Part shown: positions 1 to 64,000 of the stretch, piece by piece
Layout: each line of letters begins with the position of its first letter
Numbering within the stretch: position 1 is the first letter of the stretch
Virus record (IMG/VR): IMGVR_UViG_3300038465_000091
Span: 159,507 to 223,506 of that record
DNA length: 64,000 bases
Source of the DNA: a virus
Reading direction: 5' to 3' (one strand)
Made by a program: the position numbers and the translations under genes
The notes under the pieces: generated by a model
Told to the model about the DNA's origin: nothing
The model's input: the letters and a program-made list of their open reading frames with translations, nothing else
Database searches by the model: none

Positions 1-1
1 G

Positions 2-1036
2 TTCACAACCGCAAAACAGGCGGCTGATTACGCGATCCATCTTTACACCGATCCAAAGGTTGCTTACGCGAACTATGGTCAGCCGAGCACAGTCAACCGC
101 GTCTCTCTCGCCATCCAGTTGATGGCCGCTAACGGCGTGCAGACCTTCGGCGTCATCCAAGTCCCAGTGGTCCCGGGCACCAATCAGGGAACCTCGCAAG
201 ACTTCATGAACGCAATCCAAACTCTCACCATAGCCCTGCCCGGTTACACTACAAAGGCAAACATCATTTGCCCTCTGAGCACCGATCCTACAGTGCACCA
301 GTTCTTGAGCCGTCAGTTGACGACTCAGGCGAACGTTCGTCAGAAGGGCGAGGCTATCGGCTTCGTCGGCTACGATCAGTTCCAGACACCCGCCACGATG
401 CGTGCAAACGCTCGTGGTTTGGCAAACAAGCGCATGATTGCAATCGGTGCCCCAGTCGCAGGTATCCTCATCACTGACCCGAACACGGGTGTGGCGGTGG
501 AATACGCGGTAAGCGGCGAATTCATGGCAGCCGCCATGATGGGCTTGAACGCAAACCCCTCGAACGACGTGGCTCAGTCTCTCACGTTCCAGAACTTGGT
601 GGGCTTCAGCCGCTTGCTTGTGACCTACGACGACCCGACAATGGACTCGATGGCTGCGGATGGTCTGACCGACCTGTTGAACAACAACGGCGCTCTGCTC
701 ATCCGCCACTACAAGACCACTGACCCATCGAACCCGCTCACCAGCGAGCCGACAGTTACCACGATTACGGATTACGTTTCGCAGATATTCCGTACAGACC
801 TCAACCAATTCATCGGTCGCAAGCTGCTCGACTCGCTTGTTACCGACATTCAGGTGGTCTGCAACGCCCGCCTGTCGTCCTTGGTGAACCAGCAGATCAT
901 CAGCGGTTATCAGAACTTGTCGGTTGTGCAAGACTCGACCGATCCGACACAGGCCGACGTTACCGTCACCTTCAAGCCGATGTTCTGCTTGTTGTATGTA
1001 CAGGTCACATTCATCGTCCAGACGCAATTGAGCTAA
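2..1036 (+). CDS. Tail sheath protein, C-terminal part (5' end outside window)
   Basis: The frame is open from base 2, so the gene starts upstream of the window; the first ATG at 119 is internal. The visible 344 residues look like the C-terminal half of a contractile tail sheath protein (T4 gp18-like). Near the end is a segment on a DLNQFIGRKLLDSLVTDI core, followed by an alternating polar/hydrophobic C-terminal strand (FKPMFCLLYVQVTFIVQ). This is the typical sheath end, where the terminal strand is handed to a neighbouring subunit. In virions of this type the sheath surrounds the tube and contracts on infection. A small structural-type gene follows 16 bp downstream and the tube-like gene lies at 3240, which supports the call. 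Assignment is by pattern only. Confidence 0.8.
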   Translation, partial: FTTAKQAADYAIHLYTDPKVAYANYGQPSTVNRVSLAIQLMAANGVQTFGVIQVPVVPGTNQGTSQDFMNAIQTLTIALPGYTTKANIICPLSTDPTVHQFLSRQLTTQANVRQKGEAIGFVGYDQFQTPATMRANARGLANKRMIAIGAPVAGILITDPNTGVAVEYAVSGEFMAAAMMGLNANPSNDVAQSLTFQNLVGFSRLLVTYDDPTMDSMAADGLTDLLNNNGALLIRHYKTTDPSNPLTSEPTVTTITDYVSQIFRTDLNQFIGRKLLDSLVTDIQVVCNARLSSLVNQQIISGYQNLSVVQDSTDPTQADVTVTFKPMFCLLYVQVTFIVQTQLS

Positions 1037-1052
1037 ACCGAGGGGTTAAGGA

Positions 1053-1487
1053 ATGCTGATAACACCACAGGTAACGCAGGCGAACGGGATCATTAAGTTG
1101 AAGCTTGTTGCCACGTTCGTCGGTGACCTGACTGATGCGAGCGACAAGGCGAATATCGCGGCTTTTGGCGATCCGCAAGTCAACATGGCGGGGTCGTTTC
1201 AAGACCCGCTCAATCCTGCCTTCACGTTTTTGTTTCCCGCCACTGATGTAATAGTGGGAATCACGACGCAGATGAGCACGAAGACGACACGTTTCATGCT
1301 GGCTTTGCCGAATGGACAGAATCCAAACCAGCCCGCCCCGATTCAGGGTGAGTTGGATTGCATCACGACGAACCCGAGTGAGGCGTGCGAGGCGTATTAC
1401 ACGGTCATGTGCCAGCGCATCACACAATCAATGTTGATCCTCCGACAGAAAATGTTGGTGCCACAGCTTCAAAACCAGACGATTTAA
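1053..1487 (+). CDS. Hypothetical tail-module protein
   Basis: 144 aa, not recognised. It begins 16 bp after the sheath stop with a weak GAGGGGTTAAGGA-type ribosome site and reads in the direction of the structural genes. The sequence is rich in beta-prone and Asn/Gln/Thr residues, has no membrane segment or signal peptide, and contains two Cys close together (CITTNPSEACEAYYTVMC). Its place directly after the sheath suggests a minor tail or sheath-completion protein, but that rests on position alone. Confidence 0.6.
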   Translation: MLITPQVTQANGIIKLKLVATFVGDLTDASDKANIAAFGDPQVNMAGSFQDPLNPAFTFLFPATDVIVGITTQMSTKTTRFMLALPNGQNPNQPAPIQGELDCITTNPSEACEAYYTVMCQRITQSMLILRQKMLVPQLQNQTI

Positions 1488-1495
1488 GAGGAACG

Positions 1496-2947
1496 ATGAG
1501 CAAGTTGATGGAGCAACGCAAAGCGGCACGAACAAAGAAGTCAACGGTTCTTTTGTCCATCGATACGGCTAAGGATGCAGTCAATATCGGTAAGTCGCTG
1601 TTGAACGCAACCCAAGCTGAGGGTCAAAATGATCCGCAACTGGAACAAGCTGTAAGGCACTTGGAAGGGCTGTTAGCTAGTCAGCCAGATCAAATGCAGT
1701 CAGAAGGGGCAGTGAACGTCGAAGATTATTTCGACGATACTATTTTGCCTGAAGTAGCACGTCAAGCCAAAAACGAGGTAGATATGATCGCACAAAAACG
1801 CAGGGAAGCACGTCCCGCACAAGGAACTCAGCAACAGCCAGCTTTGGCATCGGATGAGAAATCCGCAGCCACGGGCACCGATGCTTTCGTGACCGACCGC
1901 GACGAATCGGGTAACCCCAAGACCCCCGAAAAGGCCGAAGTTCCCCGTCTCGCAGCCAAGAAGAAAGAAGCACAGCCCGAAGCTGTGCCCCCAGTCCCTC
2001 CCGTCGCAGCCCCAGCCGTTGGTGGGGGTGGTGGTTCGCTCGACGCCCTCTTCGCCAAGCTGCCGTCTGACTTCCTCGCCGATCTGGTGAAGAAGCTGAC
2101 CAGCCTCGAAGGTTTTGAACAGGACAAGGACGTACAGGCAGCCGTTGAGAATTTGGCTGGAAAACTCCAGCAACGTCCTGTTGAAGCGGCTCCCGTTCCC
2201 GGTGCTCCTGCCGCTGCTCCGACCGCCTCCGTAAAGAAGGGCGGCGACTTTGGCGGTAAGCAAGCTCCTCCGTTCGGTAAGAAAGACGATGACAAAAAGG
2301 ACGACAAGAAAGCATCCGTTGCCCGTCTTGGTTTGAATTTTGTCGCAGCCGAAAAGGTTGCCGTAGCCCCTCCGGGTCGCGAAGATCAGGTGAAGGCACT
2401 CAAGAAAGAAGACGTAGATAACCCCTACGCCGTGGCATGGGCCAGCTACAACAAAGGCGACAAGCAGGGCGCTCTTCGGGCCGCTCATGCGGTGATCGCG
2501 AAGTTCGCTGCCGCTGGTTTCTTCACGTGGGATCAGGCAACTGGCGACGTAACTGAGTCTGGCGGACGCACTCCAGAAGTTCAAGAAGCACACAGCAAGA
2601 TTGATGAAGCTCCCGCCCATCTGGAACGTCCTGATACGACGCTCCCGATCAAATTAGCAGGCGAGATGACGGCTCAAAAAGCTGTAAAGGAGGCGGAAAG
2701 GCTAGGCAACGAGCTTAAAAAGACCTACCTTGACGCCAAATCAATCTGTACGGTGAACGATAGCCGTCCAGTACGTGAGTTTGTAGAGAGTATCTTCCGT
2801 GCGGGCGACATGGCTGATGAGGCGGTTAAGACCCTCAACAAGCAAGTCATGCAGGAAGAATCCGAAGAAGCGGCTGCAAAAGTCCGTGAGAAGAGCAATA
2901 AGAAGTCCGCTCTCAACGATTTAACGTTGGCAGCTTCGGCTGAGTAA
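1496..2947 (+). CDS. Low-complexity Ala/Pro/Lys-rich structural-type protein
   Basis: 483 aa from the ATG at 1496, chosen because GAGGAA lies just upstream; a longer frame opens at 1385 but would overlap the previous gene. The N-terminal 120 residues are helical and charged. A disordered stretch follows (about residues 125-185) with the motif TDAFVTDRDESGNPK, then poly-Gly and Pro/Ala linkers and a KKDDDKKDDKK run. The C-terminal 150 residues look folded and helical. The TDRDE motif recurs almost unchanged in the 26993-28147 product. The function is unknown. Its composition and its position between sheath and tube genes suggest a virion-associated or assembly protein. Confidence 0.65.
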   Translation: MSKLMEQRKAARTKKSTVLLSIDTAKDAVNIGKSLLNATQAEGQNDPQLEQAVRHLEGLLASQPDQMQSEGAVNVEDYFDDTILPEVARQAKNEVDMIAQKRREARPAQGTQQQPALASDEKSAATGTDAFVTDRDESGNPKTPEKAEVPRLAAKKKEAQPEAVPPVPPVAAPAVGGGGGSLDALFAKLPSDFLADLVKKLTSLEGFEQDKDVQAAVENLAGKLQQRPVEAAPVPGAPAAAPTASVKKGGDFGGKQAPPFGKKDDDKKDDKKASVARLGLNFVAAEKVAVAPPGREDQVKALKKEDVDNPYAVAWASYNKGDKQGALRAAHAVIAKFAAAGFFTWDQATGDVTESGGRTPEVQEAHSKIDEAPAHLERPDTTLPIKLAGEMTAQKAVKEAERLGNELKKTYLDAKSICTVNDSRPVREFVESIFRAGDMADEAVKTLNKQVMQEESEEAAAKVREKSNKKSALNDLTLAASAE

Positions 2948-2950
2948 AGA

Positions 2951-3200
2951 TTGCGAGCATCCAGAAATCCCCCAAACCGGGCAACCGCAGAGGGGTCAGT
3001 ACGGGATGAGCGGCAAATTGAATAGCCGCTTGTAAGCACCGAGGTGAATGCTCGGCTCGCAAAGATTCGGGGAACGAAAAACGCCGGGTCATCGTGTGGT
3101 GAATTTCACTGCCTTAGGTCCGTTAAGGTTACGAGCGATGAATTGGAACGAAGGTAGTAACGTTCCCCGAGTAGTAATTTCAGTTTTCTGGATTTCGCAA
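2951..3200 (+). ncRNA. Candidate structured non-coding RNA between tail genes
   Basis: The intergenic stretch 2948-3239 has no convincing ORF but many long complementary segments. TTGCGA plus ATCCAGAAA (2951-2956, 2959-2967) pairs with TTTCTGGAT plus TCGCAA (3185-3193, 3195-3200), closing the whole element. TCGGGGAACG (3067-3076) pairs perfectly with CGTTCCCCGA (3161-3170). Smaller hairpins are AGCGGC/GCCGCT (3009-3014/3024-3029), CCGAG/CTCGG (3039-3043/3051-3055) and CCTTA/TAAGG (3112-3116/3124-3128). TTGCGAGC (2951-2958) is also perfectly complementary to GCTCGCAA (3055-3062), so two folds compete or form a pseudoknot. It does not match group I or II intron cores, tmRNA or a riboswitch that I recognise. 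It lies just upstream of the tube-like gene and could be a leader RNA. Confidence 0.6.
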
Positions 3201-3239
3201 CTGTAGTGTAGAAACCCCTTTTATAGGTGGGAGGCAAAC

Positions 3240-3905
3240 ATGTCCGAAGGTGGATACGTATATCGACAGGGTACATCACCCAACACTGAGACTGTAATCT
3301 CGTCTCGGTTCAAAATCTTTACAGATGCCGTTGATGTCGGCAAGTTCGTAAAGCTGGGCGTAACCTCGTCCTTCACTTACTCAGAATCGAAGACTGTCGA
3401 TGCGGTTCGCGGCCTCGGCTACGGCGATCAGGTTGCGGAACTCGTTCCCGGCGTGACTCAGCCGCTCAGCATTTCGATCACCCGTACTTGTCTGTATCTG
3501 GCGAACCTCATGCAGGTTGTCGGCTACAAGGCAGGCGTGAGCGGTGCAGTCCGCTCTCTCAAGCACCACCGCTGGCCGTTCGACATCAAGCAGGAGATTG
3601 TATTCTCCCAGCTTGCTACCGAAGACCCGAACGTTGGTCAGGCAACTCTGGCTGACATCCCGAATGAAGGTGGTCTGAACAACCTTGGCAACCCCGGGCT
3701 GCTCGCAATCGCGACAGTGTACGAGGGCTGCTGGATGGAGTCTTACAACACGGCGTTCACGGTTGACACCGCCGCCGTCACCGAAGATTGCACCATCACT
3801 GTCACCGACATTTTCGATGTCGCTGGCTCTGTCTACGGCGAGTTCCTTGACGCAGGTCTCAACACTGGGGATGCCACTGGACGTTCACTCCTCTACAGCA
3901 CCTAA
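3240..3905 (+). CDS. Putative tail tube protein (gp19-like)
   Basis: 221 aa preceded by a good ribosome site (GGTGGGAGG). The region around residues 50-95 (GLGYGDQVAELVPG, then a beta strand and TRTCLYLANLMQVVGY) resembles inner tail tube proteins of contractile phages, which carry a GYGDQ-like loop in a two-sheet fold. The length is normal for the family. A hairpin that could attenuate transcription follows, as expected for an abundant structural gene. Being close to the sheath gene fits the usual sheath/tube pairing, although here an unknown gene and the RNA candidate lie between them. A baseplate or other tail protein with the same fold is the main alternative. Confidence 0.6.
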   Translation: MSEGGYVYRQGTSPNTETVISSRFKIFTDAVDVGKFVKLGVTSSFTYSESKTVDAVRGLGYGDQVAELVPGVTQPLSISITRTCLYLANLMQVVGYKAGVSGAVRSLKHHRWPFDIKQEIVFSQLATEDPNVGQATLADIPNEGGLNNLGNPGLLAIATVYEGCWMESYNTAFTVDTAAVTEDCTITVTDIFDVAGSVYGEFLDAGLNTGDATGRSLLYST

Positions 3906-3917
3906 CGAAACTAGGCT

Positions 3918-3950
3918 GAGGCGGGTACTGGTTATCCGCCTCTTCCTCTT
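3918..3950 (+). terminator. Possible weak terminator after tube gene
   Basis: GAGGCGG (3918-3924) pairs perfectly with CCGCCTC (3936-3942) across an 11-nt loop. It is followed by the pyrimidine-rich TTCCTCTT rather than a pure T run. It lies 12 bp after the tube stop and ends 11 bp before the next ATG, so partial attenuation is more likely than a full stop. Confidence 0.45.
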
Positions 3951-3961
3951 GAGGACCGTGA

Positions 3962-5653
3962 ATGACGCCTAGAAACCCACTCCTACAAAAAAGAGCACTC
4001 GACGAAACCATGGTCATGTGGAACGACCCTGATTACGCCGAAAATCAACACCACTCCGATCCCAGCTACACCACTCAAAACGGCAAGGATTACGCGGGAC
4101 GCGGCACCACTGAGAATGAAGAGGGTGCGCTTAAAGATGGCATCCCCGCAGGTCTCCTGTCGGTTGAACTCGGCAAAGAAGCCGCAGGCAGTACGGACCC
4201 CGTTGACTTGTTAAGGCGAGCGGCGGATACCCTGCAAGGATATTGCGCCGAGGTCAATGGCGACATGAACGATAGCTTGGCGACGGAGATAGAGGAGTAT
4301 CTCGCCCAACAGTCTCAACCCAAGCAAGCCGATACGGGCAACCCTCACGTCACTACGATGCCAAGTGCGCCAGCCCCAGTCGATCCCGATAACGCAACGT
4401 TCTTTAAGGAAAGTGAACCGAGTTCGCCGTTCACTGACGCTGAAGAAAAAATTAACGCCGCAGCCGCAGGTAGTGGTTTCCACTATGTGGGTCGCGTTAC
4501 AGACGGGACTACACTGTGGTACAGGGGGAAAGACGAACGTTTGTCGTTTGACCCTAAGACTGGAAACGTCACGCACCTGAGGGACGGGAAAGTTGTATCG
4601 GAATGCCCCATTAACCAACTCGGACGTATTAAGTCTGCCGCCGATAGCTTTCATGCGGCCCTGAAGAAGGGACTTAAGCAGGGCGCAATCCGCCCATCTC
4701 CCCACACTGTGTTTGAAAACAAAGTTGACAATGCCACGGGGAAACAGCCCATCGCACCCACGGAACCTTCCGATGATGAGGTGATGAAAGCTCAAAAAAC
4801 CCTCGAAAACGCTGGGGTTGGCGATCAAATTGGTGTCAACGCTTCGAAGACCGTCGAGGTTAAGGAGCTTGGAACCAAGATGAGCGGCTTCACTGGCGGC
4901 GGGCCGTTTAGCTGCATGGATTGCGTGCATCGTACTCCGCACTCTAAGAACGCCAAGGGCGAAGAAGTTGATTCGTGCAAGCATCCCGATGTGATGGCCG
5001 ATCCCGAGCTTGCAGATCGCAAACTCCCTGACGGAACTATCGAAGTTGACGCTGATGATTGCTGCCGTTTTGTAAGGCCGACGAAGAAAGAATCCGAGAA
5101 GGAAGCGGCGGTCACCAAGACCTACGGCACTGGCACACCTCCGGGCGGAACGCCCAATGATCCGAGTATCGACGATGAAGACGCGGACGAAGGGAAGACC
5201 TCTAGCCAAAAGCGAGCGGATGTTGATATTCACGAAACGCCGAAGTTCCTCCCGCCTCGCGATGACATTCGTCGGCACCTCGACAAGGATGTGCAGGATG
5301 AAATCACCGATGAGGTGATGGAAGGCGTGAAAGACGCATCGGAAGAGGGCGAATACTACTTGGATAAAGTTCGTGACATGAAGAACGAGGCCAAGGAAGC
5401 GTTCATGCAGGATGGTTCCATGCAACAAGAGGCTCAGGATGCGGGTATGAGCATGGAAGACCTGTGGAAAGAAATCGGTGGGGAGTTCACCGAGAACTAC
5501 TATATTTCGGCCTACTCCAAGCAGGGGTCGATTGCGGTTGAAGAGGGGTTTAAGTGCCCTAACTGCAAGAGCCTGAAGGGGAAACCAGTCGAAGATGGTT
5601 TGGACGACACGGTAAGCTTGCGAGAGTGTTTAACTTGCGGGAGCTTTTACTAA
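3962..5653 (+). CDS. Modular zinc-ribbon protein of unknown function
   Basis: 563 aa, acidic. Residues about 160-225 form a small beta-rich module (GFHYVGRVTDGTTLWYRGK ...) that loosely resembles the WKSPIGT modules in the two giant proteins at 21047 and 58086. Around residues 318-372 is a Cys-rich segment (CMDCVHRTPHSKN ... CKHPD ... DDCCRF) likely to bind zinc. After a charged helical stretch, the C-terminus ends in a zinc ribbon (CPNCKSLKGKP ... CLTCGSFY). There is no signal peptide or membrane segment. It sits between the tube gene and the prohead protease, so a virion or assembly role is plausible. The function is not recognised. Confidence 0.65.
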   Translation: MTPRNPLLQKRALDETMVMWNDPDYAENQHHSDPSYTTQNGKDYAGRGTTENEEGALKDGIPAGLLSVELGKEAAGSTDPVDLLRRAADTLQGYCAEVNGDMNDSLATEIEEYLAQQSQPKQADTGNPHVTTMPSAPAPVDPDNATFFKESEPSSPFTDAEEKINAAAAGSGFHYVGRVTDGTTLWYRGKDERLSFDPKTGNVTHLRDGKVVSECPINQLGRIKSAADSFHAALKKGLKQGAIRPSPHTVFENKVDNATGKQPIAPTEPSDDEVMKAQKTLENAGVGDQIGVNASKTVEVKELGTKMSGFTGGGPFSCMDCVHRTPHSKNAKGEEVDSCKHPDVMADPELADRKLPDGTIEVDADDCCRFVRPTKKESEKEAAVTKTYGTGTPPGGTPNDPSIDDEDADEGKTSSQKRADVDIHETPKFLPPRDDIRRHLDKDVQDEITDEVMEGVKDASEEGEYYLDKVRDMKNEAKEAFMQDGSMQQEAQDAGMSMEDLWKEIGGEFTENYYISAYSKQGSIAVEEGFKCPNCKSLKGKPVEDGLDDTVSLRECLTCGSFY

Positions 5654-5681
5654 CTACAGCCCTCTTTAGATAGGGAACCCT

Positions 5682-6584
5682 ATGCCTTTTACGAAGATAG
5701 CTAACGCTGCGTTACAAGAACCAGTCATCGCACCCGAGGACTGGATCAAGCTGCATGGAAAGCACGTGTTCGGGCAGAAGTCCGCCTCGGGCTCCGCAGC
5801 CGCCGCTACCTTCAGGAAGTCCGCTGACACCTCGAAATACCTCTTGTCCCACTGCACCATTATGGCAAGTGTGATGGTCGAGGCCGACCCTTACGATTAC
5901 CTAATCAAGCCAGAATGCAGTCACCTCGTCAACAACAACGATGACGCATGGACGAACGAAGTTCTGAAGCTCAGCCACAGCAGCTTTGTTGGTGCTTTCA
6001 ACTTCGTGGAACATTTCCAGAATTCCAAGTATGCGAAGGGTCACATTCTCGACGCCATTCTTCGCAAGATCAAGTTGAACGGCGATGGCTCTGTGTGGGT
6101 CTATTTCTGCGATATCCTTGTCGCCACGGACCTCGGACACGAGAAGCTGATTGACGACATCCGCAGCGAAAAGGTCAAGTACCTGAGTATGGGCTGCGTG
6201 ACCGACCTCGTAATTTGCAGCTATTGCGGTGCTCGCGTCACCGATCAAAATACCTACTGCAACCATCTGTCGTATCAAAAGGGCATGTTCCTGACCGACG
6301 ACGATGGCATTGCACGTCGTGTCGCCGAGCTTTGTGGGCACAAGACAATGGAAAACGGCGGCGTGAAGTTTGTGGAAGCTTCGTGGGTTGCTACACCAGC
6401 ATTCCCCGGGGCTGCAAAACGTAACACGGTCTCCGAAGAGTGGGAAGGACCCCGCACCAAGTACACCAAATCGTCCACCGCTGGGAAGATGGCAAAAATT
6501 GCCAGTGTGAATGATGAATTCGAAACCCTTAATCTAGGTGATGCGTTAATGAACGCGAATTTGCACGGAAGGTTGACTCGGTAA
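5682..6584 (+). CDS. Prohead protease (T4 gp21-like serine protease) with zinc-finger insertion
   Basis: 300 aa. The order of motifs matches phage prohead proteases of the T4 gp21/herpes assemblin fold: a substrate-facing His in FNFVEHFQ (His111), a GHILDAILRKI strand, a VWVYFCDILVATDLGH strand pair, and the nucleophile in VKYLSMG (Ser169, where many relatives have VSSRG). Directly after the Ser is an insert with Cys179, Cys182, Cys193 and His195 (CSYCGARVTDQNTYCNH), a probable zinc site. The protease would cleave scaffold and capsid proteins during head maturation. Its stop overlaps the start of the scaffold-like gene by one base (TAATG), the usual protease-scaffold order. The C-terminal 60 residues look like a disordered tail. 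Confidence 0.75.
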   Translation: MPFTKIANAALQEPVIAPEDWIKLHGKHVFGQKSASGSAAAATFRKSADTSKYLLSHCTIMASVMVEADPYDYLIKPECSHLVNNNDDAWTNEVLKLSHSSFVGAFNFVEHFQNSKYAKGHILDAILRKIKLNGDGSVWVYFCDILVATDLGHEKLIDDIRSEKVKYLSMGCVTDLVICSYCGARVTDQNTYCNHLSYQKGMFLTDDDGIARRVAELCGHKTMENGGVKFVEASWVATPAFPGAAKRNTVSEEWEGPRTKYTKSSTAGKMAKIASVNDEFETLNLGDALMNANLHGRLTR

Positions 6585-9043
6585 TGGCCGATCAGAAGAC
6601 AACGCACTACAATGGCTACACTCTGAGTTACGCCAGTCAGCATGAGTCAGTGATTATTAAGTTGGACGGCAAGAAAGTTAAAACAGCACCAAACCTAGAA
6701 AAGGCGAAGGCGTGGGTGAATCAAGCGCCGGGAAGCTTTAGTAAGGGCGAGAAAAAGGCTGGTACGCTAATGGCAAAAGAAATAGTTCATTGCACAAAGT
6801 GCGGCAACATGATCGAGTCGCTCAAGCCTGAAAAATGTGAGCATTGTGGTGGCAAAGCAAAAGTTAAGAAGGGCTCTATGAAATCAAAACTAGCAGCAGC
6901 AAAAGCGGCACTTGACCGCAAGCAGGCCGATTTGGACGCTATTGACGACCAGATCATGGGTCTGGACTCTGGTATCCCAATGGATGCCCCATCTACCCCC
7001 GAATTTGACCTCCTCACTGCGAAGCGCGAAGAGCTTGAAGAAGAGATTCGCACGATGCGCGAAGGCGTTCAGTTTATCTCCGAGTGGGAAAAATTGAAGG
7101 GCGGACAGTGGTCGGAAGGTATCAAATCCCAGTTGGACGGCCTCGACTCAGAAATCGCCAATATAGCTGGCAGCGAGGGTGCCGTTGAGTCGGGTATGGA
7201 TATGGGAGCCCCGATGGGCGATCCCCTAGCCGCCCCGCCAGTTCCCGAAGCCCCAGTAGCACCAATGGGAGACGTGGCCCCTGAAGCCGCCCCAGCACCA
7301 GAAGTGGCACCCGATGCCGCCGCACCAGAAACACCCGCACCTGCCTTGGAACCTCCGATGGCGAGCGCAAAATCCGCAGTAAATAAGAAAAATAACTATC
7401 AAACCTCTCAAAAGAGGGGCAATATTGCCTCTCCCCAGATGAAAAAGGAAGGCTCCAACATGGCAAATCCTACAGCTACCAAGCCCTCGAACTTGAAAGA
7501 GAAGCTTGCTGAACTGAAAACGAAGCGCGAGACGATCAAGAGGGAAGCACAGGTTCGCACCGCTGCGGCGTATACAATCGCCAACACGATGCTGCCGGGT
7601 GCCCCCGTCGAAAAGCGTCAGGCATTCGCCTCTTCGCTACTCCAAGGTAACGACACCAAAGCCCTCGTTGCTGCCCTCCGTCAAACCGCGATCAACGCCC
7701 ACTACTCCAAGGTCGCCGAACAATTCAAGGAAGTCCACAAAGTCGAACTCAATGATCTCCTCGAAGACCCGTCCGTTCTGAAGTCCGAGCGTTCGGCTGT
7801 CGAAAAGGAAATCAAGGGTGACGCGAAGTCGGCTACCTCGAAGAAGGCCGATGACCGCAAGGACGCAGGTCCGCAGACCGAGACGTACAACGACGGTCGT
7901 GGTTGCGGCGGCGGGACTCACTCTGAGCCGAAGGAAATGGAAGCCTCGAAAGCTGGCGACCGTCCCGACGCTGGCGAGAAGCCCGGTCAGACCGTGAACC
8001 TCAGCGACGGCAAATCTGCCGCCGCAAAGAAGTCAACATGCAAGGACGGCGAGAAATGCGCGGGTTGCGAGAACTGCAAGTCCGCCGCCAAGAAAGCCGC
8101 CGAGAAGAAATGCGACAAGTGCAAGGGTGAATGTAAGTGCGCTTCCAAGGTCGTTGCCAAGGCAAAGAAGGCCGACGAGCCGCCGATGGACGCCCCCGCA
8201 CCAGATGCAGGCGCACCGCCGATGGAAGACGAAATGGGCGATGCAGGTGCTCCGTTGGATGAAGTTCCTCCGATGGACGGTATGGAAGGTGAAGCTCCAG
8301 TCGATGACGCTGGCGCGATCCTTACCGACGAGAAGAAGATGGTCGTTCAGGAGGAAATCGACACCGTTAAGGATGCCGTTCAAGCTCTTGAGCAGGAACT
8401 TCTTGAAGAGAACGAAGAAGAGATTCCGCTTGCTCTTGAAGAAGGCGAACCCTCCGAAGAAGAGCTTGACCTTTCGTCCGTGTTCGATCAGGGCGAGATG
8501 GAAGACAAAGCCGCTTCGCTTGCCAACGAAGGTGAAGATCACACCGCTGGCGACGACGGCGATGGTAACTTCTTCGCCCCAACATCTGCCGCAGGCATGG
8601 AATCAGTGCTTGACGACAGCGGTATGCAGGTAGCCAGTATCGAGAGCTATTTCGATATGCAGGGCTCCGATGCCGACCCACTGTACAGCTTGATCGCATC
8701 TGAAACCAAGGAAGCAGCATCCGTCGCTGGTTTTGACGTGCTTGAGTCCTTCACTGGTGAAGTGGCGAACAAGATGAAGCAGGACACCACTGGCGAAGCC
8801 CGCGACAACGAAGGCGACCACGACGAAGACCTCTTCGTCGAAGCAATGAAGGACATCAAGCCTGAGGAACAGGGTGCAAAGCGTACCCCGCAGGATGCAC
8901 GTCCCGAGTTGCAGGCTCCGAAGTCCGCAGCCGCAAAGACCGCAGCCAAGGCTCCCACAGGCAGCATCAAGCGTGTCCGCCCTGTCGTAGCCTCACCGAA
9001 AGCCGTTGACATCGCTACCGCGTTGTTCGGCTCCGAAGAGTAA
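6584..9043 (+). CDS. Scaffold-like acidic modular protein
   Basis: 819 aa, translationally coupled to the protease (TAATG). The N-terminus is a small domain (HYNGYTLSYASQHESVIIKL), then a zinc ribbon near residues 68-89 (CTKCGNMIESLKPEKCEHCGG). A coiled-coil stretch follows (about 100-190), a Pro/Ala linker, a second helical region (about 295-420), a Cys-rich patch near residues 485-530 (CKDGEKCAGCENCKS), and a long acidic helical tail. Composition and position between protease and capsid genes fit a head scaffold or core protein, though it is long for one. An in-frame ATG at 7460 has AAGGAAGG upstream and could give a shorter 527-aa form. The zinc motifs are unusual for a scaffold. Confidence 0.6.
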   Translation: MADQKTTHYNGYTLSYASQHESVIIKLDGKKVKTAPNLEKAKAWVNQAPGSFSKGEKKAGTLMAKEIVHCTKCGNMIESLKPEKCEHCGGKAKVKKGSMKSKLAAAKAALDRKQADLDAIDDQIMGLDSGIPMDAPSTPEFDLLTAKREELEEEIRTMREGVQFISEWEKLKGGQWSEGIKSQLDGLDSEIANIAGSEGAVESGMDMGAPMGDPLAAPPVPEAPVAPMGDVAPEAAPAPEVAPDAAAPETPAPALEPPMASAKSAVNKKNNYQTSQKRGNIASPQMKKEGSNMANPTATKPSNLKEKLAELKTKRETIKREAQVRTAAAYTIANTMLPGAPVEKRQAFASSLLQGNDTKALVAALRQTAINAHYSKVAEQFKEVHKVELNDLLEDPSVLKSERSAVEKEIKGDAKSATSKKADDRKDAGPQTETYNDGRGCGGGTHSEPKEMEASKAGDRPDAGEKPGQTVNLSDGKSAAAKKSTCKDGEKCAGCENCKSAAKKAAEKKCDKCKGECKCASKVVAKAKKADEPPMDAPAPDAGAPPMEDEMGDAGAPLDEVPPMDGMEGEAPVDDAGAILTDEKKMVVQEEIDTVKDAVQALEQELLEENEEEIPLALEEGEPSEEELDLSSVFDQGEMEDKAASLANEGEDHTAGDDGDGNFFAPTSAAGMESVLDDSGMQVASIESYFDMQGSDADPLYSLIASETKEAASVAGFDVLESFTGEVANKMKQDTTGEARDNEGDHDEDLFVEAMKDIKPEEQGAKRTPQDARPELQAPKSAAAKTAAKAPTGSIKRVRPVVASPKAVDIATALFGSEE

Positions 9044-9070
9044 TCACGAGCTAAACCGTAACACCCAACA

Positions 9071-9101
9071 GGGGTCGCCAAAAGCGGCCCCTTCATTTTT
9101 T
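9071..9101 (+). terminator. Rho-independent terminator after scaffold-like gene
   Basis: GGGGTCGC (9071-9078) and GCGGCCCC (9084-9091) form an 8-bp stem with one G-T pair and a CAAAA loop, followed by TTCATTTTTT. It ends the transcript of the protease-scaffold pair. Confidence 0.75.
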
Positions 9102-9254
9102 GGGGGCGTAGATGGTACCCAGATAGCCGAGCAAAACCCATTTCATTTTCTTCTCGTCGTATTCGTCGGATCGGAGTTCCATCTTCGGACAAATCAAACC
9201 TATCGTGTGTGCAACCTTCATCTGCCCGCAATTGGCGCACCGTGGTTCAGTCAT
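9093..9254 (-). CDS. Small zinc-ribbon protein (53 aa), minus-strand insert
   Basis: A 53-aa ORF begins MTEPRCANCGQMKVAH and contains CANC plus a later ICPK, so a four-ligand zinc site (Cys, Cys, His/Cys) is possible. It runs against the head genes and has its own TATAAT box exactly 6 bp before the ATG with no room for a ribosome site, so a leaderless transcript is likely. Its stop lies inside the T tract of the plus-strand terminator. It behaves like a small autonomously expressed moron. Function unknown. Confidence 0.55.
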   Translation of the reverse strand: MTEPRCANCGQMKVAHTIGLICPKMELRSDEYDEKKMKWVLLGYLGTIYAPKK

Positions 9255-9266
9255 CTTCCCATTATA
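9255..9266 (-). promoter_or_regulatory. Leaderless-type promoter, TATAAT-N6-ATG
   Basis: TATAAT on the minus strand (9261-9266) lies exactly 6 bp before the ATG at 9254, the same spacing as at 29861, 31747, 32915 and 34397. The conserved upstream octamer of the early promoters is weak here (CATATAAA at the 18-bp position). Confidence 0.55.
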
Positions 9267-9289
9267 TCACTACTACCCGAATCTTTTAT

Positions 9290-9814
9290 ATGACGCCTCC
9301 AGCCAAAATTCTAGCAGTGCAACTCTCTACTCCTGAGCTTAACGTACAGCCTACGGGCGGGGTGGAGCAAATTGGATACAGATGCATTTTGGCCGTTGGT
9401 TCCATTTTAGCTAAGGTCCAAACCACGGTCCTGTTTGGCAGTGATCTGTTTGGCATCGGACGGATGAGCAATTTCTCTGAGGAAACCATATTCCCACGTT
9501 TTGTGAATTCATTCAAGGACAAACCTTGGAAATGGGCGCAGTTGAATGCGATTCCCAACCCCCCTATTCCGTATCCCCAATATCTAGCCGCCCCGCAGCC
9601 TCCAGTAGCGACTGGAATCTGCACGGTGCTGAACGCGGGTTGGGATGCCATGTACGGATACTGGGTTGAATTCAAGGGGAATTACTTCCTGCATTTCCCG
9701 CTGTTCAAGGACTGGGCGAACATCGTCATTCGCGACGGCCCAGACTATAAGGGGTTCCAACGCTCTGCGTATTCGGGCTCGGGGTCGGGTTCATCAGGCA
9801 ATCGCAATTGCTAA
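9290..9814 (+). CDS. Hypothetical head-module protein
   Basis: 174 aa from the ATG at 9290; the longer frame from 9209 would run over the opposing promoter. It is rich in Pro, Trp, Tyr and aromatic turns (NPPIPYPQYLAAPQPP near the middle) and ends in a Gly/Ser-rich tail (SGSGSGSSGNRNC). No known family is recognised. No strong ribosome site precedes it. Its stop overlaps that of the convergent HNH-like gene by 4 bp. Location between scaffold-like and decoration-like genes suggests a minor virion protein. Confidence 0.5.
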   Translation: MTPPAKILAVQLSTPELNVQPTGGVEQIGYRCILAVGSILAKVQTTVLFGSDLFGIGRMSNFSEETIFPRFVNSFKDKPWKWAQLNAIPNPPIPYPQYLAAPQPPVATGICTVLNAGWDAMYGYWVEFKGNYFLHFPLFKDWANIVIRDGPDYKGFQRSAYSGSGSGSSGNRNC

Positions 9815-10242
9815 ATCGGCGGTTCCATGTTGACCACTGCGTTGAGTAGGTCCTGAGATATTACGGTGTCTTTCTTTCGTTTCTTTTTAGGTACGAATGG
9901 CGTGTAGGGGACCCACAGACTACCAATTTTGACCTGCCATTGCCCATCCACTTGACGACGCTCTTGTCGAGGTTCCGCCCATTTTCGCTTGATCCAATTG
10001 CAGTTGGCGCACAGAAGTTGGTACTTTTTTGTAAACTCGGGGTCTGAAAGCATTTTGTGGTATTTCCATCCCCCCATCCTTCGGGGCAGCGGGTCACCAT
10101 CGCTTTGAATTATCTGTAGACAACGAATATCGGTACAACCCCGGCTTTTGTTCTCATTGATCCATTGACAATCGGGGGACTGACACTGCCCGCCTAAGCG
10201 TCGTATCGCCTCTTCTCTATTCCCCGCACAACGGTATTCCAT
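9811..10242 (-). CDS. HNH endonuclease-like protein, catalytic His apparently lost
   Basis: 143 aa from the ATG at 10242. The layout is that of small phage HNH nucleases: an N-terminal Cys pair (CQSPDCQW), a strand with DIRCLQIIQSDGD where relatives usually read LQIDHI, and the C-terminal signature YQLLCANCNWIKRK that completes the beta-beta-alpha metal site. The usual Asp-His pair of the first strand is replaced by Ile-Gln, so the protein may be inactive or use another ligand. The C-terminus is basic (PKKKRKK). It runs against the head genes from a TATCAT box 6 bp before the ATG. It is probably a selfish element or moron. Confidence 0.65.
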   Translation of the reverse strand: MEYRCAGNREEAIRRLGGQCQSPDCQWINENKSRGCTDIRCLQIIQSDGDPLPRRMGGWKYHKMLSDPEFTKKYQLLCANCNWIKRKWAEPRQERRQVDGQWQVKIGSLWVPYTPFVPKKKRKKDTVISQDLLNAVVNMEPPI

Positions 10243-10248
10243 AAAGCC

Positions 10249-10254
10249 ATGATA
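10249..10254 (-). promoter_or_regulatory. Possible -10 box (TATCAT-N6-ATG)
   Basis: TATCAT on the minus strand lies 6 bp before the ATG of the HNH-like gene, matching the leaderless spacing used elsewhere in this genome. No CCTATCGA-type upstream element is seen. Confidence 0.35.
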
Positions 10255-10396
10255 CCACAAAAATCGCTAATGAACGAGTTTTCTTGATACCAAACCCTTA
10301 TTACGAACGCACTTTTCTATAGTCCTTCGCCCCCAAAAGGCCGGATTGGAATTGGGCAATCTGTTTCAAATTTGCTTCACAATTCTGGAGAACTAA

Positions 10397-10966
10397 ATGA
10401 GCGTAAAGCTTCATTATCTGGGTCAGAACGATTCCGTTAACTGCACCCCAGCTTTGTTCCTCACTGGCGATCCGGGAACTGACCAACAGACGTTAGCTGC
10501 TGGCGGGTATGTGGGCGGTGTGATTGTTGCCATCACTGGCGCGAGCACAAACGCAGCGTATCCAGTCCAGTCGGCGAACCAACCTGCTTTCGGCCTCATC
10601 GGTAATATCGTTCCGTGCGACACGGACGCTACGACCTATGGCTCGACGAATGGCGGCGTTCCCTTCGCGACACTACTCAATAACGGCGGCGAATTCGCTG
10701 GCGCTATTGGTCCTTCCGGTTCCAAGAAAGCCCCCGTTGTCCGTGCCATGTGGCAGGGAATGGTGGGTAACTCGGACGGGAAGTGCTACGACACGGCGGC
10801 AACATTCGTCCTCGGTGCATACCTGTACTGCGGCGGCTCAGCCCACACGAACGTCGGACAGTACACCGATGCGGCACACAGCAATGCGTCCGCGATCAAA
10901 GTCGGCATCTGCACCCACGTTCCCACCACGACCGAAGCTTGGCTCGGCGTAGCGTCGTTACTGTAA
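10397..10966 (+). CDS. Putative head decoration/stabilisation protein
   Basis: 189 aa, with a ribosome site (TGGAGA) 8 bp before the ATG. The sequence is rich in Gly, Ala, Thr and Asn with alternating hydrophobic positions, typical of an all-beta virion protein, and has a Gly-rich VPFATLLNNGG ... GPSGSKKAP region. It sits 16 bp upstream of the major capsid gene, where many phages encode a capsid decoration protein. No motif proves the role; another minor head protein is possible. Confidence 0.5.
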   Translation: MSVKLHYLGQNDSVNCTPALFLTGDPGTDQQTLAAGGYVGGVIVAITGASTNAAYPVQSANQPAFGLIGNIVPCDTDATTYGSTNGGVPFATLLNNGGEFAGAIGPSGSKKAPVVRAMWQGMVGNSDGKCYDTAATFVLGAYLYCGGSAHTNVGQYTDAAHSNASAIKVGICTHVPTTTEAWLGVASLL

Positions 10967-10982
10967 AGGAGAATGAACTAAC

Positions 10983-11942
10983 ATGGCAAATCTTTCTCGT
11001 ACACAACAGCAGACGGCTATGCTTGGACAGTTGCTCAAGACCGCAGGTGGTCGTCAAAAATTAGCGGCGTCGTTGGGACCGTCCCTCCGTCGTCGTCGTG
11101 ACTATATGAGCATTGCTCGTAAGGCTCTTATGGTCGAAACTCTTCCCGATGGCGCACTCCCCATCTACGACAAGGAATTCGATGTTAGCGCGATGACTGT
11201 GGGCTCGACCCCCGGCTCGTCTTTCGTTGAAGCCTTTGTGGTCGGTGAAGAAGGCGGCGACATTGTGCGTGTGACCAAGCCAAAGCGTGTCACGGTTCCG
11301 ACGTTTGAAATCGTGTCCAACCCCATGATCCCGATCACCCAGATCAAGGAACGTCGTTTCGATCTCGTTGCTCGCTCACTCAACCTCGCAAAGGCTGAAG
11401 TAGGCGCGGCAGAAGATGGTTACGTGTTCAATCTGTTTGACGGTGTTGCGGCGGGCGCAGTCGGCCATGCACCAAACGATCCGGTTTACAACCCCGACAT
11501 TCCAATCAACGCCCCCATCGACATCAACTCGCTGGCGGATGGATTTGGTCAGGTTGCACGCCACGATCTGTCGGTTGCTTTCATCTTCTTCAATCCTCGC
11601 GATTACACGGATTTGTTGAAGTGGACGCAGCAAAACATCGACCGTGAAACACAGCGCAAGCTGTTGAAGACGGGCGTCATGGGCTATCTCTGGGGCGCAA
11701 CGCTCCTCCAGTCTCGTAAGGTCGGCTACGGCTGCATCTATATTCTGGCGGACGCTGAGTTCCTCGGCGTAATCCCAGAACGTATTCCGTTGACCGTGAT
11801 GAGTGCCGACCGTCCTGATTTGAGGCAAATCGGATTCTCGATATTTGAGAATTTGGGCTTCCTCGTCTTCAATCCTTCAGGCGTTCAGCGGTTGACCGTT
11901 AACGGTCGCTTCAACGCGGCTGCCAACTTCGGCGAGAACTAA
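10983..11942 (+). CDS. Major capsid protein (HK97-fold type)
   Basis: 319 aa, with a strong ribosome site (AAAGGAG) before the ATG. It follows the protease, scaffold-like and decoration-like genes and is closed by a perfect terminator, as expected for the most abundant virion protein. The basic N-terminus (ASLGPSLRRRRDYMSIARKAL) precedes an extended E-loop-like segment, a spine-helix region with NLAKAEVGAAEDGYVFNLFDG, and a late P-domain-like region NIDRETQRKLLKTGVMGYLWG ... LLQSRKV ... IYILADAEFLGVIPER, which resembles capsid proteins of jumbo and SPO1-like phages. The assignment is by pattern and position. Confidence 0.75.
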   Translation: MANLSRTQQQTAMLGQLLKTAGGRQKLAASLGPSLRRRRDYMSIARKALMVETLPDGALPIYDKEFDVSAMTVGSTPGSSFVEAFVVGEEGGDIVRVTKPKRVTVPTFEIVSNPMIPITQIKERRFDLVARSLNLAKAEVGAAEDGYVFNLFDGVAAGAVGHAPNDPVYNPDIPINAPIDINSLADGFGQVARHDLSVAFIFFNPRDYTDLLKWTQQNIDRETQRKLLKTGVMGYLWGATLLQSRKVGYGCIYILADAEFLGVIPERIPLTVMSADRPDLRQIGFSIFENLGFLVFNPSGVQRLTVNGRFNAAANFGEN

Positions 11943-11968
11943 CCTTCTCGTTGTTTTGGTACAACTTA

Positions 11969-12000
11969 GGGGCACGGGAAACCGTGCCCCTTTTTCTTTT
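11969..12000 (+). terminator. Strong Rho-independent terminator after capsid gene
   Basis: GGGGCACGG (11969-11977) pairs perfectly with CCGTGCCCC (11982-11990) around a GAAA tetraloop. It is followed by TTTTTCTTTT. Confidence 0.92.
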
Positions 12001-12026
12001 TCCCCAATATCCTTCTCTCTTTTGGG

Positions 12027-12032
12027 TATTAA
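12027..12032 (+). promoter_or_regulatory. Possible promoter -10 (TATTAA)
   Basis: After the capsid terminator the sequence TTTTGGGTATTAA resembles the TTTTGGGTATAAT core of the early promoters. It would restart transcription for the 12050 gene, which has its own AGGGG ribosome site. The upstream CCTATCGA element is absent. Confidence 0.35.
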
Positions 12033-12049
12033 ACAGCTAGGGGTAAAGA

Positions 12050-12520
12050 ATGCAAAAAATTTATGTAGCCAAGTCCCCGATCAATTTTGTTCAATTTAGC
12101 TTCCGAGTTAACGCGGGGGATATTCTCGTTCACGATACCGTCAATCAAAAGCTGACCGTGTTTCGCAATGGACAGATCGTCAAGACCCTGAAGCAATCTT
12201 CGCTAGGCATGAGTGCTCTCCTCAAGGACCATGCCGAGGAGGTGGTCACTAAGCCGACGCCCCAACCGATTGATCCCGCAGAGTGCCAGCGAATGCTGAA
12301 GCTCTCGTTGCCAAAACTCAAGCCTGACCTACCAAAAACTCCATCAACACCGCAAAAACCGACACAGGAAGAGATTAAACAGAAGCGGAAGAAAGCCCAA
12401 CCGACTGAAGTCTCTACCGATGACCCCGTGTTCCGCGAGCGGATGGGTCTCAAAGACGGTGAGGACCTCGAAGACCCGAAGGTGCGTAAGCGTCTCGGCC
12501 TCAAAGATAAGACGTTCTAA
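12050..12520 (+). CDS. Hypothetical protein with beta N-terminus and charged linker
   Basis: 156 aa. The first 60 residues (FVQFSFRVNAGDILVHDT ...) look like a small beta domain. A Pro/Lys-rich linker follows, then a charged tail with a repeated (R/K)xRMGLKD / RKRLGLKD element near residues 130-153. No family is recognised. It is the first gene after the capsid terminator and may start a new transcription unit with the genes to 15579. Confidence 0.6.
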   Translation: MQKIYVAKSPINFVQFSFRVNAGDILVHDTVNQKLTVFRNGQIVKTLKQSSLGMSALLKDHAEEVVTKPTPQPIDPAECQRMLKLSLPKLKPDLPKTPSTPQKPTQEEIKQKRKKAQPTEVSTDDPVFRERMGLKDGEDLEDPKVRKRLGLKDKTF

Positions 12521-12694
12521 ATGCCAAACCGTAATAAGCCTACCAGCCTACAGACTGAGCCCGCATACCCAGACCATGAAACAGTGTGCTTCTGTATGGG
12601 TGCCCCCGATTTAACCTGTCATTCCGCATCAAGTCGTTGCCTCATTGAGGAGCCGCACCTGATCGTGGGATGTGGAGAATTTGACCATGAATGA
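12521..12694 (+). CDS. Small Cys-rich hypothetical protein
   Basis: A 57-aa frame begins with the ATG immediately after the previous stop. It contains five Cys (CFC, TCH, RC, GCG), so metal binding is possible. Its stop overlaps the ATG of the GIY-YIG gene (ATGA). No family is recognised; its place in a tight run of overlapping genes is the main support. Confidence 0.45.
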   Translation: MPNRNKPTSLQTEPAYPDHETVCFCMGAPDLTCHSASSRCLIEEPHLIVGCGEFDHE

Positions 12695-13629
12695 AGTTAT
12701 TCATCTACCTAACCATTAGGTGGGGGCGTCTTGTGATTGTCTACCGCATAACCAACAAAATAAACGGCAAGGTTTATATCGGCAAGACCGTTAAGCCGCT
12801 TACCAGACGTTGGCAACACCACAAAAGAGATGCTCGTGGTGAGAGTCAAGTGTACTTTCATCGCGCTATCCGCAAACACGGTCCGGAATCTTTTATAGTT
12901 GAGCCTGTCTATGTAGCCAAAACTGAGAAAGAGTTGGCTGCGATGGAGACGTTCTTCATTGTCCTGCATCAGTCTTACAAACCAGAAAATGGCTACAACG
13001 GAACTCTTGGTGGGGATGGTATCGGACTTCTCACGGACGAAACCCGTCAACGGATGCGTGATGCTAAAACTCCAGAAATTAGGCGTCGTATGAGTGAGCG
13101 GATGATGGGTGTTCCTCTCTCCATAGAGCATTGTAGGCGCATCGGGGATTCGAAACGTGGTGAAAAAAACCCGCATTGGGGCAAACCACGTAGTGAAGAA
13201 ACCCGTCGCAGGATTGGGAAGGCTCAATTAGGAAAGAAACTATCCCCCGAGCACCGCGAAAAAATAGGTAAAGCGCACCAAGGAAAGGCACTGTCAGAAG
13301 AACATCGTCTTGCCTTGAGTGAGGCCCATAAAGGGTTGGTGTTCTCCGATGAACACCGCAAAAATCTTAGTCAAGCTCTCTCGGGGGAGCGAAACGTTGG
13401 GTACGGCACGAAGTGGGTATCCAAAGATTCCGAAACAATCAGGATTCCTTCCCATCTTCTCGATTCTTATGTAGAACAGGGCTGGACGGCGGGAAGGGCG
13501 TCTTTGTTGGGCAAGAAACCACCTAAAGAACGGATTGAGAAGGTGTTGGCGTACTGGACTCCCGAACGTCGAGCACAGCGGTCGGAGGACTATACTATGC
13601 GACGGGAGAATCAAACACAATGTTCGTAA
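12691..13629 (+). CDS. GIY-YIG homing endonuclease with NUMOD3 repeats
   Basis: 312 aa if the ATG overlapping the previous stop is used; a GTG at 12733 preceded by AGGTGGGGG is an alternative. The GIY-YIG nuclease domain is at residues 16-110 (VYRITNKINGKVYIGKT, then the catalytic-face Arg and a METFFIVLHQS helix with the metal-binding Glu). NUMOD3-type repeats follow (KPRSEETRRRIGKAQLG and three similar copies), then a C-terminal target-recognition segment with IPSHLLDSYVEQGWTAGR. It is a free-standing selfish gene, not inside a visible intron. It is closely related in its nuclease domain to the 54833 gene. Confidence 0.9.
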   Translation: MKLFIYLTIRWGRLVIVYRITNKINGKVYIGKTVKPLTRRWQHHKRDARGESQVYFHRAIRKHGPESFIVEPVYVAKTEKELAAMETFFIVLHQSYKPENGYNGTLGGDGIGLLTDETRQRMRDAKTPEIRRRMSERMMGVPLSIEHCRRIGDSKRGEKNPHWGKPRSEETRRRIGKAQLGKKLSPEHREKIGKAHQGKALSEEHRLALSEAHKGLVFSDEHRKNLSQALSGERNVGYGTKWVSKDSETIRIPSHLLDSYVEQGWTAGRASLLGKKPPKERIEKVLAYWTPERRAQRSEDYTMRRENQTQCS

Positions 13630-14639
13630 CGATTCCCCTGTCAAAACTGCAACAAAAGTTCGGGGTAAAAACAGCCATCAGTCTTCCCGACTTGGTGCGT
13701 CAAACCAACAGTTTTTCTAAACGCTATAGGCCCGGGTGTACCCCGACTCTCCTTGATTCAAACCCCAAAGCCTTGTTTCTTCACTACAACGTGAAGTGCA
13801 ACAAAGAAGATTCCGACCCGGCGGGACACGATGTGCGTGTTCAATTTGACACGACAAAGGTGCAGGAATCTAGCCAAGCGAAAGACCTCGACGTGCAAAT
13901 TAGCTGCTCCTGCCCTGCGTTTTTGTATTGGGGTGCCCAGTGGAACCTCCACCAGCGAGATGGGCTGCTAGGGACGCCCAGACCGCAGCTACAGGCACCT
14001 ACAGAGCGGCTTGACCTGCGGGGCAACTTCGTTATCTGCAAACACGTCCATTCGGTGTTCGAGCGCATCCTGCCGAGCGTGCAGCACAACATCGTGAAGA
14101 TATTGCGTGAGCGGACGATGCAAGAGAAGAAGGACGAACTGGACAAGACGCCCGAGCGCCTCCAAGAGAAACAGGAGGAGATGAAGAAAAAGAAGGAACT
14201 GGAGAAGATCAGGAAGGTTAAGGACAAGGAGGTTCAGGACAAGCTGTACGAAGCCCTCCGCGAGCAAGAGGAAGCCCGCCTGATGCATGAAGAGGACTTG
14301 GAGGATCAGGTAGAGCCCGTGGTCGAGCGCGACAAGCCAGCGACCGCGCCTGCCGAGGAAAAGCCGAAGCCTGCTCCAGTGCCCGCACCAGCACCAAAGC
14401 CTGCCCCGAATGGAGAAGAAGAGGCGATTCAGAACCTTTATCAGAACGAGCAGGAGAGTATTGAAGAGAAGCACCGTAAGGGCGAGCCTCATTTGCATCA
14501 AGGGCTGCCATACGAAGAAACAGAGGCAAAACCCGTGAAGGAAAAGAAGTCACCTGAGTACATGGAAAAACTTCGAAAGGTCTGGAAGTACGTTAAGGAC
14601 CGCGCAAAAGAACTGGCTCTAAGCGAAGAGGGAAAGTAA
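13620..14639 (+). CDS. SWIM zinc-finger protein with coiled coil
   Basis: 339 aa. A SWIM-type zinc motif is clear: Cys96 and Cys98 (SCSCPAF) with Cys140 and His142 (VICKHVH), spaced as CxC-x41-CxH. Residues about 150-225 form a long charged coiled coil (EKQEEMKKKKELEKIRK). A Pro/Ala linker (APVPAPAPKPAP) and a short helical C-terminus follow. SWIM domains bind DNA or protein; phage examples are found among late genes without a fixed role. The start overlaps the endonuclease gene by 10 bp. Its stop overlaps the next small membrane gene by one base. Confidence 0.65.
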   Translation: MFVTIPLSKLQQKFGVKTAISLPDLVRQTNSFSKRYRPGCTPTLLDSNPKALFLHYNVKCNKEDSDPAGHDVRVQFDTTKVQESSQAKDLDVQISCSCPAFLYWGAQWNLHQRDGLLGTPRPQLQAPTERLDLRGNFVICKHVHSVFERILPSVQHNIVKILRERTMQEKKDELDKTPERLQEKQEEMKKKKELEKIRKVKDKEVQDKLYEALREQEEARLMHEEDLEDQVEPVVERDKPATAPAEEKPKPAPVPAPAPKPAPNGEEEAIQNLYQNEQESIEEKHRKGEPHLHQGLPYEETEAKPVKEKKSPEYMEKLRKVWKYVKDRAKELALSEEGK

Positions 14640-14779
14640 TGTCTACGCCTTGGACTCGCGGCGATGTGCTCGATCTGCACATCTTCATCCTGCTGTTGAT
14701 CTGGTTCACACTGGACCGAAGCAACATCTATTTCACAGATGTGATCGCATTTGCAAAGAGGCTGTTCAAGAGGAAGTAA
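14639..14779 (+). CDS. Small single-span membrane protein (46 aa)
   Basis: The ATG overlaps the previous stop (TAATG) and its own stop overlaps the next ATG in the same way. The product has one hydrophobic span (LDLHIFILLLIWFTL, about residues 11-25) and a basic C-terminus (KRLFKRK). It may be a membrane protein such as a holin-like or spanin-like factor, but nothing specific identifies it. Confidence 0.5.
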   Translation: MSTPWTRGDVLDLHIFILLLIWFTLDRSNIYFTDVIAFAKRLFKRK

Positions 14780-15579
14780 TGCAAATCGTAACGGCATTCA
14801 CGAATGGGGCGTACCCGAACAGAGTTCAGCTTGTGGTATCGCCGCCGTTTGTCGGCCCGTTTACACAGCCCGGACCTCTTGGTGCGTTCAACCCCGTTCG
14901 TGATCTGAGCATTTACGCGGATGGGGCGCTTCAGACCATCTCATCCTTCAGTTTCGATACGAATAACAGTCGGTACCTGATCTACTTGATTCAAGCTATC
15001 GATCCTCAGAGTTTTGTTCAGGTCGTCCACCACGTGCCTAATCCCCCCTTCATGGACTTGGTAGCTGGCAGTATCCCCGACTCCTTTGTGCTACTAGAAG
15101 ACGGCTCCATACTTCTTCTTGAGGATGGCGGGGTGGTTGAACTGGAATCGTCGGTCAGCGAATTGCCCAACGTGCCCGGATTTGCGCTGGTTGCTACCTT
15201 CATTCCAGCGGGAGACATCGTATCACCTGAAATGGCATTGACCCCCGTCCCGTCAACTGCCATCTTCGCTGGCGGTACAATAACGCCAAACGTCATTGAC
15301 CTGTTGTGGCTGACGGCGGGTGTGGCACAAGTCATTATAACGGGCACTAATGGGCTCGATACGGGGTTCTTGGGACCTTCGGGCGTCTATTTTTTAGACC
15401 TCACGGGCTCTGGCTCTGGGTGGGGTGTAAGTTGGGGGAATTTTTGGGGAGGGGGAACGCAAGGACCGGGTACCATCATTCTGACGATGACGGGGTACGA
15501 TGCCGTGGGAAACCCGATTTTGGTGGGCTCGCCGCCAATCCTTTTGACGGTTACCGCAACTATAACCATAACCACGTAG
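14779..15579 (+). CDS. Putative tail/baseplate structural protein
   Basis: 266 aa from the ATG at 14779, coupled to the upstream membrane gene (TAATG). The whole chain is beta-rich with little charge. Residues about 105-125 hold a leucine/acidic repeat (VLLEDGSILLLEDGGVVELE). The C-terminal half is Gly/Thr-rich and ends in an alternating strand (ILLTVTATITITT), like immunoglobulin-type folds of phage fibres. It directly precedes the tailspike gene, so a fibre adaptor or baseplate role is plausible. Confidence 0.55.
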   Translation: MQIVTAFTNGAYPNRVQLVVSPPFVGPFTQPGPLGAFNPVRDLSIYADGALQTISSFSFDTNNSRYLIYLIQAIDPQSFVQVVHHVPNPPFMDLVAGSIPDSFVLLEDGSILLLEDGGVVELESSVSELPNVPGFALVATFIPAGDIVSPEMALTPVPSTAIFAGGTITPNVIDLLWLTAGVAQVIITGTNGLDTGFLGPSGVYFLDLTGSGSGWGVSWGNFWGGGTQGPGTIILTMTGYDAVGNPILVGSPPILLTVTATITITT

Positions 15580-15633
15580 AGGGACTACAAATCCGTTATA
15601 TAGGTGCCGATTAGAGCGGTTGGGAGAAAACAG

Positions 15634-15681
15634 ATGGCTAACGAATTTTACACCTACCTGTGGGAGCATCATAATGCCTAA
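15634..15681 (+). pseudogene. Possible remnant start of a GIY-YIG endonuclease gene
   Basis: A 15-codon frame reads MANEFYTYLWEHHNA and then stops. The first residues match the start of the GIY-YIG gene at 63773 (GEFYTYVYVRQDG) and of that subfamily generally, which begins with FYTYLW. It has a good ribosome site (GGGAGAAAA). It then runs into the tailspike start at 15674. It is probably the leftover 5' end of a deleted homing endonuclease, or a short leader ORF coupled to the tailspike. The match is short, so chance cannot be excluded. Confidence 0.35.
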
Positions 15682-18600
15682 TGGAAAAATCAGTCAGCTT
15701 GCCTCAGGCATCCCCGCCCAAGGTGGAGACCTGCTCCTCATAACACGCATTGGCTCGCCCAATCAAAGCCTTTCCGTGTCGGCGGCGAGTGTCGCGGCTC
15801 TGGGCGGTGGATCGTTCACCAATCTTGCGACTGGCACCAACACCGCAGCCACATTTACGATAGGCAACGGAGCATCACTCACGTTTTCGGGTATCACATC
15901 CCCAGTCATTACGCAATTAGCTACGGCGTCAGCTTACGCCATCCTCGGTGCATCAGCAGTCACGAACTCGGACGGTGCAAGCACCATAATCAGCGGCGGG
16001 AACATCGGCTCCTTCCCGACCAACACAATCACGCCGGGAAGCCCGCCATGGACTCTTTCGGGTGCAGCAGTGATTACGGCAGTTGCTCAAAACCAGACAG
16101 ACTTGGCTACAGCAATCGCAACTTACCAAGCGATGGGGCCGGGAACCGCCCTTGGTGTGGCTCTCGACGGCCTAACCCTCACCCCCGGCGTTTACAGCGG
16201 CGGCACTTTCACCATCAGCGGCGGAACACTAACTCTCAACGGCGCGGGCGTTTACGTTTTCCTCGCCTCAACTACGATTGGCTTGACGAGTGCTTCAACA
16301 ATCATTCTGGCAGGTGGTGCAACAGCCGCGAACGTTGTTTTCGTTTGTGGCAGTTCATTCACCGCAGCCGCCAACGCTGGCACCGTGTTCAACGGCAACA
16401 TTCTCGCACATACCTCCATTACAGTTGATGGCGGTATTTACAACGGTCGGTTACTTGCCAATATCGGAGCAGTCACCATTTCTACCGCTACCACCATCGC
16501 TACACCAGTGGGCTCTTCTCTTGGCATAATCAATGCGAATGAAATTTTCGGCGTGGTTGTTAGCGGGATAGCCCCAACCGCAGGACAAGTTCTCACAGCA
16601 ACAAGTGCCACAACAGCGAATTGGCAAACTCCCAGCGGGGGCGGCGGTTCGGGAACAGTGACCTCAGGCACCGTGGGACAAATCGCTATTTATGCAGCCA
16701 GCGGCACTACGGTTAGCGGCTTTTCCAATGGCGTGTTTTACCCCGAGACGTATGGCGCGGTTGGCAACGGTATCCACGATGACACTACAGCCATCCAAGC
16801 AGCAATCACAGCCGCTTCAGCGAGCGGTGGAACAGTTCAGTTTGGTGTCAAGACCTACCTTATCACTGCTACGCTTGTAATCACCTCCTCTAATGTCGGC
16901 ATGGCGGGATTGACCGCAGGTACTCCCGTTGGGGGAGGCGCTAGTGGAACCATAATCACTTGCAACAGCGCAACTGTCGATATGGTAAATGTCGGCAACG
17001 GCGGCACACAGGTTCACAGCAATCTTCTAAAAGACTTCTGCCTTGCACGATCCGTCACTCCCACCACTGGAAACGGACTCATACTGAACAGCGTGATCGA
17101 TGCCAAGCTGGAAAACCTCTGGGTCTTCGACAGCATCTTCTGCTTCTATCACCAGAATGCCCAGCTTTGCACGTACACTAATTGCTTAGCTGAATGGACG
17201 GCCCTCAGCAACGGCATCACGGGATACGGCTTTAAGATGGTGGGAACAAACACTACGGGGTTCTTCTCTACGCGAATGACGGACTGTATTGCCATCAACA
17301 AAGCGTCCTCAGGAACTTTCCATGGAATGCACGTAAGCACTTCGGGGGCTGGAGTATCCGATCTTTTCACCGAGGGTTTCGAGACGGCCTCATGCACGTA
17401 TGGAGTGTACATCGACGGAGCTTCATCTAACTTCAACGAAGATATTCATTTCTTAAGAACCATCCACGACGCTTCAACTGTGAGTGCTTTTTATATCACA
17501 GGTTTGAACGGGCACGACGCTTACGTAGAAATAAACGGCGGGTACACAGCTAATCTTGGGTCGGCACCCGCTATCGACATCGAGAACAGTTCTGGAGTTG
17601 TAGTTAACAATGTCAATTTCATCGGGCTCAACGCCGGTACTGGTCCGTGCGTCCTAATAAATGGTTCTAGCTCAAAAGGTAATATCGTTCAGTCGAACGT
17701 GATGTACTGTAGCTCTACGTCGCAGACCGTGATTAGCCTTACGGGGAGTGCCGCGAATAACAACGTCAGCAGCAACATCATAGTTGGAGCCGTGCACAGC
17801 TTCGCCGTTGGTATCGGTCTGGCTTCGTCGTCATACAACACGGTTGACGGAAACACGTTGTCAGGTACGGGCACAGTAGGAATTTCATTGGACACTGGCA
17901 GTGGGCACAACGGTGGAGTCAACGTAGTCGATCCCACATCTATCACAACCCCTCTATTGGATCATGGCACGGGGAATTTCGTTACGATCACTGGAGGCGG
18001 CGGTTCGGGAACGGTCACTCACACGGGTTCGTTGACTTCAAATGCCATCATTCTTGGCAATGGCTCTGCGGATATTAAACCGGGGGTAGTTCTTCCCGGC
18101 AGCGTGACGGTCTATTATGACGGTACGGGAAATTTCAGCGTGCCGGGAGGTGGAGGGGGAAGTCCGGGCTCCCTATTTGCTAAAACGTGGTTTACAACGG
18201 GGCTGGCGGGGCAGAGAGCAATAAATACTGTCTATCAGAACACCACGGGGCAACCCATCATAGTGTTTGGGTGGATGGTGGGAAATAACAACGATCTTCA
18301 AGCCGTGACCGATGCATCTCCCACCCCGTCTACAGTAGTGTTAGACCAGTATGCCCAGTCGGGATTTGGCACCAATTTCTTTTTCATGGTGTCTAACAAC
18401 GATTACTACGAACTCATCTGCGTTGGTGGTACTTCTGTAGCTTGGGTAGAGTTGGAGATTATCACAGGGAGCGTTACATTTTCAGGAGAATTGTCGGGCA
18501 GTCGTTCGCTAAGTACGGTTTACCAAAACACCAGCGGCGGAGCAATGCTGGTGCTGGTCGATCTTTCAAGCGTCGGTGGTGGTACAACCATCCAAGGTAT

Positions 18601-19102
18601 AAGTGACGCTGGCGCTTCCCCCACAAACGTTGTTTGGCAGTCCGATGGGGTCTCCACGGGAAGCCAGACGATCTGGATGATGATTCCGAACAATCATTAC
18701 TACGAAGTGACTTGCTCGGGGGCGTCTGTTGGACATTGGAATGAGTATTCTCTGCCATTCAATGCTTCCAAGTCCATTGATTATTCGATTGCTCCAGTGC
18801 TGAGAAGTCTTCAAGCCATCGCGGGTTCCGCCCCATCAACCACAGGCGTTCAGATAGCGAGTGTGGGCAAAGATATGTTTGTATCGGTGTCATCCCTGCC
18901 TTCAACGACGGGAAATTTGATTATAAACTCCAGTTATTGTTCCCCTCCGGGAACTACTCCGTATGATACCACCACTATGTCGAACACCAATTCGCAACGT
19001 AGTGCGGGGGCACTGTTTGTATCACTTGGGGAATTCTATACCGCTCGACAAAACAGTGGTTCGCCCACGTTGGCTCACTGGTGGGAATATACACTCGGGT
19101 AA
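15674..19102 (+). CDS. Tailspike with ice-binding-like (DUF3494) domain and pectate-lyase-type beta-helix
   Basis: 1142 aa from the ATG at 15674, which has TGGGAG upstream. Residues about 1-70 form a virion-attachment region (MPNGKISQLASGIPAQGGDL). Residues about 77-280 match the ice-binding-like/DUF3494 fold: an ASAYAILGASAVTNS start, ISGGNIGSFP, VVFVCGSSFT and ILAHTSITVDGG. Residues about 350-760 are a right-handed beta-helix opening with YGAVGNGIHDDTTAIQAAI, the pectate-lyase-3 signature of phage depolymerase spikes. From about residue 830, two copies of a receptor-binding-type module carry INTVYQNTTG / LSTVYQNTSG. The spike probably binds and perhaps cleaves host surface glycans. No catalytic residues can be assigned by eye. 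Confidence 0.85.
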   Translation: MPNGKISQLASGIPAQGGDLLLITRIGSPNQSLSVSAASVAALGGGSFTNLATGTNTAATFTIGNGASLTFSGITSPVITQLATASAYAILGASAVTNSDGASTIISGGNIGSFPTNTITPGSPPWTLSGAAVITAVAQNQTDLATAIATYQAMGPGTALGVALDGLTLTPGVYSGGTFTISGGTLTLNGAGVYVFLASTTIGLTSASTIILAGGATAANVVFVCGSSFTAAANAGTVFNGNILAHTSITVDGGIYNGRLLANIGAVTISTATTIATPVGSSLGIINANEIFGVVVSGIAPTAGQVLTATSATTANWQTPSGGGGSGTVTSGTVGQIAIYAASGTTVSGFSNGVFYPETYGAVGNGIHDDTTAIQAAITAASASGGTVQFGVKTYLITATLVITSSNVGMAGLTAGTPVGGGASGTIITCNSATVDMVNVGNGGTQVHSNLLKDFCLARSVTPTTGNGLILNSVIDAKLENLWVFDSIFCFYHQNAQLCTYTNCLAEWTALSNGITGYGFKMVGTNTTGFFSTRMTDCIAINKASSGTFHGMHVSTSGAGVSDLFTEGFETASCTYGVYIDGASSNFNEDIHFLRTIHDASTVSAFYITGLNGHDAYVEINGGYTANLGSAPAIDIENSSGVVVNNVNFIGLNAGTGPCVLINGSSSKGNIVQSNVMYCSSTSQTVISLTGSAANNNVSSNIIVGAVHSFAVGIGLASSSYNTVDGNTLSGTGTVGISLDTGSGHNGGVNVVDPTSITTPLLDHGTGNFVTITGGGGSGTVTHTGSLTSNAIILGNGSADIKPGVVLPGSVTVYYDGTGNFSVPGGGGGSPGSLFAKTWFTTGLAGQRAINTVYQNTTGQPIIVFGWMVGNNNDLQAVTDASPTPSTVVLDQYAQSGFGTNFFFMVSNNDYYELICVGGTSVAWVELEIITGSVTFSGELSGSRSLSTVYQNTSGGAMLVLVDLSSVGGGTTIQGISDAGASPTNVVWQSDGVSTGSQTIWMMIPNNHYYEVTCSGASVGHWNEYSLPFNASKSIDYSIAPVLRSLQAIAGSAPSTTGVQIASVGKDMFVSVSSLPSTTGNLIINSSYCSPPGTTPYDTTTMSNTNSQRSAGALFVSLGEFYTARQNSGSPTLAHWWEYTLG

Positions 19103-19126
19103 GACCGTTAAGTAGGAGAAAAACAA

Positions 19127-19789
19127 ATGTCCGTTTCGTTTGGTCCTAAAATCCCGCAACTTTTCGTCAGCGCAGCCCTCGGTGATAACTACTACACTGC
19201 GGGTGAGGCAATGCTTCGTAGTTTTCAAGCATTGATTCAGCCGAATGTCATCGGCGTCGGGCTGAACACACCGCCCGGCTCACCTGCCAACGGGGACTCC
19301 TACGTTGTTGGGACTGCTCCCACGGGTTTGTGGACAGGCCAAGCCAACAGTATCGCCTATTGGACTACGGATGATCCCACCAACATACCGGGCTACTGGA
19401 TGTTCTTTGTCCCTAAATCGGGATGGATTGTAGGGAGCGCAGGTCAAATCTATATCTTTGGCACATCGTGGGGGCTCATCTCCTCAGGAGTAGCGATCAA
19501 TAATCAGACAGTCAACTACGTCGCCGCCTTGTCCGACAACAACAACATGACGGACATGAACATGGCTACACCCGGCACGTTCACGGTTCCACCGAACTCC
19601 AGCGTGGCTTTTCCGATTGGCGCGGTTCTGACCGTGGTTCAAGCGGGGATAGGTCAAATCACGTTTGTACAGGGCGCTGGTGTGACCATTAACACCCCCG
19701 CATCGCTGGCAACCCGTACTCAGTTTTCAACAATTGCTGTGACTCAAACCGCCGCAAATGTTTGGCTGGCTAGTGGAGACCTCGCCTAA
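19127..19789 (+). CDS. Tail fibre protein with DUF2793-like domain
   Basis: 220 aa with a clear ribosome site (AGGAG). Residues about 40-115 resemble the DUF2793 fibre domain (PPGSPANGDSYVVGTAPTG, then WTGQANSIAYWT and a WIVGSAGQIYIF strand). The C-terminal 80 residues look like a fibre tip of the type GQITFVQGAGVTINTP ... QTAANVWLASGDLA, common at the end of phage tail fibres. It forms a unit with the tailspike and the next gene and is likely an accessory fibre. Confidence 0.7.
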   Translation: MSVSFGPKIPQLFVSAALGDNYYTAGEAMLRSFQALIQPNVIGVGLNTPPGSPANGDSYVVGTAPTGLWTGQANSIAYWTTDDPTNIPGYWMFFVPKSGWIVGSAGQIYIFGTSWGLISSGVAINNQTVNYVAALSDNNNMTDMNMATPGTFTVPPNSSVAFPIGAVLTVVQAGIGQITFVQGAGVTINTPASLATRTQFSTIAVTQTAANVWLASGDLA

Positions 19790-20713
19790 ATGAATACGAC
19801 GTTCAAACTATTTCCACACCGCCACAAATGGTTCTCCAAGTATAATTACATTCCGAGTCCGGGAGGTCGTGTTCTTAACACGGTTTATCAGAACACAAAT
19901 GTGAAATCCCTCATCGTTATAGGAGCCGTTAGCGGAATCATGACTATCTTAAGTGATAGCTCTCCGACTCCAACCACTACAATTCTTCAAGGACATGGGT
20001 TTCTGAATCAATGGTTTCCCTTCACTGTCATCGTTCCTCCGGGTGACTACTATGAGATCGTGGGAACGCCTCCTAATTTGCAACTAGAAGCCGAGCTAAC
20101 GGTCAACGGCAGCCCTGTCGTGTTTTCAGGTGATCTCGGTCCAGCAGGCGCAAACACTCGCGCAATGAACACCGTTTATCAAAACACGGCAAGCAAGGCA
20201 AAACTGATCGTGGCGAACATCGGCTCTTCCACTAGCGGTACCATTGGCTTGATCTGTGACGCTTCACCGACTCCAACGACAATAATCGGCGATTCCGTCA
20301 TGTCCAACGGCAGCACATATCAGTTTCCGATGGTCATGATGGTGCCTCAAGGATACTATTACCAAGTAACGGGGTCAGCGACAGTTTCGAACTGGAATGA
20401 GTATACGCTTCCTTTTGGAGCAACGCAGTCGATTGATCTTGTCGGGAGCCGATCCTACGACACGCCCTACTCCGCAGGCGTGAAGGATATGTGGATCACC
20501 GCTTCAGGTAATGTGACGGGTGCGGGTCAAGTCTCTTCTTCTGGCGCTGGTCAACCGGATCCAGTCGGGCAAACCGCATGGTCAACTTGGCTGGGACTGG
20601 ATGCCATGTCTTGGGCACTCGTCCAGCCAAATGACGTGTATGTTCAGACAGCAGTTCAGACAGCAGGAGTGGACGGGACGTTAACACACTGGTTCGAGTA
20701 CGTTTTGGGTTAA
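19790..20713 (+). CDS. Fibre protein built of the tailspike C-terminal module
   Basis: 307 aa, starting directly after the previous stop (TAAATG). It repeats the module at the C-terminus of the 15674 tailspike: VLNTVYQNTNVKSLIVI and MNTVYQNTASKAKLIV, each followed by a DASPTPTT turn, a PPGDYYEI / PQGYYYQV strand and a WNEY(T/S)LPF end. It ends WFEYVLG, nearly the same as the tailspike end WWEYTLG. It lacks the beta-helix, so it looks like a duplicated receptor-binding tip made as a separate protein. Confidence 0.65.
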   Translation: MNTTFKLFPHRHKWFSKYNYIPSPGGRVLNTVYQNTNVKSLIVIGAVSGIMTILSDSSPTPTTTILQGHGFLNQWFPFTVIVPPGDYYEIVGTPPNLQLEAELTVNGSPVVFSGDLGPAGANTRAMNTVYQNTASKAKLIVANIGSSTSGTIGLICDASPTPTTIIGDSVMSNGSTYQFPMVMMVPQGYYYQVTGSATVSNWNEYTLPFGATQSIDLVGSRSYDTPYSAGVKDMWITASGNVTGAGQVSSSGAGQPDPVGQTAWSTWLGLDAMSWALVQPNDVYVQTAVQTAGVDGTLTHWFEYVLG

Positions 20714-20800
20714 GAGAGCTTTATTTATCAGTAGTTTACTGGATTATTTGACTTTAGTATTCAAAGATAGGGGACGATTTCCCTCCATGGAGAATCAAAA

Positions 20801-21037
20801 ATGTCGAAAAAGATAGCAGCACAAGATGCCACAGCAATGAACAGCCTGTATGCTGGCGAACTCGGTCGCCTCGGCCTCAAGGTCGCACAGAAGGACGCAA
20901 AGGACTCAGCCGCAGGGCAGTCTCACGACCCTCAGGCTTTCGCCGACCACCAAAATTATATGGATATCCTCGAATCGGTTCTGAAGGAAGACGAAAAGAC
21001 GGACGGCGAAGCCGCTAACGACCCGATCACCGACTAA
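20801..21037 (+). CDS. Small acidic hypothetical protein
   Basis: 78 aa preceded by TGGAGAATC. It is helical, polar and Ala/Asp-rich (QKDAKDSAAGQSHDP), with no recognised motif. It is followed 9 bp later by the strong ribosome site of the giant 21047 gene, so the two are probably co-expressed. Confidence 0.6.
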   Translation: MSKKIAAQDATAMNSLYAGELGRLGLKVAQKDAKDSAAGQSHDPQAFADHQNYMDILESVLKEDEKTDGEAANDPITD

Positions 21038-21046
21038 GGAGGAAAG

Positions 21047-24000
21047 ATGAAGCTGGACGCCACACAAGCGGCGGCTGCCAAGCTTTCCCACCTAATCGAG
21101 CCCGGGCGAACCGTCTATTCCACAGACGGCCACGCCTATAGGGTCTTGTCAAAGATCGCCGCTGGCGGCTCCTTGAGCTTCCGACTTGCGAACCTTCAGG
21201 GACAGCCGGTTCCAATCCCCGCAGACTTCTCCCCGATTGACGGGGCTCGGATGCGTTTCGCGTCCTTCCTGAAGTTCGCATTCAACAAAGACCTCACTGC
21301 GATTGTCAACTCACTGATTGAACAGGCGGGGCTCCCCACTGACCCAGCGATGAACTGGGCTGGGTGGTTTCAAAAGGTCTATGGCGAAATCCTAGCATCT
21401 GTTACCCCCAACTTTGATCTCCAAGACGAGATCATGTACAACACCGTCATTAAGCTCCTGATGATGCGTAAGGACAAGGACGGAAAAACACTTCTGGAAA
21501 ACGCTGCCGACAAAATTTCAGGTTTGTCCAGCGGCATTAACAAGATAAAGCGTCAACTTCGTGATCCGAACTTGACTCCAGACGAAAAGAAGACGCTAGA
21601 GAATCGACTCCACTGGCAGGAAAAAGTTAAGGCTGATCCTGTGGAGAAACAAGTCAGCAGCCTCCTGAAGAAAACTTTCGAGTATTACGCACGACATCAT
21701 GCTCGTGTGGATGCGAAAAATTACGCCTATTCGGTGCATACCCCCAGCCATCGCCTCGAAACGGAAAATATCGAAGACGTTGCTATCGAACAACCCACAC
21801 CATCTGGAGAGGGAACGTATAATATCCTTGATACCGAGGAACACGGCGTGGCTCCGGGCGTCGGACTGGGCGAGTCCGAACGCGACATCATGCAGTTCAT
21901 CGATCAATTCCAAGAGTGGGTGAGGGGCAAGGAGACCCCGAAATCCGCTCCTAACTATGCCGAATTGCTCAGGATTTACTGGGATCAGGCACAGCGAATT
22001 GACGATGTTAAGATCAGCGATCTGACTCAAGAGTGGATTCGCCGCACAGGTTTGAGCTTTGACTCCCTGAAGCAGTATCGGGATAAGCTCGGCATCCTGA
22101 TTCGAGATTTCGTCTACGAGAACAAAGTCCAACTGGGCAACTCCTACAAGTTCGTGGACTTGCTAAAGCACATGTTCCCGCCGCCAAAGCAAAAAGCACG
22201 TCCCGCCAAGGCTTCGTCCGACCACCATCACGACCGAACCGAATGCAGAAAGTGCGGCAATGTCCAGACTTGCCGTTGCCCTGCGACCAAGGTCACGTCC
22301 TATGTGGCTTCCTGCGACAACTGCAAGACGGCGGATGGTTTGGAAGCACGAGTGCTTGATCCGAACTGTCCTGAATACAAAAAATACGCCGATGATTTGA
22401 TCCGTCGCTTCGGTCAGACATCGCAGGTCTCCGAGATGCTGGGACAATTCGAAGATGAGCATTTCCCCACTTGTGTACACTGCCAGCAATACAATCAGGA
22501 TTGGCGGGCAGGTAAGGTATCAGCGGCAAAACCCAAGTGCCCCCATTGTGGCTCTGACGATTACGGCTTGATGCCCACGGACTTCGAGACCGCCAAGTGC
22601 AATGGTTGCGGCAAGAACTGGAATCATGGCATCGTCAAGGGTATCAATGATCCGAAGGAAGCTGCTCGCACGGCGGATGATGAAGGAGGGGGTAAAACGT
22701 GCGAAAATTGTGGGAGTTATTACGGTGGGTATACATGTCTTAATTGTGGGCGAAAAAAGAAGCTGGAAGAAGAGGTAGATCGTACCAGCAAGGAACTCAA
22801 GAAGTTCCCCAAGGGACCAACAGGCATGACGCCCGACGATGTGAAGGCTACTCCCGAATGGCAGGCGGCTAAACGTAATTACGGTCAAGCCTTCGCCAAG
22901 CTGCGAGAGTTCAATTCCAAAAAGTGTGCTGCCGATGATCCGACTCGTGACACCCTTGACGAGACGCTGAAGTATGACAACCCAGACAAGGACACCAAGG
23001 GGTTCCACGACCCCGCCGACCTCGGTCAATGCGCCTGTGAGTGGGATGAATGTCCGCTGGGTCACCAAGCGGGTGGGTGCCAGAATCCCGCAGCCCACAT
23101 GCTTGAAATCTATGGATACAAAACCCGCTACTGCCAGCCATGCACCGACGCAACTATCGAGTACATCCGATTGGAACAAGGCACTGGCGATCCCGATGAC
23201 ACGGTTAAGATTCTGTCCTCCGCACATACTGCTGGTGCCCCGTACTGCGACGGTTGTGATCGTCTGAAGGCAAACTGCATCTGCGAAGGCTGCGAGTGCC
23301 CAGAAAATAAAAACGCAGGCAAGTGGGGCGATAAAATCAAGAAGATGGAAGCTCGACGTGGCGAGTTCATCGAGAAAACTCTTAAGAATGCCGTAGGGCC
23401 AACGGAAGAGGATGATCTTGAGATGGCTAGGCGTGGTCCGATTCAATACGAGGAACTACCCGAAATGGAAACCCGAATTCGCCCACGAGAAGAACAGTCG
23501 AAATTTCCGACTCCTCGACCTACTACACGGCGTAAGGAGGGGATGCTCGGTCATGATTTTGTGGATGCCGATCAGCAAGCGATTCGCCCCGACATTACGC
23601 CGGGTGACACTGGGCGCTTACCTCATGGACGCACGCAGGGATCAGTTAAAGAATCTGCGGAACTTGCTGGTCGCGGCGGGGATAAAGATGACGTGCGCGG
23701 TGCGGGCGATCTGTGGCGTGAAGAGTTTTACCAAAGCGGCAATGCGCCCCCAAAGATTGCGACATCAGGTAAATGGAAAGTTCTTCTGCGGGATTCCAAG
23801 GGGAATCAGCGTGAGCAGGAGGTTTCAGGCGTAAATTACGGCTCTGCCGAACGTGCTGTGAGAAAATATATGAAGAATGGTGAAAGGGTTGTGTCGATGA
23901 CTATCGCAAGCAAGACGGCTGCCCCCGCTCCTGCGGCACCCGCACAGGCACAAGCACCAGCGCCCGCCCCAGCACCAGCAGCCACTCCCGCCCCTCCAGC

Positions 24001-26950
24001 GCAAGCGCCAAGCGCGAACACGGTAGTTGCCCCACCGCCCGGAACGCCGATTGCTCTTCCCTCGGGACAAGGAGAAGATACACCGGAAAAAAGAACAGTT
24101 CCGCCAGAAATCCCGAACAGGAAGTACCACATGACAAGTAAAAATTCCGCACTTAAAACCGAACAGAATACGCCAGAGATGGAAGCTCAGGTAGCTCAAC
24201 TGGCACAAACGAACCCGCTCACGGAGATTCACGAGAACTGCAACCCGTACTTCGAGCACGGGCAATGGTGGGTTGTCTGCGGGCCGTGCGGAGCCACTTG
24301 GTCGGTCGTTGATGTGGGTCAGTTCATCGGAGATGAGGGCGACATCGACCTTGAAGAGATTGATAACGGTGACGGTTCTTGTGCGGAGAATTTCCACGAG
24401 TCTGCCGATCACAGCAGCCCACGTCAGGGCTTCATCTATCAGGCGGAAATGTGGTGCCCGACTTGTGCGAAGGAGATCGCCGCCGACATTCAGAAGAACT
24501 ACCCTAAGCAGGTCCCCGCCGATCCAACGGATGAGTATTCTTATGATTCCGACAGCTACCCGAAGGGACCGTTCTTCGAGGAAGAATCAGACGCTCCTGA
24601 GCACTGCGCGGGCTGCCACATTTTCCTTGAGAACCCTCTGACCACGCATGGTCAGGAGTACATGCAGTCGATGGTTGACGAAGCTCTGGCGAAGGGACGC
24701 GGCGAAGAGCCGCACATCAAGGAATGGATGGACTTTTACGGCTATCATCCTGACACTGAGGGAGCCGAAGACGAACATGAGGCGTCCGCCGCTTCCGACA
24801 GAATCAATGCGATGCCGCAGCGTGGCAAGCCAAAGACTCCCGAAGAGTTGGGGCTGGTTGAGAAATCCGATACGGAACTCCGTCTTGAGGGGATTCCTCC
24901 GCGTCCTAAGAAAACCGCCGATGGCGCTTCGTTGCTTGAACCAGAAGTTAGCTTCGAAGATAAACCAGACCCCTTGCTCGACAACAGTAATAATTTGCAA
25001 AACTACAGCTATGCACCGCAGAAAGACACAACAGATAGTAGGGACACGGCCACGCTGGACGACAACATCGAAATTTTGAAACGTTACGGCTATGCCCTTT
25101 TCAGTGGTGGAAAATCGGGTGGGAAACAATTCTGGAAAAGTCCCATTGGAACTGTAGTTATCATGTCCACCAGCGGTGAGTGGATGTTTGGTGCGGACGG
25201 TACCAGAGGAACGACCAGCACGGATTTAGACAGTAAGCTTTTGAAATACCACCACAAAATGGTCCCAAAAGCGGGGGCGTCCAAAACCGCCGAAATTGAT
25301 ATGGGTCAGCTTGAGAGCGTGCAGGATCGAAAAGATCGCCTGAGCAAGCCCGACAAGAGTCCGATGTACGGCGTGACACTTCTTCGCGAACTTTCAGCCC
25401 CCGGCATTCCAAAGGGTGAAGTGATCGTGTTCGGTTATTACTACCCAGATGGGCAATGGGGCAAGCAGCAGCTTCAATGGTGGACAACGATGGCGAAGAC
25501 CGAGTATGATAGCACCGTCACTCAGGTCAAACGTCGCAGTCGCGGTACGAATCAGGAAAAGTCAACGGCCCTGTACGAGTCGTTGAAAGGACGTGGTACG
25601 GCGGTTGAGCCGGGTACGTCGTCTGACGCTATCATCGAGCAATTCAAGACGCAGAAGGAATCATCCATGGAAAACAAACAGGCTGCAATCGCACAACCCA
25701 CGTCTGGCGAGGACGAAGGCTATTACGTCAAGGTCACCTACACTAAGGGCGGTATTGATCTGAGCCCGACTGAGAATCTTCTAAGGGAAGTCGCCGAGGA
25801 GCAAATGCAGGATGAAAGCGGCAACTCGACTTATGAGTTCGCCCACAACATTGAGCTTGACGACATCTGGGAAATGATGGAGGATTTCTTCACCAATGGC
25901 TGGGAGAAAGTAAATCCCGAGGATATTGGTGCGCTAACTGACGGAGAAATCTTCTCCGATCCCAACGGCAACGTCTACTGGCATGAGCGGTATCAGATCG
26001 AAAGCATGACCGATGAACTGAAGGCAGGCAACACGGTGTTCATGCAGTACGGCGGCAATCTGTTCGATGAGGAAGATGAAGAAACGCCTGCTCCCGATCC
26101 GAACCAGATGAACCTCCCACTCCAGTCTTCCAAGAAGGAAGCCACGGGCGAGATGAGTCAGTCCGAGGCTGATGACCGTGAGGCATGGCCGATGCACCAC
26201 GCTATCGCTGACGCTCTGGGCGGCACGGTCAAGGCTTTTGACCAGTATCAAGGTCCGTACGTTCTTGTGGGCTCTGAGGCTCGCGGACAGGGCACCTATG
26301 CTCCCGCAATCCCGATGAAGGGTACCGTGCGCCTCTGGGTACAGGCGGACGAGGGTAGTGACGGGGCATTCCTGACCGTCTACAACGAAGACAACGATAA
26401 AGTTAGCGAGCCGTTCCATTGGGAAGACATGGAAGGCGCGGTCAATGCCGCCATGAGCGTAATGGGCGATGAGCCCGAGACAATCGAAGCCTCCACCAAG
26501 CAGGCGGAACTTGACATCCCCAAACCGGACAGTTGGGGGTGTACTTGTTCAGATAAAGGAGCACGCGGACAACACAAGTCCAATTGTCCTAAGGCTCCGA
26601 AGCAACGTGGCGAGTACCACGGCGCGAGTAAGCAAGCAGCGCCCGGCGACGGTGGACTACAACGCGACGTGCAGAACCAGTACGAGAACCACCCCCTGAT
26701 CGAAATGCTGTGGGGTTCCCTGAAACGTGACCCAGCGAACAAAGATCGCGTCCAGACGGCATGGGGCACCAAGACGAAGCAGGGTTTGGTGCTCAGTGTA
26801 GCTCGCGCCATGAAGGAAAGCCCCGTCTCGGGTAAAGAAAGCAGTCAGAAATGCAAATGCGGCAAACCGACAGCTAAAGGCGATCACCGCTGCGAGGACT
26901 GCCGCTCAAAACAGCATTCCGAGGCAGAAAAAGCGACTGGCGTAGAATAA
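21047..26950 (+). CDS. Giant modular zinc-ribbon protein (1967 aa)
   Basis: It starts after AAGGAGG. Residues 1-370 are helical; segments FDLQDEIMYNTVIKLLMM and FDSLKQYRDKLGILIRDFV faintly recall sigma regions 2 and 4. From about 390 on are many zinc ribbons (ECRKCGNVQTCRC, CPHCGSDDYG, CENCGSYYGGYTCLNCG, YCDGCDRLKANCICEGCECP). An Ala/Pro tract lies near 958-1000. A WKSPIGT module (about 1338-1406) is shared with the 58086 protein. Further small folded pieces follow, ending in a ribbon CKCGKPTAKGDHRCEDC. Modules are separated by linkers with a K-[STQ]-A pattern. In-frame ATGs with ribosome sites occur at 24131 and 25667. The role is unknown; possibly an internal head protein or a polyprotein. 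Confidence 0.7.
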   Translation: MKLDATQAAAAKLSHLIEPGRTVYSTDGHAYRVLSKIAAGGSLSFRLANLQGQPVPIPADFSPIDGARMRFASFLKFAFNKDLTAIVNSLIEQAGLPTDPAMNWAGWFQKVYGEILASVTPNFDLQDEIMYNTVIKLLMMRKDKDGKTLLENAADKISGLSSGINKIKRQLRDPNLTPDEKKTLENRLHWQEKVKADPVEKQVSSLLKKTFEYYARHHARVDAKNYAYSVHTPSHRLETENIEDVAIEQPTPSGEGTYNILDTEEHGVAPGVGLGESERDIMQFIDQFQEWVRGKETPKSAPNYAELLRIYWDQAQRIDDVKISDLTQEWIRRTGLSFDSLKQYRDKLGILIRDFVYENKVQLGNSYKFVDLLKHMFPPPKQKARPAKASSDHHHDRTECRKCGNVQTCRCPATKVTSYVASCDNCKTADGLEARVLDPNCPEYKKYADDLIRRFGQTSQVSEMLGQFEDEHFPTCVHCQQYNQDWRAGKVSAAKPKCPHCGSDDYGLMPTDFETAKCNGCGKNWNHGIVKGINDPKEAARTADDEGGGKTCENCGSYYGGYTCLNCGRKKKLEEEVDRTSKELKKFPKGPTGMTPDDVKATPEWQAAKRNYGQAFAKLREFNSKKCAADDPTRDTLDETLKYDNPDKDTKGFHDPADLGQCACEWDECPLGHQAGGCQNPAAHMLEIYGYKTRYCQPCTDATIEYIRLEQGTGDPDDTVKILSSAHTAGAPYCDGCDRLKANCICEGCECPENKNAGKWGDKIKKMEARRGEFIEKTLKNAVGPTEEDDLEMARRGPIQYEELPEMETRIRPREEQSKFPTPRPTTRRKEGMLGHDFVDADQQAIRPDITPGDTGRLPHGRTQGSVKESAELAGRGGDKDDVRGAGDLWREEFYQSGNAPPKIATSGKWKVLLRDSKGNQREQEVSGVNYGSAERAVRKYMKNGERVVSMTIASKTAAPAPAAPAQAQAPAPAPAPAATPAPPAQAPSANTVVAPPPGTPIALPSGQGEDTPEKRTVPPEIPNRKYHMTSKNSALKTEQNTPEMEAQVAQLAQTNPLTEIHENCNPYFEHGQWWVVCGPCGATWSVVDVGQFIGDEGDIDLEEIDNGDGSCAENFHESADHSSPRQGFIYQAEMWCPTCAKEIAADIQKNYPKQVPADPTDEYSYDSDSYPKGPFFEEESDAPEHCAGCHIFLENPLTTHGQEYMQSMVDEALAKGRGEEPHIKEWMDFYGYHPDTEGAEDEHEASAASDRINAMPQRGKPKTPEELGLVEKSDTELRLEGIPPRPKKTADGASLLEPEVSFEDKPDPLLDNSNNLQNYSYAPQKDTTDSRDTATLDDNIEILKRYGYALFSGGKSGGKQFWKSPIGTVVIMSTSGEWMFGADGTRGTTSTDLDSKLLKYHHKMVPKAGASKTAEIDMGQLESVQDRKDRLSKPDKSPMYGVTLLRELSAPGIPKGEVIVFGYYYPDGQWGKQQLQWWTTMAKTEYDSTVTQVKRRSRGTNQEKSTALYESLKGRGTAVEPGTSSDAIIEQFKTQKESSMENKQAAIAQPTSGEDEGYYVKVTYTKGGIDLSPTENLLREVAEEQMQDESGNSTYEFAHNIELDDIWEMMEDFFTNGWEKVNPEDIGALTDGEIFSDPNGNVYWHERYQIESMTDELKAGNTVFMQYGGNLFDEEDEETPAPDPNQMNLPLQSSKKEATGEMSQSEADDREAWPMHHAIADALGGTVKAFDQYQGPYVLVGSEARGQGTYAPAIPMKGTVRLWVQADEGSDGAFLTVYNEDNDKVSEPFHWEDMEGAVNAAMSVMGDEPETIEASTKQAELDIPKPDSWGCTCSDKGARGQHKSNCPKAPKQRGEYHGASKQAAPGDGGLQRDVQNQYENHPLIEMLWGSLKRDPANKDRVQTAWGTKTKQGLVLSVARAMKESPVSGKESSQKCKCGKPTAKGDHRCEDCRSKQHSEAEKATGVE

Positions 26951-26992
26951 CCAGTAAAATCCAACTTTTTGACTCATTAACAGGAGTACACC

Positions 26993-28147
26993 ATGGCAAA
27001 CAAAGTGAAGAAGGCAAATCGTGAGACCGTCCGTAAGGCTATCGTAGCCCGTCGCGAAGCTCGCAAGCAGGAAAAAGCCGCGAATTATGCAAAAATGCGC
27101 GAATGCGCGAAGTCTCCAGCGAAGTTCGCCAAGGCCCTTGACGAGCTTGTAGCGAAGACCGCACGTCAAGCCTACAGCATGGACGCCCTCCGCGAAAATC
27201 TCGGATTGGTGAAATTTGCCAAGGAAGTTCCCGCCAAGGTCCGCATCGCCGCCGCTAAGAATTACGGCAAGAAGTTTGTCCGTATCGCCGAAGAGCAGCC
27301 AGACATTCTGGCTGACGCCCTCCAGCAAGCCTACAAGGGCTTGGATGAGCAGGCAGCGGCCATGGAAATCGCCGCCGAAGCTCTGGGTATCGATCTGGGT
27401 GCCTCGCCTGCTGAGAAGGCATTCACCGACGAAGGCAAGCACGAACTTGAGCTTGGCGAAGACAAGGGCGAAGAGAAAGCGACAGAAGAAGGTCCTGATT
27501 TCGGAGCCGAAGAAGAGACCGAAGCGGAAGAAGGGGCCGATAAATTTGTATCGGATTCTGAAGCGGAGGCCGAACCTTTGCCCGAGGAAGATAAAGAAGC
27601 CAGTGGTTCCGACGCTTTTAGCACCGACCGCGACGAAGGTGGGTCGCCGAAAGCACCACAAAAGACTCAGAGCCCACAGGCTCAGGGCGAAGCGGCAAAG
27701 CAGTCGGCAGCGCAAGGCGCTGGCAAATTCGTAAAGGAAATCCCGCAGGCTCAGGGAAAGACAGCGGTCACCGAAGCAAAGCATTGTCCCGAGTGTAAAT
27801 ACCCGGGGAGAACGGTTGAACCTGAGACTGGCAAATGCCGTCATTGCAAAAAGAAAGTGATGGAGCCGTTCGACAAGAAGGCCGCAATGGGCAAGAAAGA
27901 TTTCATCGCCTTGGCGGATGCAATCAAGAACATGAGCGTTGGACCTGATGAGAAGCGAAATATCGCTGAAGGTCTGTGCGAGACGTTTCGCGCATCCAAC
28001 CCACGTTTCATGAAAGATCGTTTCATGGACTACGTTATGGGCCTCGGCGGTTCGAGTGGCGGTAAGGTGAAGCCGCAAGGAACGCCACGCCCGCGCAAGG
28101 GCGTCATTGATCCGTATGCTAGTGCTGGTGGGCATCCTTTGGAGTAA
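26993..28147 (+). CDS. Helical protein with acidic linker and zinc ribbon
   Basis: 384 aa after CAGGAG. Residues 1-140 are helical and basic (KANRETVRKAIVARREARKQ). Residues about 150-240 are acidic and disordered, and contain SDAFSTDRDEGGSPK, close to TDAFVTDRDESGNPK of the 1496 product. A zinc ribbon follows (HCPECKYPGRTVEPE ... CRHCKKK, about 261-283), then a helical C-terminal domain of about 80 residues (KDFIALADAIKNMSVGPDEKR). It follows the giant gene by 42 bp and shares its style, so the two are probably one functional unit. Function unknown. Confidence 0.65.
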   Translation: MANKVKKANRETVRKAIVARREARKQEKAANYAKMRECAKSPAKFAKALDELVAKTARQAYSMDALRENLGLVKFAKEVPAKVRIAAAKNYGKKFVRIAEEQPDILADALQQAYKGLDEQAAAMEIAAEALGIDLGASPAEKAFTDEGKHELELGEDKGEEKATEEGPDFGAEEETEAEEGADKFVSDSEAEAEPLPEEDKEASGSDAFSTDRDEGGSPKAPQKTQSPQAQGEAAKQSAAQGAGKFVKEIPQAQGKTAVTEAKHCPECKYPGRTVEPETGKCRHCKKKVMEPFDKKAAMGKKDFIALADAIKNMSVGPDEKRNIAEGLCETFRASNPRFMKDRFMDYVMGLGGSSGGKVKPQGTPRPRKGVIDPYASAGGHPLE

Positions 28148-28156
28148 TCATGTTTT

Positions 28157-28549
28157 ATGACCTCCAAGAAAAACGCTAAGTCGTCTCCCGCGCCATCTGA
28201 ACCGCTTCCCACCCCGACTAGTCCCGCACCTGTGGCGGTCGAAGAAAAGCTCGGGCTTCCGCACAGAATCATCAAGTTCATTGCCGCCGCATTCTCCGAA
28301 AAGGGGGAGCCTAGCAGCGCCCGCATTCTTAGTGGTTGGTTGAGTGTGTCCAGTATGGCGTTGATTTGGTTTATGGTGCGGCACATTTTCTACACCGATA
28401 ACCCAGAAAAGCTCATAACGTGGGTTGGCGGGATGCCAGCGATTATCTATGCTCTGGCGGCGTTTGCCATTAGCCCGTTTGGTCTGGCGAAGATCAGCAG
28501 TATTTGGAACAAAGATAAAGATAGGGACAAAGACGAGAGCAAAGGATGA
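28157..28549 (+). CDS. Membrane protein with two predicted spans, possible holin
   Basis: 130 aa. A Pro/Ser-rich N-terminal 30 residues precedes an amphipathic stretch and two hydrophobic spans (WLSVSSMALIWFMVRHIFY, about 55-73, and GGMPAIIYALAAFAISPFGLA, about 85-105). The C-terminus is highly charged (WNKDKDRDKDESKG). Length, two spans and charged tail fit phage holins. No endolysin is visible beside it, so the call is tentative. It is the last rightward gene before the convergent early-type operon. Confidence 0.5.
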   Translation: MTSKKNAKSSPAPSEPLPTPTSPAPVAVEEKLGLPHRIIKFIAAAFSEKGEPSSARILSGWLSVSSMALIWFMVRHIFYTDNPEKLITWVGGMPAIIYALAAFAISPFGLAKISSIWNKDKDRDKDESKG

Positions 28550-28642
28550 AGAAGTATTTCAAAAGCGTGATCGTCTGGTGCTGGGCGTGGTAGTAGTGGA
28601 CAGCAACCTGTTCGTCATCATGCGTTGGGTTAACCCGTAGTC

Positions 28643-29299
28643 TTAACGGCTTACCCACACCACTTCGGTATTGGTTTGAACCATTCCCTTATGCGTCACC
28701 AGCAGGCGGAAGGGTAACCACCTTGCTCCTCTGTTCTCGCACACAATTGCCTGTCCCTGACGCTCGCGGCACCAGCCGCCCAGATGTCTAAAATCCATGT
28801 GCTGGAATCCGTTGTACCACTTTCCAACCTTTTGATACGGAGGATCGACAAACCAAGTCGCTTTGCGGTTGGGAATGTCCGCATAGCTTTGCTGAAACAC
28901 CTGCCAGTGTCGCACCTTGTAGAGATTAGCGGCGATCCAAAGCTTCTGTTGATTCCAGCACACACGCTGGGTTGCTGTAAGCTTGGGTCGGGTTGAGGCT
29001 GGGTTGAGATGGTAGCCGATAAGGTATCGTTCCTCAGTCGATAAAGACTTGAACTCGGTGAGGGTCTGTTTGGGTTGAATGTCCGGAAGGCTGAGGATGT
29101 CCTTCTTCGACGCAGAGATCAAGTATTTCCATGTCGCTACGATCTTGGGATTGCAGTCGAAGAGCATCACGTTGCGTTCCCAATGATCGCCGTGTAAAGA
29201 GTAGCCCGCCGCCCCCGCAAATGGCTCGATGAGGGTGTCGAATTCTGGCGGTGCGTACAGTGGAGCCAACCTCTTTTTACTCCCGTAGTAAGAGAACAT
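28643..29299 (-). CDS. D12-class DNA adenine N6-methyltransferase (Dam-like)
   Basis: 218 aa. The N-terminus has the Dam-type FSYYGSKKRLAPLY, then motif I EPFAGAAGYS (residues 25-34) for AdoMet binding, and motif IV DPPY (residues 152-155) for the target adenine. The length is a little short for Dam but covers both motifs. It starts 4 bp after the upstream gene's stop in a leftward operon. No partner restriction enzyme is seen, so it is an orphan methylase, likely for protection against host restriction or for regulation. Confidence 0.88.
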   Translation of the reverse strand: MFSYYGSKKRLAPLYAPPEFDTLIEPFAGAAGYSLHGDHWERNVMLFDCNPKIVATWKYLISASKKDILSLPDIQPKQTLTEFKSLSTEERYLIGYHLNPASTRPKLTATQRVCWNQQKLWIAANLYKVRHWQVFQQSYADIPNRKATWFVDPPYQKVGKWYNGFQHMDFRHLGGWCRERQGQAIVCENRGARWLPFRLLVTHKGMVQTNTEVVWVSR

Positions 29300-29303
29300 A
29301 GGA

Positions 29304-29861
29304 CTAATCGGGCTGTACTAGCCGCATCCCTTCTTCAACCATGTACCAGAACAACAGCTTGGAGTTGATGGTAAGGCGTCCCGCACCGCCAGCGCCGTAG
29401 CTTTGATAGCTGGTGCAAATCTCGGGAAGTTGGAACGGTGGGACGGGGAATGTCACACGGTATTCGTGTCCCCAGCGGTCCTCCCAGCAGCGAACGGAGG
29501 CGCTGTTTACGGGAGGTACGGGTAAGCCTGTCTTGTCAAAATATTCAGCGGCGAAATTGACTCCCGCTTTGTCGCCTAATTCAATAATCAGCGAGCCTTC
29601 CGCCAAGATGAAATCCAAAAACTCTTTGTTTGCGCCCTTCTTAAACAGGGCGACAAGTTTTTTGCCGACTACCGCACTGGTGACTTTAGGTGGTGGGGTG
29701 TATGTTGCGGCTTGTTCAGGTGTGGCGACAGACAAGAAGTTGCCCCGTATGGCTTTCTTGCCAATCTCGAACTCCACTACAACGTTGCCGTCCCGAAGCT
29801 TTTTAACAGGTCCCACTCCAAAGGCGGGGCTGTAGACCAAGGTATCGACCTGAAATGTCAT
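29304..29861 (-). CDS. Hypothetical early-type protein with Tudor-like N-terminus
   Basis: 185 aa. The N-terminal 45 residues (YSPAFGVGPVKKLRDGNVVVEFEIG) resemble small CarD/Tudor-like SH3 folds. The C-terminus contains GAGGAGRLTINSKLLFWYM followed by VEEGMRL, echoing GGAGEGGTGGLFWYLMEHG of the 30880 product, so the two share a C-terminal module. It has its own promoter with TATAAT 6 bp before the ATG and no ribosome site, so a leaderless mRNA is likely. Function unknown. Confidence 0.6.
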   Translation of the reverse strand: MTFQVDTLVYSPAFGVGPVKKLRDGNVVVEFEIGKKAIRGNFLSVATPEQAATYTPPPKVTSAVVGKKLVALFKKGANKEFLDFILAEGSLIIELGDKAGVNFAAEYFDKTGLPVPPVNSASVRCWEDRWGHEYRVTFPVPPFQLPEICTSYQSYGAGGAGRLTINSKLLFWYMVEEGMRLVQPD

Positions 29862-29867
29862 ACCCCC

Positions 29868-29899
29868 ATTATACCAGCCCGGGGACCAAAATGGCTAGT
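29868..29899 (-). promoter_or_regulatory. Early-type promoter (leaderless)
   Basis: On the minus strand ACTAGCCA (29892-29899), an 18-bp spacer and TATAAT (29868-29873) precede the ATG at 29861 by 6 bp. The octamer is a variant of CCTATCGA found at the same distance in the plus-strand promoters. Confidence 0.65.
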
Positions 29900-29900
29900 T

Positions 29901-30860
29901 TTACAGAAATTTGTTGTATCCACCCGTCAGGGTGTGGTCGCAGCGGTATTTCGCAATGACGTTGTATTCGGGCGTCAATTCGACCCCCAAAACCTCATCC
30001 CACCCCGCCATTAAGCAACCGATTATTTCGGACCCTGAGCCAGAGAAGGGGACGATGATCCTGCGGGTGCCCACGGACGCAGGCGGCAGTAGCAGCTTGG
30101 CGATGTAGGTGGTGAGTGAGACGGGCTTGAGCGTGGGGTGGTCATTGCGTGTGCCCTCGGGCATTCCCGCGTTACGCTCTGCGGGGTTGCTCTTGGCCGC
30201 ATAGAAGAATCTCGCTTGATCCCCGACCATGACCGCCGCCTCTTCATCCAGCAGCACATTTGTTGGGTAGCGGCCCGTGCGGGCGGGTGTCACCATATCG
30301 TTACGGATGAAGGTGCCGAGGCGAGATTGCCCCGCTTTCGTTTCGGGTAGCTCTTCGTCGCCGACCCGCGAGCCCTCAATGTTCAGTGCCCCCGAGCCGT
30401 GTTCGAGGATAGTGTCTACGTACTTTCCCTCGAAGGATTTCTTGAAGCAGACGATGGGTTCCCAGCCGGGTTTGAGCATACTCGGCCTGTAGCCTGTCCA
30501 CGTGGCGGCATTGGCCGCGTCCCCCCTCTTGCCGATCATCTTCCCGAGATCAGGGGCCTTGGGGAACCCTGTGCCGTACAGCCATGTCATCGTGTCCCAG
30601 ACCTCGAAGCCAGCGTCTTCCATGCCGACTGCCAGCCTGTGCCATGTGCGCGTGCCGCCGAATACCAAGGCGAGTGCTCCGGGCTTGAGGACGGGCAACA
30701 GAGACGCCCCCCATGCCTCGAATTGAGCATTGGTGTCCCATTTCTTGCCCATAAAGCCTAGATCGTAGGGGAAGTCGGAAAAGAGAGCGTGGAACTGAGG
30801 TCCCGAGTAGGACTTAGCCCACTCGACCACATCAGAAGTTACGAGTTTGTAGGTTGCCAT
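29901..30860 (-). CDS. DNA methyltransferase (N6/N4, beta-class order)
   Basis: 319 aa. Catalytic motif IV appears near the N-terminus as SDFPYDLGF (DFPY at residues 29-32, a variant of DPPY). The AdoMet-binding motif I is near the C-terminus (IIVPFSGSGSEIIG), preceded by the HPTLKPVSLTTYIAKLL signature of N6_N4_Mtase proteins. This order is typical of beta-class enzymes. The Pro-to-Phe change in DPPY is unusual and could alter base choice. It lies in the leftward operon downstream of the 31601 promoter. There is no restriction partner. Confidence 0.85.
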   Translation of the reverse strand: MATYKLVTSDVVEWAKSYSGPQFHALFSDFPYDLGFMGKKWDTNAQFEAWGASLLPVLKPGALALVFGGTRTWHRLAVGMEDAGFEVWDTMTWLYGTGFPKAPDLGKMIGKRGDAANAATWTGYRPSMLKPGWEPIVCFKKSFEGKYVDTILEHGSGALNIEGSRVGDEELPETKAGQSRLGTFIRNDMVTPARTGRYPTNVLLDEEAAVMVGDQARFFYAAKSNPAERNAGMPEGTRNDHPTLKPVSLTTYIAKLLLPPASVGTRRIIVPFSGSGSEIIGCLMAGWDEVLGVELTPEYNVIAKYRCDHTLTGGYNKFL

Positions 30861-30879
30861 CCCTACTTAATACGGCATT

Positions 30880-31584
30880 TCAGGCGTTTTCGACGGGGAT
30901 ATCGGCGAGAGGAATGCCAGCGGCTCCCGTGTCGAAGAACTTCTTCTGGGCGTCGTCGGGCATGAATTCGCGGATGCGAGTAGCGTCCTGCTTGCCATTA
31001 AACGAGAATCCGTGCTCCATGAGATACCAGAACAATCCCCCTGTCCCGCCTTCGCCCGCTCCACCACGAATAAATCCGGGTTTGTTTTCTTTCCCCTTGA
31101 GAGTAGAGGGTATCGTATCCGTGGGCTCAAACTTGATCTCAGCCTGTAACCCCCACTTGCCCATAGCGGGCACTAAGTGGATGTGCGGATCGCCCGTGTA
31201 GTTGACGCCTGTCAGACTGTGCAGGTCGTTAACGACGTTGTTTTCTATCCGTTCGGGCATTTGAAGATTAAAGGTTACCCCTCGGGTTAAGTGTCCGAGA
31301 AACCATGCCGTGACGCCAGCGGCGTCGTAGGTAACATTGCTTCGCTCAAGATATGATGGGATGGATGGGGCTCTGGGGGCGGGGATGGGTCTGAGATCAG
31401 TGGTTTTAACAGAGAAGGAATCCCACTCGGGATCAGCGCCTTCTCGAAGAACCTGTGAGAGGCTTCCAGTCTGGCCGACGATGGTCACGACGCTCCCTTT
31501 GTAGATTGCTTTTTCGGGATCAGCTACAGTTTCGGCAACTTTGAGTAGATCGCCATAAACATCGCCCGTACCGCTTATACTCAT
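30880..31584 (-). CDS. Hypothetical early-type protein
   Basis: 234 aa. The N-terminus includes a small beta segment (YKGSVVTIVGQTGSLSQVL) that could be SH3-like. The central part holds MPERIENNVVNDLHSLTG, and the C-terminal third holds GGAGEGGTGGLFWYLMEHG, a module shared with the 29304 product. It is the first gene of the leftward operon and, unlike its neighbours, has a 16-bp leader with a GAGGTGAG ribosome site. Function unknown. Confidence 0.6.
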   Translation of the reverse strand: MSISGTGDVYGDLLKVAETVADPEKAIYKGSVVTIVGQTGSLSQVLREGADPEWDSFSVKTTDLRPIPAPRAPSIPSYLERSNVTYDAAGVTAWFLGHLTRGVTFNLQMPERIENNVVNDLHSLTGVNYTGDPHIHLVPAMGKWGLQAEIKFEPTDTIPSTLKGKENKPGFIRGGAGEGGTGGLFWYLMEHGFSFNGKQDATRIREFMPDDAQKKFFDTGAAGIPLADIPVENA

Positions 31585-31600
31585 TTCTCACCTCATCCCT

Positions 31601-31632
31601 ATTATACCAATTCAAAAGTTCTTTTGGGTAGG
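31601..31632 (-). promoter_or_regulatory. Early-type promoter, leftward operon
   Basis: On the minus strand CCTACCCA (31625-31632), an 18-bp spacer and TATAAT (31601-31606) lead to a short leader and the ATG at 31584. It is back to back with the rightward promoter at 31709-31740. Confidence 0.7.
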
Positions 31633-31650
31633 AACTCGCAAATATTTATA

Positions 31651-31696
31651 AACCATTGAAAACAAACGAAATAAACCATTGAAAACAAACGAAATA
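31651..31696. repeat. 23-bp perfect tandem repeat in divergent promoter region
   Basis: A 23-bp unit beginning AACCATTGAAAACAAACG is repeated without a mismatch at 31651-31673 and 31674-31696. The TTGAAAACAAA core also occurs upstream of the 32915 and 34397 promoters. It is A-rich, so it may be an UP element or a regulator site. Confidence 0.85.
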
Positions 31697-31708
31697 TAGT
31701 CAAAAATT

Positions 31709-31740
31709 CCTATCGATTCTGACCCATTTTTGGGTATAAT
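31709..31740 (+). promoter_or_regulatory. Early-type promoter (leaderless), rightward operon
   Basis: CCTATCGA (31709-31716), 18 bp, TATAAT (31735-31740), then 6 bp to the ATG at 31747. A TTGAAAACAAAC...AAATATAGT element ends 8 bp upstream of the octamer. No -35 TTGACA is present. Confidence 0.85.
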
Positions 31741-31746
31741 AGACCC

Positions 31747-32412
31747 ATGAGCAAGCATGGTTGGGAACGTGGGGAGATTAAGCTGCCGAGCACGGAAGCC
31801 GTTGCCTTTCGTCACGATCTGGTCAACACCCACAATCAGATTCAAGCCCGCCTGTTCGAACGCGCCCAAATCATCTACACCCAACTCAAAGCCGCTGGTA
31901 AGGGCAAGCGGAACTTCGATTTCTACGAGGAATTCACTAAGATCATGCAGGGCGGCGTTTGGCACATCAGCGCCATCGACACGGACGGTTACGACGAACT
32001 GAGCAGCGCCCTGTTCCCCTACGACGCGAAGATCGGTCGCGAACAGCGCAAGCCAAGCGTCCCGAAGAAGAAAGATTTCAAGCAGGCGAAGCTGAGCGCG
32101 AAAGGTCTGCCTGTCGGCGGCGAAGCTGGAATTGAATTCAAGGGCAGTACCGTCCTCTGGGTGGTAGCCGAGAATAACCACAGCGTTGAACGCGCACATG
32201 ACCATGCGATGGGTAAGGCGTTTTTCCGTCGTTTGGCACAGGTAAAGTGGACGAACCGTAGCGGCGGCGAGATTGTCGGCAACGACGAATACAACCGCGA
32301 CAACGAGTCGTCGGGCAGCGGCGGAAACTACGTGACCATGCGGTTCGGTGCGGCTGAGACACAATTCAAAAAATCGTTTGGGCGTAAATTTTGGTCGGAG
32401 CGAATAAACTAA
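31747..32412 (+). CDS. Hypothetical early-type protein
   Basis: 221 aa. The first 95 residues look helical (STEAVAFRHDLVNTHNQIQARL). The C-terminal half holds a predicted beta/alpha segment (TVLWVVAENNHSVERAHDH) and a Gly/Asn-rich stretch. No family is recognised. It is the first gene of the rightward early-type operon, directly behind a strong promoter with no room for a ribosome site. Its stop overlaps the next ATG (TAATG). First genes behind such promoters are often host-takeover factors, but this is inference. Confidence 0.65.
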   Translation: MSKHGWERGEIKLPSTEAVAFRHDLVNTHNQIQARLFERAQIIYTQLKAAGKGKRNFDFYEEFTKIMQGGVWHISAIDTDGYDELSSALFPYDAKIGREQRKPSVPKKKDFKQAKLSAKGLPVGGEAGIEFKGSTVLWVVAENNHSVERAHDHAMGKAFFRRLAQVKWTNRSGGEIVGNDEYNRDNESSGSGGNYVTMRFGAAETQFKKSFGRKFWSERIN

Positions 32413-32579
32413 TGAGATATCAAGTGCATGTCGTGTACCCTGATCGTACCATGGTGCTGCCGCAAGAATTTGTCAGCTTTGCTGCCGCCGCAACCTCCGC
32501 AGGTCCATTGGCGAAGAACCTACAGGGCAAGGCCGCGATCCGAATCGAGCCGATGCTTGACGCCAAGGCGGGACGCTAA
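32412..32579 (+). CDS. Small hypothetical protein (55 aa)
   Basis: Starts at the ATG overlapping the previous stop and ends overlapping the next start (both TAATG). The product (MRYQVHVVYPDRTMVLPQEF ...) looks like a small alpha/beta fold. No family recognised. Confidence 0.55.
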   Translation: MRYQVHVVYPDRTMVLPQEFVSFAAAATSAGPLAKNLQGKAAIRIEPMLDAKAGR

Positions 32580-32836
32580 TGGAACAAGTCATCATCGAAC
32601 ATCGGTTAGGCAAGTGGACCATAACGGTGCACGAAAGCTACAACTCCGTGCCTGCGAAGACGATCACGTTCGCCAACTCCGACCGTGGCTTCCCGAGCAA
32701 GGGGCACGCCATCGGTTACATCAAACGTGTCGCCAACCACACGCCTGACCGCTCCAGCGAGTTCCATATCTACCCCTACACCAACCACGAGAACAAGATT
32801 CGTTGGGACGTGATGATCTGCGACTCTGGCAACTAA
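32579..32836 (+). CDS. Small hypothetical protein (85 aa)
   Basis: Overlaps the previous stop by one base. The chain alternates beta strands with aromatic and His residues (SEFHIYPYTNHENKIRWDV) and looks folded. No family recognised. Last gene before the 32877 promoter. Confidence 0.55.
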   Translation: MEQVIIEHRLGKWTITVHESYNSVPAKTITFANSDRGFPSKGHAIGYIKRVANHTPDRSSEFHIYPYTNHENKIRWDVMICDSGN

Positions 32837-32876
32837 TTGAAAACAAACCAAATATAGTCCAAAATATTTCAAAATT

Positions 32877-32908
32877 CCTATCGGTTCCCGTCCAGTTTTG
32901 GGTATAAT
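32877..32908 (+). promoter_or_regulatory. Early-type promoter (leaderless)
   Basis: CCTATCGG (32877-32884), 18 bp, TATAAT (32903-32908), 6 bp to the ATG at 32915. The upstream TTGAAAACAAACC element ends 18 bp from the octamer, 10 bp more than in the other two copies, i.e. one helical turn. Confidence 0.85.
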
Positions 32909-32914
32909 AGGGAC

Positions 32915-33172
32915 ATGAACGCTTACAAAACAACGTCCTTACGCGGAGCATCGAGCGTCTCGCAAGACGGTGCTGGTAAACGTCTCACTTCTCAGGATGG
33001 CACCCGTTGGGCGATCAGCCGCAACCAAAAACGTGCCCTTGCCAACCACAAATTCGACGTTGTTGAATGCTGGACATTGAAACAGCGCGTAAATGGCAAG
33101 GTCGAAACTGTCGCTATTCAGCGATGCGAATCGGATGCCCGAGTTTTCTGCGGGTTGTCGGAAGGCAAATAA
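32915..33172 (+). CDS. Small basic hypothetical protein (85 aa)
   Basis: Basic, with TRWAISRNQKRALANHKFDVV and a C-terminal Cys pair (RCESDARVFCG). It has a leaderless-type promoter at 6 bp. No family recognised. It is followed by a one-base overlap with the next gene. Confidence 0.55.
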   Translation: MNAYKTTSLRGASSVSQDGAGKRLTSQDGTRWAISRNQKRALANHKFDVVECWTLKQRVNGKVETVAIQRCESDARVFCGLSEGK

Positions 33173-33282
33173 TGGTGCAATGTCCAAGTTGCGGAGCGTG
33201 GGCTGGTCGTTACGAAGGCTTCGCGATTCTCCGTAGATGGTTCAAATGTTTATCCTGTTTCAATATTTGGAGCGTGGGATAA
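33172..33282 (+). CDS. 36-aa zinc-ribbon peptide
   Basis: MVQCPSCGAWAGRYEG ... FKCLSCFNIWSVG gives two CxxC pairs 25 residues apart, a minimal zinc ribbon. Start and stop overlap the neighbouring genes by one base each (TAATG). Such short ribbons in phages often bind host proteins or nucleic acid; nothing more specific can be said. Confidence 0.6.
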   Translation: MVQCPSCGAWAGRYEGFAILRRWFKCLSCFNIWSVG

Positions 33283-33839
33283 TGGAAAAGCTTCGGACGG
33301 TCAAAAACGATGTTACGACCACGCTGTGGTGCGGCCCAGCCGCGATCAGCGCCGTGACGGGGGAGTCCGTCAGTAAGATCATGAATATCATGCGGCAGCT
33401 ATCGGGTCGCCAGACCATCAAGAGCGTACCTTACTGGCTCCTACAGCGCACTCTGGCAACTCTGGGGTGGGAAGCTGTCACCCTCCACAAATTCGACCGC
33501 AGGAAGGTCGAGCCGAAGGTTGAACGGCTCAGCGCCAGCATCACAGTCACGTCAGGGATCGGTTCGGAGTGGGTTGAGGCGAAGCAGCGCCCCACGCTGG
33601 CACGCTACTGCCGCGAGCATCGTCAGGACTTCCAAGAGCACGCTTGCATCGTTGGCATTACGGGGCACTACGTCGCCGTCTACGGGCGGCGGTTCTGCGA
33701 CAGCCACACCAGCGAGCCCGTGTTCCTCCGCAAGTCTCCGCACCGCCGCACGCGGGTGGAGCAGGTGTTTCAAATCCGAAAGATCGGCGGGCCGAATTGG
33801 GTACCATGGAGCGGGTTGGTACCGAAGAGGAGTTTATGA
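33282..33839 (+). CDS. Putative cysteine peptidase (C39/papain-like fold)
   Basis: 185 aa from the ATG overlapping the previous stop. TTLWCGPAAISAVTG puts a Cys (Cys17) at the start of a helix, as in C39-like and other papain-fold enzymes, and ACIVGITGHYVAVYG gives the His (His129) at a strand end, with Asp140 as a possible third residue. It has no signal peptide, so it should act in the cytoplasm. It could cleave a host or phage protein early in infection. It may also be a transglutaminase- or amidase-type relative. Catalysis is inferred from motif spacing only. Confidence 0.6.
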   Translation: MEKLRTVKNDVTTTLWCGPAAISAVTGESVSKIMNIMRQLSGRQTIKSVPYWLLQRTLATLGWEAVTLHKFDRRKVEPKVERLSASITVTSGIGSEWVEAKQRPTLARYCREHRQDFQEHACIVGITGHYVAVYGRRFCDSHTSEPVFLRKSPHRRTRVEQVFQIRKIGGPNWVPWSGLVPKRSL

Positions 33840-34057
33840 CAACATTCGACATCATTTGGGCACCGGAGGGGCGCTGCATCGCTACCGTTCAAGCCAACAC
33901 CATCGCCCGAGCGAAGCGCATGGCTCCGAAACCATATCGCCAGTATCTCGGCGAGCTTTACGTGCTCGAAGTTCAGTACACGCATTGCAACGGGAAAGAA
34001 ACGAAGTGCTCAGTCTTGCCGGATTGTATTCGGCACGACGGTGGATGCACTAAGTAA
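33836..34057 (+). CDS. Small hypothetical protein (73 aa)
   Basis: ATGA overlap with the peptidase gene. The chain MTTFDIIWAPEGRCIATVQA ... ends in a Cys/His cluster (HCNGKETKC ... CIRHDGGC) that could bind metal. No family recognised. Confidence 0.55.
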   Translation: MTTFDIIWAPEGRCIATVQANTIARAKRMAPKPYRQYLGELYVLEVQYTHCNGKETKCSVLPDCIRHDGGCTK

Positions 34058-34077
34058 CTTAAAACGGGGTGTGCAAC

Positions 34078-34233
34078 ATGATGACCATCGCAGAGAAGAT
34101 TCTACTGGCGGCCAAAATCGCCGAAGCCGTCCAGAGCAAGTACAGCCTCACCACGGGGTCGCAGTTCACCGAGGAGAGCGTTGACACCATGGAACTCACC
34201 TTGACCATCGTTCAAGCGATGGACGGCATCTAA
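34078..34233 (+). CDS. Small helical hypothetical protein (51 aa)
   Basis: MMTIAEKILLAAKIAEAVQ followed by a Thr/Glu-rich helix. A GGGGTGTG site upstream could be a weak ribosome site. No family recognised. Short, so moderate confidence. Confidence 0.45.
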   Translation: MMTIAEKILLAAKIAEAVQSKYSLTTGSQFTEESVDTMELTLTIVQAMDGI

Positions 34234-34284
34234 CGCCCGCGAGGAGGACTCGCACCAACGGGACGCGGTAAGCCGTCCTTCCAC

Positions 34285-34321
34285 CCGTAGCGGGGGAGCG
34301 AAAGCTGAGAACCCGCTACGG
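34285..34321. repeat. 10-bp perfect inverted repeat with internal hairpin
   Basis: CCGTAGCGGG (34285-34294) pairs perfectly with CCCGCTACGG (34312-34321), and AGC-GAAA-GCT forms a smaller hairpin inside. No T run follows, so it is either a Rho-independent-like processing structure or an operator. It lies between the 34078 gene and the next promoter. Confidence 0.6.
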
Positions 34322-34358
34322 TATATTATTGAAAACAAAGCAAATATAGTGCCCAAAT

Positions 34359-34390
34359 CCTAGCGATTTGAACATCTTTTGGGGTATAAT
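34359..34390 (+). promoter_or_regulatory. Early-type promoter (leaderless)
   Basis: CCTAGCGA (34359-34366), 18 bp, TATAAT (34385-34390), 6 bp to the ATG at 34397. A TTGAAAACAAAGCAAATATAGT-like element ends 8 bp upstream of the octamer, as in the 31709 promoter. Confidence 0.85.
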
Positions 34391-34396
34391 AGGGAC

Positions 34397-34975
34397 ATGA
34401 GCGAACGAGAGTACATAAAGTACCCAAACGAAGTCGTGATGGACACCCCTATTGGTCAAGCGAAGCTGGCGATCACCGACGCCAACCACATCCACATTTC
34501 AGCCGACATTGTGACGATCAGGGGCAAGGAAGTTCGCTGCTCCCTGCATGTCAACGACTATGGGTGCGGCGTCGGATTCGAACCGAGCCGTGAACAGTCC
34601 TGCCCTTCGTCCTCCTACAATTCTCTGTACGCGACCAAGGTGGGTTCGATGGGCAATTCCGCGACCTCCGCGCAGCGTGCGGCGATCATCACCGCGTGGG
34701 TGCCCGCCGTCAATGCTTTCATGGCCGCTCACCCCGAACTTCGCACCGATGCCTCGGAAGCCGACAAAAATAACTCCGCGTTGTGCATCGAGCACGATAT
34801 TGAGAAGCTCGAAAAGCAGATCGCCGAGAAGCGCGAGGAACTCCGCAAAGTGCATATCTCTGGGCGGCAGGCGAGCGGGGTCGTACAGTTTCCGTGCTGC
34901 AAGGCTTACGGTGTGGTCAACAAGAATCACGTCTGCCCCGAGCGGATGACCTTCGACAACGAGGTCATCAGCTAA
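34397..34975 (+). CDS. Hypothetical early-type protein
   Basis: 192 aa; the ATG at 34397 is chosen because the longer frame from 34379 begins inside the promoter. It has a beta-rich N-terminus (GQAKLAITDANHIHISADIV), a helical centre with a coiled-coil piece (IEHDIEKLEKQIAEKREEL), and a Cys cluster near the end (PCCKAYG ... HVCPE). Function unknown. Confidence 0.6.
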   Translation: MSEREYIKYPNEVVMDTPIGQAKLAITDANHIHISADIVTIRGKEVRCSLHVNDYGCGVGFEPSREQSCPSSSYNSLYATKVGSMGNSATSAQRAAIITAWVPAVNAFMAAHPELRTDASEADKNNSALCIEHDIEKLEKQIAEKREELRKVHISGRQASGVVQFPCCKAYGVVNKNHVCPERMTFDNEVIS

Positions 34976-35073
34976 TGAGCCGACGCACAGACAGAATGTG
35001 GAAAGCCGCCGCCCGCGTGACGGCGCTCCCGATCAAAGAGGAGCCCAAGATGGCAAAGGAGGCAACAAAATGA
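34975..35073 (+). CDS. Tiny basic peptide (32 aa)
   Basis: Frame MSRRTDRMWKAAARVTALPI ... between a TAATG overlap upstream and an ATGA overlap downstream. The tight coupling supports it; there is no recognised motif. Confidence 0.4.
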   Translation: MSRRTDRMWKAAARVTALPIKEEPKMAKEATK

Positions 35074-35771
35074 AGAGAGTTCTAATCGTACTTCTGATGG
35101 GTCTGGTGCTGGTAGCGGTAGCGATGGCTGCCCAGACTCCAACTGTCGAAATCACCAAGCATGACATCAAAACAGCAAAGCCGATGTCCGAGTACATGCA
35201 GCAGGTTGGATTGCTGTATCTTGAGACGGCGGAAAATCTGGAAAAACTTGACGAGTCTGGGCAACCGCCCGACTACTGGCGTAAGGAAATGGATGGTTTA
35301 GAGAATCGCATTCAGATAACTCTGAACAAACCGCCTCGTCCCGCTGGTGACGCTCTATACTATGAGTTGCTTCGTTCGGCACGTTATGCTCGTGAGGCGT
35401 TGATTCAGGCAGACAAAAGTCAAAGCAAACTCTGGGTTCAGGCTTGGGCTGCGTGCGATGCATATGGTACGACTTCTGCCACAGAAGGTACTTTTATTAA
35501 AGCACAAGCTGACGATTGTGACGCGAAAATTAAGGCAGCGACGGCTCAAAATGAAGTCACAGCCGAGACACAGCAACAACCAGCCGCTGACCCGGCCAAG
35601 ATGCAAGCCCTCGCCGACAAGTTCAACGCCAAGGTCAAGAACACTTGGCTTATGGTCAGTGACGGCACAAACATTGGTGGCTCTAAAGACGCTTTACGGC
35701 AAGCAGGATTCACTGCCGTCGTCTTTAGCGGCGGCAAAATTGTAGATTTGGTTACGGGCACCGAAAACTAA
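35070..35771 (+). CDS. Secreted/periplasmic hypothetical protein with signal peptide
   Basis: 233 aa. The N-terminus MKRVLIVLLMGLVLVAVAMA is a textbook signal peptide with a signal-peptidase-I-type AMA-AQ end and no lipobox Cys. The mature part is helical, with three Cys (AWAACDAYG and DDCDAK), then a Gln/Ala linker and a short C-terminal alpha/beta piece. An exported phage protein in an early-type operon could modify the envelope, e.g. superinfection exclusion. The ribosome site AAAGGAGG lies inside the upstream mini-gene. Not assigned to a family. Confidence 0.65.
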   Translation: MKRVLIVLLMGLVLVAVAMAAQTPTVEITKHDIKTAKPMSEYMQQVGLLYLETAENLEKLDESGQPPDYWRKEMDGLENRIQITLNKPPRPAGDALYYELLRSARYAREALIQADKSQSKLWVQAWAACDAYGTTSATEGTFIKAQADDCDAKIKAATAQNEVTAETQQQPAADPAKMQALADKFNAKVKNTWLMVSDGTNIGGSKDALRQAGFTAVVFSGGKIVDLVTGTEN

Positions 35772-35935
35772 TGAACCGCGAGAACCAGTCCGACGACATC
35801 CTGTTCGACCTGAAATTAAAGGGCGTGGTTGTCGATCCTCCGTTCCTCGGGGTAGACGTGGGATTCACTGAACTGGTGGAATTCGAGGACGGGGAAACCC
35901 GCGAAGTCAGCGTTCATCTTTTGGAGGCCCTGTAA
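35771..35935 (+). CDS. Small acidic hypothetical protein (54 aa)
   Basis: TAATG overlap with the previous stop. The beta-rich acidic chain (GVDVGFTELVEFEDGETREV) is probably a small folded protein. No family recognised. Confidence 0.5.
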   Translation: MNRENQSDDILFDLKLKGVVVDPPFLGVDVGFTELVEFEDGETREVSVHLLEAL

Positions 35936-36601
35936 ATGCCTCTCACCACCTACTCCTGCTCGAAGTGCATGACTCCGTTCAAAGAGAATCCCGAGGTCGT
36001 CATGGATGGCGGCAACGGTCTGTGGTGCCCTCGCTGCTCGTACCAAGCCTCGGTTCGCAGCCTCAGGAACGAACTGCCGAAGGAATTCTTCATTGAGCAC
36101 ATGGCGGTGAACCCGCCGCGATGGGCTAGTGTCGGTAAGGAAAAGCCGTCTCCCGCCGCCGTCCTACTGGACGTGTGGGTGGTTCGCAAGCACAGCCGCA
36201 TCACCGATGATGTGGGCTACAGACAGTGGCCCGGACCCCAGAAGGATGTTCACTGCTGGTGGGAGTTGGAGAATGGCAAAGCTGTGGGCTGGAACGAATC
36301 ACCCTCGAAGGGCTGGAGCTTCCCCGTCATCACCCTGCACAATCTCAAGATTTGGAACATCCGTGGCGACTGCTCGGATTTCGACGGTCGGTTCTACGTG
36401 TGTGCGGAGACCAAGAAGCGGGCGGTCGAGTTGCTGGCGCAAGCAGGTCGCCGCTTCACCAGCCTGAATGAGTTCACGAAGTACGCCTCGCCCGCTTGGG
36501 GCATTGCGATGCGGAACCAGAAGCGCGAAGAGGGCGTATGGTTCACGCCTGAGGGTCAGGACGACGTGATGGGCGGCTACCGCCCAAAGAGGTTGATTTA
36601 A
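35936..36601 (+). CDS. Zinc-ribbon hypothetical protein
   Basis: 221 aa, ATG directly after the previous stop. An N-terminal zinc ribbon is clear (CSKCMTPFKEN ... CPRCSYQ). The remaining 180 residues form a Trp-rich domain (QWPGPQKDVHCWWELENG, HNLKIWNIRGDCSDFDG) not assigned to a family. It overlaps the next ATG by one base. Confidence 0.6.
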   Translation: MPLTTYSCSKCMTPFKENPEVVMDGGNGLWCPRCSYQASVRSLRNELPKEFFIEHMAVNPPRWASVGKEKPSPAAVLLDVWVVRKHSRITDDVGYRQWPGPQKDVHCWWELENGKAVGWNESPSKGWSFPVITLHNLKIWNIRGDCSDFDGRFYVCAETKKRAVELLAQAGRRFTSLNEFTKYASPAWGIAMRNQKREEGVWFTPEGQDDVMGGYRPKRLI

Positions 36602-36810
36602 TGGCGGGCAACTCAGGCAAGATGACGAACGAGGCTCTCGCCGCACGCGGCCCACGCATGGTGCTGGCACGGGTAGGCGCGAACGGTCAAGCCTATCGCG
36701 GCTTGGTGATCTACCGCGAAGGGCAGTGCCCGATCAGGGTGCCTTACTCGATACTTGCAAAGTCGTACTCGCTGAGCTATCTTAAGAGAGTAGGAAAGGG
36801 AAATTTATGA
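36601..36810 (+). CDS. Small basic hypothetical protein (69 aa)
   Basis: Basic alpha/beta chain (GPRMVLARVGANGQAYRGLV). TAATG overlap upstream and ATGA overlap downstream. No family recognised. Confidence 0.5.
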   Translation: MAGNSGKMTNEALAARGPRMVLARVGANGQAYRGLVIYREGQCPIRVPYSILAKSYSLSYLKRVGKGNL

Positions 36811-37088
36811 TTAGTATGAAGCGACTGAACCTCAGAGATCGAGAGTGCCCGAAGTGCGGCGGCAAGATCGGCATGATCCGCCGTGGGGGTATGCCAAAAG
36901 ACGTTCTCTGTGAACTACCACTGTACGGCTGCGTGGGCAACACGCACGTGCAGGTGAGTGGCACCTACGGCTACAGCCCCAACGATTTTCCAAAGAAGGT
37001 GAAGCCGCCTACCGCCAAGGAAATCAACAAGTTCATCGGTAGCATTCGCCGCGAAGAAGTGGCCGAAGCCGAAGAAAAGAAAATTTAG
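36807..37088 (+). CDS. Small zinc-ribbon protein (93 aa)
   Basis: CPKCGGKIGMIRRGG followed by CELPLYGCVG gives a four-Cys ribbon; the C-terminus is a charged helix (RREEVAEAEEKKI). ATGA overlap with the previous gene. It ends the operon just before the 37095 promoter. Function unknown. Confidence 0.55.
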   Translation: MISMKRLNLRDRECPKCGGKIGMIRRGGMPKDVLCELPLYGCVGNTHVQVSGTYGYSPNDFPKKVKPPTAKEINKFIGSIRREEVAEAEEKKI

Positions 37089-37094
37089 TCCATT

Positions 37095-37126
37095 CCTATC
37101 CTTTTCGGCTCCGAATCGGGTATAAT
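37095..37126 (+). promoter_or_regulatory. Early-type promoter with long leader
   Basis: CCTATCCT (37095-37102), 18 bp, TATAAT (37121-37126). Unlike the others it is followed by about 100 nt before the next ATG, and that leader is structured. Confidence 0.75.
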
Positions 37127-37142
37127 GGGGTGTGACATCGTT

Positions 37143-37200
37143 TGCTGGTAGCGAGGAATAACCAGCACCGGGGCGGACGGTGTTCCAAGCCCGTCCGCCC
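37143..37200 (+). promoter_or_regulatory. Structured 5' leader, two hairpins
   Basis: TGCTGGT (37143-37149) pairs with ACCAGCA (37161-37167), and GGGCGGACGG (37171-37180) pairs perfectly with CCGTCCGCCC (37191-37200). A CT-rich TACTTCCTTCTTT follows, then AGGAG before the ATG at 37226. The second hairpin could be an attenuator, or the leader could be a small RNA. No known riboswitch recognised. Confidence 0.6.
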
Positions 37201-37225
37201 TACTTCCTTCTTTCAGGAGCCCATC

Positions 37226-37378
37226 ATGTGCTATATCGGTGAGCACGTCCGTACCGTCGTAGTTGACCCTCTTCAAGCCCCCGCCCCACTTCCCGGCCAA
37301 GAGCCCGAGATCGAGCCGTCATACGAGCCCGTGTTTGACGACCAGCCTGTGCTGGTGCCTGTTTACGTTAAACGGTAA
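37226..37378 (+). CDS. Small Pro-rich hypothetical protein (50 aa)
   Basis: ATG at 37226 with a clear AGGAG site behind the structured leader; the longer frame from 37142 would read through the hairpins. The product has an N-terminal strand (MCYIGEHVRTVVVDP) and an acidic Pro-rich tail. TAATG overlap with the next gene. Confidence 0.55.
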   Translation: MCYIGEHVRTVVVDPLQAPAPLPGQEPEIEPSYEPVFDDQPVLVPVYVKR

Positions 37379-38139
37379 TGTTAGCCCCCGACTACATCTC
37401 GCCGTTCACGGCTTACCGCACGTGGCATTGGGAAATCCCAACAGGCATAACATCGCTGAATAGTGTCTCGTGGACACCACGGGAAGCTCACGTCGCCGTG
37501 TGCAGAAACAACAGACCGCATATCGCCCCTGACCTCGGTTGCACGTGCGGCATCTATGCGGCGAAGCACTGGAAACACCTGATTGACATTGGCTACGGCG
37601 GCTACGGCATTCACGGGGAAGTCGCCCTGTGGGGGATAATTGAAGAGTGCCGTCTGGGATACCGTGCTCAGTACGCCTACCCAAAATTCTTCTGCGTCCC
37701 GCCAATGATGCTCACCATGGACATGAAGATTGCTGAAGCAGGTATGGAAGCTCTCATTGCCTATAACGTCGATATCTTCGTGCTGGCAAGCAGCAAGCCC
37801 CAGCCAAATGTTGAAAAAGTTCCGCTGTGGGTGAAAGATTTCGGCTACTCCGCTCAGGGGATTGACTTCGTTGGAAAATACATTCAGCGGCTTTACTTAT
37901 TCAAAGGTGACCGTGCGGACGAAAACCCAGAAGTTGGCGACCGCCTGTGCATCAAGGGCGTGGGCATCGCCGTCGTCAAATCAGTCGCCCAGAATGAAGT
38001 CACCATCACGCTGTTCAACCAGACAATCCACCGTATCCCACGTGAGAGAATCACTTGGAATTTCCAGAATAACCGTTGGGAGTCGGACACCACAGGATCG
38101 AGCGTGGCGCTCTCCCGTGCGGCTGCTCGCGGGTTCTAA
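37378..38139 (+). CDS. Hypothetical protein of a widespread phage/bacterial type (CxCGIYA motif)
   Basis: 253 aa. The N-terminal half has the recurrent pattern FTAYRTWHWEI ... LNSVSWTPREAHVAVC ... CTCGIYAAKH, seen in many phage and bacterial proteins of unknown function: a YR-W start, W-P centre and a C-x-CGIYA end. A helical region follows, and the C-terminus has a beta segment (PEVGDRLCIKGVGIAVVKSV) like a small SH3-type fold. TAATG overlap with the preceding small gene puts both under the 37095 promoter. Confidence 0.6.
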   Translation: MLAPDYISPFTAYRTWHWEIPTGITSLNSVSWTPREAHVAVCRNNRPHIAPDLGCTCGIYAAKHWKHLIDIGYGGYGIHGEVALWGIIEECRLGYRAQYAYPKFFCVPPMMLTMDMKIAEAGMEALIAYNVDIFVLASSKPQPNVEKVPLWVKDFGYSAQGIDFVGKYIQRLYLFKGDRADENPEVGDRLCIKGVGIAVVKSVAQNEVTITLFNQTIHRIPRERITWNFQNNRWESDTTGSSVALSRAAARGF

Positions 38140-38145
38140 GCCCCT

Positions 38146-38886
38146 TTATCTGTTAGCGCGAGAAACGAAATATTGATCGAAATCGGGATGATCGATACGA
38201 ATTCTAAACTCACCTAGTATAGGAGAGTCGCAACGATATATGTTCCCGAGCTTCTGAACCTTCCGCTTTGAAAATCCCGTCCCGCTCGGGTTGGCCTTGT
38301 CAATCAGACTGTGGATGAACGCACCCAACGCCTTCTCCTCAGGGTCCTTGGATTCCAGCAGTTGCTTACTTGACCTACTCATTGCACGGCGGATGTCGGG
38401 GCGGTGGAGTTTGTGAATCTCGGCTACCCGCTGGAATGAACGAGTCTTGATGTACAGGTCGATGATCGTGCTCAGGGGCACGCTCTTGATACTGTGCTCA
38501 AGCTTTGCCTGCACTAACACATCCTTCATCTTCCCCTCGGTAAACTCCTCCCCATACAGGATGAACGCACACAGCACCTTGACCGCCATGCGGATACGGA
38601 ACGAGCACACCGTCTGCGTACTGCGGTGGATGATCGCCAGTGTGTTCTGGGTCTTGCTCAACAGGTAGTAGCTCAGCAGGAGTTCCTGATCCTCTTTCTT
38701 CAAGAGGCGCAAAATCTTCAAGAACATTGGGAAATTCTCCTGAATGTAGGTGAGGATTTTTTGGTCTTCTTTTTTCTTGGGATCGGACTCTGCACTGAGA
38801 AGGGTCTGCCCTTCGAGGGCTTCTTCATCGGTTAGGAGCATTGCTCGCGAGGCGCAAATCGAATCCATATAAGGAGTATTTTCCAT
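38146..38886 (-). CDS. Putative transcription regulator with sigma-region-4-like HTH
   Basis: 246 aa. Residues about 55-105 read LRLLKKEDQELLLSYYLLS, then KTQNTLAIIHRSTQTVCSFR and IRMAVKVL. The spacing of the two helices around an I-H-x-S-T-Q-T turn is that of a sigma region 4 helix-turn-helix. The C-terminal part holds a second possible HTH (FQRVAEIHKLHRPDIRRAMS). No region 2 is seen, so it may be an anti-sigma or activator-like factor rather than a full sigma. It is encoded opposite the early-type operon. It could direct the unusual promoters of this phage. Confidence 0.5.
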   Translation of the reverse strand: MENTPYMDSICASRAMLLTDEEALEGQTLLSAESDPKKKEDQKILTYIQENFPMFLKILRLLKKEDQELLLSYYLLSKTQNTLAIIHRSTQTVCSFRIRMAVKVLCAFILYGEEFTEGKMKDVLVQAKLEHSIKSVPLSTIIDLYIKTRSFQRVAEIHKLHRPDIRRAMSRSSKQLLESKDPEEKALGAFIHSLIDKANPSGTGFSKRKVQKLGNIYRCDSPILGEFRIRIDHPDFDQYFVSRANR

Positions 38887-38891
38887 GTGTT

Positions 38892-38897
38892 ATAATA
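38892..38897 (-). promoter_or_regulatory. Possible -10 box for the regulator gene
   Basis: TATTAT on the minus strand lies 5 bp before the ATG at 38886, leaving no space for a ribosome site. No CCTATCGA octamer at 18 bp. Confidence 0.35.
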
Positions 38898-38937
38898 CTA
38901 AACCCCGTGACATTTTTAGGGATTTTTCCAAAATAAA

Positions 38938-38959
38938 AACGGGCTCCGAAGAGCCCGTT
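38938..38959 (-). terminator. Rho-independent terminator of the leftward fibre operon
   Basis: On the minus strand AACGGGCTC and GAGCCCGTT form a perfect 9-bp stem with a TTCG loop, followed by TTTTTATTTT. It closes the operon 43695 to 39009. Confidence 0.9.
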
Positions 38960-39008
38960 ATGCCTGCGGTCGGACCAAAGAAGGAGCCGATTCCGTTACC
39001 GCGCAGGG

Positions 39009-40409
39009 TTAATCATGCCAAGCGGCGACGTGAACGTGACCTGTGTGAGGAATGGAATCATTGTTTGAAACCCAAACGTTCAAGCCTACGCCAGCAATCG
39101 TCTGAAAAGCGACGTAACTGACCCCGACGCTCGGGAACTGCGTGACGGTGGGTGTGCCGGGTGCCACTTCATCTCCAAGTACGGTGACTTGTACCGTGTA
39201 GTTGTTGTCCGCGAATGCCGAGGAAAACGTCATTGCGATGGGGCCTGTGACCCCACCCTGAGTAAAAGATGTGGCGGTGGAACGTACAGTCTTAAATTTA
39301 CTGCCGCCCGTCGCGGCGTCCACGTAGGCTGTAGTTGCGATCTGGGTGTTATTCGTGAGCGGGGCCGCCGTGGGAGCAGTCGGAGTACCACTGAGTGCGG
39401 GAGACGACAACAGAGCGTAACCCGACAAGGCTGCGACAGTGATGAAGCCCTGTGAAGTAGCAAATGTCTCCGCGTTAGATTGAGCCGTAGCCGCTGCGCC
39501 AAATGCGTCGTAGAACGCCGAGTAATCCCCCGTCAGAGGTATTACCGCCCCCACACGACCGTTGAAGGAGCTTACACCCCCGCCCCCGCCTGCGGGAGTC
39601 AACCAGCTTGCTTTTAGTGGCACGATGATGGTTGTTGCAGCCGTAATGGTTACCGCACCAGTCAAAGCGATGGCCTGACCATTCAAGGTGCCCCCGCCTA
39701 ACGTGACACTTGTGTGGGCTAGAATCGTGCCGACCATGTTGCTAGTTGCAACTGATGTGAAAGAGCTACCGACTAGCCAGATGACAGTCGTGTTAGAGGA
39801 TGTTGCGAAACCTGAGAAACTTACGGATTGACCAGAAGCCAAATTTACCGTGCTTACGGCTTTGAAGATGTATGTGCCGGGGGCTGTGAGTACGATACCC
39901 GTTGGCATCGTCATCGAGCTTGTGGATGAGTAATTACCGGGAGCATACGTATTGCCGCCGCCGATACCACCTATGCTCAGATTGGTGCCGAGCGGTGTGA
40001 AAGTAAGCCCGCTGTAGTACGTGTATGCTGCCTGAGCCGCCGTTTGAGCCGCCGATGCATCGGCGCTGTCCACTATTGCTGGGGGTGGATTGAAGCCCGT
40101 GATTGTGGCGGTGGGAAAGGAGCCGATGGTTCCGCTAGTGACGACGGACGATGACCCTGTGTTCGTGATTCCGCTACCGGCGAGGATGGCGTAATTTGCC
40201 GCCGACCCTAACTGGGAATTTGCGATTATCGTCGTGAGGACCTGTCCGGGAATGGGGGCAACACCATCGAATGCCACGCCGCCGTTTATCACGGCGTCAA
40301 GTGCTCCCCAGTTGAAGTTATACTCGCGGTGTTCCTGATCGTCGTACCGCGATAAGATCAAGCCGAGGACTGGCGTGATTGTGTTGCCAAGTTGGGAATT
40401 ATAGCTCAT
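39009..40409 (-). CDS. Tail fibre with one ice-binding-like (DUF3494) domain
   Basis: 466 aa from the ATG at 40409 (ATGA overlap with the upstream endonuclease). Residues 1-60 form an attachment region with LILSRYDDQEHREYNFNWG. Residues about 64-263 are a DUF3494 domain (SQLGSAANYAILAGSGITN, VIWLVGSSFTSVATSNM, GTILAHTSVTLGGGTLNG). Then come SFNGRVGAVIPLTGDYSAF and SPALSGTPTAPTAAPLTNN...YVDAA, both common repeats of phage tail fibres. The C-terminal 95 residues are a beta-rich tip. The domain may bind carbohydrate, a host surface or ice; only the fold is predicted. Confidence 0.82.
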   Translation of the reverse strand: MSYNSQLGNTITPVLGLILSRYDDQEHREYNFNWGALDAVINGGVAFDGVAPIPGQVLTTIIANSQLGSAANYAILAGSGITNTGSSSVVTSGTIGSFPTATITGFNPPPAIVDSADASAAQTAAQAAYTYYSGLTFTPLGTNLSIGGIGGGNTYAPGNYSSTSSMTMPTGIVLTAPGTYIFKAVSTVNLASGQSVSFSGFATSSNTTVIWLVGSSFTSVATSNMVGTILAHTSVTLGGGTLNGQAIALTGAVTITAATTIIVPLKASWLTPAGGGGGVSSFNGRVGAVIPLTGDYSAFYDAFGAAATAQSNAETFATSQGFITVAALSGYALLSSPALSGTPTAPTAAPLTNNTQIATTAYVDAATGGSKFKTVRSTATSFTQGGVTGPIAMTFSSAFADNNYTVQVTVLGDEVAPGTPTVTQFPSVGVSYVAFQTIAGVGLNVWVSNNDSIPHTGHVHVAAWHD

Positions 40410-41131
40410 AGATGCGTTTCCGTGTGCTTCCCTCTCGTGCAGCCACAACCTTTTGTGTGCCCGTTTCGCAGACTTGTACCTTCAGCGTTGAAGGTATTAC
40501 CACATCGACAACGACAGTGCCATGCCGCCTTTCCAGATTTTGTGTTGCTAACCCTGTCCATTACTGCGACACCGTTGATAATTACACCGAACATGTCTTT
40601 AGCGGGCTTAGGTTTAAGTTCTGGATGACTTCTAGATTGCTGGGCGATACACATATTGGCGATTGCTTCTGGGCCACGTTTGCGTCCAAGCCTAGCGTCT
40701 CTCAATTTTTTCCTACATTCTTCAGTATTAAGCGCAAATTTAATCTTAATAATGGTTTCAGGTGATACTTTACGCCCATGCTGTGCGACACTCATTTTAC
40801 GCCGACTCTCTTCAGTGTGAGGTCCAGTGAAACCTTCCCCACCTCGACAAATGTTGTAACCGTACTCGGGGTCTTGGGATTTGAGGAAGGCGATGAAGTC
40901 TCGTTCGTAAGCGTCAAGTTCTGGACGGGTCTGGATGTCCGACAGAAGAGCGTGGATGGTGAAGGCTTCAATGGGGCACTCTCTTAAAGCCTCGTACAGT
41001 CTAGACCGTTTCGATACTCCCTTTCTGGCGTGTCCAAATTTCTGCTGAAGATATTTCCTCAAGTTGTCACCCTTGTGCTGCCCCACGTAATATTTTCCTG
41101 TAGCATGGTTGACGATAAGGTAGATGTACAT
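40406..41131 (-). CDS. GIY-YIG homing endonuclease with NUMOD3 and C-terminal zinc finger
   Basis: 241 aa from the ATG at 41131, which has AAGGGG upstream. The nuclease domain covers about residues 1-95 (MYIYLIVNHATGKYYVGQHKG and the YERDFIAFLKSQ helix with the Glu). NUMOD3-like repeats follow (HTEESRRKMSVAQHG, SPETIIKIKFAL), and the C-terminus has WHCRCRCGNTFNAEG ... GCGCTRG, a zinc-binding DNA-recognition unit. It sits between two fibre genes on the same strand and overlaps the downstream one by ATGA. Confidence 0.9.
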   Translation of the reverse strand: MYIYLIVNHATGKYYVGQHKGDNLRKYLQQKFGHARKGVSKRSRLYEALRECPIEAFTIHALLSDIQTRPELDAYERDFIAFLKSQDPEYGYNICRGGEGFTGPHTEESRRKMSVAQHGRKVSPETIIKIKFALNTEECRKKLRDARLGRKRGPEAIANMCIAQQSRSHPELKPKPAKDMFGVIINGVAVMDRVSNTKSGKAAWHCRCRCGNTFNAEGTSLRNGHTKGCGCTRGKHTETHL

Positions 41132-41181
41132 GAAACCCCTTAATGAGTTGATGTTCACTAAGGGGTTCAATAGTTGTTTTT

Positions 41182-43695
41182 TTAAGAATGGCTGATCGCT
41201 ACCGCAGCGATGAGGGTCTCATAGCCGAGTGGGTTCGCGAATGATGGTGTCCAAGAGCCGGGTGCTCCCTGAACGCCCCACTCCACAAGGTAGTGAGCTT
41301 CAGAGCCGACCAGCTTACCATTGCTGGCTCTGCTGTAGCCGCCGTTGGTGATGCTGCCGCTTCCGCCGGGAGCCGTGATGACGGTCGTAGCCGTGACGGT
41401 GACCGCTCCGTTACCACCACCCACGGCAAGTGCACGCCCATTGAGGGTGCCGCCGCCGAGAGTGATCGAGGTGTAAGCCAAGATGTCGCCGACCATGTTG
41501 CTGTTGGCAACTGAAGTGAAGGAGCTTCCAACCACCCAGACCACGTTCTGGGCCTGTGCGCCGTTAGCGAGGATGATGGACTGACCGCTCTCAAGCGTTA
41601 CAGTCGATGCCGCGACGAACACAAAGACCGCGTTCGAGTTGCCTTGAGCGTCGAGAGTGATGGAGGTCGGAATGTCCAACGCCCCACCTTTATAGACGCC
41701 AGCGTGGTACACACCTGCCCCACCACCACCGTTGTTGGTGCTGAGGTTGGCAAGACCCGACTGGGTTGCGGTCAGACCGCTGTAGTAGCCAAACGCCGCG
41801 TTACCCGCGAGTCGCGCTGCCGCCGCATCTGCGTTGTCCACGATTGCCGCTGGGGGATTGAAACCAGTGATGGTCATGGTCGGGGCCGAACCGATGTCGC
41901 CGCCCGTTATTGAAGTCGAGGACGAAGCGTTCGTGATCCCGCTGTATGCCAACAGAGCATAGTTAGCAGCCGAACCCAATTCAGCGTTGACAGAGGAACT
42001 GTAGGCTATCAGCGTAGAGTCCGTGCCGAGGCCGAGACCGTTGGCGTTCTTCTGGAGACCTACTACGATGACAAGATCGCCAGTTGGCGGCGAGCCGCTG
42101 CCGGACGTGACTATCGCGGCGGTAACAGCGGGATTAGCCGCCGTGATTGCCGTCTGCGAGAAACTGGCTGGAGAACCACCATCTTCGATTGCCACGCCCG
42201 TCATGCCCGTCCAATCAATCACTTGGAAGTTGATGCCGCCGTCGAATACTGGCTTGCCAGCCGCGAGGTCGAGCGGAGCCGTAATACCGTTCTGATATAC
42301 GGAGTTGAGGTTGACTGGGTAAGAGCCGCCGATTGCCGAGGCGCAGACCCAAACGTAGAGACTTGGGTAATAGCCGTCGATGTTCCAATCCGCTGCTGGC
42401 CATGGGAGGTTAGCAGCGGGAGGAATCGAATACCCGCTGTAGTCCGCGTCCGCGAGGTTGATGCTTGCCACGAGTACCCAGTTGTTTCCTGCGGAAACCG
42501 TTCCCCCACCCGGCGAAGTGACAGCCGTGGCGGTACTGATGCTGATTGCACCAGACGTTACCACGATGCCCGCGAGTGCGCGACCGTTGAGGACGCCGCC
42601 GCCGAGAGTGATGCTGGTGTTGGCGAGAATCGTACCGACCATTGTGCTTGTTGCAACGCTGGTAAAGGAGCTACCGACGATCCAGACTACGTTAGCCGCC
42701 TGCGCCCCGTTGATGAGGGTCACAGCCTGCCCGCTTGCTAGATTTACTGTTGACGCTGATTTGAAGATGAACAGAGCGCCCGAGTTGCCTTGAGCGTCAA
42801 GAACGATGCCCGTGCTCATTGCCATGCTGGAGGTAGCGGAGTAGTTGCCTGCTCGGTAGACGTTACCGCCTGCGATACCCGACGTACTCAGATCGACCAC
42901 GCCGCCGAGTGACGTAAAGGTCAATCCTGAGAAGTAGTTGTACGCCGCGAGAGCGTCAGTTTGAGCCTGCGCTGCGTCTGCGTTGTCAACCACTGCGGGA
43001 GGAACGAGAACCCACGCGCCCGGTGTGATGGTCGTGGTCGGGAATGAGCCGACGTTACCACCCGTGATGACGGACGAGCCCGAGTTCGTGATTCCAGCAG
43101 CCGCCAACAGTACGTAGTTCGCTGCCGACAGTAAGTGCTGGTTGACGACGGGAATCGGGGTGGTGGAGTTGTGGTCCGAGATTGTCGGAGCAGGCGGCAT
43201 GAAGTCGTTCAAGCCCTGAAGGTAACCGAAATTGGGGGACAAGCCGTGAAGCTGATCGAACGGGTCGAGACTCTTGAGGCCGAATGCGATGGCTACAAGT
43301 GTATCGCCAGCCAATGGGCTGACATAGACGTTATCGCCTTGGTCGTTTGCCCACATGTTCGAGACTTTTGAAGCGTACTGCAAAGGTGTGCCCCATCCAA
43401 CAACCAGTTGGACCTGACCAGCGGCAACTACCGCCATGCCATTGCGGTTGTTGAGGACGAGGGTCGTTGCGGAAGATTGGAGGCACAGGAACGTGCCATT
43501 GTTGCTCGCATTGGCGAAACCGCTGACGGTAAAAGCCTGACCTGCGTAGGCTCCGTTCGGCTGTGTTGCCGTGACTGCCCCACCAGTGATGGTTCCAGTG
43601 TAGGTTGTGCTGGCACTTGGCGACCCGGGAAACGGGTAAACTGCATTGCCGACCTGCGTCAATACGAAAACTGGACCGATTGTTGGTACGCCCAT
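41182..43695 (-). CDS. Tail fibre with two ice-binding-like (DUF3494) domains
   Basis: 837 aa. Residues 1-180 are a beta-rich attachment region that includes a FTVSGFANASNNGTFLC fold. DUF3494 copy one spans about residues 185-400 (SAANYVLLAAAGITNSG, NVVWIVGSSFTSVATSTM, GTILANTSITLGGGVLNGRA). Copy two spans about 570-775 (LGSAANYALLAYSGITN, NVVWVVGSSFTSVANSNM, GDILAYTSITLGGGTLNGRA). Between them is a beta domain of about 170 residues. The C-terminal 60 residues form a cap. It is the first gene of the leftward fibre operon. Two tandem ice-binding-like domains in a phage fibre are unusual. Confidence 0.85.
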   Translation of the reverse strand: MGVPTIGPVFVLTQVGNAVYPFPGSPSASTTYTGTITGGAVTATQPNGAYAGQAFTVSGFANASNNGTFLCLQSSATTLVLNNRNGMAVVAAGQVQLVVGWGTPLQYASKVSNMWANDQGDNVYVSPLAGDTLVAIAFGLKSLDPFDQLHGLSPNFGYLQGLNDFMPPAPTISDHNSTTPIPVVNQHLLSAANYVLLAAAGITNSGSSVITGGNVGSFPTTTITPGAWVLVPPAVVDNADAAQAQTDALAAYNYFSGLTFTSLGGVVDLSTSGIAGGNVYRAGNYSATSSMAMSTGIVLDAQGNSGALFIFKSASTVNLASGQAVTLINGAQAANVVWIVGSSFTSVATSTMVGTILANTSITLGGGVLNGRALAGIVVTSGAISISTATAVTSPGGGTVSAGNNWVLVASINLADADYSGYSIPPAANLPWPAADWNIDGYYPSLYVWVCASAIGGSYPVNLNSVYQNGITAPLDLAAGKPVFDGGINFQVIDWTGMTGVAIEDGGSPASFSQTAITAANPAVTAAIVTSGSGSPPTGDLVIVVGLQKNANGLGLGTDSTLIAYSSSVNAELGSAANYALLAYSGITNASSSTSITGGDIGSAPTMTITGFNPPAAIVDNADAAAARLAGNAAFGYYSGLTATQSGLANLSTNNGGGGAGVYHAGVYKGGALDIPTSITLDAQGNSNAVFVFVAASTVTLESGQSIILANGAQAQNVVWVVGSSFTSVANSNMVGDILAYTSITLGGGTLNGRALAVGGGNGAVTVTATTVITAPGGSGSITNGGYSRASNGKLVGSEAHYLVEWGVQGAPGSWTPSFANPLGYETLIAAVAISHS

Positions 43696-43814
43696 GGTAG
43701 TTGTCCTTGGAGGAAATATCCTCTACATAAGATGGATTCCGTAGCGAAAATATTTATTCGCGATTATTCCATCAATCATTTAATGACTTCAACAATCCCT
43801 AGTAGGGGACATCG

Positions 43815-44333
43815 ATGGCGTTGCTGAGGGGCTATTTATACGTGATCGCTGATAAAGGTCGGCAGTTTGCAAAAATAGGCATGTCACGGGATGTAATTTC
43901 CAGATTCAAGGGATTGCAGACCGCCTGTCCGCTTGATTTGGAGGTGGTGAGTGCCCATCCATGTACGTATGTCCGCTTTCGGGAATTCAAGGCTCATGAA
44001 CAGTTAAAGGATTTGCGCCTTAGAAATGAGTGGTTTAGTTGGGATGAGGTTAGGATAAATACGGCCATTGAGAAGGCTTTGGCGATTCCCGATGAGGTCA
44101 TAAAACCCAGTTTAGAAAAATTGTGGATGTCGAAACCAAACCCAGAACCAGAGGTTAAAGTTAGAGTCCATAGCTACCCTGTAAAACGGGTGGACACTGG
44201 GGAAGTATTTCCCACCGCTCAAGCGGCTGCCGAGGCGGTATTAGGTTCTAAGAGGCTCGCCAAGAAAATCAAGCAAGCGATCAGGGATGGGGCGAAATGC
44301 GGACCCACGTTCTGGGCAAGGGGAGATACATGA
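43815..44333 (+). CDS. GIY-YIG family (T5orf172-like) endonuclease with IENR1-like DNA-binding tail
   Basis: 172 aa. The N-terminal 95 residues follow the T5orf172/Mug113 branch of GIY-YIG proteins (GYLYVIADKGRQFAKIGMS, then RFKGLQTACPLDLEVV). The C-terminal 50 residues (VKRVDTGEVFPTAQAAAEAV ... IRDGAKCGPTFWARGD) match the IENR1/NUMOD1 DNA-recognition module of homing endonucleases. It lies at the edge of the sugar cassette with an ATGA overlap to the first glycosyltransferase gene, so it may have carried or disrupted the region. Confidence 0.78.
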   Translation: MALLRGYLYVIADKGRQFAKIGMSRDVISRFKGLQTACPLDLEVVSAHPCTYVRFREFKAHEQLKDLRLRNEWFSWDEVRINTAIEKALAIPDEVIKPSLEKLWMSKPNPEPEVKVRVHSYPVKRVDTGEVFPTAQAAAEAVLGSKRLAKKIKQAIRDGAKCGPTFWARGDT

Positions 44334-45040
44334 GCGTAGCACTTATCTTCATCTGCACGGGAGCCAACTATCACAAATACATCGAACCCGCAGTTGCCAG
44401 CGCGAAGAAGTATTTCCTGCCGCAGCAAACAGACATCCTGTTGTTTACGGATAGCGAGCGGCAGTACGACGTGGCGAAACAAGTCCAGTCGCCTCATCTC
44501 GGCTGGCCCAATGTCACGTGGCGCAGGTTTCATACGTTCTTGGGCGAGGAAGTTTGGCTGTCCGAGCATGACTTCCTTTGGTACATGGACGTTGACTCGG
44601 AGATCGTGGCCCCTGTGGGGGAGGAAATCTTTTCCGATGGCATCACCGCCACGGTACACACGTCGTTCATCCTGAGTAAAGGGACGTACTGCACTCCCGA
44701 GGAGAATCCGCGATCCGCCGCCTGCTTGAGCAAGAAAGACATCCGCAAGATGTACACGGGAATGTCCTACGGTGGAACATCTAAAGCTTTCCTCGCGTTG
44801 TGCCGCGAGTGCGCTACGATTGTGGACATCGACACCAAGAATAATTTTGTTCCCATTTGGCACGACGAAAGCGTGCTCAATAAATATCTGTACGACCACC
44901 AACCAGCCAAGGAGCTTGGAGAAGATTACAATGCTTGGAACAGGAAACCCAGCACCAAGGTGTTTCGCGTCCCCAAACCCGGTGCTCCGAATCGTCCTGC
45001 CGTCAACGGAGTTCAGCCGTCCGATCCGAGGAATGCATGA
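44330..45040 (+). CDS. GT6-family alpha-1,3-Gal/GalNAc-transferase homologue
   Basis: 236 aa from the ATG that overlaps the previous stop (ATGA). GT6 signatures are in order: ILLFTDSE (FTD at residues 39-41), WYMDVDSEI (DVD, 87-89, the metal/UDP site), YGGTSKAFLAL (acceptor-loop GGT near 148-150) and IWHDESVLNKYL (177-187). These are shared with animal ABO transferases and alpha-1,3-galactosyltransferase. From the literature, bacterial GT6 enzymes carry NxN in place of DxD, while the P-SSM2 cyanophage enzyme keeps DxD; this one keeps DxD. It has no membrane anchor. It likely adds alpha-1,3-linked Gal or GalNAc to a fucosylated or similar acceptor. Substrate not proven. Confidence 0.85.
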   Translation: MSVALIFICTGANYHKYIEPAVASAKKYFLPQQTDILLFTDSERQYDVAKQVQSPHLGWPNVTWRRFHTFLGEEVWLSEHDFLWYMDVDSEIVAPVGEEIFSDGITATVHTSFILSKGTYCTPEENPRSAACLSKKDIRKMYTGMSYGGTSKAFLALCRECATIVDIDTKNNFVPIWHDESVLNKYLYDHQPAKELGEDYNAWNRKPSTKVFRVPKPGAPNRPAVNGVQPSDPRNA

Positions 45041-45744
45041 GGGTATTAGTAGCTATTCTCGCCTGCCACAGGTACGTCGCAATAAATGGTCGGGGTTGGG
45101 ATTGGACGAATAGGGATAAGCACCGCCTCATTCCCGTAGACGCGCAGATAGCCGCGTGTCGGGAGACTTGGGTCAAAGGTTTGGCGACGTACCCCAATGT
45201 CGATGTTAGATTCTTTTATGGACGCGGGGCGAACCGTCAGCCGCTAGCCGATGAGGTATTTTTGGATGTCGCGGACGATTACAAAAATCTACCATACAAA
45301 ACGAAAGGTATCTGTGGGTGGGCAAACGGGCATTACGATTTCACATTCAAAACGGACGACGACACCTTTGTTTGGACGAACAACCTCATGAATAGTGGGT
45401 TTGAAGGTTGCGATTACGTGGGCTCCGTCAACGACACCAGACCCCAAAGCCTCTATGCAACGGGGCTGGGGTATTGGTTGAGTGCAAGAGCAGTGAGATT
45501 GGTTGCTGGCGCAATCCCTAATACTGATTTAGAAGACCATTGGGTGGGGTCGGTGCTTCGTAAGTCGGGGATTGTTCCAAAACACGATAAGCGATACGTC
45601 AGTATAGGCAGCAAATTTGTGGGGGTAGATGCGATGCCTCGAAATTCCGAATTCATTGCCGTTCATCCGTGTAGTCCAGATATGATTCATACTTATGATT
45701 TCGAGGAATGTCCTCGGGGTCGTCCTTGGAGCCAAAATGATTAA
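45037..45744 (+). CDS. GT31-like (beta-1,3) glycosyltransferase
   Basis: 235 aa from the ATG at 45037 (ATGA overlap). It follows the galactosyltransferase/Fringe pattern: R-ET-WVKG near residue 42, DEVFLDVADDYKNLPYKTKG (72-91, cf. the D-x5-Y-x-NL-x2-KT signature), the metal site KTDDDTFV (DDD at 107-109), and ATGLGYWLSARAVRL where GT31 enzymes have a G-x-GY-x-LS motif. It has no signal anchor, so it acts in the cytoplasm. Expected reaction: beta-1,3 transfer of Gal, GalNAc or GlcNAc from a UDP sugar. Confidence 0.8.
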   Translation: MRVLVAILACHRYVAINGRGWDWTNRDKHRLIPVDAQIAACRETWVKGLATYPNVDVRFFYGRGANRQPLADEVFLDVADDYKNLPYKTKGICGWANGHYDFTFKTDDDTFVWTNNLMNSGFEGCDYVGSVNDTRPQSLYATGLGYWLSARAVRLVAGAIPNTDLEDHWVGSVLRKSGIVPKHDKRYVSIGSKFVGVDAMPRNSEFIAVHPCSPDMIHTYDFEECPRGRPWSQND

Positions 45745-46531
45745 CGTCACGCTAGATGGTGGGTTGGGTAATCAGCTTTTTCAATATGCCCTCGGTCGCA
45801 GATTCGCGGCCAATGGGCATGATGTTACGTTTGACAGAACACGTGTGGTCGATTATGATGGTGCCGCCCACCATAAAACTCGCGCTCAGTATGGTCTAGA
45901 CGGGTTTAATACTACAGTAAAGTTCGGTAGCCCCATAGGTCCGATCTTCAGCGACTACAATTTCCCGGGGGCTTTACCATTTCGACCTGAAGTCTTGAAT
46001 TTGCCCGCTCCCCACACCTTGAGGGGGCATTGGCAGAGTGAGCAATATTTTGCGAATGTGGGTGAGCTTCGTAAGGAATTGACACTCAAGGTCCAACCCA
46101 GTAGTGCCGTTCAAAGTGTCGCGGAACGAATTAAAGCTGGTAACAGCGTGTTCCTGCACGTTCGTCATGGTGATTATCTGATAAAGGAAAACGTGACGTA
46201 CCATGGTCTGATGACCCCCGAATACTACACTCGTGCATTGGGGTTCATCTCAGCCCGTGTAACTGATATCAAGCCCTTCATATTCTCGGACGACCCGGAG
46301 TGGTGCCGACAGAATTTGGCAGGGGAAGTTATAGCTGGGAATAATCAGTTTGAAGACCTGTGGTTGATGAGTTTGTGTCAACACGCCGTCATCGCCAACA
46401 GCACATTTAGCTGGTGGGGTGCGTGGCTAGGTGATACACAAGAGCGCATAGTGGTAGGACCCGCCCAATGGTTTTTGACACCCCATTTAGACGCACGTGA
46501 CATCATCCCGACACGTTGGGTAAAACTATGA
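45737..46531 (+). CDS. GT11-family alpha-1,2-fucosyltransferase-like enzyme
   Basis: 264 aa from the ATG at 45737, overlapping the previous gene by 8 bp. The GT11 signatures are clear: LDGGLGNQLFQYALG (6-20), HVRHGDYL (141-148), FIFSDDPEW (181-189) and AVIANSTFSWWGAWLG (217-232). Most family members read HxRRxD; here the second Arg is His. The enzyme should use GDP-fucose, or a related GDP-L-sugar such as GDP-L-galactose that the 50336 epimerase could make, on a terminal beta-galactose. It sits right after GT6 and GT31 genes, matching the steps of H/ABO antigen synthesis. Confidence 0.85.
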   Translation: MINVTLDGGLGNQLFQYALGRRFAANGHDVTFDRTRVVDYDGAAHHKTRAQYGLDGFNTTVKFGSPIGPIFSDYNFPGALPFRPEVLNLPAPHTLRGHWQSEQYFANVGELRKELTLKVQPSSAVQSVAERIKAGNSVFLHVRHGDYLIKENVTYHGLMTPEYYTRALGFISARVTDIKPFIFSDDPEWCRQNLAGEVIAGNNQFEDLWLMSLCQHAVIANSTFSWWGAWLGDTQERIVVGPAQWFLTPHLDARDIIPTRWVKL

Positions 46532-47439
46532 TGACCGATCTTGTTATAGGGATTGCATCCGGCTATACATGGCATGAGCTTTATCCTTTCGTGGTCAGCC
46601 TACGGCGCTGCGGCTATGAAGGTCGTGCGGTACTCATTATTGGCGACGGACCACATGACGCGGGGCATCCCATTATCTATGAACGTGGTGAGGTGAAAGC
46701 CGACTTGTCCTCCAAGCTGGAGGATCACGGAATCGAGACCATCAACCTCGGAAACTTCCCCGAACATCCGATTCTTGCGAGGTTCCCCACGATTGCCGAC
46801 GCAATAGACAAGTCGAGCGGCTTGCGCTATGCGCTAAGTATGGACACGAAGGACATTGTGTTCCAATACGATCCCACGAAATGGTTGGAACGACATCTCG
46901 GCGACAAACAGATCGCGGTGCAGTCCGAGGAGACGACCTATGCTAAGAGTGAGGGAAACAAAAGAAACTGCATCCTCGCCTTCGGCGAGGAGACGTTCGA
47001 ACGAATGCGAGATGAGGATGTGCTGAATGCGGGGGTCATCTGCGGCACGCCGTCGTGGGTAAGCCGCCTGCACCGCGACATCTACAATCTCACGTTGACC
47101 GACATGCGGATGAAACGTGGCGAGAAAATAGGCTACGAACAGATGATCGCCGACCAGACGGCGCTGAACATTCTGCTTCGGCAGCCGCCCTATTCCGATG
47201 TAACCAAGATAGTTCACAACCACGAGGGTTTTGTTTACGAAGGTTGTCTCTACGGCAGTATTGCCCCCCACACATTGATGACCTCCGAACAAGTCGTCGA
47301 GCTTGCCAGTAGGACGAACTTGAGATGGGACGACGACATGACGATGACCACGAACGATGGCAGCCCGTATGCCGTTGTTCACCAGTATTTCGCCGTGTCT
47401 GAATGGATTCACGGCTTGCGGGGCAAGTTCGAGGGGTGA
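46528..47439 (+). CDS. Putative glycosyltransferase, GT-A-like
   Basis: 303 aa, ATGA overlap with the previous gene (a second ATG follows at 46531). A DxD-like site is seen in ALSMDTKDIVFQYDPTKWLE (near residues 106-125), with a preceding region (PTIADAIDKS) and a later DVLNAGVICG loop that resemble nucleotide-sugar transferases. No precise family is assigned. It is in the middle of the cassette and is probably another sugar-transfer step. Confidence 0.6.
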   Translation: MMTDLVIGIASGYTWHELYPFVVSLRRCGYEGRAVLIIGDGPHDAGHPIIYERGEVKADLSSKLEDHGIETINLGNFPEHPILARFPTIADAIDKSSGLRYALSMDTKDIVFQYDPTKWLERHLGDKQIAVQSEETTYAKSEGNKRNCILAFGEETFERMRDEDVLNAGVICGTPSWVSRLHRDIYNLTLTDMRMKRGEKIGYEQMIADQTALNILLRQPPYSDVTKIVHNHEGFVYEGCLYGSIAPHTLMTSEQVVELASRTNLRWDDDMTMTTNDGSPYAVVHQYFAVSEWIHGLRGKFEG

Positions 47440-47477
47440 GCAAACAAAGAACTTAAGGAACGGTACAGGGTAGAATA

Positions 47478-48737
47478 ATGGATTTGAATAACCCAGAAAT
47501 CAAACGCTGGACAGACAGTGGTACTGCATGTTGGGGCGTAACCGACGAATACAAGGGCGAACTGATCCTTGATTATGCGCGGCGTTTCAACCTGATGACT
47601 TTCGTCGAAACTGGAACATGGCACGGCGGCACCGTGGAGTATGTCAAGCAGCATTTCGACCAGATTCACTCCATAGAACTGTCCCCGGAGCTTGTCGAGA
47701 ATTGCAGAAAAAGATTTTCTGGTTCGCCCAACATCCACTTATATCAGGGTGACAGTGGTGAAAAGATCAAGGAGCTTTTTGGTGGTCTGAAAACTCCGAC
47801 GCTATTCTGGTTGGACGCACACCCGTCAGGCGGTGACACTGTTGGAACCTACAGTCCCTTGGAGAAGGAGCTTACGGCTATTTTTGAGAGCGGCGTCAAA
47901 GGCGTTATCCTGATTGACGACCTACAGGATTGCTGGGAACACAATTGGGCAGAAGTGGCGATGCGGACAGTCGCCAAATACAGCGGTTGGCGGCATGAAA
48001 TAACCCACGGCATCATGAGGATCGTATCCGTAGACGCCAGTGTCATCATCCCCCTGTACAACCTGCAAGACTTCGTGGGGCAAACCATCGAGTCCGCGCT
48101 CAATCAGACTCACCGATTTTTTGAAGTTATCGTCGTCAACGATGGGTCCACAGACGGGAGTCTCAATGTAGCGAAACGCTATGGAGATCGTATCATATTG
48201 ATAGATCAGCAGAACGCTGGATTGAATGCATCGCGTAACGCCGGAGCCAGAGTGTCAACGGGGACTTTCCTACTGCCGTTGGACGCCGACGACTGGATCG
48301 AGCCAACGTACCTTGAAAAGACTATCCCTTTAATGACTGAGGGCATTGGTGTAGTGTCTACCGATATGGACATATTTGGCGAGGTCAGTCGGGCGGACAT
48401 ATCTGGCGAGGTCAATCGGTTGCAGCCTATTGGTAGACCTACTCTCGAAATTCAAAAATGGGCGAACACGATGCCGTGCTGCTCCCTAATACGGCGCACA
48501 GCGTTTAACCAAGCTGGCGGCTATAGCGCCCGCCCAGACATTCAGGCTTACGGAGATTGGAATCTTTGGATTGACATTCTCAAACGCGGTTGGAAAGTCG
48601 CCTCACTAGCGGAACCCTTGTTTCACTATCGTGTGCGCCCGATATCAATGAGTTTAGAAGTATCATCAAAGCACGCTGAACTGGCGAAGGCTATTCGCCG
48701 TAATCACCCCGACCTGTTTAGGCTGGAGGAAAGATGA
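47478..48737 (+). CDS. Fusion: SAM methyltransferase plus GT2 glycosyltransferase
   Basis: 419 aa. Residues about 20-180 are a class I methyltransferase-like domain (TFVETGTWHGGTVEY motif I at 41-55, HSIELSPEL, FWLDAHPSGGD). At residue 187 a GT2 domain starts (ASVIIPLYNL, IVVNDGSTDGS at 218-228, LPLDADDW near 265) and continues to the end. Both parts are in one frame without a gap. GT2 enzymes use UDP or dTDP sugars; the methylase part may act on the same glycan. ATGA overlap with the next gene. Confidence 0.78.
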   Translation: MDLNNPEIKRWTDSGTACWGVTDEYKGELILDYARRFNLMTFVETGTWHGGTVEYVKQHFDQIHSIELSPELVENCRKRFSGSPNIHLYQGDSGEKIKELFGGLKTPTLFWLDAHPSGGDTVGTYSPLEKELTAIFESGVKGVILIDDLQDCWEHNWAEVAMRTVAKYSGWRHEITHGIMRIVSVDASVIIPLYNLQDFVGQTIESALNQTHRFFEVIVVNDGSTDGSLNVAKRYGDRIILIDQQNAGLNASRNAGARVSTGTFLLPLDADDWIEPTYLEKTIPLMTEGIGVVSTDMDIFGEVSRADISGEVNRLQPIGRPTLEIQKWANTMPCCSLIRRTAFNQAGGYSARPDIQAYGDWNLWIDILKRGWKVASLAEPLFHYRVRPISMSLEVSSKHAELAKAIRRNHPDLFRLEER

Positions 48738-49732
48738 CCAAAATTCTCGTTACTGGCGGTGCTGGCTTTATCGCCAGCCATTTTATTGACCATGTTCTAC
48801 GTACCACGGACTGGCACATTACGGTGCTTGACAAGTTCACCTACGCCTCGAATGGTCTGACTCGGCTAAAAGAGATCGGTGCGTATGATAATCCACGGGT
48901 TAAAATCCACGTCCACGATTGTGCACGACCTTTCGGCTCCTGTTTGGAAAACGAGATCGGTCATATCGACTATCTATTGCACATGGCGGCAGGCACCCAC
49001 GTGGACAATTCCATAGCATGTCCGAGAGATTTCGTCGAAGCGAACATTTTCGGCACCTTCGAGATGCTGGAATACGCTCGCCGCATACCGGGGCTCAAGA
49101 AATTCGTCTACTTCTCCTCGGATGAAGTCTACGGCCCGGCAGCCGTTGGTCAGAAGTTTGAAGAGTGGGACAGATACAACTCTTGCAACCCGTATTCCGC
49201 TACCAAGGCTGGCGGCGAGGAGCTTTCTCTCGCATGGGCTAACACTTACGGGGTGCCCGTAGTCATCACCCACACTATGAATGTGATTGGTGAAAGACAG
49301 CACCCCGAAAAATTCGTGCCGAGGGTTGTTCGTAGCGTGCTTGCGGGCACTGAGATTCAGATACACACAGACCCCAAGACAGGTAAGCCCGGGAGCCGCC
49401 ACTACCTGCATTGCCGAGATGTTTCGGACGCCGTGATGTTCCTGTTGCCTCGCGCTGAAATTCGCCAGAAGTACAACATAGCAGGCGAAGTGGAGATTTC
49501 CAATCTTGAAGTCGCACAAGCGGTAGCCGAAGTTTTGGGTAAAGAACTCAAGTTCAAGCAAGTTAACCCAATCGACGTGAGACCGGGGTTTGATGTGCGC
49601 TATGGGCTTAGTGGCAAGAAGATGGCCGAGATGGGTTGGACGCCCGCTCACAGTTTTCGGGAGAACATCAAGTACCTCGTGGAGTGGATGGTCGCTCCCG
49701 AGAATTCTCACTGGCTGAAAGTCGGGGATTAA
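48734..49732 (+). CDS. NDP-sugar 4,6-dehydratase/epimerase (RmlB-like SDR)
   Basis: 332 aa. Extended SDR enzyme: GGAGFIAS dinucleotide-binding loop (residues 8-15), SDEVYG (129-134, Asp-Glu as in 4,6-dehydratases), and YSATKAGGE (YxxxK, 154-158). The later SRHYLHCRDVSDAV matches RmlB-type sugar nucleotide binding. It probably makes a 4-keto-6-deoxy sugar nucleotide, the first step to deoxysugars such as rhamnose or fucose-type sugars. The nucleotide (GDP, dTDP or UDP) cannot be told by eye. Confidence 0.8.
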   Translation: MTKILVTGGAGFIASHFIDHVLRTTDWHITVLDKFTYASNGLTRLKEIGAYDNPRVKIHVHDCARPFGSCLENEIGHIDYLLHMAAGTHVDNSIACPRDFVEANIFGTFEMLEYARRIPGLKKFVYFSSDEVYGPAAVGQKFEEWDRYNSCNPYSATKAGGEELSLAWANTYGVPVVITHTMNVIGERQHPEKFVPRVVRSVLAGTEIQIHTDPKTGKPGSRHYLHCRDVSDAVMFLLPRAEIRQKYNIAGEVEISNLEVAQAVAEVLGKELKFKQVNPIDVRPGFDVRYGLSGKKMAEMGWTPAHSFRENIKYLVEWMVAPENSHWLKVGD

Positions 49733-49733
49733 C

Positions 49734-50339
49734 ATGAACGAACTCTGCACACTCGGAGCGAAATACAGGACGGATAAACATAACGCCAAAAACTTCCCTG
49801 AAGAAGGCGATCTGACATCCGTCTACCACGGTCTTCTGAAGGACCGTAGGGATGATGTTCGGAAGGTTCTGGAGATCGGGATTGGGCACACCGTGGCGGG
49901 GCGAGAAGGTTGGATGGGAACTATAGACGATTACCACGCCGGGGCTAGCCTGTTCATGTGGGAAGAATATTTCTCCAATGCGGAGATTTTTGCGTTGGAT
50001 ATTGTCACTGAGGCGCTCATCAATCAAGGTCGCATCCGCTCTTTTTGGTGCGACCAGAGCAGTGAAGATTCCCTGCGAAGTATTATGCCCACGCTCGGAA
50101 CTGATTTCGATCTCATTATAGACGACGGTTCTCACCAAGTTGAGCATCAGATTTTGACAGCTAACACCTTCATGCCCCTACTGGGTCCGAGGGGAATCTA
50201 CGTCATCGAAGACATCCACCTGAAAGATAGGGAGATGATAAAGAACGGAATCAAGAATCCGTCCGAGTTTAGGGAAGTTATAGACACGGAAGGTCTCATC
50301 GGCGACCTAATGCTGATCTTTAAGAAGGAGAGTGTATGA
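49734..50339 (+). CDS. Class I SAM-dependent methyltransferase (macrocin/MycE-like)
   Basis: 201 aa. VRKVLEIGIGH (motif I, about 42-52), GASLFMWEEYFSNAEIFALDI, then FDLIIDDGSHQVEHQ and GIYVIEDIHL fit sugar O-methyltransferases of the macrocin/MycE type, where the IDDGSH part binds the metal. It starts 1 bp after the previous stop and overlaps the next gene by 4 bp. It likely O-methylates one of the sugars made by the cassette. Confidence 0.75.
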   Translation: MNELCTLGAKYRTDKHNAKNFPEEGDLTSVYHGLLKDRRDDVRKVLEIGIGHTVAGREGWMGTIDDYHAGASLFMWEEYFSNAEIFALDIVTEALINQGRIRSFWCDQSSEDSLRSIMPTLGTDFDLIIDDGSHQVEHQILTANTFMPLLGPRGIYVIEDIHLKDREMIKNGIKNPSEFREVIDTEGLIGDLMLIFKKESV

Positions 50340-51316
50340 GCAACATAATGGTAACAGGCGCAGGCGGTTTCATCGGGCATCATCTGGTCAAGCGGCTGAA
50401 GGCAGAGGGACACTTCGTTCGCGGTATCGACATCAAGTACCCCGAGTTTGAAAAGACGGCGGCGGACGAGTTCTGGCTTAAGGATTTGCGTTGGGACTAT
50501 AACGCCATCCACGCTTTCAACGGTGAGCCATTCTGTGTTCGCGAGTTCGACGAGGTTTATCAGCTTGCGGCTGACATGGGCGGCATCGGGTACATCACGA
50601 AGTATCTCGCCGACATCGCTCGTAACAACATTCTGATTAACGTCAACATGTTGGAGGCGGCTCGGAGATTTGGCGTCAAGCACTACCTCTACACGTCCTC
50701 GGCCTGCGTGTACAATCAAGACAAGCAGCGAGATGCCAACGTAGTGCCCCTGAGGGAAGAGGATGCTTACCCCGCGCTACCCGAACGCGGCTACGGCTGG
50801 GAGAAATTGTTCGCTGAGCAAATGTGCGAATACTACCAGCACGATTACAACCTCGACATTCGCATGGTGAGATTCCATAACGTCTATGGTCCTCTCGGGA
50901 CATACGACGGCGGTAAAGAGAAGTCCCCCGCAGCCATCTGCCGCAAGGTTGCACTGGCACGGGATGGCGGGGAGATCGAAGTTTGGGGCGATGGGTTGGC
51001 GACCCGTAGCTACATGTACATTGATGACTGTGTGGAGGGACTGAGACGCCTTATGAACTCGGGTTATCAGAAGCCATTAAACCTCGGCACTGATGAGCTT
51101 GTCACGGTAGATGGTCTGGTGGACATTATCAGTGGTGTTGCTGGAAAGACCTTGACCAAGCGCCATGACCTCACCAAGCCGCAGGGTGTGCGCGGACGAA
51201 ACAGCGACAATAATCTGCTTCGCCAGATTCTCGGATGGGAACCGAAGACACTCCTCGCGGATGGATTACGGCCAACATACGAATGGATTAAGGATCAAGT
51301 ATGTCCGAAACTCTAA
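50336..51316 (+). CDS. GDP-mannose 3,5-epimerase-like SDR enzyme (GME-like)
   Basis: 326 aa. The Rossmann loop is GAGGFIG (8-14). The residues that matter in plant GME have equivalents at the same spacing: Cys124 in SSACVY, Tyr153 and Lys157 in YGWEK, and Lys196 in GGKEKSPAAICRK (Arabidopsis Cys145, Tyr174, Lys178, Lys217). AADMGGIGYI and VRGRNSDN are further signatures. GME turns GDP-D-mannose into GDP-L-galactose (or L-gulose). Together with the GT11 enzyme it could supply an L-galactose in place of L-fucose. Confidence 0.75.
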   Translation: MSNIMVTGAGGFIGHHLVKRLKAEGHFVRGIDIKYPEFEKTAADEFWLKDLRWDYNAIHAFNGEPFCVREFDEVYQLAADMGGIGYITKYLADIARNNILINVNMLEAARRFGVKHYLYTSSACVYNQDKQRDANVVPLREEDAYPALPERGYGWEKLFAEQMCEYYQHDYNLDIRMVRFHNVYGPLGTYDGGKEKSPAAICRKVALARDGGEIEVWGDGLATRSYMYIDDCVEGLRRLMNSGYQKPLNLGTDELVTVDGLVDIISGVAGKTLTKRHDLTKPQGVRGRNSDNNLLRQILGWEPKTLLADGLRPTYEWIKDQVCPKL

Positions 51317-53028
51317 TAGCGATAATTACTTGCAAGAAGTACGCCTATCGAGTCCAGATGCAGTTGGACACGTGGGTTCCGCAAGCAATTGCCGCAGGAT
51401 TTGACGTTGAGGTTTTTGACGGCGAGAGGCTAGGTGTCCCCGACGACTACTTGTCCCTGCCGCTTAAGACTAAAGCCCTGTGCAAGTGGGCTGCTGACCG
51501 TGGGTACAAGCGTCTACTAAAGCTTGATGACGACGCCTACATTCGAGTTGCAAATTTTCATACTGTTTTTGATGACTATGCGGGAATTTTCATCTTGAAA
51601 AATGACTGTGGGCTGCGGAACAAGGACATTAAAGATTTCCCAAATGGTACGTGTCCCTTCCCATACGCCAGTGGCGGCGGATACTGGTTGTCCGAACGTT
51701 CCATGAAAATTTTGATAGACGCGCCTTTTTATAGTGATTGGGCCGAAGACAGATGGGTGGGTCAGACGTTGGGGCGGGCAGGAATTTTCGTGACCGTACT
51801 TCCAAACTACTACATGTTCATTCCTTGGGCAAACGCGGCTCACCCACTGGATTATAAAAATACGAAGGAATACACTCATATCCCCATACAGCAAGTGATT
51901 GCCTCGGAAGATTTGATTCTACTCACACAAATCACCAAAGCCGAGGAGTTCAAAGCCCTCCATGCGTGGCAACCTAAAGAACAAGTTGCGGCTGGCTCTC
52001 CCCCAACCCTAAATTCTACGGCATTGATCGTCATAGCCACGGGAGTTGTGTATCAGCACTATGCAAAAGAGCTTATCGCTTCAGCGAAACAGTTCTTTGT
52101 TCCCCATGATGTGTTTCTGTTTACGGATAGTCAAGAGCCTTTTGATGGTGTGAGTGTTCAACTTCACCACGCCCATCTCGGTTATCCTGGATCGACCCTG
52201 ATGAGATACCACGCTATCGTATCGCAGCGTGAAGCTCTCTCCAATTACGACTACATATTCTACGTGGACGCTGACATGAAGTTTCTTTCTACGGTCTCGG
52301 CGGGTGAGGTGTTTTCTGCTGGTATCACCGCGACCGAACACCCCGGATTTATCGGTGGTGGGGGATCGCCTGAGACTAGACCAAAATCTGCGGCTTACGT
52401 TCGAGAACTCAAAGTGTATTATTGTGGCGGATTTAACGGCGGTACTGCTAAGGCATTTTTAGCTATGGCTGAGGAGCTAAAGCGGGGAGTGGATACCGAC
52501 AAAGCCAACGGCATAACAGCGGTCTGGCATGACGAATCTCATCTCAATCGTTTTTTGTTTTATAATCCCCCATCGCGGGTTCTCTCCGTGGAATTTTGTT
52601 GGCCCTCTGTGGAATGGCGATTAACTTCGTACCTTAAAGAATGGCGAAAAGTACGAGGTGAAACGTATGGGCAGGAGCTTGTTCCTAAGTTGATGGCTAT
52701 CGACAAATCGTCAAGGACGGAATACTCAAGTATAAGTCCTCAACCCCCACCCCCGACCCCGCCACCTAATGTGATCGCGGCACGGTGTAACCGTCACAAT
52801 GTGTCGGCTTGCAGTGTATGTATAGCGCACGGTTGGCAATTTCGACAGCCTATCACCCCTGCGCCCACACCGATATCGCCACAAGCCACAACCCCGCCCG
52901 CTCCCCCTCCTCAACCGAATCCGCAAGTGCAGGCGGCAGCGGCGAAGGCTCTTACGGCAACTTTGAAACCAAGTCAAGGGGCTTTGTATCGTAACAGGAA
53001 TGCGGACAATCAGAGGAAGTTGAGATAA
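51301..53028 (+). CDS. Fusion glycosyltransferase: GT31-like plus GT6
   Basis: 575 aa, overlapping the previous gene by 16 bp. Residues 1-200 are GT31-like (LKTKALCKWAADRGYKRLLK, metal site LDDDAY at 75-80, SGGGYWLSERS). Residues about 240-460 are GT6 (FLFTDS, FTD at 274-276; YVDADMKF, DAD at 323-325; YYCGGFNGGTAKAFLAM; WHDESHLNRF, 409-418). The C-terminus is Pro-rich with a Cys/His cluster (CNRHNVSACSVCIAHGW) and is probably unstructured. It joins two activities that the same cassette also encodes separately at 44330 and 45037. Confidence 0.82.
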   Translation: MSETLIAIITCKKYAYRVQMQLDTWVPQAIAAGFDVEVFDGERLGVPDDYLSLPLKTKALCKWAADRGYKRLLKLDDDAYIRVANFHTVFDDYAGIFILKNDCGLRNKDIKDFPNGTCPFPYASGGGYWLSERSMKILIDAPFYSDWAEDRWVGQTLGRAGIFVTVLPNYYMFIPWANAAHPLDYKNTKEYTHIPIQQVIASEDLILLTQITKAEEFKALHAWQPKEQVAAGSPPTLNSTALIVIATGVVYQHYAKELIASAKQFFVPHDVFLFTDSQEPFDGVSVQLHHAHLGYPGSTLMRYHAIVSQREALSNYDYIFYVDADMKFLSTVSAGEVFSAGITATEHPGFIGGGGSPETRPKSAAYVRELKVYYCGGFNGGTAKAFLAMAEELKRGVDTDKANGITAVWHDESHLNRFLFYNPPSRVLSVEFCWPSVEWRLTSYLKEWRKVRGETYGQELVPKLMAIDKSSRTEYSSISPQPPPPTPPPNVIAARCNRHNVSACSVCIAHGWQFRQPITPAPTPISPQATTPPAPPPQPNPQVQAAAAKALTATLKPSQGALYRNRNADNQRKLR

Positions 53029-53029
53029 A

Positions 53030-53092
53030 GGGCTGCGACTTAATGCCCGCCAGCCGCAGCCCATGCAAGGTTCCAAAACTGTCATGACAGTT
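53030..53092. repeat. Inverted repeat plus 16-bp palindrome between convergent genes
   Basis: GGGCTGCG (53030-53037) pairs with CGCAGCCC (53055-53062), and AACTGTCATGACAGTT (53077-53092) is a perfect 16-bp palindrome. The region lies between the ends of the glycosyltransferase fusion and the minus-strand 53155 gene, but no T run follows either. It may be a bidirectional terminator-like structure or a protein site. Confidence 0.6.
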
Positions 53093-53154
53093 CCAGAGAG
53101 CGGCCATGCCCGCAAACCCAGCAAGAGCCGGGTTATATGGACGGCGGGAATTAC

Positions 53155-53457
53155 TTAAGATTTTGGTAGCTGGGAATTTTCTAGCTTGGCGATGCGATCC
53201 TCAAGCTCGTGGAACTTCATGCGTCCAAGGTTGAGAGACGACGACATGCCCCGTTGTGCGGACAGCAAGTCGGCTATGTGCTCGGTCACTGGACGGGATG
53301 CTACAATCGCTTCCCATGCACGGTCACGGTTAGCCCATGCCGCGTCAATGGAGTCGCCATCGCCGGGGTTCGCGTTGAACAGGACACGCAGGCAGCGTTC
53401 ACCAGCCTCGTCTAACAGCGCCATCGCTTGCTCGTAAGTTAACTTCGCCTCACTCAT
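53155..53457 (-). CDS. Small helical hypothetical protein (100 aa)
   Basis: Helical, with LTYEQAMALLDEAGERCL and a C-terminal coiled-coil piece (LGRMKFHELEDRIAKLEN). It follows the 53493 gene on the same strand by 35 bp and is probably co-transcribed with it, so a small fibre-associated protein or chaperone is possible. No family recognised. Confidence 0.55.
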   Translation of the reverse strand: MSEAKLTYEQAMALLDEAGERCLRVLFNANPGDGDSIDAAWANRDRAWEAIVASRPVTEHIADLLSAQRGMSSSLNLGRMKFHELEDRIAKLENSQLPKS

Positions 53458-53492
53458 GGTTCTTTAATTTAATTACAATAAAGTTTCCCGAC

Positions 53493-54398
53493 TCAGCCAT
53501 TTTGACCGAATAAATAAACTTGAAGATTCGTAGTGCCGTCTCCACCTTTGACGCACACACGAACGTAGTTGAAGTATAGGCAGGATGGCGACCACATGAC
53601 CGATGTGGGAGAACCAGTGTACGACGCCCCACCCCCAAACAGTCCCGTGACCGTATCGTATGAAATCGCAGCCTCATTGTCCGTACCAGTCACAGCCGCC
53701 ACATTGAGATTGCCAGTAATGTTTGTCCCCCAACTTGGGGTGCCCGTCGTGTTGGCCGCTGGCGGCACGATCAGGTTGTTCTGCCATGCGTACAGCATGA
53801 ATGCCTGATTGACGCTGATCGGGCCTGTGGCGACGGCAAGGTTGCCGAATGTCTGACCTGAGTTAAATGGAGGATTCTGAAGGACATAGGGTCCGCTGTT
53901 GACGCTGACGTACACATTATAGGCTGTGGCGTATCCACCCGCGTCAGGACCGGGGGCCGCGACCGAAATAGTTTTACCTGCGGCGACAGCAAGCGTTGTC
54001 GCTGCGCTGGCTCCCGTTTCGCCCTGAAGATTGACGTAGGTCAGCTTCACCCCGTAAGTAGCTGCTGGATAGGTGAAAGCCTGATCGCCCCCGCCAGCGT
54101 TGGGAGACTGCCCGTGTCCCGCGCTCGTGGGGGTAAATGCGGTGAGAACTGGGGCCGAAGGAGCGGCAATCTGAGTGGCGGCGGTGAGGTTATCGGTTAA
54201 GACATTGGGGTCGTTTGAAACTTCAATCCAAATAGACGCTCCCGATGGAAGAGTTGCTGGTACGCCAGTCGAAGCGTTGCGAGCGGCAACCTGTATCGAT
54301 GAAGCCACAAAGTTCGAGACGTTCCGCCACGGGCTGTTGATTTGGGTCGTACCCGAGGGACAGATAATATTGAGGAGCGTATTGTTGATAGTCTGCAT
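53493..54398 (-). CDS. Putative virion structural/fibre protein
   Basis: 301 aa with a strong ribosome site (AAGGAG) before the ATG. The chain is Thr/Ala/Gly-rich and beta-like. A fibronectin-type segment lies near residues 110-170 (VKLTYVNLQGETGASAATT ... AYNVYVSVNSGPYVLQ). The C-terminus ends in MWSPSCLYFNYVRVCVKGG, typical of small virion surface proteins. It is encoded opposite to the flanking genes, like the 39009-43695 fibres. Confidence 0.6.
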   Translation of the reverse strand: MQTINNTLLNIICPSGTTQINSPWRNVSNFVASSIQVAARNASTGVPATLPSGASIWIEVSNDPNVLTDNLTAATQIAAPSAPVLTAFTPTSAGHGQSPNAGGGDQAFTYPAATYGVKLTYVNLQGETGASAATTLAVAAGKTISVAAPGPDAGGYATAYNVYVSVNSGPYVLQNPPFNSGQTFGNLAVATGPISVNQAFMLYAWQNNLIVPPAANTTGTPSWGTNITGNLNVAAVTGTDNEAAISYDTVTGLFGGGASYTGSPTSVMWSPSCLYFNYVRVCVKGGDGTTNLQVYLFGQNG

Positions 54399-54513
54399 GA
54401 GAACTCCTTGCTAATTAAAGCACCCGAAAGTCGATAACTCTGGTTAATACCCATCAGAAAGCCGTTTGTTTCCCGAAAATCAACTATCGGATGCTACTTC
54501 AGAGGGTAACAAC

Positions 54514-54831
54514 ATGGGCAAGCTTCGTGCGGCGACAACTTTCGGATTAGGGGCTCAAAAATCCGCTGATTCCAGCGTTTTCACGGTTAATCACTTCATT
54601 TCCAGCACCCCCGTACCCCCCGCCCTCAAGCAAAAGATCGCCAGCATGGGACTTGAACGGATAGCTGGCAATATATATGAATCACCGAGCACTCGGGATT
54701 TTTGGAAAGTAAAAGGAAACAGTATCATAAAGCTAGTTGGCGATGAGGTAGACAATGGAGAGTCAATCGCCGCCGCCCCTAAAAACGACCCTATGGGTTT
54801 TATGGGTGCTTTTGACGATATCGAGTTCTAA
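54514..54831 (+). CDS. Hypothetical protein (105 aa)
   Basis: The ATG at 54514 follows AGAGGG; a longer frame begins at 54466 without a site. The chain has a polar N-terminus and a small folded centre (ASMGLERIAGNIYESPSTRD) that may be a beta-hairpin domain, plus an acidic tail (PMGFMGAFDDIEF). No family recognised. A GIY-YIG gene starts 2 bp after its stop. Confidence 0.55.
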   Translation: MGKLRAATTFGLGAQKSADSSVFTVNHFISSTPVPPALKQKIASMGLERIAGNIYESPSTRDFWKVKGNSIIKLVGDEVDNGESIAAAPKNDPMGFMGAFDDIEF

Positions 54832-54832
54832 C

Positions 54833-55453
54833 ATGCTGATTTACAAGCTCACAAATCGAATCAACGGTGGGGTCTACATCGGCAAATATGTCGGAGATGA
54901 GGCAGACGCTCGTTTTCAACAGCACGTTCGCGAAGCGAGACGGGGTGGGGATCGTTACCTATGCCGCACTATTCGCAAGTACGGCTCGGATGCCTTCAAG
55001 GTCGAAGTGATTTATCGTGCCAAGACCGCTGATGAACTCTCCAAGATGGAGACCTTTTTCATCGTTCTCCATCAAAGTCATAAAGTTGAGAACGGCTACA
55101 ACATGACGCTGGGCGGTGAGGGAACTGTGGGCCGGATTATTTCGGAAAGAACAAGACAGCTTTGGAGTGAGCAGCGTAAAGGAAGACCTGTCACAGCGCA
55201 ACAGTTGAAAAACCTAGCTCTTGGGCATCATCGACCGAAAAAAATAGTTGCGGTTAAACCCGCCGAAGAAGTGGAAGCCGCAATGAAAGCAGCGATGCGG
55301 GCTGCATGGACTCCCGAACGTAGGGCAGCACAAGCACAGCGGATAGCAAATCGGAATCGTCTTCGTGTTGGAAAACGTGGAGCATTATCTACGGAATGGA
55401 AGATGGCGATTTCAAATGCAAAGAAGGGGAAAGCAGCTTCGGCTGCGGCATAA
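54833..55453 (+). CDS. GIY-YIG homing endonuclease
   Basis: 206 aa from the ATG at 54833, just after the previous stop. The nuclease domain is at residues 1-100 (MLIYKLTNRINGGVYIGKYV, RTIRKYGSDAFKVEVIYRAK, METFFIVLHQSHKVENGYN), very close to that of the 12691 gene. The C-terminal half is basic with AAWTPERRAAQAQRIANRNR, also echoing the 12691 C-terminus. It is probably a recent paralogue spread by homing. Confidence 0.88.
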   Translation: MLIYKLTNRINGGVYIGKYVGDEADARFQQHVREARRGGDRYLCRTIRKYGSDAFKVEVIYRAKTADELSKMETFFIVLHQSHKVENGYNMTLGGEGTVGRIISERTRQLWSEQRKGRPVTAQQLKNLALGHHRPKKIVAVKPAEEVEAAMKAAMRAAWTPERRAAQAQRIANRNRLRVGKRGALSTEWKMAISNAKKGKAASAAA

Positions 55454-55457
55454 ACCT

Positions 55458-57545
55458 ATGGCAGACGAGAAGAAACCGTACAGCAGCATCGTTGACGCAT
55501 TCTTGGACGACCGCGAGCCCGAATGGAAGGACCTCGGCTTGAAGGACGCACAGGACTCAGGCGAGGAACAGTTGGATCGCTCTCACCAGTACGTCGATAA
55601 AGAGTTTGTGGACGAGATCGCGGAATCCGCCTCTCACCACACCCCTCTGTGGCCCGCTCGCACGGGCTCTGCCGAGAAGAATGCTCAGCGAGAACGTCTG
55701 GAGCGTGCCCGTGGCACCCACTTGGACCGCATGACAGCCAAGGATCAGCACTTTAGCGGCGTCGGTGGTTCGGATCAGAACTGGCGTGTACAGGCTACTC
55801 AGCACCCCGAAGATTACAGCACGAAGCTGGGCGACGACGATTCGCTGTTCGCGGAAGTTACGGAAACGTTGGAATCAGCAGCCTCATCGGGCAAGGTTGA
55901 GAAGAAGAACGTGTCGGACGCACAGGTTCAGAACTACGTCCACGCCCTGCTCAATCAGGGCATGGCACCTTCGAAGATCGCCGCGAAGCTCAAGAAGCTG
56001 GCTGAGATTGAGTTATTCAATCACCAGATGGCGACTCAGTACCTACAAGAAAATGCGGGACTCGTTGGGATGGCGTTCCTAGAGCCCAATACCTACATGG
56101 ACAAAAACTCCCCGACTTATGAACGAGAGAAGCACGGCAGCGCAGGTGAGAACAAGGAATTTGATACAAGTACAGTCGAAGGTCTCAAGGCAGCGGAGAG
56201 CTATAAGTCGAGGCTAGAAAATAAATACGATAGCGTTATCACTAAGTCTATCGGTCTCGACCGCGTTCGAATTACTGGAGGTCCATCCAAACAAGCAAGT
56301 TCGAGCAACGATTGCGTTCGTCAGCACGAGCAGTGGAAGAATGCGGGCATCACACCACGGGCGGCATCTGTAAAGCAGATCAGCGCGTGTACCGGATGTC
56401 AGTATTTCTCGAAGAACGGTAGCTCCAAGACCTGTGGTCTCTACCACTTACCAGTGGTGGGCAACACGGCTGAGCTTTCACCCATCGTGAACAAGCTGAC
56501 CGCAGGCGTGCCGAACAAGCAGAAGCGGGCGGCTTTGGTCCAGATCGCCAATGGCAATGGCACCAAGGTTGGTTCCATGCCCATCGCTCCGAAGACAAGC
56601 GCATCTGTCTCTCGTCACCCGAGTCTTGGCAGCGTAGAAGCGCAGGCGAAGCGCGTGGGCCGCACAGTAACGGCGGACTTCGATTCTTCGCACGTTGCAG
56701 CGTTGCATGAGAAGGGTCATTCGCTAAAGGCTATCTTCCGTGCGGCTGATAAACAGTTCGGTGCGTTTGCAGCAGGCAAGGCGCTACGTGAGTTCGTTGG
56801 CAGCCTGAGACCAAACGTCAATGGGCAGATCGTTCTCGCGAAAGTTGATGCGGAATTCCTCGCCAAGGCTGGGATGCATAATCAGAATTTTGTGGCGGGT
56901 GCAAAGTGTGCATCCTGTGCGACACATTCGGCGGCGGTGCAGAAGCACAAGTCAGCGGCGAATGTCGATTACATCTCTCGGGTTCCGCACACGGGATTCC
57001 AAGAGAGTAACCCCGATCAGGTACGTCACGCACACCGTGCGAGCAAACCCGAGCTTGATGCCAGCGTCATCGAGCGGTATCATAAGAAGGGGCACCCGCT
57101 GGAAAAGATTTACAAGCAGGCAGCGTCCAAGTTCGGCACCGCCCAAGCAAGCAAAGCCGTGAAGGAATTCATCGCCAGTCTGAAGCGTAAGCCAATCAAG
57201 GTTGCGCTGAGTCAGATCGACTGCTCGTTCCTTAAGAACAAACTGGCCGATCACAATCCGATTATTGGGGCACATAAGTGCGGCTCTTGTACGTATCGCA
57301 AAGGAATGCACTGCGGTCTGACGGGTGGTACGCTCTTGAGCTTCCCCGGTATGGACAAAACGTCGTCCAATCACAAGATTGGGGAAGGTGCGCCAGAGGA
57401 TGGGCGTACCATTCTTGCGGAGTTTGACTTGATGTCGAATTCAGGGCGTCCGGGCGACACGAAGATGGCCGACATCGAAATGAACACGGACAGACCCGAT
57501 GATACTCATCTGGGGAGTCATTTTGAAATGGGAGACATAGAGTAA
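55458..57545 (+). CDS. Modular protein with tandem duplicated zinc domain
   Basis: 695 aa from the ATG at 55458; the longer frame from 55365 would overlap the endonuclease. The N-terminal 250 residues are helical and charged. A Cys cluster lies near residues 315-335 (CTGCQYFSKNGSSKTCG). Then two related 100-residue units occur, near 425-525 and 535-635: each has an H-x-KGH-(S/P)-L segment, an FG-x3-A-x-KA(L/V)-x-EF helix, an AKVDAEFL / SQIDCSFL strand and a CASC / CGSC pair at the end. The C-terminus is acidic. The function is unknown; it resembles the giant proteins in style. Confidence 0.65.
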   Translation: MADEKKPYSSIVDAFLDDREPEWKDLGLKDAQDSGEEQLDRSHQYVDKEFVDEIAESASHHTPLWPARTGSAEKNAQRERLERARGTHLDRMTAKDQHFSGVGGSDQNWRVQATQHPEDYSTKLGDDDSLFAEVTETLESAASSGKVEKKNVSDAQVQNYVHALLNQGMAPSKIAAKLKKLAEIELFNHQMATQYLQENAGLVGMAFLEPNTYMDKNSPTYEREKHGSAGENKEFDTSTVEGLKAAESYKSRLENKYDSVITKSIGLDRVRITGGPSKQASSSNDCVRQHEQWKNAGITPRAASVKQISACTGCQYFSKNGSSKTCGLYHLPVVGNTAELSPIVNKLTAGVPNKQKRAALVQIANGNGTKVGSMPIAPKTSASVSRHPSLGSVEAQAKRVGRTVTADFDSSHVAALHEKGHSLKAIFRAADKQFGAFAAGKALREFVGSLRPNVNGQIVLAKVDAEFLAKAGMHNQNFVAGAKCASCATHSAAVQKHKSAANVDYISRVPHTGFQESNPDQVRHAHRASKPELDASVIERYHKKGHPLEKIYKQAASKFGTAQASKAVKEFIASLKRKPIKVALSQIDCSFLKNKLADHNPIIGAHKCGSCTYRKGMHCGLTGGTLLSFPGMDKTSSNHKIGEGAPEDGRTILAEFDLMSNSGRPGDTKMADIEMNTDRPDDTHLGSHFEMGDIE

Positions 57546-58070
57546 ATGGCAACTCGATACAATTACGAAGTCGGCACGGACGGCAGTACCAAGGAAGATC
57601 GCATTCCGGGCAAGCGTGAGACTAGCTCCAAACTGAGTGAGATTCGGGCAAAGATCGAAGACCCGAATGTCAGTCAGGCTGAACTCAGCAAGCTCATCGC
57701 TCTTGAAATGGCGGCGATTCTGGATGGCATGAACGAGCATCTGGACAGCCCGAACTCATCTATCAAGGGCATGGAATCTAACTTCGCCATCAAGAGTCTC
57801 AGCGAACAACTGAAGGGTGTTCGCGAACTCGGTCGTCAGATCATTGAGATGGACAACCAAGCGAAGCGCGATTTCATCAACTTCGACGGCGAGAAATTCC
57901 AGTTCGTCGCAGGTCAGTGGATGCAGATGGGCGTTGCAGCCCTCCGTGCTATGGGCTGGGATGAGCACACGGTCACCCAGTACGTTAAGCAGTTCCGTAG
58001 CCAGATCGAATTGAACGAACTCCGCATTCGTCGTGAAGCGGAAAACGTCGGCACAAACAAACAGAAGTAA
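57546..58070 (+). CDS. Helical hypothetical protein (174 aa)
   Basis: Starts directly after the previous stop (TAAATG). It is mostly helical with a central MESNFAIKSLSEQLKGVREL segment and a C-terminal charged helix (RSQIELNELRIRREAENV). There are no zinc or membrane motifs. It sits between the 55458 protein and the 1895-aa giant. A structural or assembly role is possible; not a clear match to small terminase. Confidence 0.55.
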   Translation: MATRYNYEVGTDGSTKEDRIPGKRETSSKLSEIRAKIEDPNVSQAELSKLIALEMAAILDGMNEHLDSPNSSIKGMESNFAIKSLSEQLKGVRELGRQIIEMDNQAKRDFINFDGEKFQFVAGQWMQMGVAALRAMGWDEHTVTQYVKQFRSQIELNELRIRREAENVGTNKQK

Positions 58071-58085
58071 CGAAGGGGAACGAGC

Positions 58086-61000
58086 ATGGCTAATAGCGTT
58101 AGTGGCAACTCAATTGCAAGCAAGAGCTTTCAGAGTCTAGCTATCTCAGAAGCATTGCTGAGCAAGACTGTCGAAGCGATTAAAGCGGGCGAAAAGGAAG
58201 CGCGGTCCACCGGGGTCCCTCAATCCTTCGAGGCCATGTATCGCGGGTTCAGGCAGAATATTGCCATCGGTAAAATTGTAGTTGTTCCTCCCGCCGTCGC
58301 TGACAAAAAGGGGCAGGATTTCCCCACGGCGCTTCTTTACGGCTGCCTTGTTCGCACTTTCGGTGGAGAAGAGATGGGCGATCTCATTTCTCACAAGATT
58401 GGTGATAGCGAATGGGACGAATATTCACAAGCTTCGTACAGTTCCATTAAAGAAGAACTGTTCGGCACGGAGGATGGTAAGTTTGCTTGCCTTGTGCTAT
58501 TTATTCCCAATTGGGTCAACAAGCGTGAGTACGTCGGCTTCCAGTTTCCGAAAGACGACAACCAGCTTACGAACCTGACACGCCATTTGGTCTTCAGTTC
58601 GTACTTCGACCCCCGCCTGTCTTCGGCATTCGATGCTATGATGACTGACGTGGAGACCTCGAAGTTCGATGTCACAGACATCACGCCGAAGCTGAATTTC
58701 CCAGCCTTGGCTGAGAATCCGCTGAAGGAATACCCGTTGCTCACCAAGGAAGGTTCACAGAAAAAGCCCCGCCTCGGACTGACCATCAAAACCGCCGATG
58801 AAGTCACCAAGGCTGTCTTGGAACCGCAGGAGATGGATGTGTTCGAATCTCTGGACACGGCTCTTCGCAACAGCCTCCTGCCAAGCGATTCCAAGGGCGT
58901 TGAGGATGCTTCCGAGGGTAAGGCTCCGACAAAGGGTGAAATGGTTCCGCGTCTCTCATCTAAAGAGGCCGAGTACCAGCCAAAAACAGGTCAACCCTGC
59001 ACTTGCCGCCCGGGTGTCCAACGTGACAACTGCCCGCAATGTGAAGGCACGGGACAGCGTATTGACTTCGCCGCTATCCGAAAGCAGAATGGTCCCAAGA
59101 GTGGTTCCACCAAGGTTGCTCACGGCTACATCGCTTTCTACGGCAACAAGCGCGTAGAAGTTCAGGCTGACACTCTCTGGGGCGCAAAGCAAAAAGCCAT
59201 CGAGATGTTGAAAGTTCCGAAGTCTAAGCAAGGGTTGCTCGCCATAGAACTTGCCGAAAAAGACGGAGAACAGGTCACCACAACAATCACGTCGTCCGCC
59301 ACTGCGGTATTCGAGACCCCGATTACAAACGTTGGTCCGGGCACCGAAGCTCACGACGAAGCCAACCAACGCACCGAAGGCTACAAGGATGAGAAGGACA
59401 CGCCAAAGGCTGTCATCAATAGCGCACCGATTGGTATCGCTCTCGACGAGACTGGCGTACCACGCCGTGCCGAGGAAGAGCGTAAGGAAAAGTCCGCCGC
59501 TCGGAATTTTTACAAACCGCCTACCGACCCTCAGGCCGAGAACGTCAAGGTTGTGGAGAACCACAAATACACCCAGTTTAACGAAAAACCAGACGGAACC
59601 TCGTACTGGAAGAGCCCCATCGGAACTACCGCTGTCCTGTACCCGAACGGAAGCTGGATGCACACGGGCGGCAAGGGAGATGGACCCAACGCTCTTAGCG
59701 AGCTTCTCATCAGCTATCACCACGAGAGGGTTCCGAAGGTCGGGAAGACTGCCGCTTATGGCGACCGTCGCGACTATCCGAAGATCGACCTATTCGTTAA
59801 CGGTGAGTACGTCGCAAGCACGACATGGGCGAGCAACATCAAGGAAGCGATCCAAAAGTACGAGGAAAAGAACCCCGGCCCGTGGGCTGGTGAAGTCAAG
59901 GCTCAATACGACAAGCGGGCTTCCGATAAGCAGGCGAAGCGCGTCGAGGGTCTCACTTCGACGGGGGATGTCGAACGTCTCGCGGCACAAACTCAGGAAG
60001 ATGATCTGAGCGCATCTGCAAGTGCGGCATGGGATGCAGCCCGCAAGGGCGGTAAAGAGGCTAAAGAGGGTCTCGAAAAACACGCCGACAAGATGAAGGA
60101 GTACGCTTCCAGCTTGAGCCAAGACAATCAGGCTCATCACGCGGTAGCCGATCACAAGAAGGAGATTGCCGCAGGTAAGTACGGGCCGACTCCACTGTCA
60201 ATCTCATCCTCGGAAAAGGATAAGGCGACCGATCCCCAAGCTGTCCGCGACCACATCAAGAAGAACGTCAGTCAGGCTCGTCAGGGTCAGGACGCTTTGA
60301 AGGATCACCATGCGTCCTTCGACGCCGAAAAATGGGGCGGGCTGGGCAAGAAGCAAGCCTCCGCTCTGTGGGTAGGCTCTGCTAAGAAAATCGCCGCTGA
60401 ATTCGACGAATTCACTCATGGCTATATCGAGACCGCTTTGTGGTCTTCGAATGATGAGTCCGATCCTAGCGGCGGACAGCCGTTGGATGCAAACTACGAC
60501 ATTCGCGACCTATCTCCGTCTTGCTTGCAGGCGATGACCGAAGATTGCGCTAAGTTCCAAGCGGAGAACGCCGAGCTTTTGGCTGCGGCATCCGAACAGG
60601 ATGGTCAGGACGGATTCCGTCAGGGTCATGATTTCTGGCTCACCCGCTGCGGTCATGGTGCGGGCTACTGGGATGGTGATTACCCGACAACGGGTGATGG
60701 CTTGACCGAGGCGTCCGAGGCATGGGGCAACGTGGACATCTACGTTGGCGACGACGACATGATCTATCAGTACGGTTCCGAAACAGGCGTAAGTGAGAAG
60801 TTCCCATCACACCAAGGACCCATGGCTAGTTCCAAGAAGGCTTCCAAGAAGACCGCTTCGCAAAACGATGCGTCCTACATTGCCAGCTTGATCGGTGGTG
60901 GATTTGGCGGCGAAGATTACGACGCTCGCTCGCAGCACTCCAAGACGGCTGCACAGAAGCGTGAAGACGAGATGGCTCGCAAGTATTCCTCTCAGCGCAA

Positions 61001-63773
61001 GAAGTTCGCCGACGTTCCTCAAGACATCGACGATATTTGGTCCGAGACGATGGAAGACATGGGGCCAGCCCCCGAGATTAGACTCCCGGGCGAAAGTATG
61101 GACAATGAAAAGTCCACCACGGGGGAACACGAGATCGAAGCTCCTGAGATGAGCGCAGACTCAAGAAGTGACGTTCCCGAGCAGGTCAAGGGCGATCAGG
61201 AAGAGCCGACCGTAAAGGTTGAAGAGGCTCTTGAGAACGATACCACCAAGTCCGAAGAAGACGAGCCGAGCACGGGCGACGATGGGGCATCGGCGGACTC
61301 GAAAGAACCGAAGTCCGAAGGTGGGAAGTCCGAATGGTCGAAGAATCGCAGCAAGGGTAAGTCAGAAAAGAAAGACGAACCAAAGGAAGAGAAAGAGTCC
61401 AAGGAAGCTTCGAAGATGGCAGCCGCCAACTCCAGACCCCGCCAGCGTGTCCATTGCGACCGCTGCGAGATGCTGAGTATTAACGGCACCGCAACCCACG
61501 AAAGGGGTTGCCCCAACCAGAATTCTCGTTGGGATTCCACTCGACAGGACTGGGTAAAGCAACGTAGGTGCGCTGAATGCGGAATGGACGTTGACGCGGA
61601 CGATCCGTGTTGTTCTGCGGAGCCTTCATTCGATGAAGACGAGGGACGTTTCGCTGGACTCGACACCATCCTTGCCGATGGTAACGAGACGGCACTGGAC
61701 CAAATGGAAGAAGCTCAAGCAACGGCACCCGCAGTATTCTACGAGTGCGGTGCCTGTGGCGGCGTTCACCCATCTTTAGAGACTTCTGAGAAGCTCGGAC
61801 TCGGCTGGAATGGCGACTGTCGCGATGAGAATGGTCATTTCGAAGAGAGTGACGTTCCTTTCGGAGACAACACCCAGCTCATCTCTTTGGATGAACAGAT
61901 GGCTCCAGATTTCGACGACACGATTCTGGCGTCGGGAGAATCCAAGACGGCGGACGGTGAACAGTTCTGTACCGAATGTGGACGCCCGATATCCCTCGAT
62001 ATGGACAGTGAGGGTGTCTCGCACCACTTAACCGATCTCGGTGAGATCGATTTCAATGCGGACGCTGACCATGTGGCTTTGGCAGAACAATTTGATGGTG
62101 GGCTTGAACAGTTCATGGAGCCCGGACACGAAGAGTCTGAGAATCCGTTAGCTGAACTTGACCAACTCATGGAGCCCCAGCACAAGCGTCGTCGCTCGTC
62201 TGAGGAAAAGACGGCAGATTATGCCGAAGATGATTTCGCATCTTACTTCGGAGAAGCGGGGAAAATTCAAGCAAATTACGCGGAAGGTGATGAGTTTCGG
62301 CTGTCTGAAGATGCCCTTGAAAATTACGGGGAAGAATATCGAGATGGGGTTTTTACAGTTGATGCAGTGTACGACCATTATGTTCCTTCATCATCGATGG
62401 GAAATGATCGGACAGGATCGCCCGGTTTCGATGAAAGTGCAGGCACCGCTCTTTACGGGTCAGAGTTGAATTTCGACGTGTATGAGTGGGAAATGGAGCC
62501 CGCAAACGCTGGGCACGAAGCATCCATTAAGCAGGCAGATACCGCTGACAATCCAGCAAACGAAGCGGACGGCGAAGGTGCCATCGAGGTCAAGACGGCT
62601 GGTCGCTCCTCTACACCGAAGTACGTGATTCGTATTCCGGGCTCTACCGACGCTGCGTGGAACGTGACTGGTTACGGGCAACAGCGCGGTGCAGGTCAGC
62701 CAAATCAAGCGAACCTCGCACGGTACATGGAAGCTCTTCTGAAGAGCATGGAACCCGGTGGGCATAACGAGCATCTGGTGGGGCATTTCGATCCAACCGA
62801 AGCTGCGATTTACCCCAACAACGGCACCTACAAGGACCCATTGGCTACATGGTCAAAGGAAGATGAGATTTATCCCAGCGATGCCGACAACGACAAAGCT
62901 CTCAAAGAAATTGAGAGTTCTGATGTAAGCGGCGACTTCTCGGAAGCTAATTCTGAGGTTGAAAGCCCAGACACAGTTGACACGGACATCAAGCAGCCGA
63001 CTGAATCGGTAGGCGAAGCTGGTAAGCACGCGGCTGACATCTCGGGGGATATCTCTGAGGCTAAGTCGGAAGTTGATTACAACAAGGCGGACGTTGCGGA
63101 CGAGGCACAGGCGACGGATACAGTTAACCCAGACCATTTCGCCGCTGAGCAAGAGTATTGGGATAAAGAAGCGGCGGATGGGTACGAAGTCCCTTCACAA
63201 TACCGTAAGGATTCCGCTGAGGACGATGCGGAACCCGCTGATGAGGAACCAGACGAGCAGCCCGCTGAGGTTGAGGACTCCGATGAGGGACCTGCCGATG
63301 AGGACAAGCCAGCAGCTAAGCCCGCCGAAACTGAAGACGAGCCTGCTGTGAAGAAGCAGACTGATGAGTCAAAGGGCAAGAACAAGCCCGCCGAGACTCC
63401 GGCTGCGGACGCGAAAGCGCCTGCGGCAGCACCAGCCGCACCCGCAGCGGCTCCAGCAGCACCAGCAGCAGTGGCTCCAGCGGCAGTAGCCGCTCCAGCA
63501 GGTGCGGGTGGAAATGGAACCTCGGAAACTTCGGGCAACGAAACATCGACCGAAACTGGCGGCTCAAGTCCGGGCGGTGCATCAACCGGCGGCGTAGGTA
63601 GCGGCATGGGTGGTGCAGTGGTCGCGGAACTCGGCACCGATGCACTTAACGCACATCAAGCTGATGATAAAACAGCGTGTGCAGGTTACGGCGATGAGGA
63701 AGATGAAGAACGCCGCATCGACTCGGGACTCGGAGACCTTGGCGATTTAGTTGTGGAGAAGGAAATCGACTAA
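58086..63773 (+). CDS. Giant modular protein (1895 aa) built of several phage domains
   Basis: It starts after GAAGGGG. Residues 1-250 form a folded N-terminal domain. Near 304 is a zinc ribbon (CTCRPGVQRDNCPQCEG); 345-400 a HGYIAFYGNKRVEV module; 490-553 a WKSPIGT module shared with the 21047 protein; 563-600 FVNGEYVASTTWAS; about 768-900 the GHDFWLTRCGHGAG domain known from many phages as a separate protein. More ribbons follow (CDRCEM, CAECGMDVDADDPCC, CGACGG, CTECGRP). Near 1400-1465 is FRLSEDALENYGEEYRD, also usually a stand-alone phage protein. An Ala/Pro tract and a Gly/Ser/Thr-rich end complete it. An internal ATG with AAGGAAG lies at 61416. Role unknown. Confidence 0.7.
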   Translation: MANSVSGNSIASKSFQSLAISEALLSKTVEAIKAGEKEARSTGVPQSFEAMYRGFRQNIAIGKIVVVPPAVADKKGQDFPTALLYGCLVRTFGGEEMGDLISHKIGDSEWDEYSQASYSSIKEELFGTEDGKFACLVLFIPNWVNKREYVGFQFPKDDNQLTNLTRHLVFSSYFDPRLSSAFDAMMTDVETSKFDVTDITPKLNFPALAENPLKEYPLLTKEGSQKKPRLGLTIKTADEVTKAVLEPQEMDVFESLDTALRNSLLPSDSKGVEDASEGKAPTKGEMVPRLSSKEAEYQPKTGQPCTCRPGVQRDNCPQCEGTGQRIDFAAIRKQNGPKSGSTKVAHGYIAFYGNKRVEVQADTLWGAKQKAIEMLKVPKSKQGLLAIELAEKDGEQVTTTITSSATAVFETPITNVGPGTEAHDEANQRTEGYKDEKDTPKAVINSAPIGIALDETGVPRRAEEERKEKSAARNFYKPPTDPQAENVKVVENHKYTQFNEKPDGTSYWKSPIGTTAVLYPNGSWMHTGGKGDGPNALSELLISYHHERVPKVGKTAAYGDRRDYPKIDLFVNGEYVASTTWASNIKEAIQKYEEKNPGPWAGEVKAQYDKRASDKQAKRVEGLTSTGDVERLAAQTQEDDLSASASAAWDAARKGGKEAKEGLEKHADKMKEYASSLSQDNQAHHAVADHKKEIAAGKYGPTPLSISSSEKDKATDPQAVRDHIKKNVSQARQGQDALKDHHASFDAEKWGGLGKKQASALWVGSAKKIAAEFDEFTHGYIETALWSSNDESDPSGGQPLDANYDIRDLSPSCLQAMTEDCAKFQAENAELLAAASEQDGQDGFRQGHDFWLTRCGHGAGYWDGDYPTTGDGLTEASEAWGNVDIYVGDDDMIYQYGSETGVSEKFPSHQGPMASSKKASKKTASQNDASYIASLIGGGFGGEDYDARSQHSKTAAQKREDEMARKYSSQRKKFADVPQDIDDIWSETMEDMGPAPEIRLPGESMDNEKSTTGEHEIEAPEMSADSRSDVPEQVKGDQEEPTVKVEEALENDTTKSEEDEPSTGDDGASADSKEPKSEGGKSEWSKNRSKGKSEKKDEPKEEKESKEASKMAAANSRPRQRVHCDRCEMLSINGTATHERGCPNQNSRWDSTRQDWVKQRRCAECGMDVDADDPCCSAEPSFDEDEGRFAGLDTILADGNETALDQMEEAQATAPAVFYECGACGGVHPSLETSEKLGLGWNGDCRDENGHFEESDVPFGDNTQLISLDEQMAPDFDDTILASGESKTADGEQFCTECGRPISLDMDSEGVSHHLTDLGEIDFNADADHVALAEQFDGGLEQFMEPGHEESENPLAELDQLMEPQHKRRRSSEEKTADYAEDDFASYFGEAGKIQANYAEGDEFRLSEDALENYGEEYRDGVFTVDAVYDHYVPSSSMGNDRTGSPGFDESAGTALYGSELNFDVYEWEMEPANAGHEASIKQADTADNPANEADGEGAIEVKTAGRSSTPKYVIRIPGSTDAAWNVTGYGQQRGAGQPNQANLARYMEALLKSMEPGGHNEHLVGHFDPTEAAIYPNNGTYKDPLATWSKEDEIYPSDADNDKALKEIESSDVSGDFSEANSEVESPDTVDTDIKQPTESVGEAGKHAADISGDISEAKSEVDYNKADVADEAQATDTVNPDHFAAEQEYWDKEAADGYEVPSQYRKDSAEDDAEPADEEPDEQPAEVEDSDEGPADEDKPAAKPAETEDEPAVKKQTDESKGKNKPAETPAADAKAPAAAPAAPAAAPAAPAAVAPAAVAAPAGAGGNGTSETSGNETSTETGGSSPGGASTGGVGSGMGGAVVAELGTDALNAHQADDKTACAGYGDEEDEERRIDSGLGDLGDLVVEKEID

Positions 63774-64000
63774 TGGGCGAGTTTTACACCTATGTATACG
63801 TGCGACAGGATGGAACGCCGTACTATGTTGGTAAGGGCGTTCGTCGTCGAGCATTCATCGGTTATGGTCGGAGAGCACATAGACCTAAAGACGATGCTCG
63901 CATTTTTATGCAGCATTGGCCCGATGAGGCAACCGCTTTCGAGATGGAAAAATACTACATCCGTTTGTTTGGCCGTAAAGACAATGGGACTGGAATTCTC
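63773..64000 (+). CDS. GIY-YIG homing endonuclease, 3' end outside window
   Basis: The ATG overlaps the previous stop (TAATG) and the frame is open to the window end (76 residues seen). GEFYTYVYVRQDGTPYYVGK is the start of a GIY-YIG domain of the FYTYLW branch, followed by a basic loop and EATAFEMEKYYIRLFG with the catalytic Glu. The short frame at 15634 resembles its first residues. Confidence 0.85.
   Translation, partial: MGEFYTYVYVRQDGTPYYVGKGVRRRAFIGYGRRAHRPKDDARIFMQHWPDEATAFEMEKYYIRLFGRKDNGTGIL

Follow-up and report, generated by a model that had tools for sequence, protein, structure and literature searches.

The window analyzed here is a 64-kb stretch of DNA, the last part (159507-223506) of a 223,506-base virus record. 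Its plus strand carries a run of sugar genes, three of which (GT6a, GT31a and GT11) belong to glycosyltransferase families GT6, GT31 and GT11. The operon and its divergent neighbor comprise the following features (window coordinates):

41182-43695, minus strand: neighbor with two Ice_binding domains, divergent from the glycosyltransferase operon (PF11999, E = 4e-61)
44330-45040, plus strand: GT6a, stand-alone GT6 glycosyltransferase (PF03414, 79 bits versus a cut-off of 25, E = 3e-22)
45037-45744, plus strand: GT31a, beta-1,3-glycosyltransferase family GT31 (PF01762, 40 bits versus a cut-off of 23, E = 3.5e-10)
45737-46531, plus strand: GT11, alpha-1,2-fucosyltransferase family (PF01531, 83 bits versus a cut-off of 23.9, E = 2.5e-23)
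46528-47439, plus strand: conserved operon protein, 302 amino acids (51% identity in relative L022)
47478-48737, plus strand: methyltransferase-like N-terminus plus GT2 glycosyltransferase (PF00535, E = 2e-32; PF13649, E = 0.005, under the cut-off)
48734-49732, plus strand: RmlB-like nucleotide-sugar 4,6-dehydratase (TIGR01181, 257 bits, under the cut-off of 365; PDB 2hun, E = 1e-55)
49734-50339, plus strand: methyltransferase-like protein (phrog_21658, E = 4e-12)
50336-51316, plus strand: GDP-mannose 3,5-epimerase (GME; PDB GME 2c59, a plant enzyme, E = 2e-93)
51301-51879, plus strand: GT31b domain of a 575-amino-acid fusion (PF01762, 23.6 bits versus a cut-off of 23, E = 5e-5; alignment A1)
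52012-52695, plus strand: GT6b domain of the same fusion (PF03414, 91 bits versus a cut-off of 25, E = 1e-25)
52780-53028, plus strand: conserved C-terminal tail of the fusion (CNRHNVxACSVC ... KPSQGxLYRN), common to different glycosyltransferase proteins in L019 and L022

Three glycosyltransferase families in one operon

A first-pass annotation had read 44330-46531 as three consecutive overlapping genes of families GT6, GT31 and GT11. Both points hold: all three proteins score above their Pfam cut-offs in a profile search, and each gene starts within the stop region of the one before. The start of GT6a overlaps the preceding stop as ATGA, and the likely start of GT31a, the ATG at 45037, overlaps the GT6a stop in the same way. 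The window contains all three genes, each of them intact and translationally coupled. The best solved match of GT6a is the Bacteroides ovatus enzyme BoGT6a (4ayj, E = 6e-33).

GT31 is the weakest of the three family calls by sequence. GT31a has the motifs TDDD, GLGYWLS and LEDHWVG, and the GT31 membership motifs (DDD, GxGYxLS and ED-V) are present in alignment A1. A profile built from eight viral GT31 sequences and run against the PDB matched seven sequences at E ≤ 8e-5, all of them GT31 enzymes, with C1GalT1 at the top (9e-8); the sole other match at E ≤ 1 was a cellulase (0.018). Structure prediction, a check proposed in the annotation, pointed the same way. In Foldseek, the solved structures that best matched the AlphaFold model of GT31a (pLDDT 83, pTM 0.84) were those of human B3GNT2, B3GalT6 and B3GalT5 and of fly C1GalT1, with query-normalized TM-scores of 0.64 to 0.70. 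GT31a thus belongs to GT31 by sequence profile and predicted fold.

The gene run continues from 46531 to 53028, with start/stop overlaps throughout the operon; the first-pass annotation ended at 46531, and the GT31-GT6 fusion (51301-53028) and GME (50336-51316) are additional to it. The 302-amino-acid protein has no family match in Pfam, PHROG or NCBIfam and is possibly a glycosyltransferase; its predicted fold (pLDDT 41) was too poor for use. The RmlB-like protein is a putative dehydratase whose matches do not fix its substrate. The phage GME aligns with 2c59 over residues 4-322, including SSAC, YGWEK and GGKEKSP at the positions of the active-site Cys, the YxxxK motif and the Lys, and is 50% identical to cyanophage GME homologs. 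The last gene encodes a single protein in which a GT31 domain is followed by a GT6 domain and then by the conserved tail. Solved matches of GT6b are BoGT6a (E = 1e-27) and human GTA (E = 6e-25). The tail motif CNRHNVxACSVC was seen in glycosyltransferase proteins only, in a search of the other proteins of the record and parts of the phage Tunturi_5.

An accessory stretch in a Tunturi_5-like phage

The virus is a jumbo phage from soil that resembles Tunturi_5, a phage of Tunturiibacter. The major head proteins of the two (10983-11942 in the window) share 71% identity, and many late genes of the record match Tunturi_5; an acidobacterial host is therefore probable. Tunturi_5 is a 309-kb myovirus whose host is a member of the Acidobacteriota from tundra soil. 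However, it has no tblastn match to the GT6, GT31 or GT11 of the window. The Tunturi_5 homologs of two window genes that flank the operon (38146-38886 and 54466-54831) adjoin each other, the first one inverted, and the sugar genes thus occupy an accessory region surrounded by late genes. Two Tunturi_5 proteins annotated as 'galactosyl transferases', gp300 and gp301, were considered as GT31 homologs and rejected, as they match pyruvyl transferase and GT2/GT7C families instead. The suggestion that the phage mimics an animal glycan found no support, its nearest isolated relative being a phage of a tundra-soil bacterium.

The Ice_binding neighbor is kept beside the operon in the nearest relatives of the window (L012, L015 and L022), at 51 to 74% identity. 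It is a candidate acceptor or fiber.

GT31, GT6 and GT11 co-occur and are fused

We sampled the neighborhoods (12 kb fetched) of the best 80 of 355 viral GT6 loci and of 39 GT31 loci, the viral records being fragments, and merged near-identical loci into 81 dereplicated clusters. GT11 lay within the fetched 12 kb in 45 of the 62 clusters with GT6. GT6 near GT11 is thus a widespread phage unit. Among 31 GT31 clusters, 11 had both GT6 and GT11, one had GT6 only, one had GT11 only and 18 had neither. For this distribution of GT6 and GT11 among the GT31 clusters, Fisher P = 1.6e-6 (6.9e-5 in GT31-seeded clusters alone), and the presence of all three families together in 11 dereplicated viral clusters shows that the grouping is not due to chance.

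The three families are also joined physically. GT31-GT6 fusions occur in the window, L030 and L036, and GT6-GT31 fusions in L138-L141; these opposite orders indicate separate fusion events. In L143, a GT11-GT31-GT31 fusion was found. The opposite-order fusions are the best evidence that GT31, GT11 and GT6 act together, and with the fusion to GT11 we regard the evidence as good. The first-pass view of the three enzymes as one set is therefore borne out by fusions in both orders, by the GT11-GT31 fusion and by GT6-GT11 co-occurrence.

In the GT6 tree, domains found beside GT31 group in a single region, outside which the cyanophage GT6s lie; within that region, only L075, a short contig end, lacks a detected GT31. 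The same major head gene is present in 6 of 12 related records (74 to 91% DNA identity), so the glycosyltransferase set appears to travel largely within one phage lineage. In Bacteria, GT31 was very rare among those sampled: one scan of genome contigs returned two MAG contigs (26% identity), and the phylum of one GT31-bearing MAG had GT31 in 2 of 399 genomes.

Catalytic and donor-pocket residues

The first-pass annotation had described all three signatures as intact. This is right for GT6a (FTD, DVD and HDES, with VPK also present) and GT31a (TDDD and GLGYWLS), but not fully for GT11. Its motif I reads HVRHGDY, with His for the second Arg of HxRRxD. The other six aligned viral GT11s read HxRRxD, and in a survey of viral GT11s this form was kept in 45 of the 47 that had motif I.

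Both GT6 domains have the DXD metal motif (DVD in GT6a, DAD in GT6b) and the catalytic Glu, within WHDES. Most bacterial GT6 members are of the NXN type and metal-independent (PMC3961637). Among viral GT6s, the DXD type prevails, as judged from a survey of 72 distinct domains (DXD in 66, DXC in 4 and NAN in 2). Given DVD and DAD, GT6a and GT6b are probably metal-dependent. The stand-alone GT6s of relatives L012, L021 and L022 have lost the second Asp (DVC or DIC in place of DXD), and these orthologs of GT6a may thus be weakened.

Positions 266-268 of human GTA are LGG, and the corresponding residues of GTB are MGA. At these positions, GTA has Leu-Gly-Gly, BoGT6a has Ala-Gly-Gly, GT6b has Cys-Gly-Gly and GT6a has Thr-Gly-Met. 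The triplet was AGG in 46 of the 72 viral domains and CGG in 11 (GT6b included), and TGM was confined to GT6a and its 94% identical relative. The donor of GT6a cannot be inferred from so atypical a pocket. GT6b looks compatible with UDP-GalNAc and more A-type-like than GT6a. The sugar transferred by GT31 enzymes is Gal, GlcNAc or GalNAc, and the sequence gives no indication which of these the phage GT31s use.

GME and the donor sugar of GT11

A tblastn search of the record detected neither Gmd nor Fcl; with fcl as the query, only the GME gene was reached (27% identity). The record is not known to be complete, so such absences weigh little. Across the sampled clusters, Gmd, Fcl or GME was present in 30 of 45 that have GT6 and GT11, versus 5 of 17 GT6 clusters without GT11, and several phage contigs carry Gmd-Fcl-GT11-GT6 in series. 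GME adjoins or is near GT11 in cyanophages S-CAM9, S-PRM1, S-8S55, SynMITS9220M01 and S-SCSM1. Some of the closest GT31-bearing relatives of the window share its GME (92% identity in G007, 82% in G014, 71% in G008 and 68% in G011); others have Gmd together with a DegT aminotransferase and an RmlC-type epimerase. Fcl accompanies the Gmd of some relatives but not of others.

GT11 members can use other GDP-sugars, for example, GDP-colitose. The phage GT11s probably draw on a GDP-hexose that differs from phage to phage, and for the L-sugar of the GT11 in the window, L-galactose is a real candidate. Note that the link between GME and GT11 is not exclusive, since S-SCSM1 encodes Gmd and Fcl alongside GME. 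The phage GME could also supply another transferase.

A proposed assembly line and its alternatives

We consider it on balance probable that the operon (44330-53028) encodes a cytosolic assembly line that makes a short, branched oligosaccharide and whose order, linkages, donor, acceptor and role we infer as follows. The GT31 domains would add a beta-1,3-linked hexose onto a pre-existing acceptor, and GT11 would add an alpha-1,2-linked L-sugar from a GDP-L-hexose. This donor would come at least partly from the phage GME, so that L-galactose, and not L-fucose, may be the L-sugar. The GT6 domains would cap the beta-linked sugar with alpha-1,3-Gal or GalNAc, and the GT2, the methyltransferases and the RmlB-like dehydratase would modify or extend the glycan. 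The chain would be built on a virion protein (a slight preference) or on a host envelope glycan precursor. Support observed directly consists of the families, their catalytic motifs, the gene overlaps, the fusions and the co-occurrence.

Searches of the record, which is not known to be complete, found no initiator (PF02397), flippase (PF01943) or hydroxymethylase/thymidylate synthase (PF00303), and E. coli export and polymerase queries had no match. Lacking a lipid-linked initiator or flippase, the chain would start on an acceptor that is already present, in the host or on the virion. The conserved Ice_binding neighbor in the nearest relatives slightly favors a virion protein as the acceptor; host envelope glycans are almost as likely. 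Fiber decoration and host modification, two of the roles proposed in the first-pass annotation, are both plausible.

Decoration of the virion, with the glycan placed on a fiber or capsid protein such as the Ice_binding neighbor, is quite possible. The enzymes are soluble and encoded among late genes, export genes would not be required, and the neighbor is conserved and divergent in L012, L015 and L022. However, no protein-linking glycosyltransferase was identified, the neighbor was not found near more distant three-family clusters, and its nature as a virion protein is itself conjectural.

A somewhat more tentative alternative is that the enzymes act on host LPS or exopolysaccharide precursors and alter the cell surface, for example, excluding other phages. 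Surface polysaccharide loci typically contain nucleotide-sugar enzymes, GT2 and methyltransferases, similar cyanophage clusters have been interpreted as cell-wall or LPS genes (PMC9602691), and a phage without an initiator would need host precursors. Against this, no flippase, polymerase or initiator was found, and the operon sits among late virion genes.

A true ABO(H)-like glycan appears unlikely. In such a pathway, host GDP-fucose would yield L-Fuc-alpha-1,2-Gal-beta-1,3-R, and capping with alpha-1,3-GalNAc or Gal would give an A- or B-type determinant. GT6b is close to human GTA across the donor pocket and WHDESHLN, and the closest bacterial relative of GT6b with a solved structure, BoGT6a, converts 2'-fucosyllactose to A-antigen-like products (PMC3961637). 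Furthermore, several other phages carry Gmd-Fcl-GT11-GT6. The record, however, has GME in place of Gmd and Fcl, motif I of GT11 is altered, and the GT6a pocket is atypical. Of the blood-group-like trisaccharide proposed in the first-pass annotation, the enzyme families and their joint action therefore stand, but these same features speak against an ABO(H) product. More doubtful still is a phage-evolved modular line of separate and fused GT31, GT11 and GT6 domains that makes a new glycan, with L-galactose from the phage GME replacing L-fucose in an A-type structure shown on the virion.

Phage glycosyltransferases can act on DNA, as in T4. Despite this precedent and an S-SCSM1 enzyme near GT11 that is annotated as a DNA beta-glucosyltransferase, it is highly improbable that the transferases decorate a hypermodified base, given that searches of the record revealed no member of the thymidylate-synthase or hydroxymethylase family and that the nucleotide-sugar and methyltransferase context suits glycans better.

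Relation to known systems

Phage clusters of nucleotide-sugar and glycosyltransferase genes are already known, and GT31 is the unusual part of the set. GT6 is on record in cyanophages (PMC3961637), and GT6 and GT11 in crAss-like phages (PMC12053484). For GT31 in phages, we found no report in the open-licence literature and no tblastn match in 50,697 phage records. Cyanophages SynMITS9220M01, B23 and DSL-LC03 share the GT11 and GT6 pair in overlapping order, P-SSM2 has GT6, and SynMITS9220M01 also has GME directly upstream of GT11-GT6. However, tblastn found no GT31 with these cyanophage pairs, their GT6s are 28 to 30% identical to those of the window, and the gene order is different. The Gmd-Fcl-GME-GT11 cluster of S-SCSM1 (PMC9602691) likewise places GDP-mannose chemistry beside an alpha-1,2-fucosyltransferase but differs from the window in having Gmd and Fcl and no GT31 match. 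Both GT6 and GT11 were reported in vermicompost soil phages, where they were interpreted as carbon-sequestration genes and GT31 was unmentioned (PMC12016548).

Among characterized enzymes, BoGT6a is the best solved match of both GT6a and GT6b and is likewise a compact GT6 domain without a stem, but it is an NXN enzyme and metal-independent (PMC3961637), whereas the window GT6s have DVD and DAD. The human ABO pathway (GT31, FUT1/2 and GTA/GTB) uses the same three CAZy families. There, the enzymes act sequentially in the Golgi on GDP-fucose, whereas the phage set is soluble, has fused domains and comes with GME.

Phage GT6 and GT11 have so far been listed as isolated auxiliary genes. The fusions and co-occurrence show that they form a unit with GT31, and with this unit of three families, what was a list of sugar genes becomes a pathway that can be tested. 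The link to GME raises the concrete question of which L-sugar these phages use. Furthermore, these viruses are a reservoir of GT31 enzymes and DXD-type GT6 enzymes that are compact and soluble, which could be useful tools and informative on the evolution of the ABO enzymes.

Domain organization of the phage glycosyltransferases

The site of the window's GT31-GT6 fusion is occupied in L019, a related viral locus, by a 775-amino acid GT2-GT2-GT31 fusion (L019 6630-8957); domains are swapped at this one site. The fused GT6 retains a DAD motif, whereas the stand-alone orthologues of GT6a in the related loci L012, L021 and L022 have DVC or DIC, with Cys in place of the second Asp of the DXD motif. 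Directly upstream of GT6a, and overlapping its start, lies a MUG113/T5orf172-domain gene (window 43815-44333).

A proline-rich tail with the motif CNRHNVxACSVC is conserved in three phages, each time on a different glycosyltransferase protein. This tail may serve in docking or bind a metal.

Positions of the CNRHNVxACSVC tail
Window 52780-53028
L019 8694-8951
L022 about 10190-10460

Ice_binding-like genes

Several genes of the window phage carry Ice_binding-like (PF11999) domains or close repeats of them, possibly fibre or adhesin modules. One of the proteins, of 1160 amino acids, is sited amid late genes.

Ice_binding-like domains or close repeats (PF11999)
Window 15620-19102
Window 39009-40448
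Window 41182-43695
Record 55213-55926
Record 99263-100351

GT11 and its possible donor sugar in other phages

Although GT11 was presented as new to phage genomes in a 2025 paper (PMC12016548), it is already annotated in cyanophage records, e.g., S-SM2 and ACG-2014f. Among related phages, GT11 is followed in L012 and L015 by genes for Gmd, an RmlC-type epimerase and a DegT aminotransferase.

Gmd, RmlC-type epimerase and DegT aminotransferase after GT11
L012 9504-13216
L015 10651-14430

The presence of these three enzymes after GT11 suggests that the GDP donor in L012 and L015 is an amino- or deoxy-sugar, in place of the product of GDP-mannose 3,5-epimerase.
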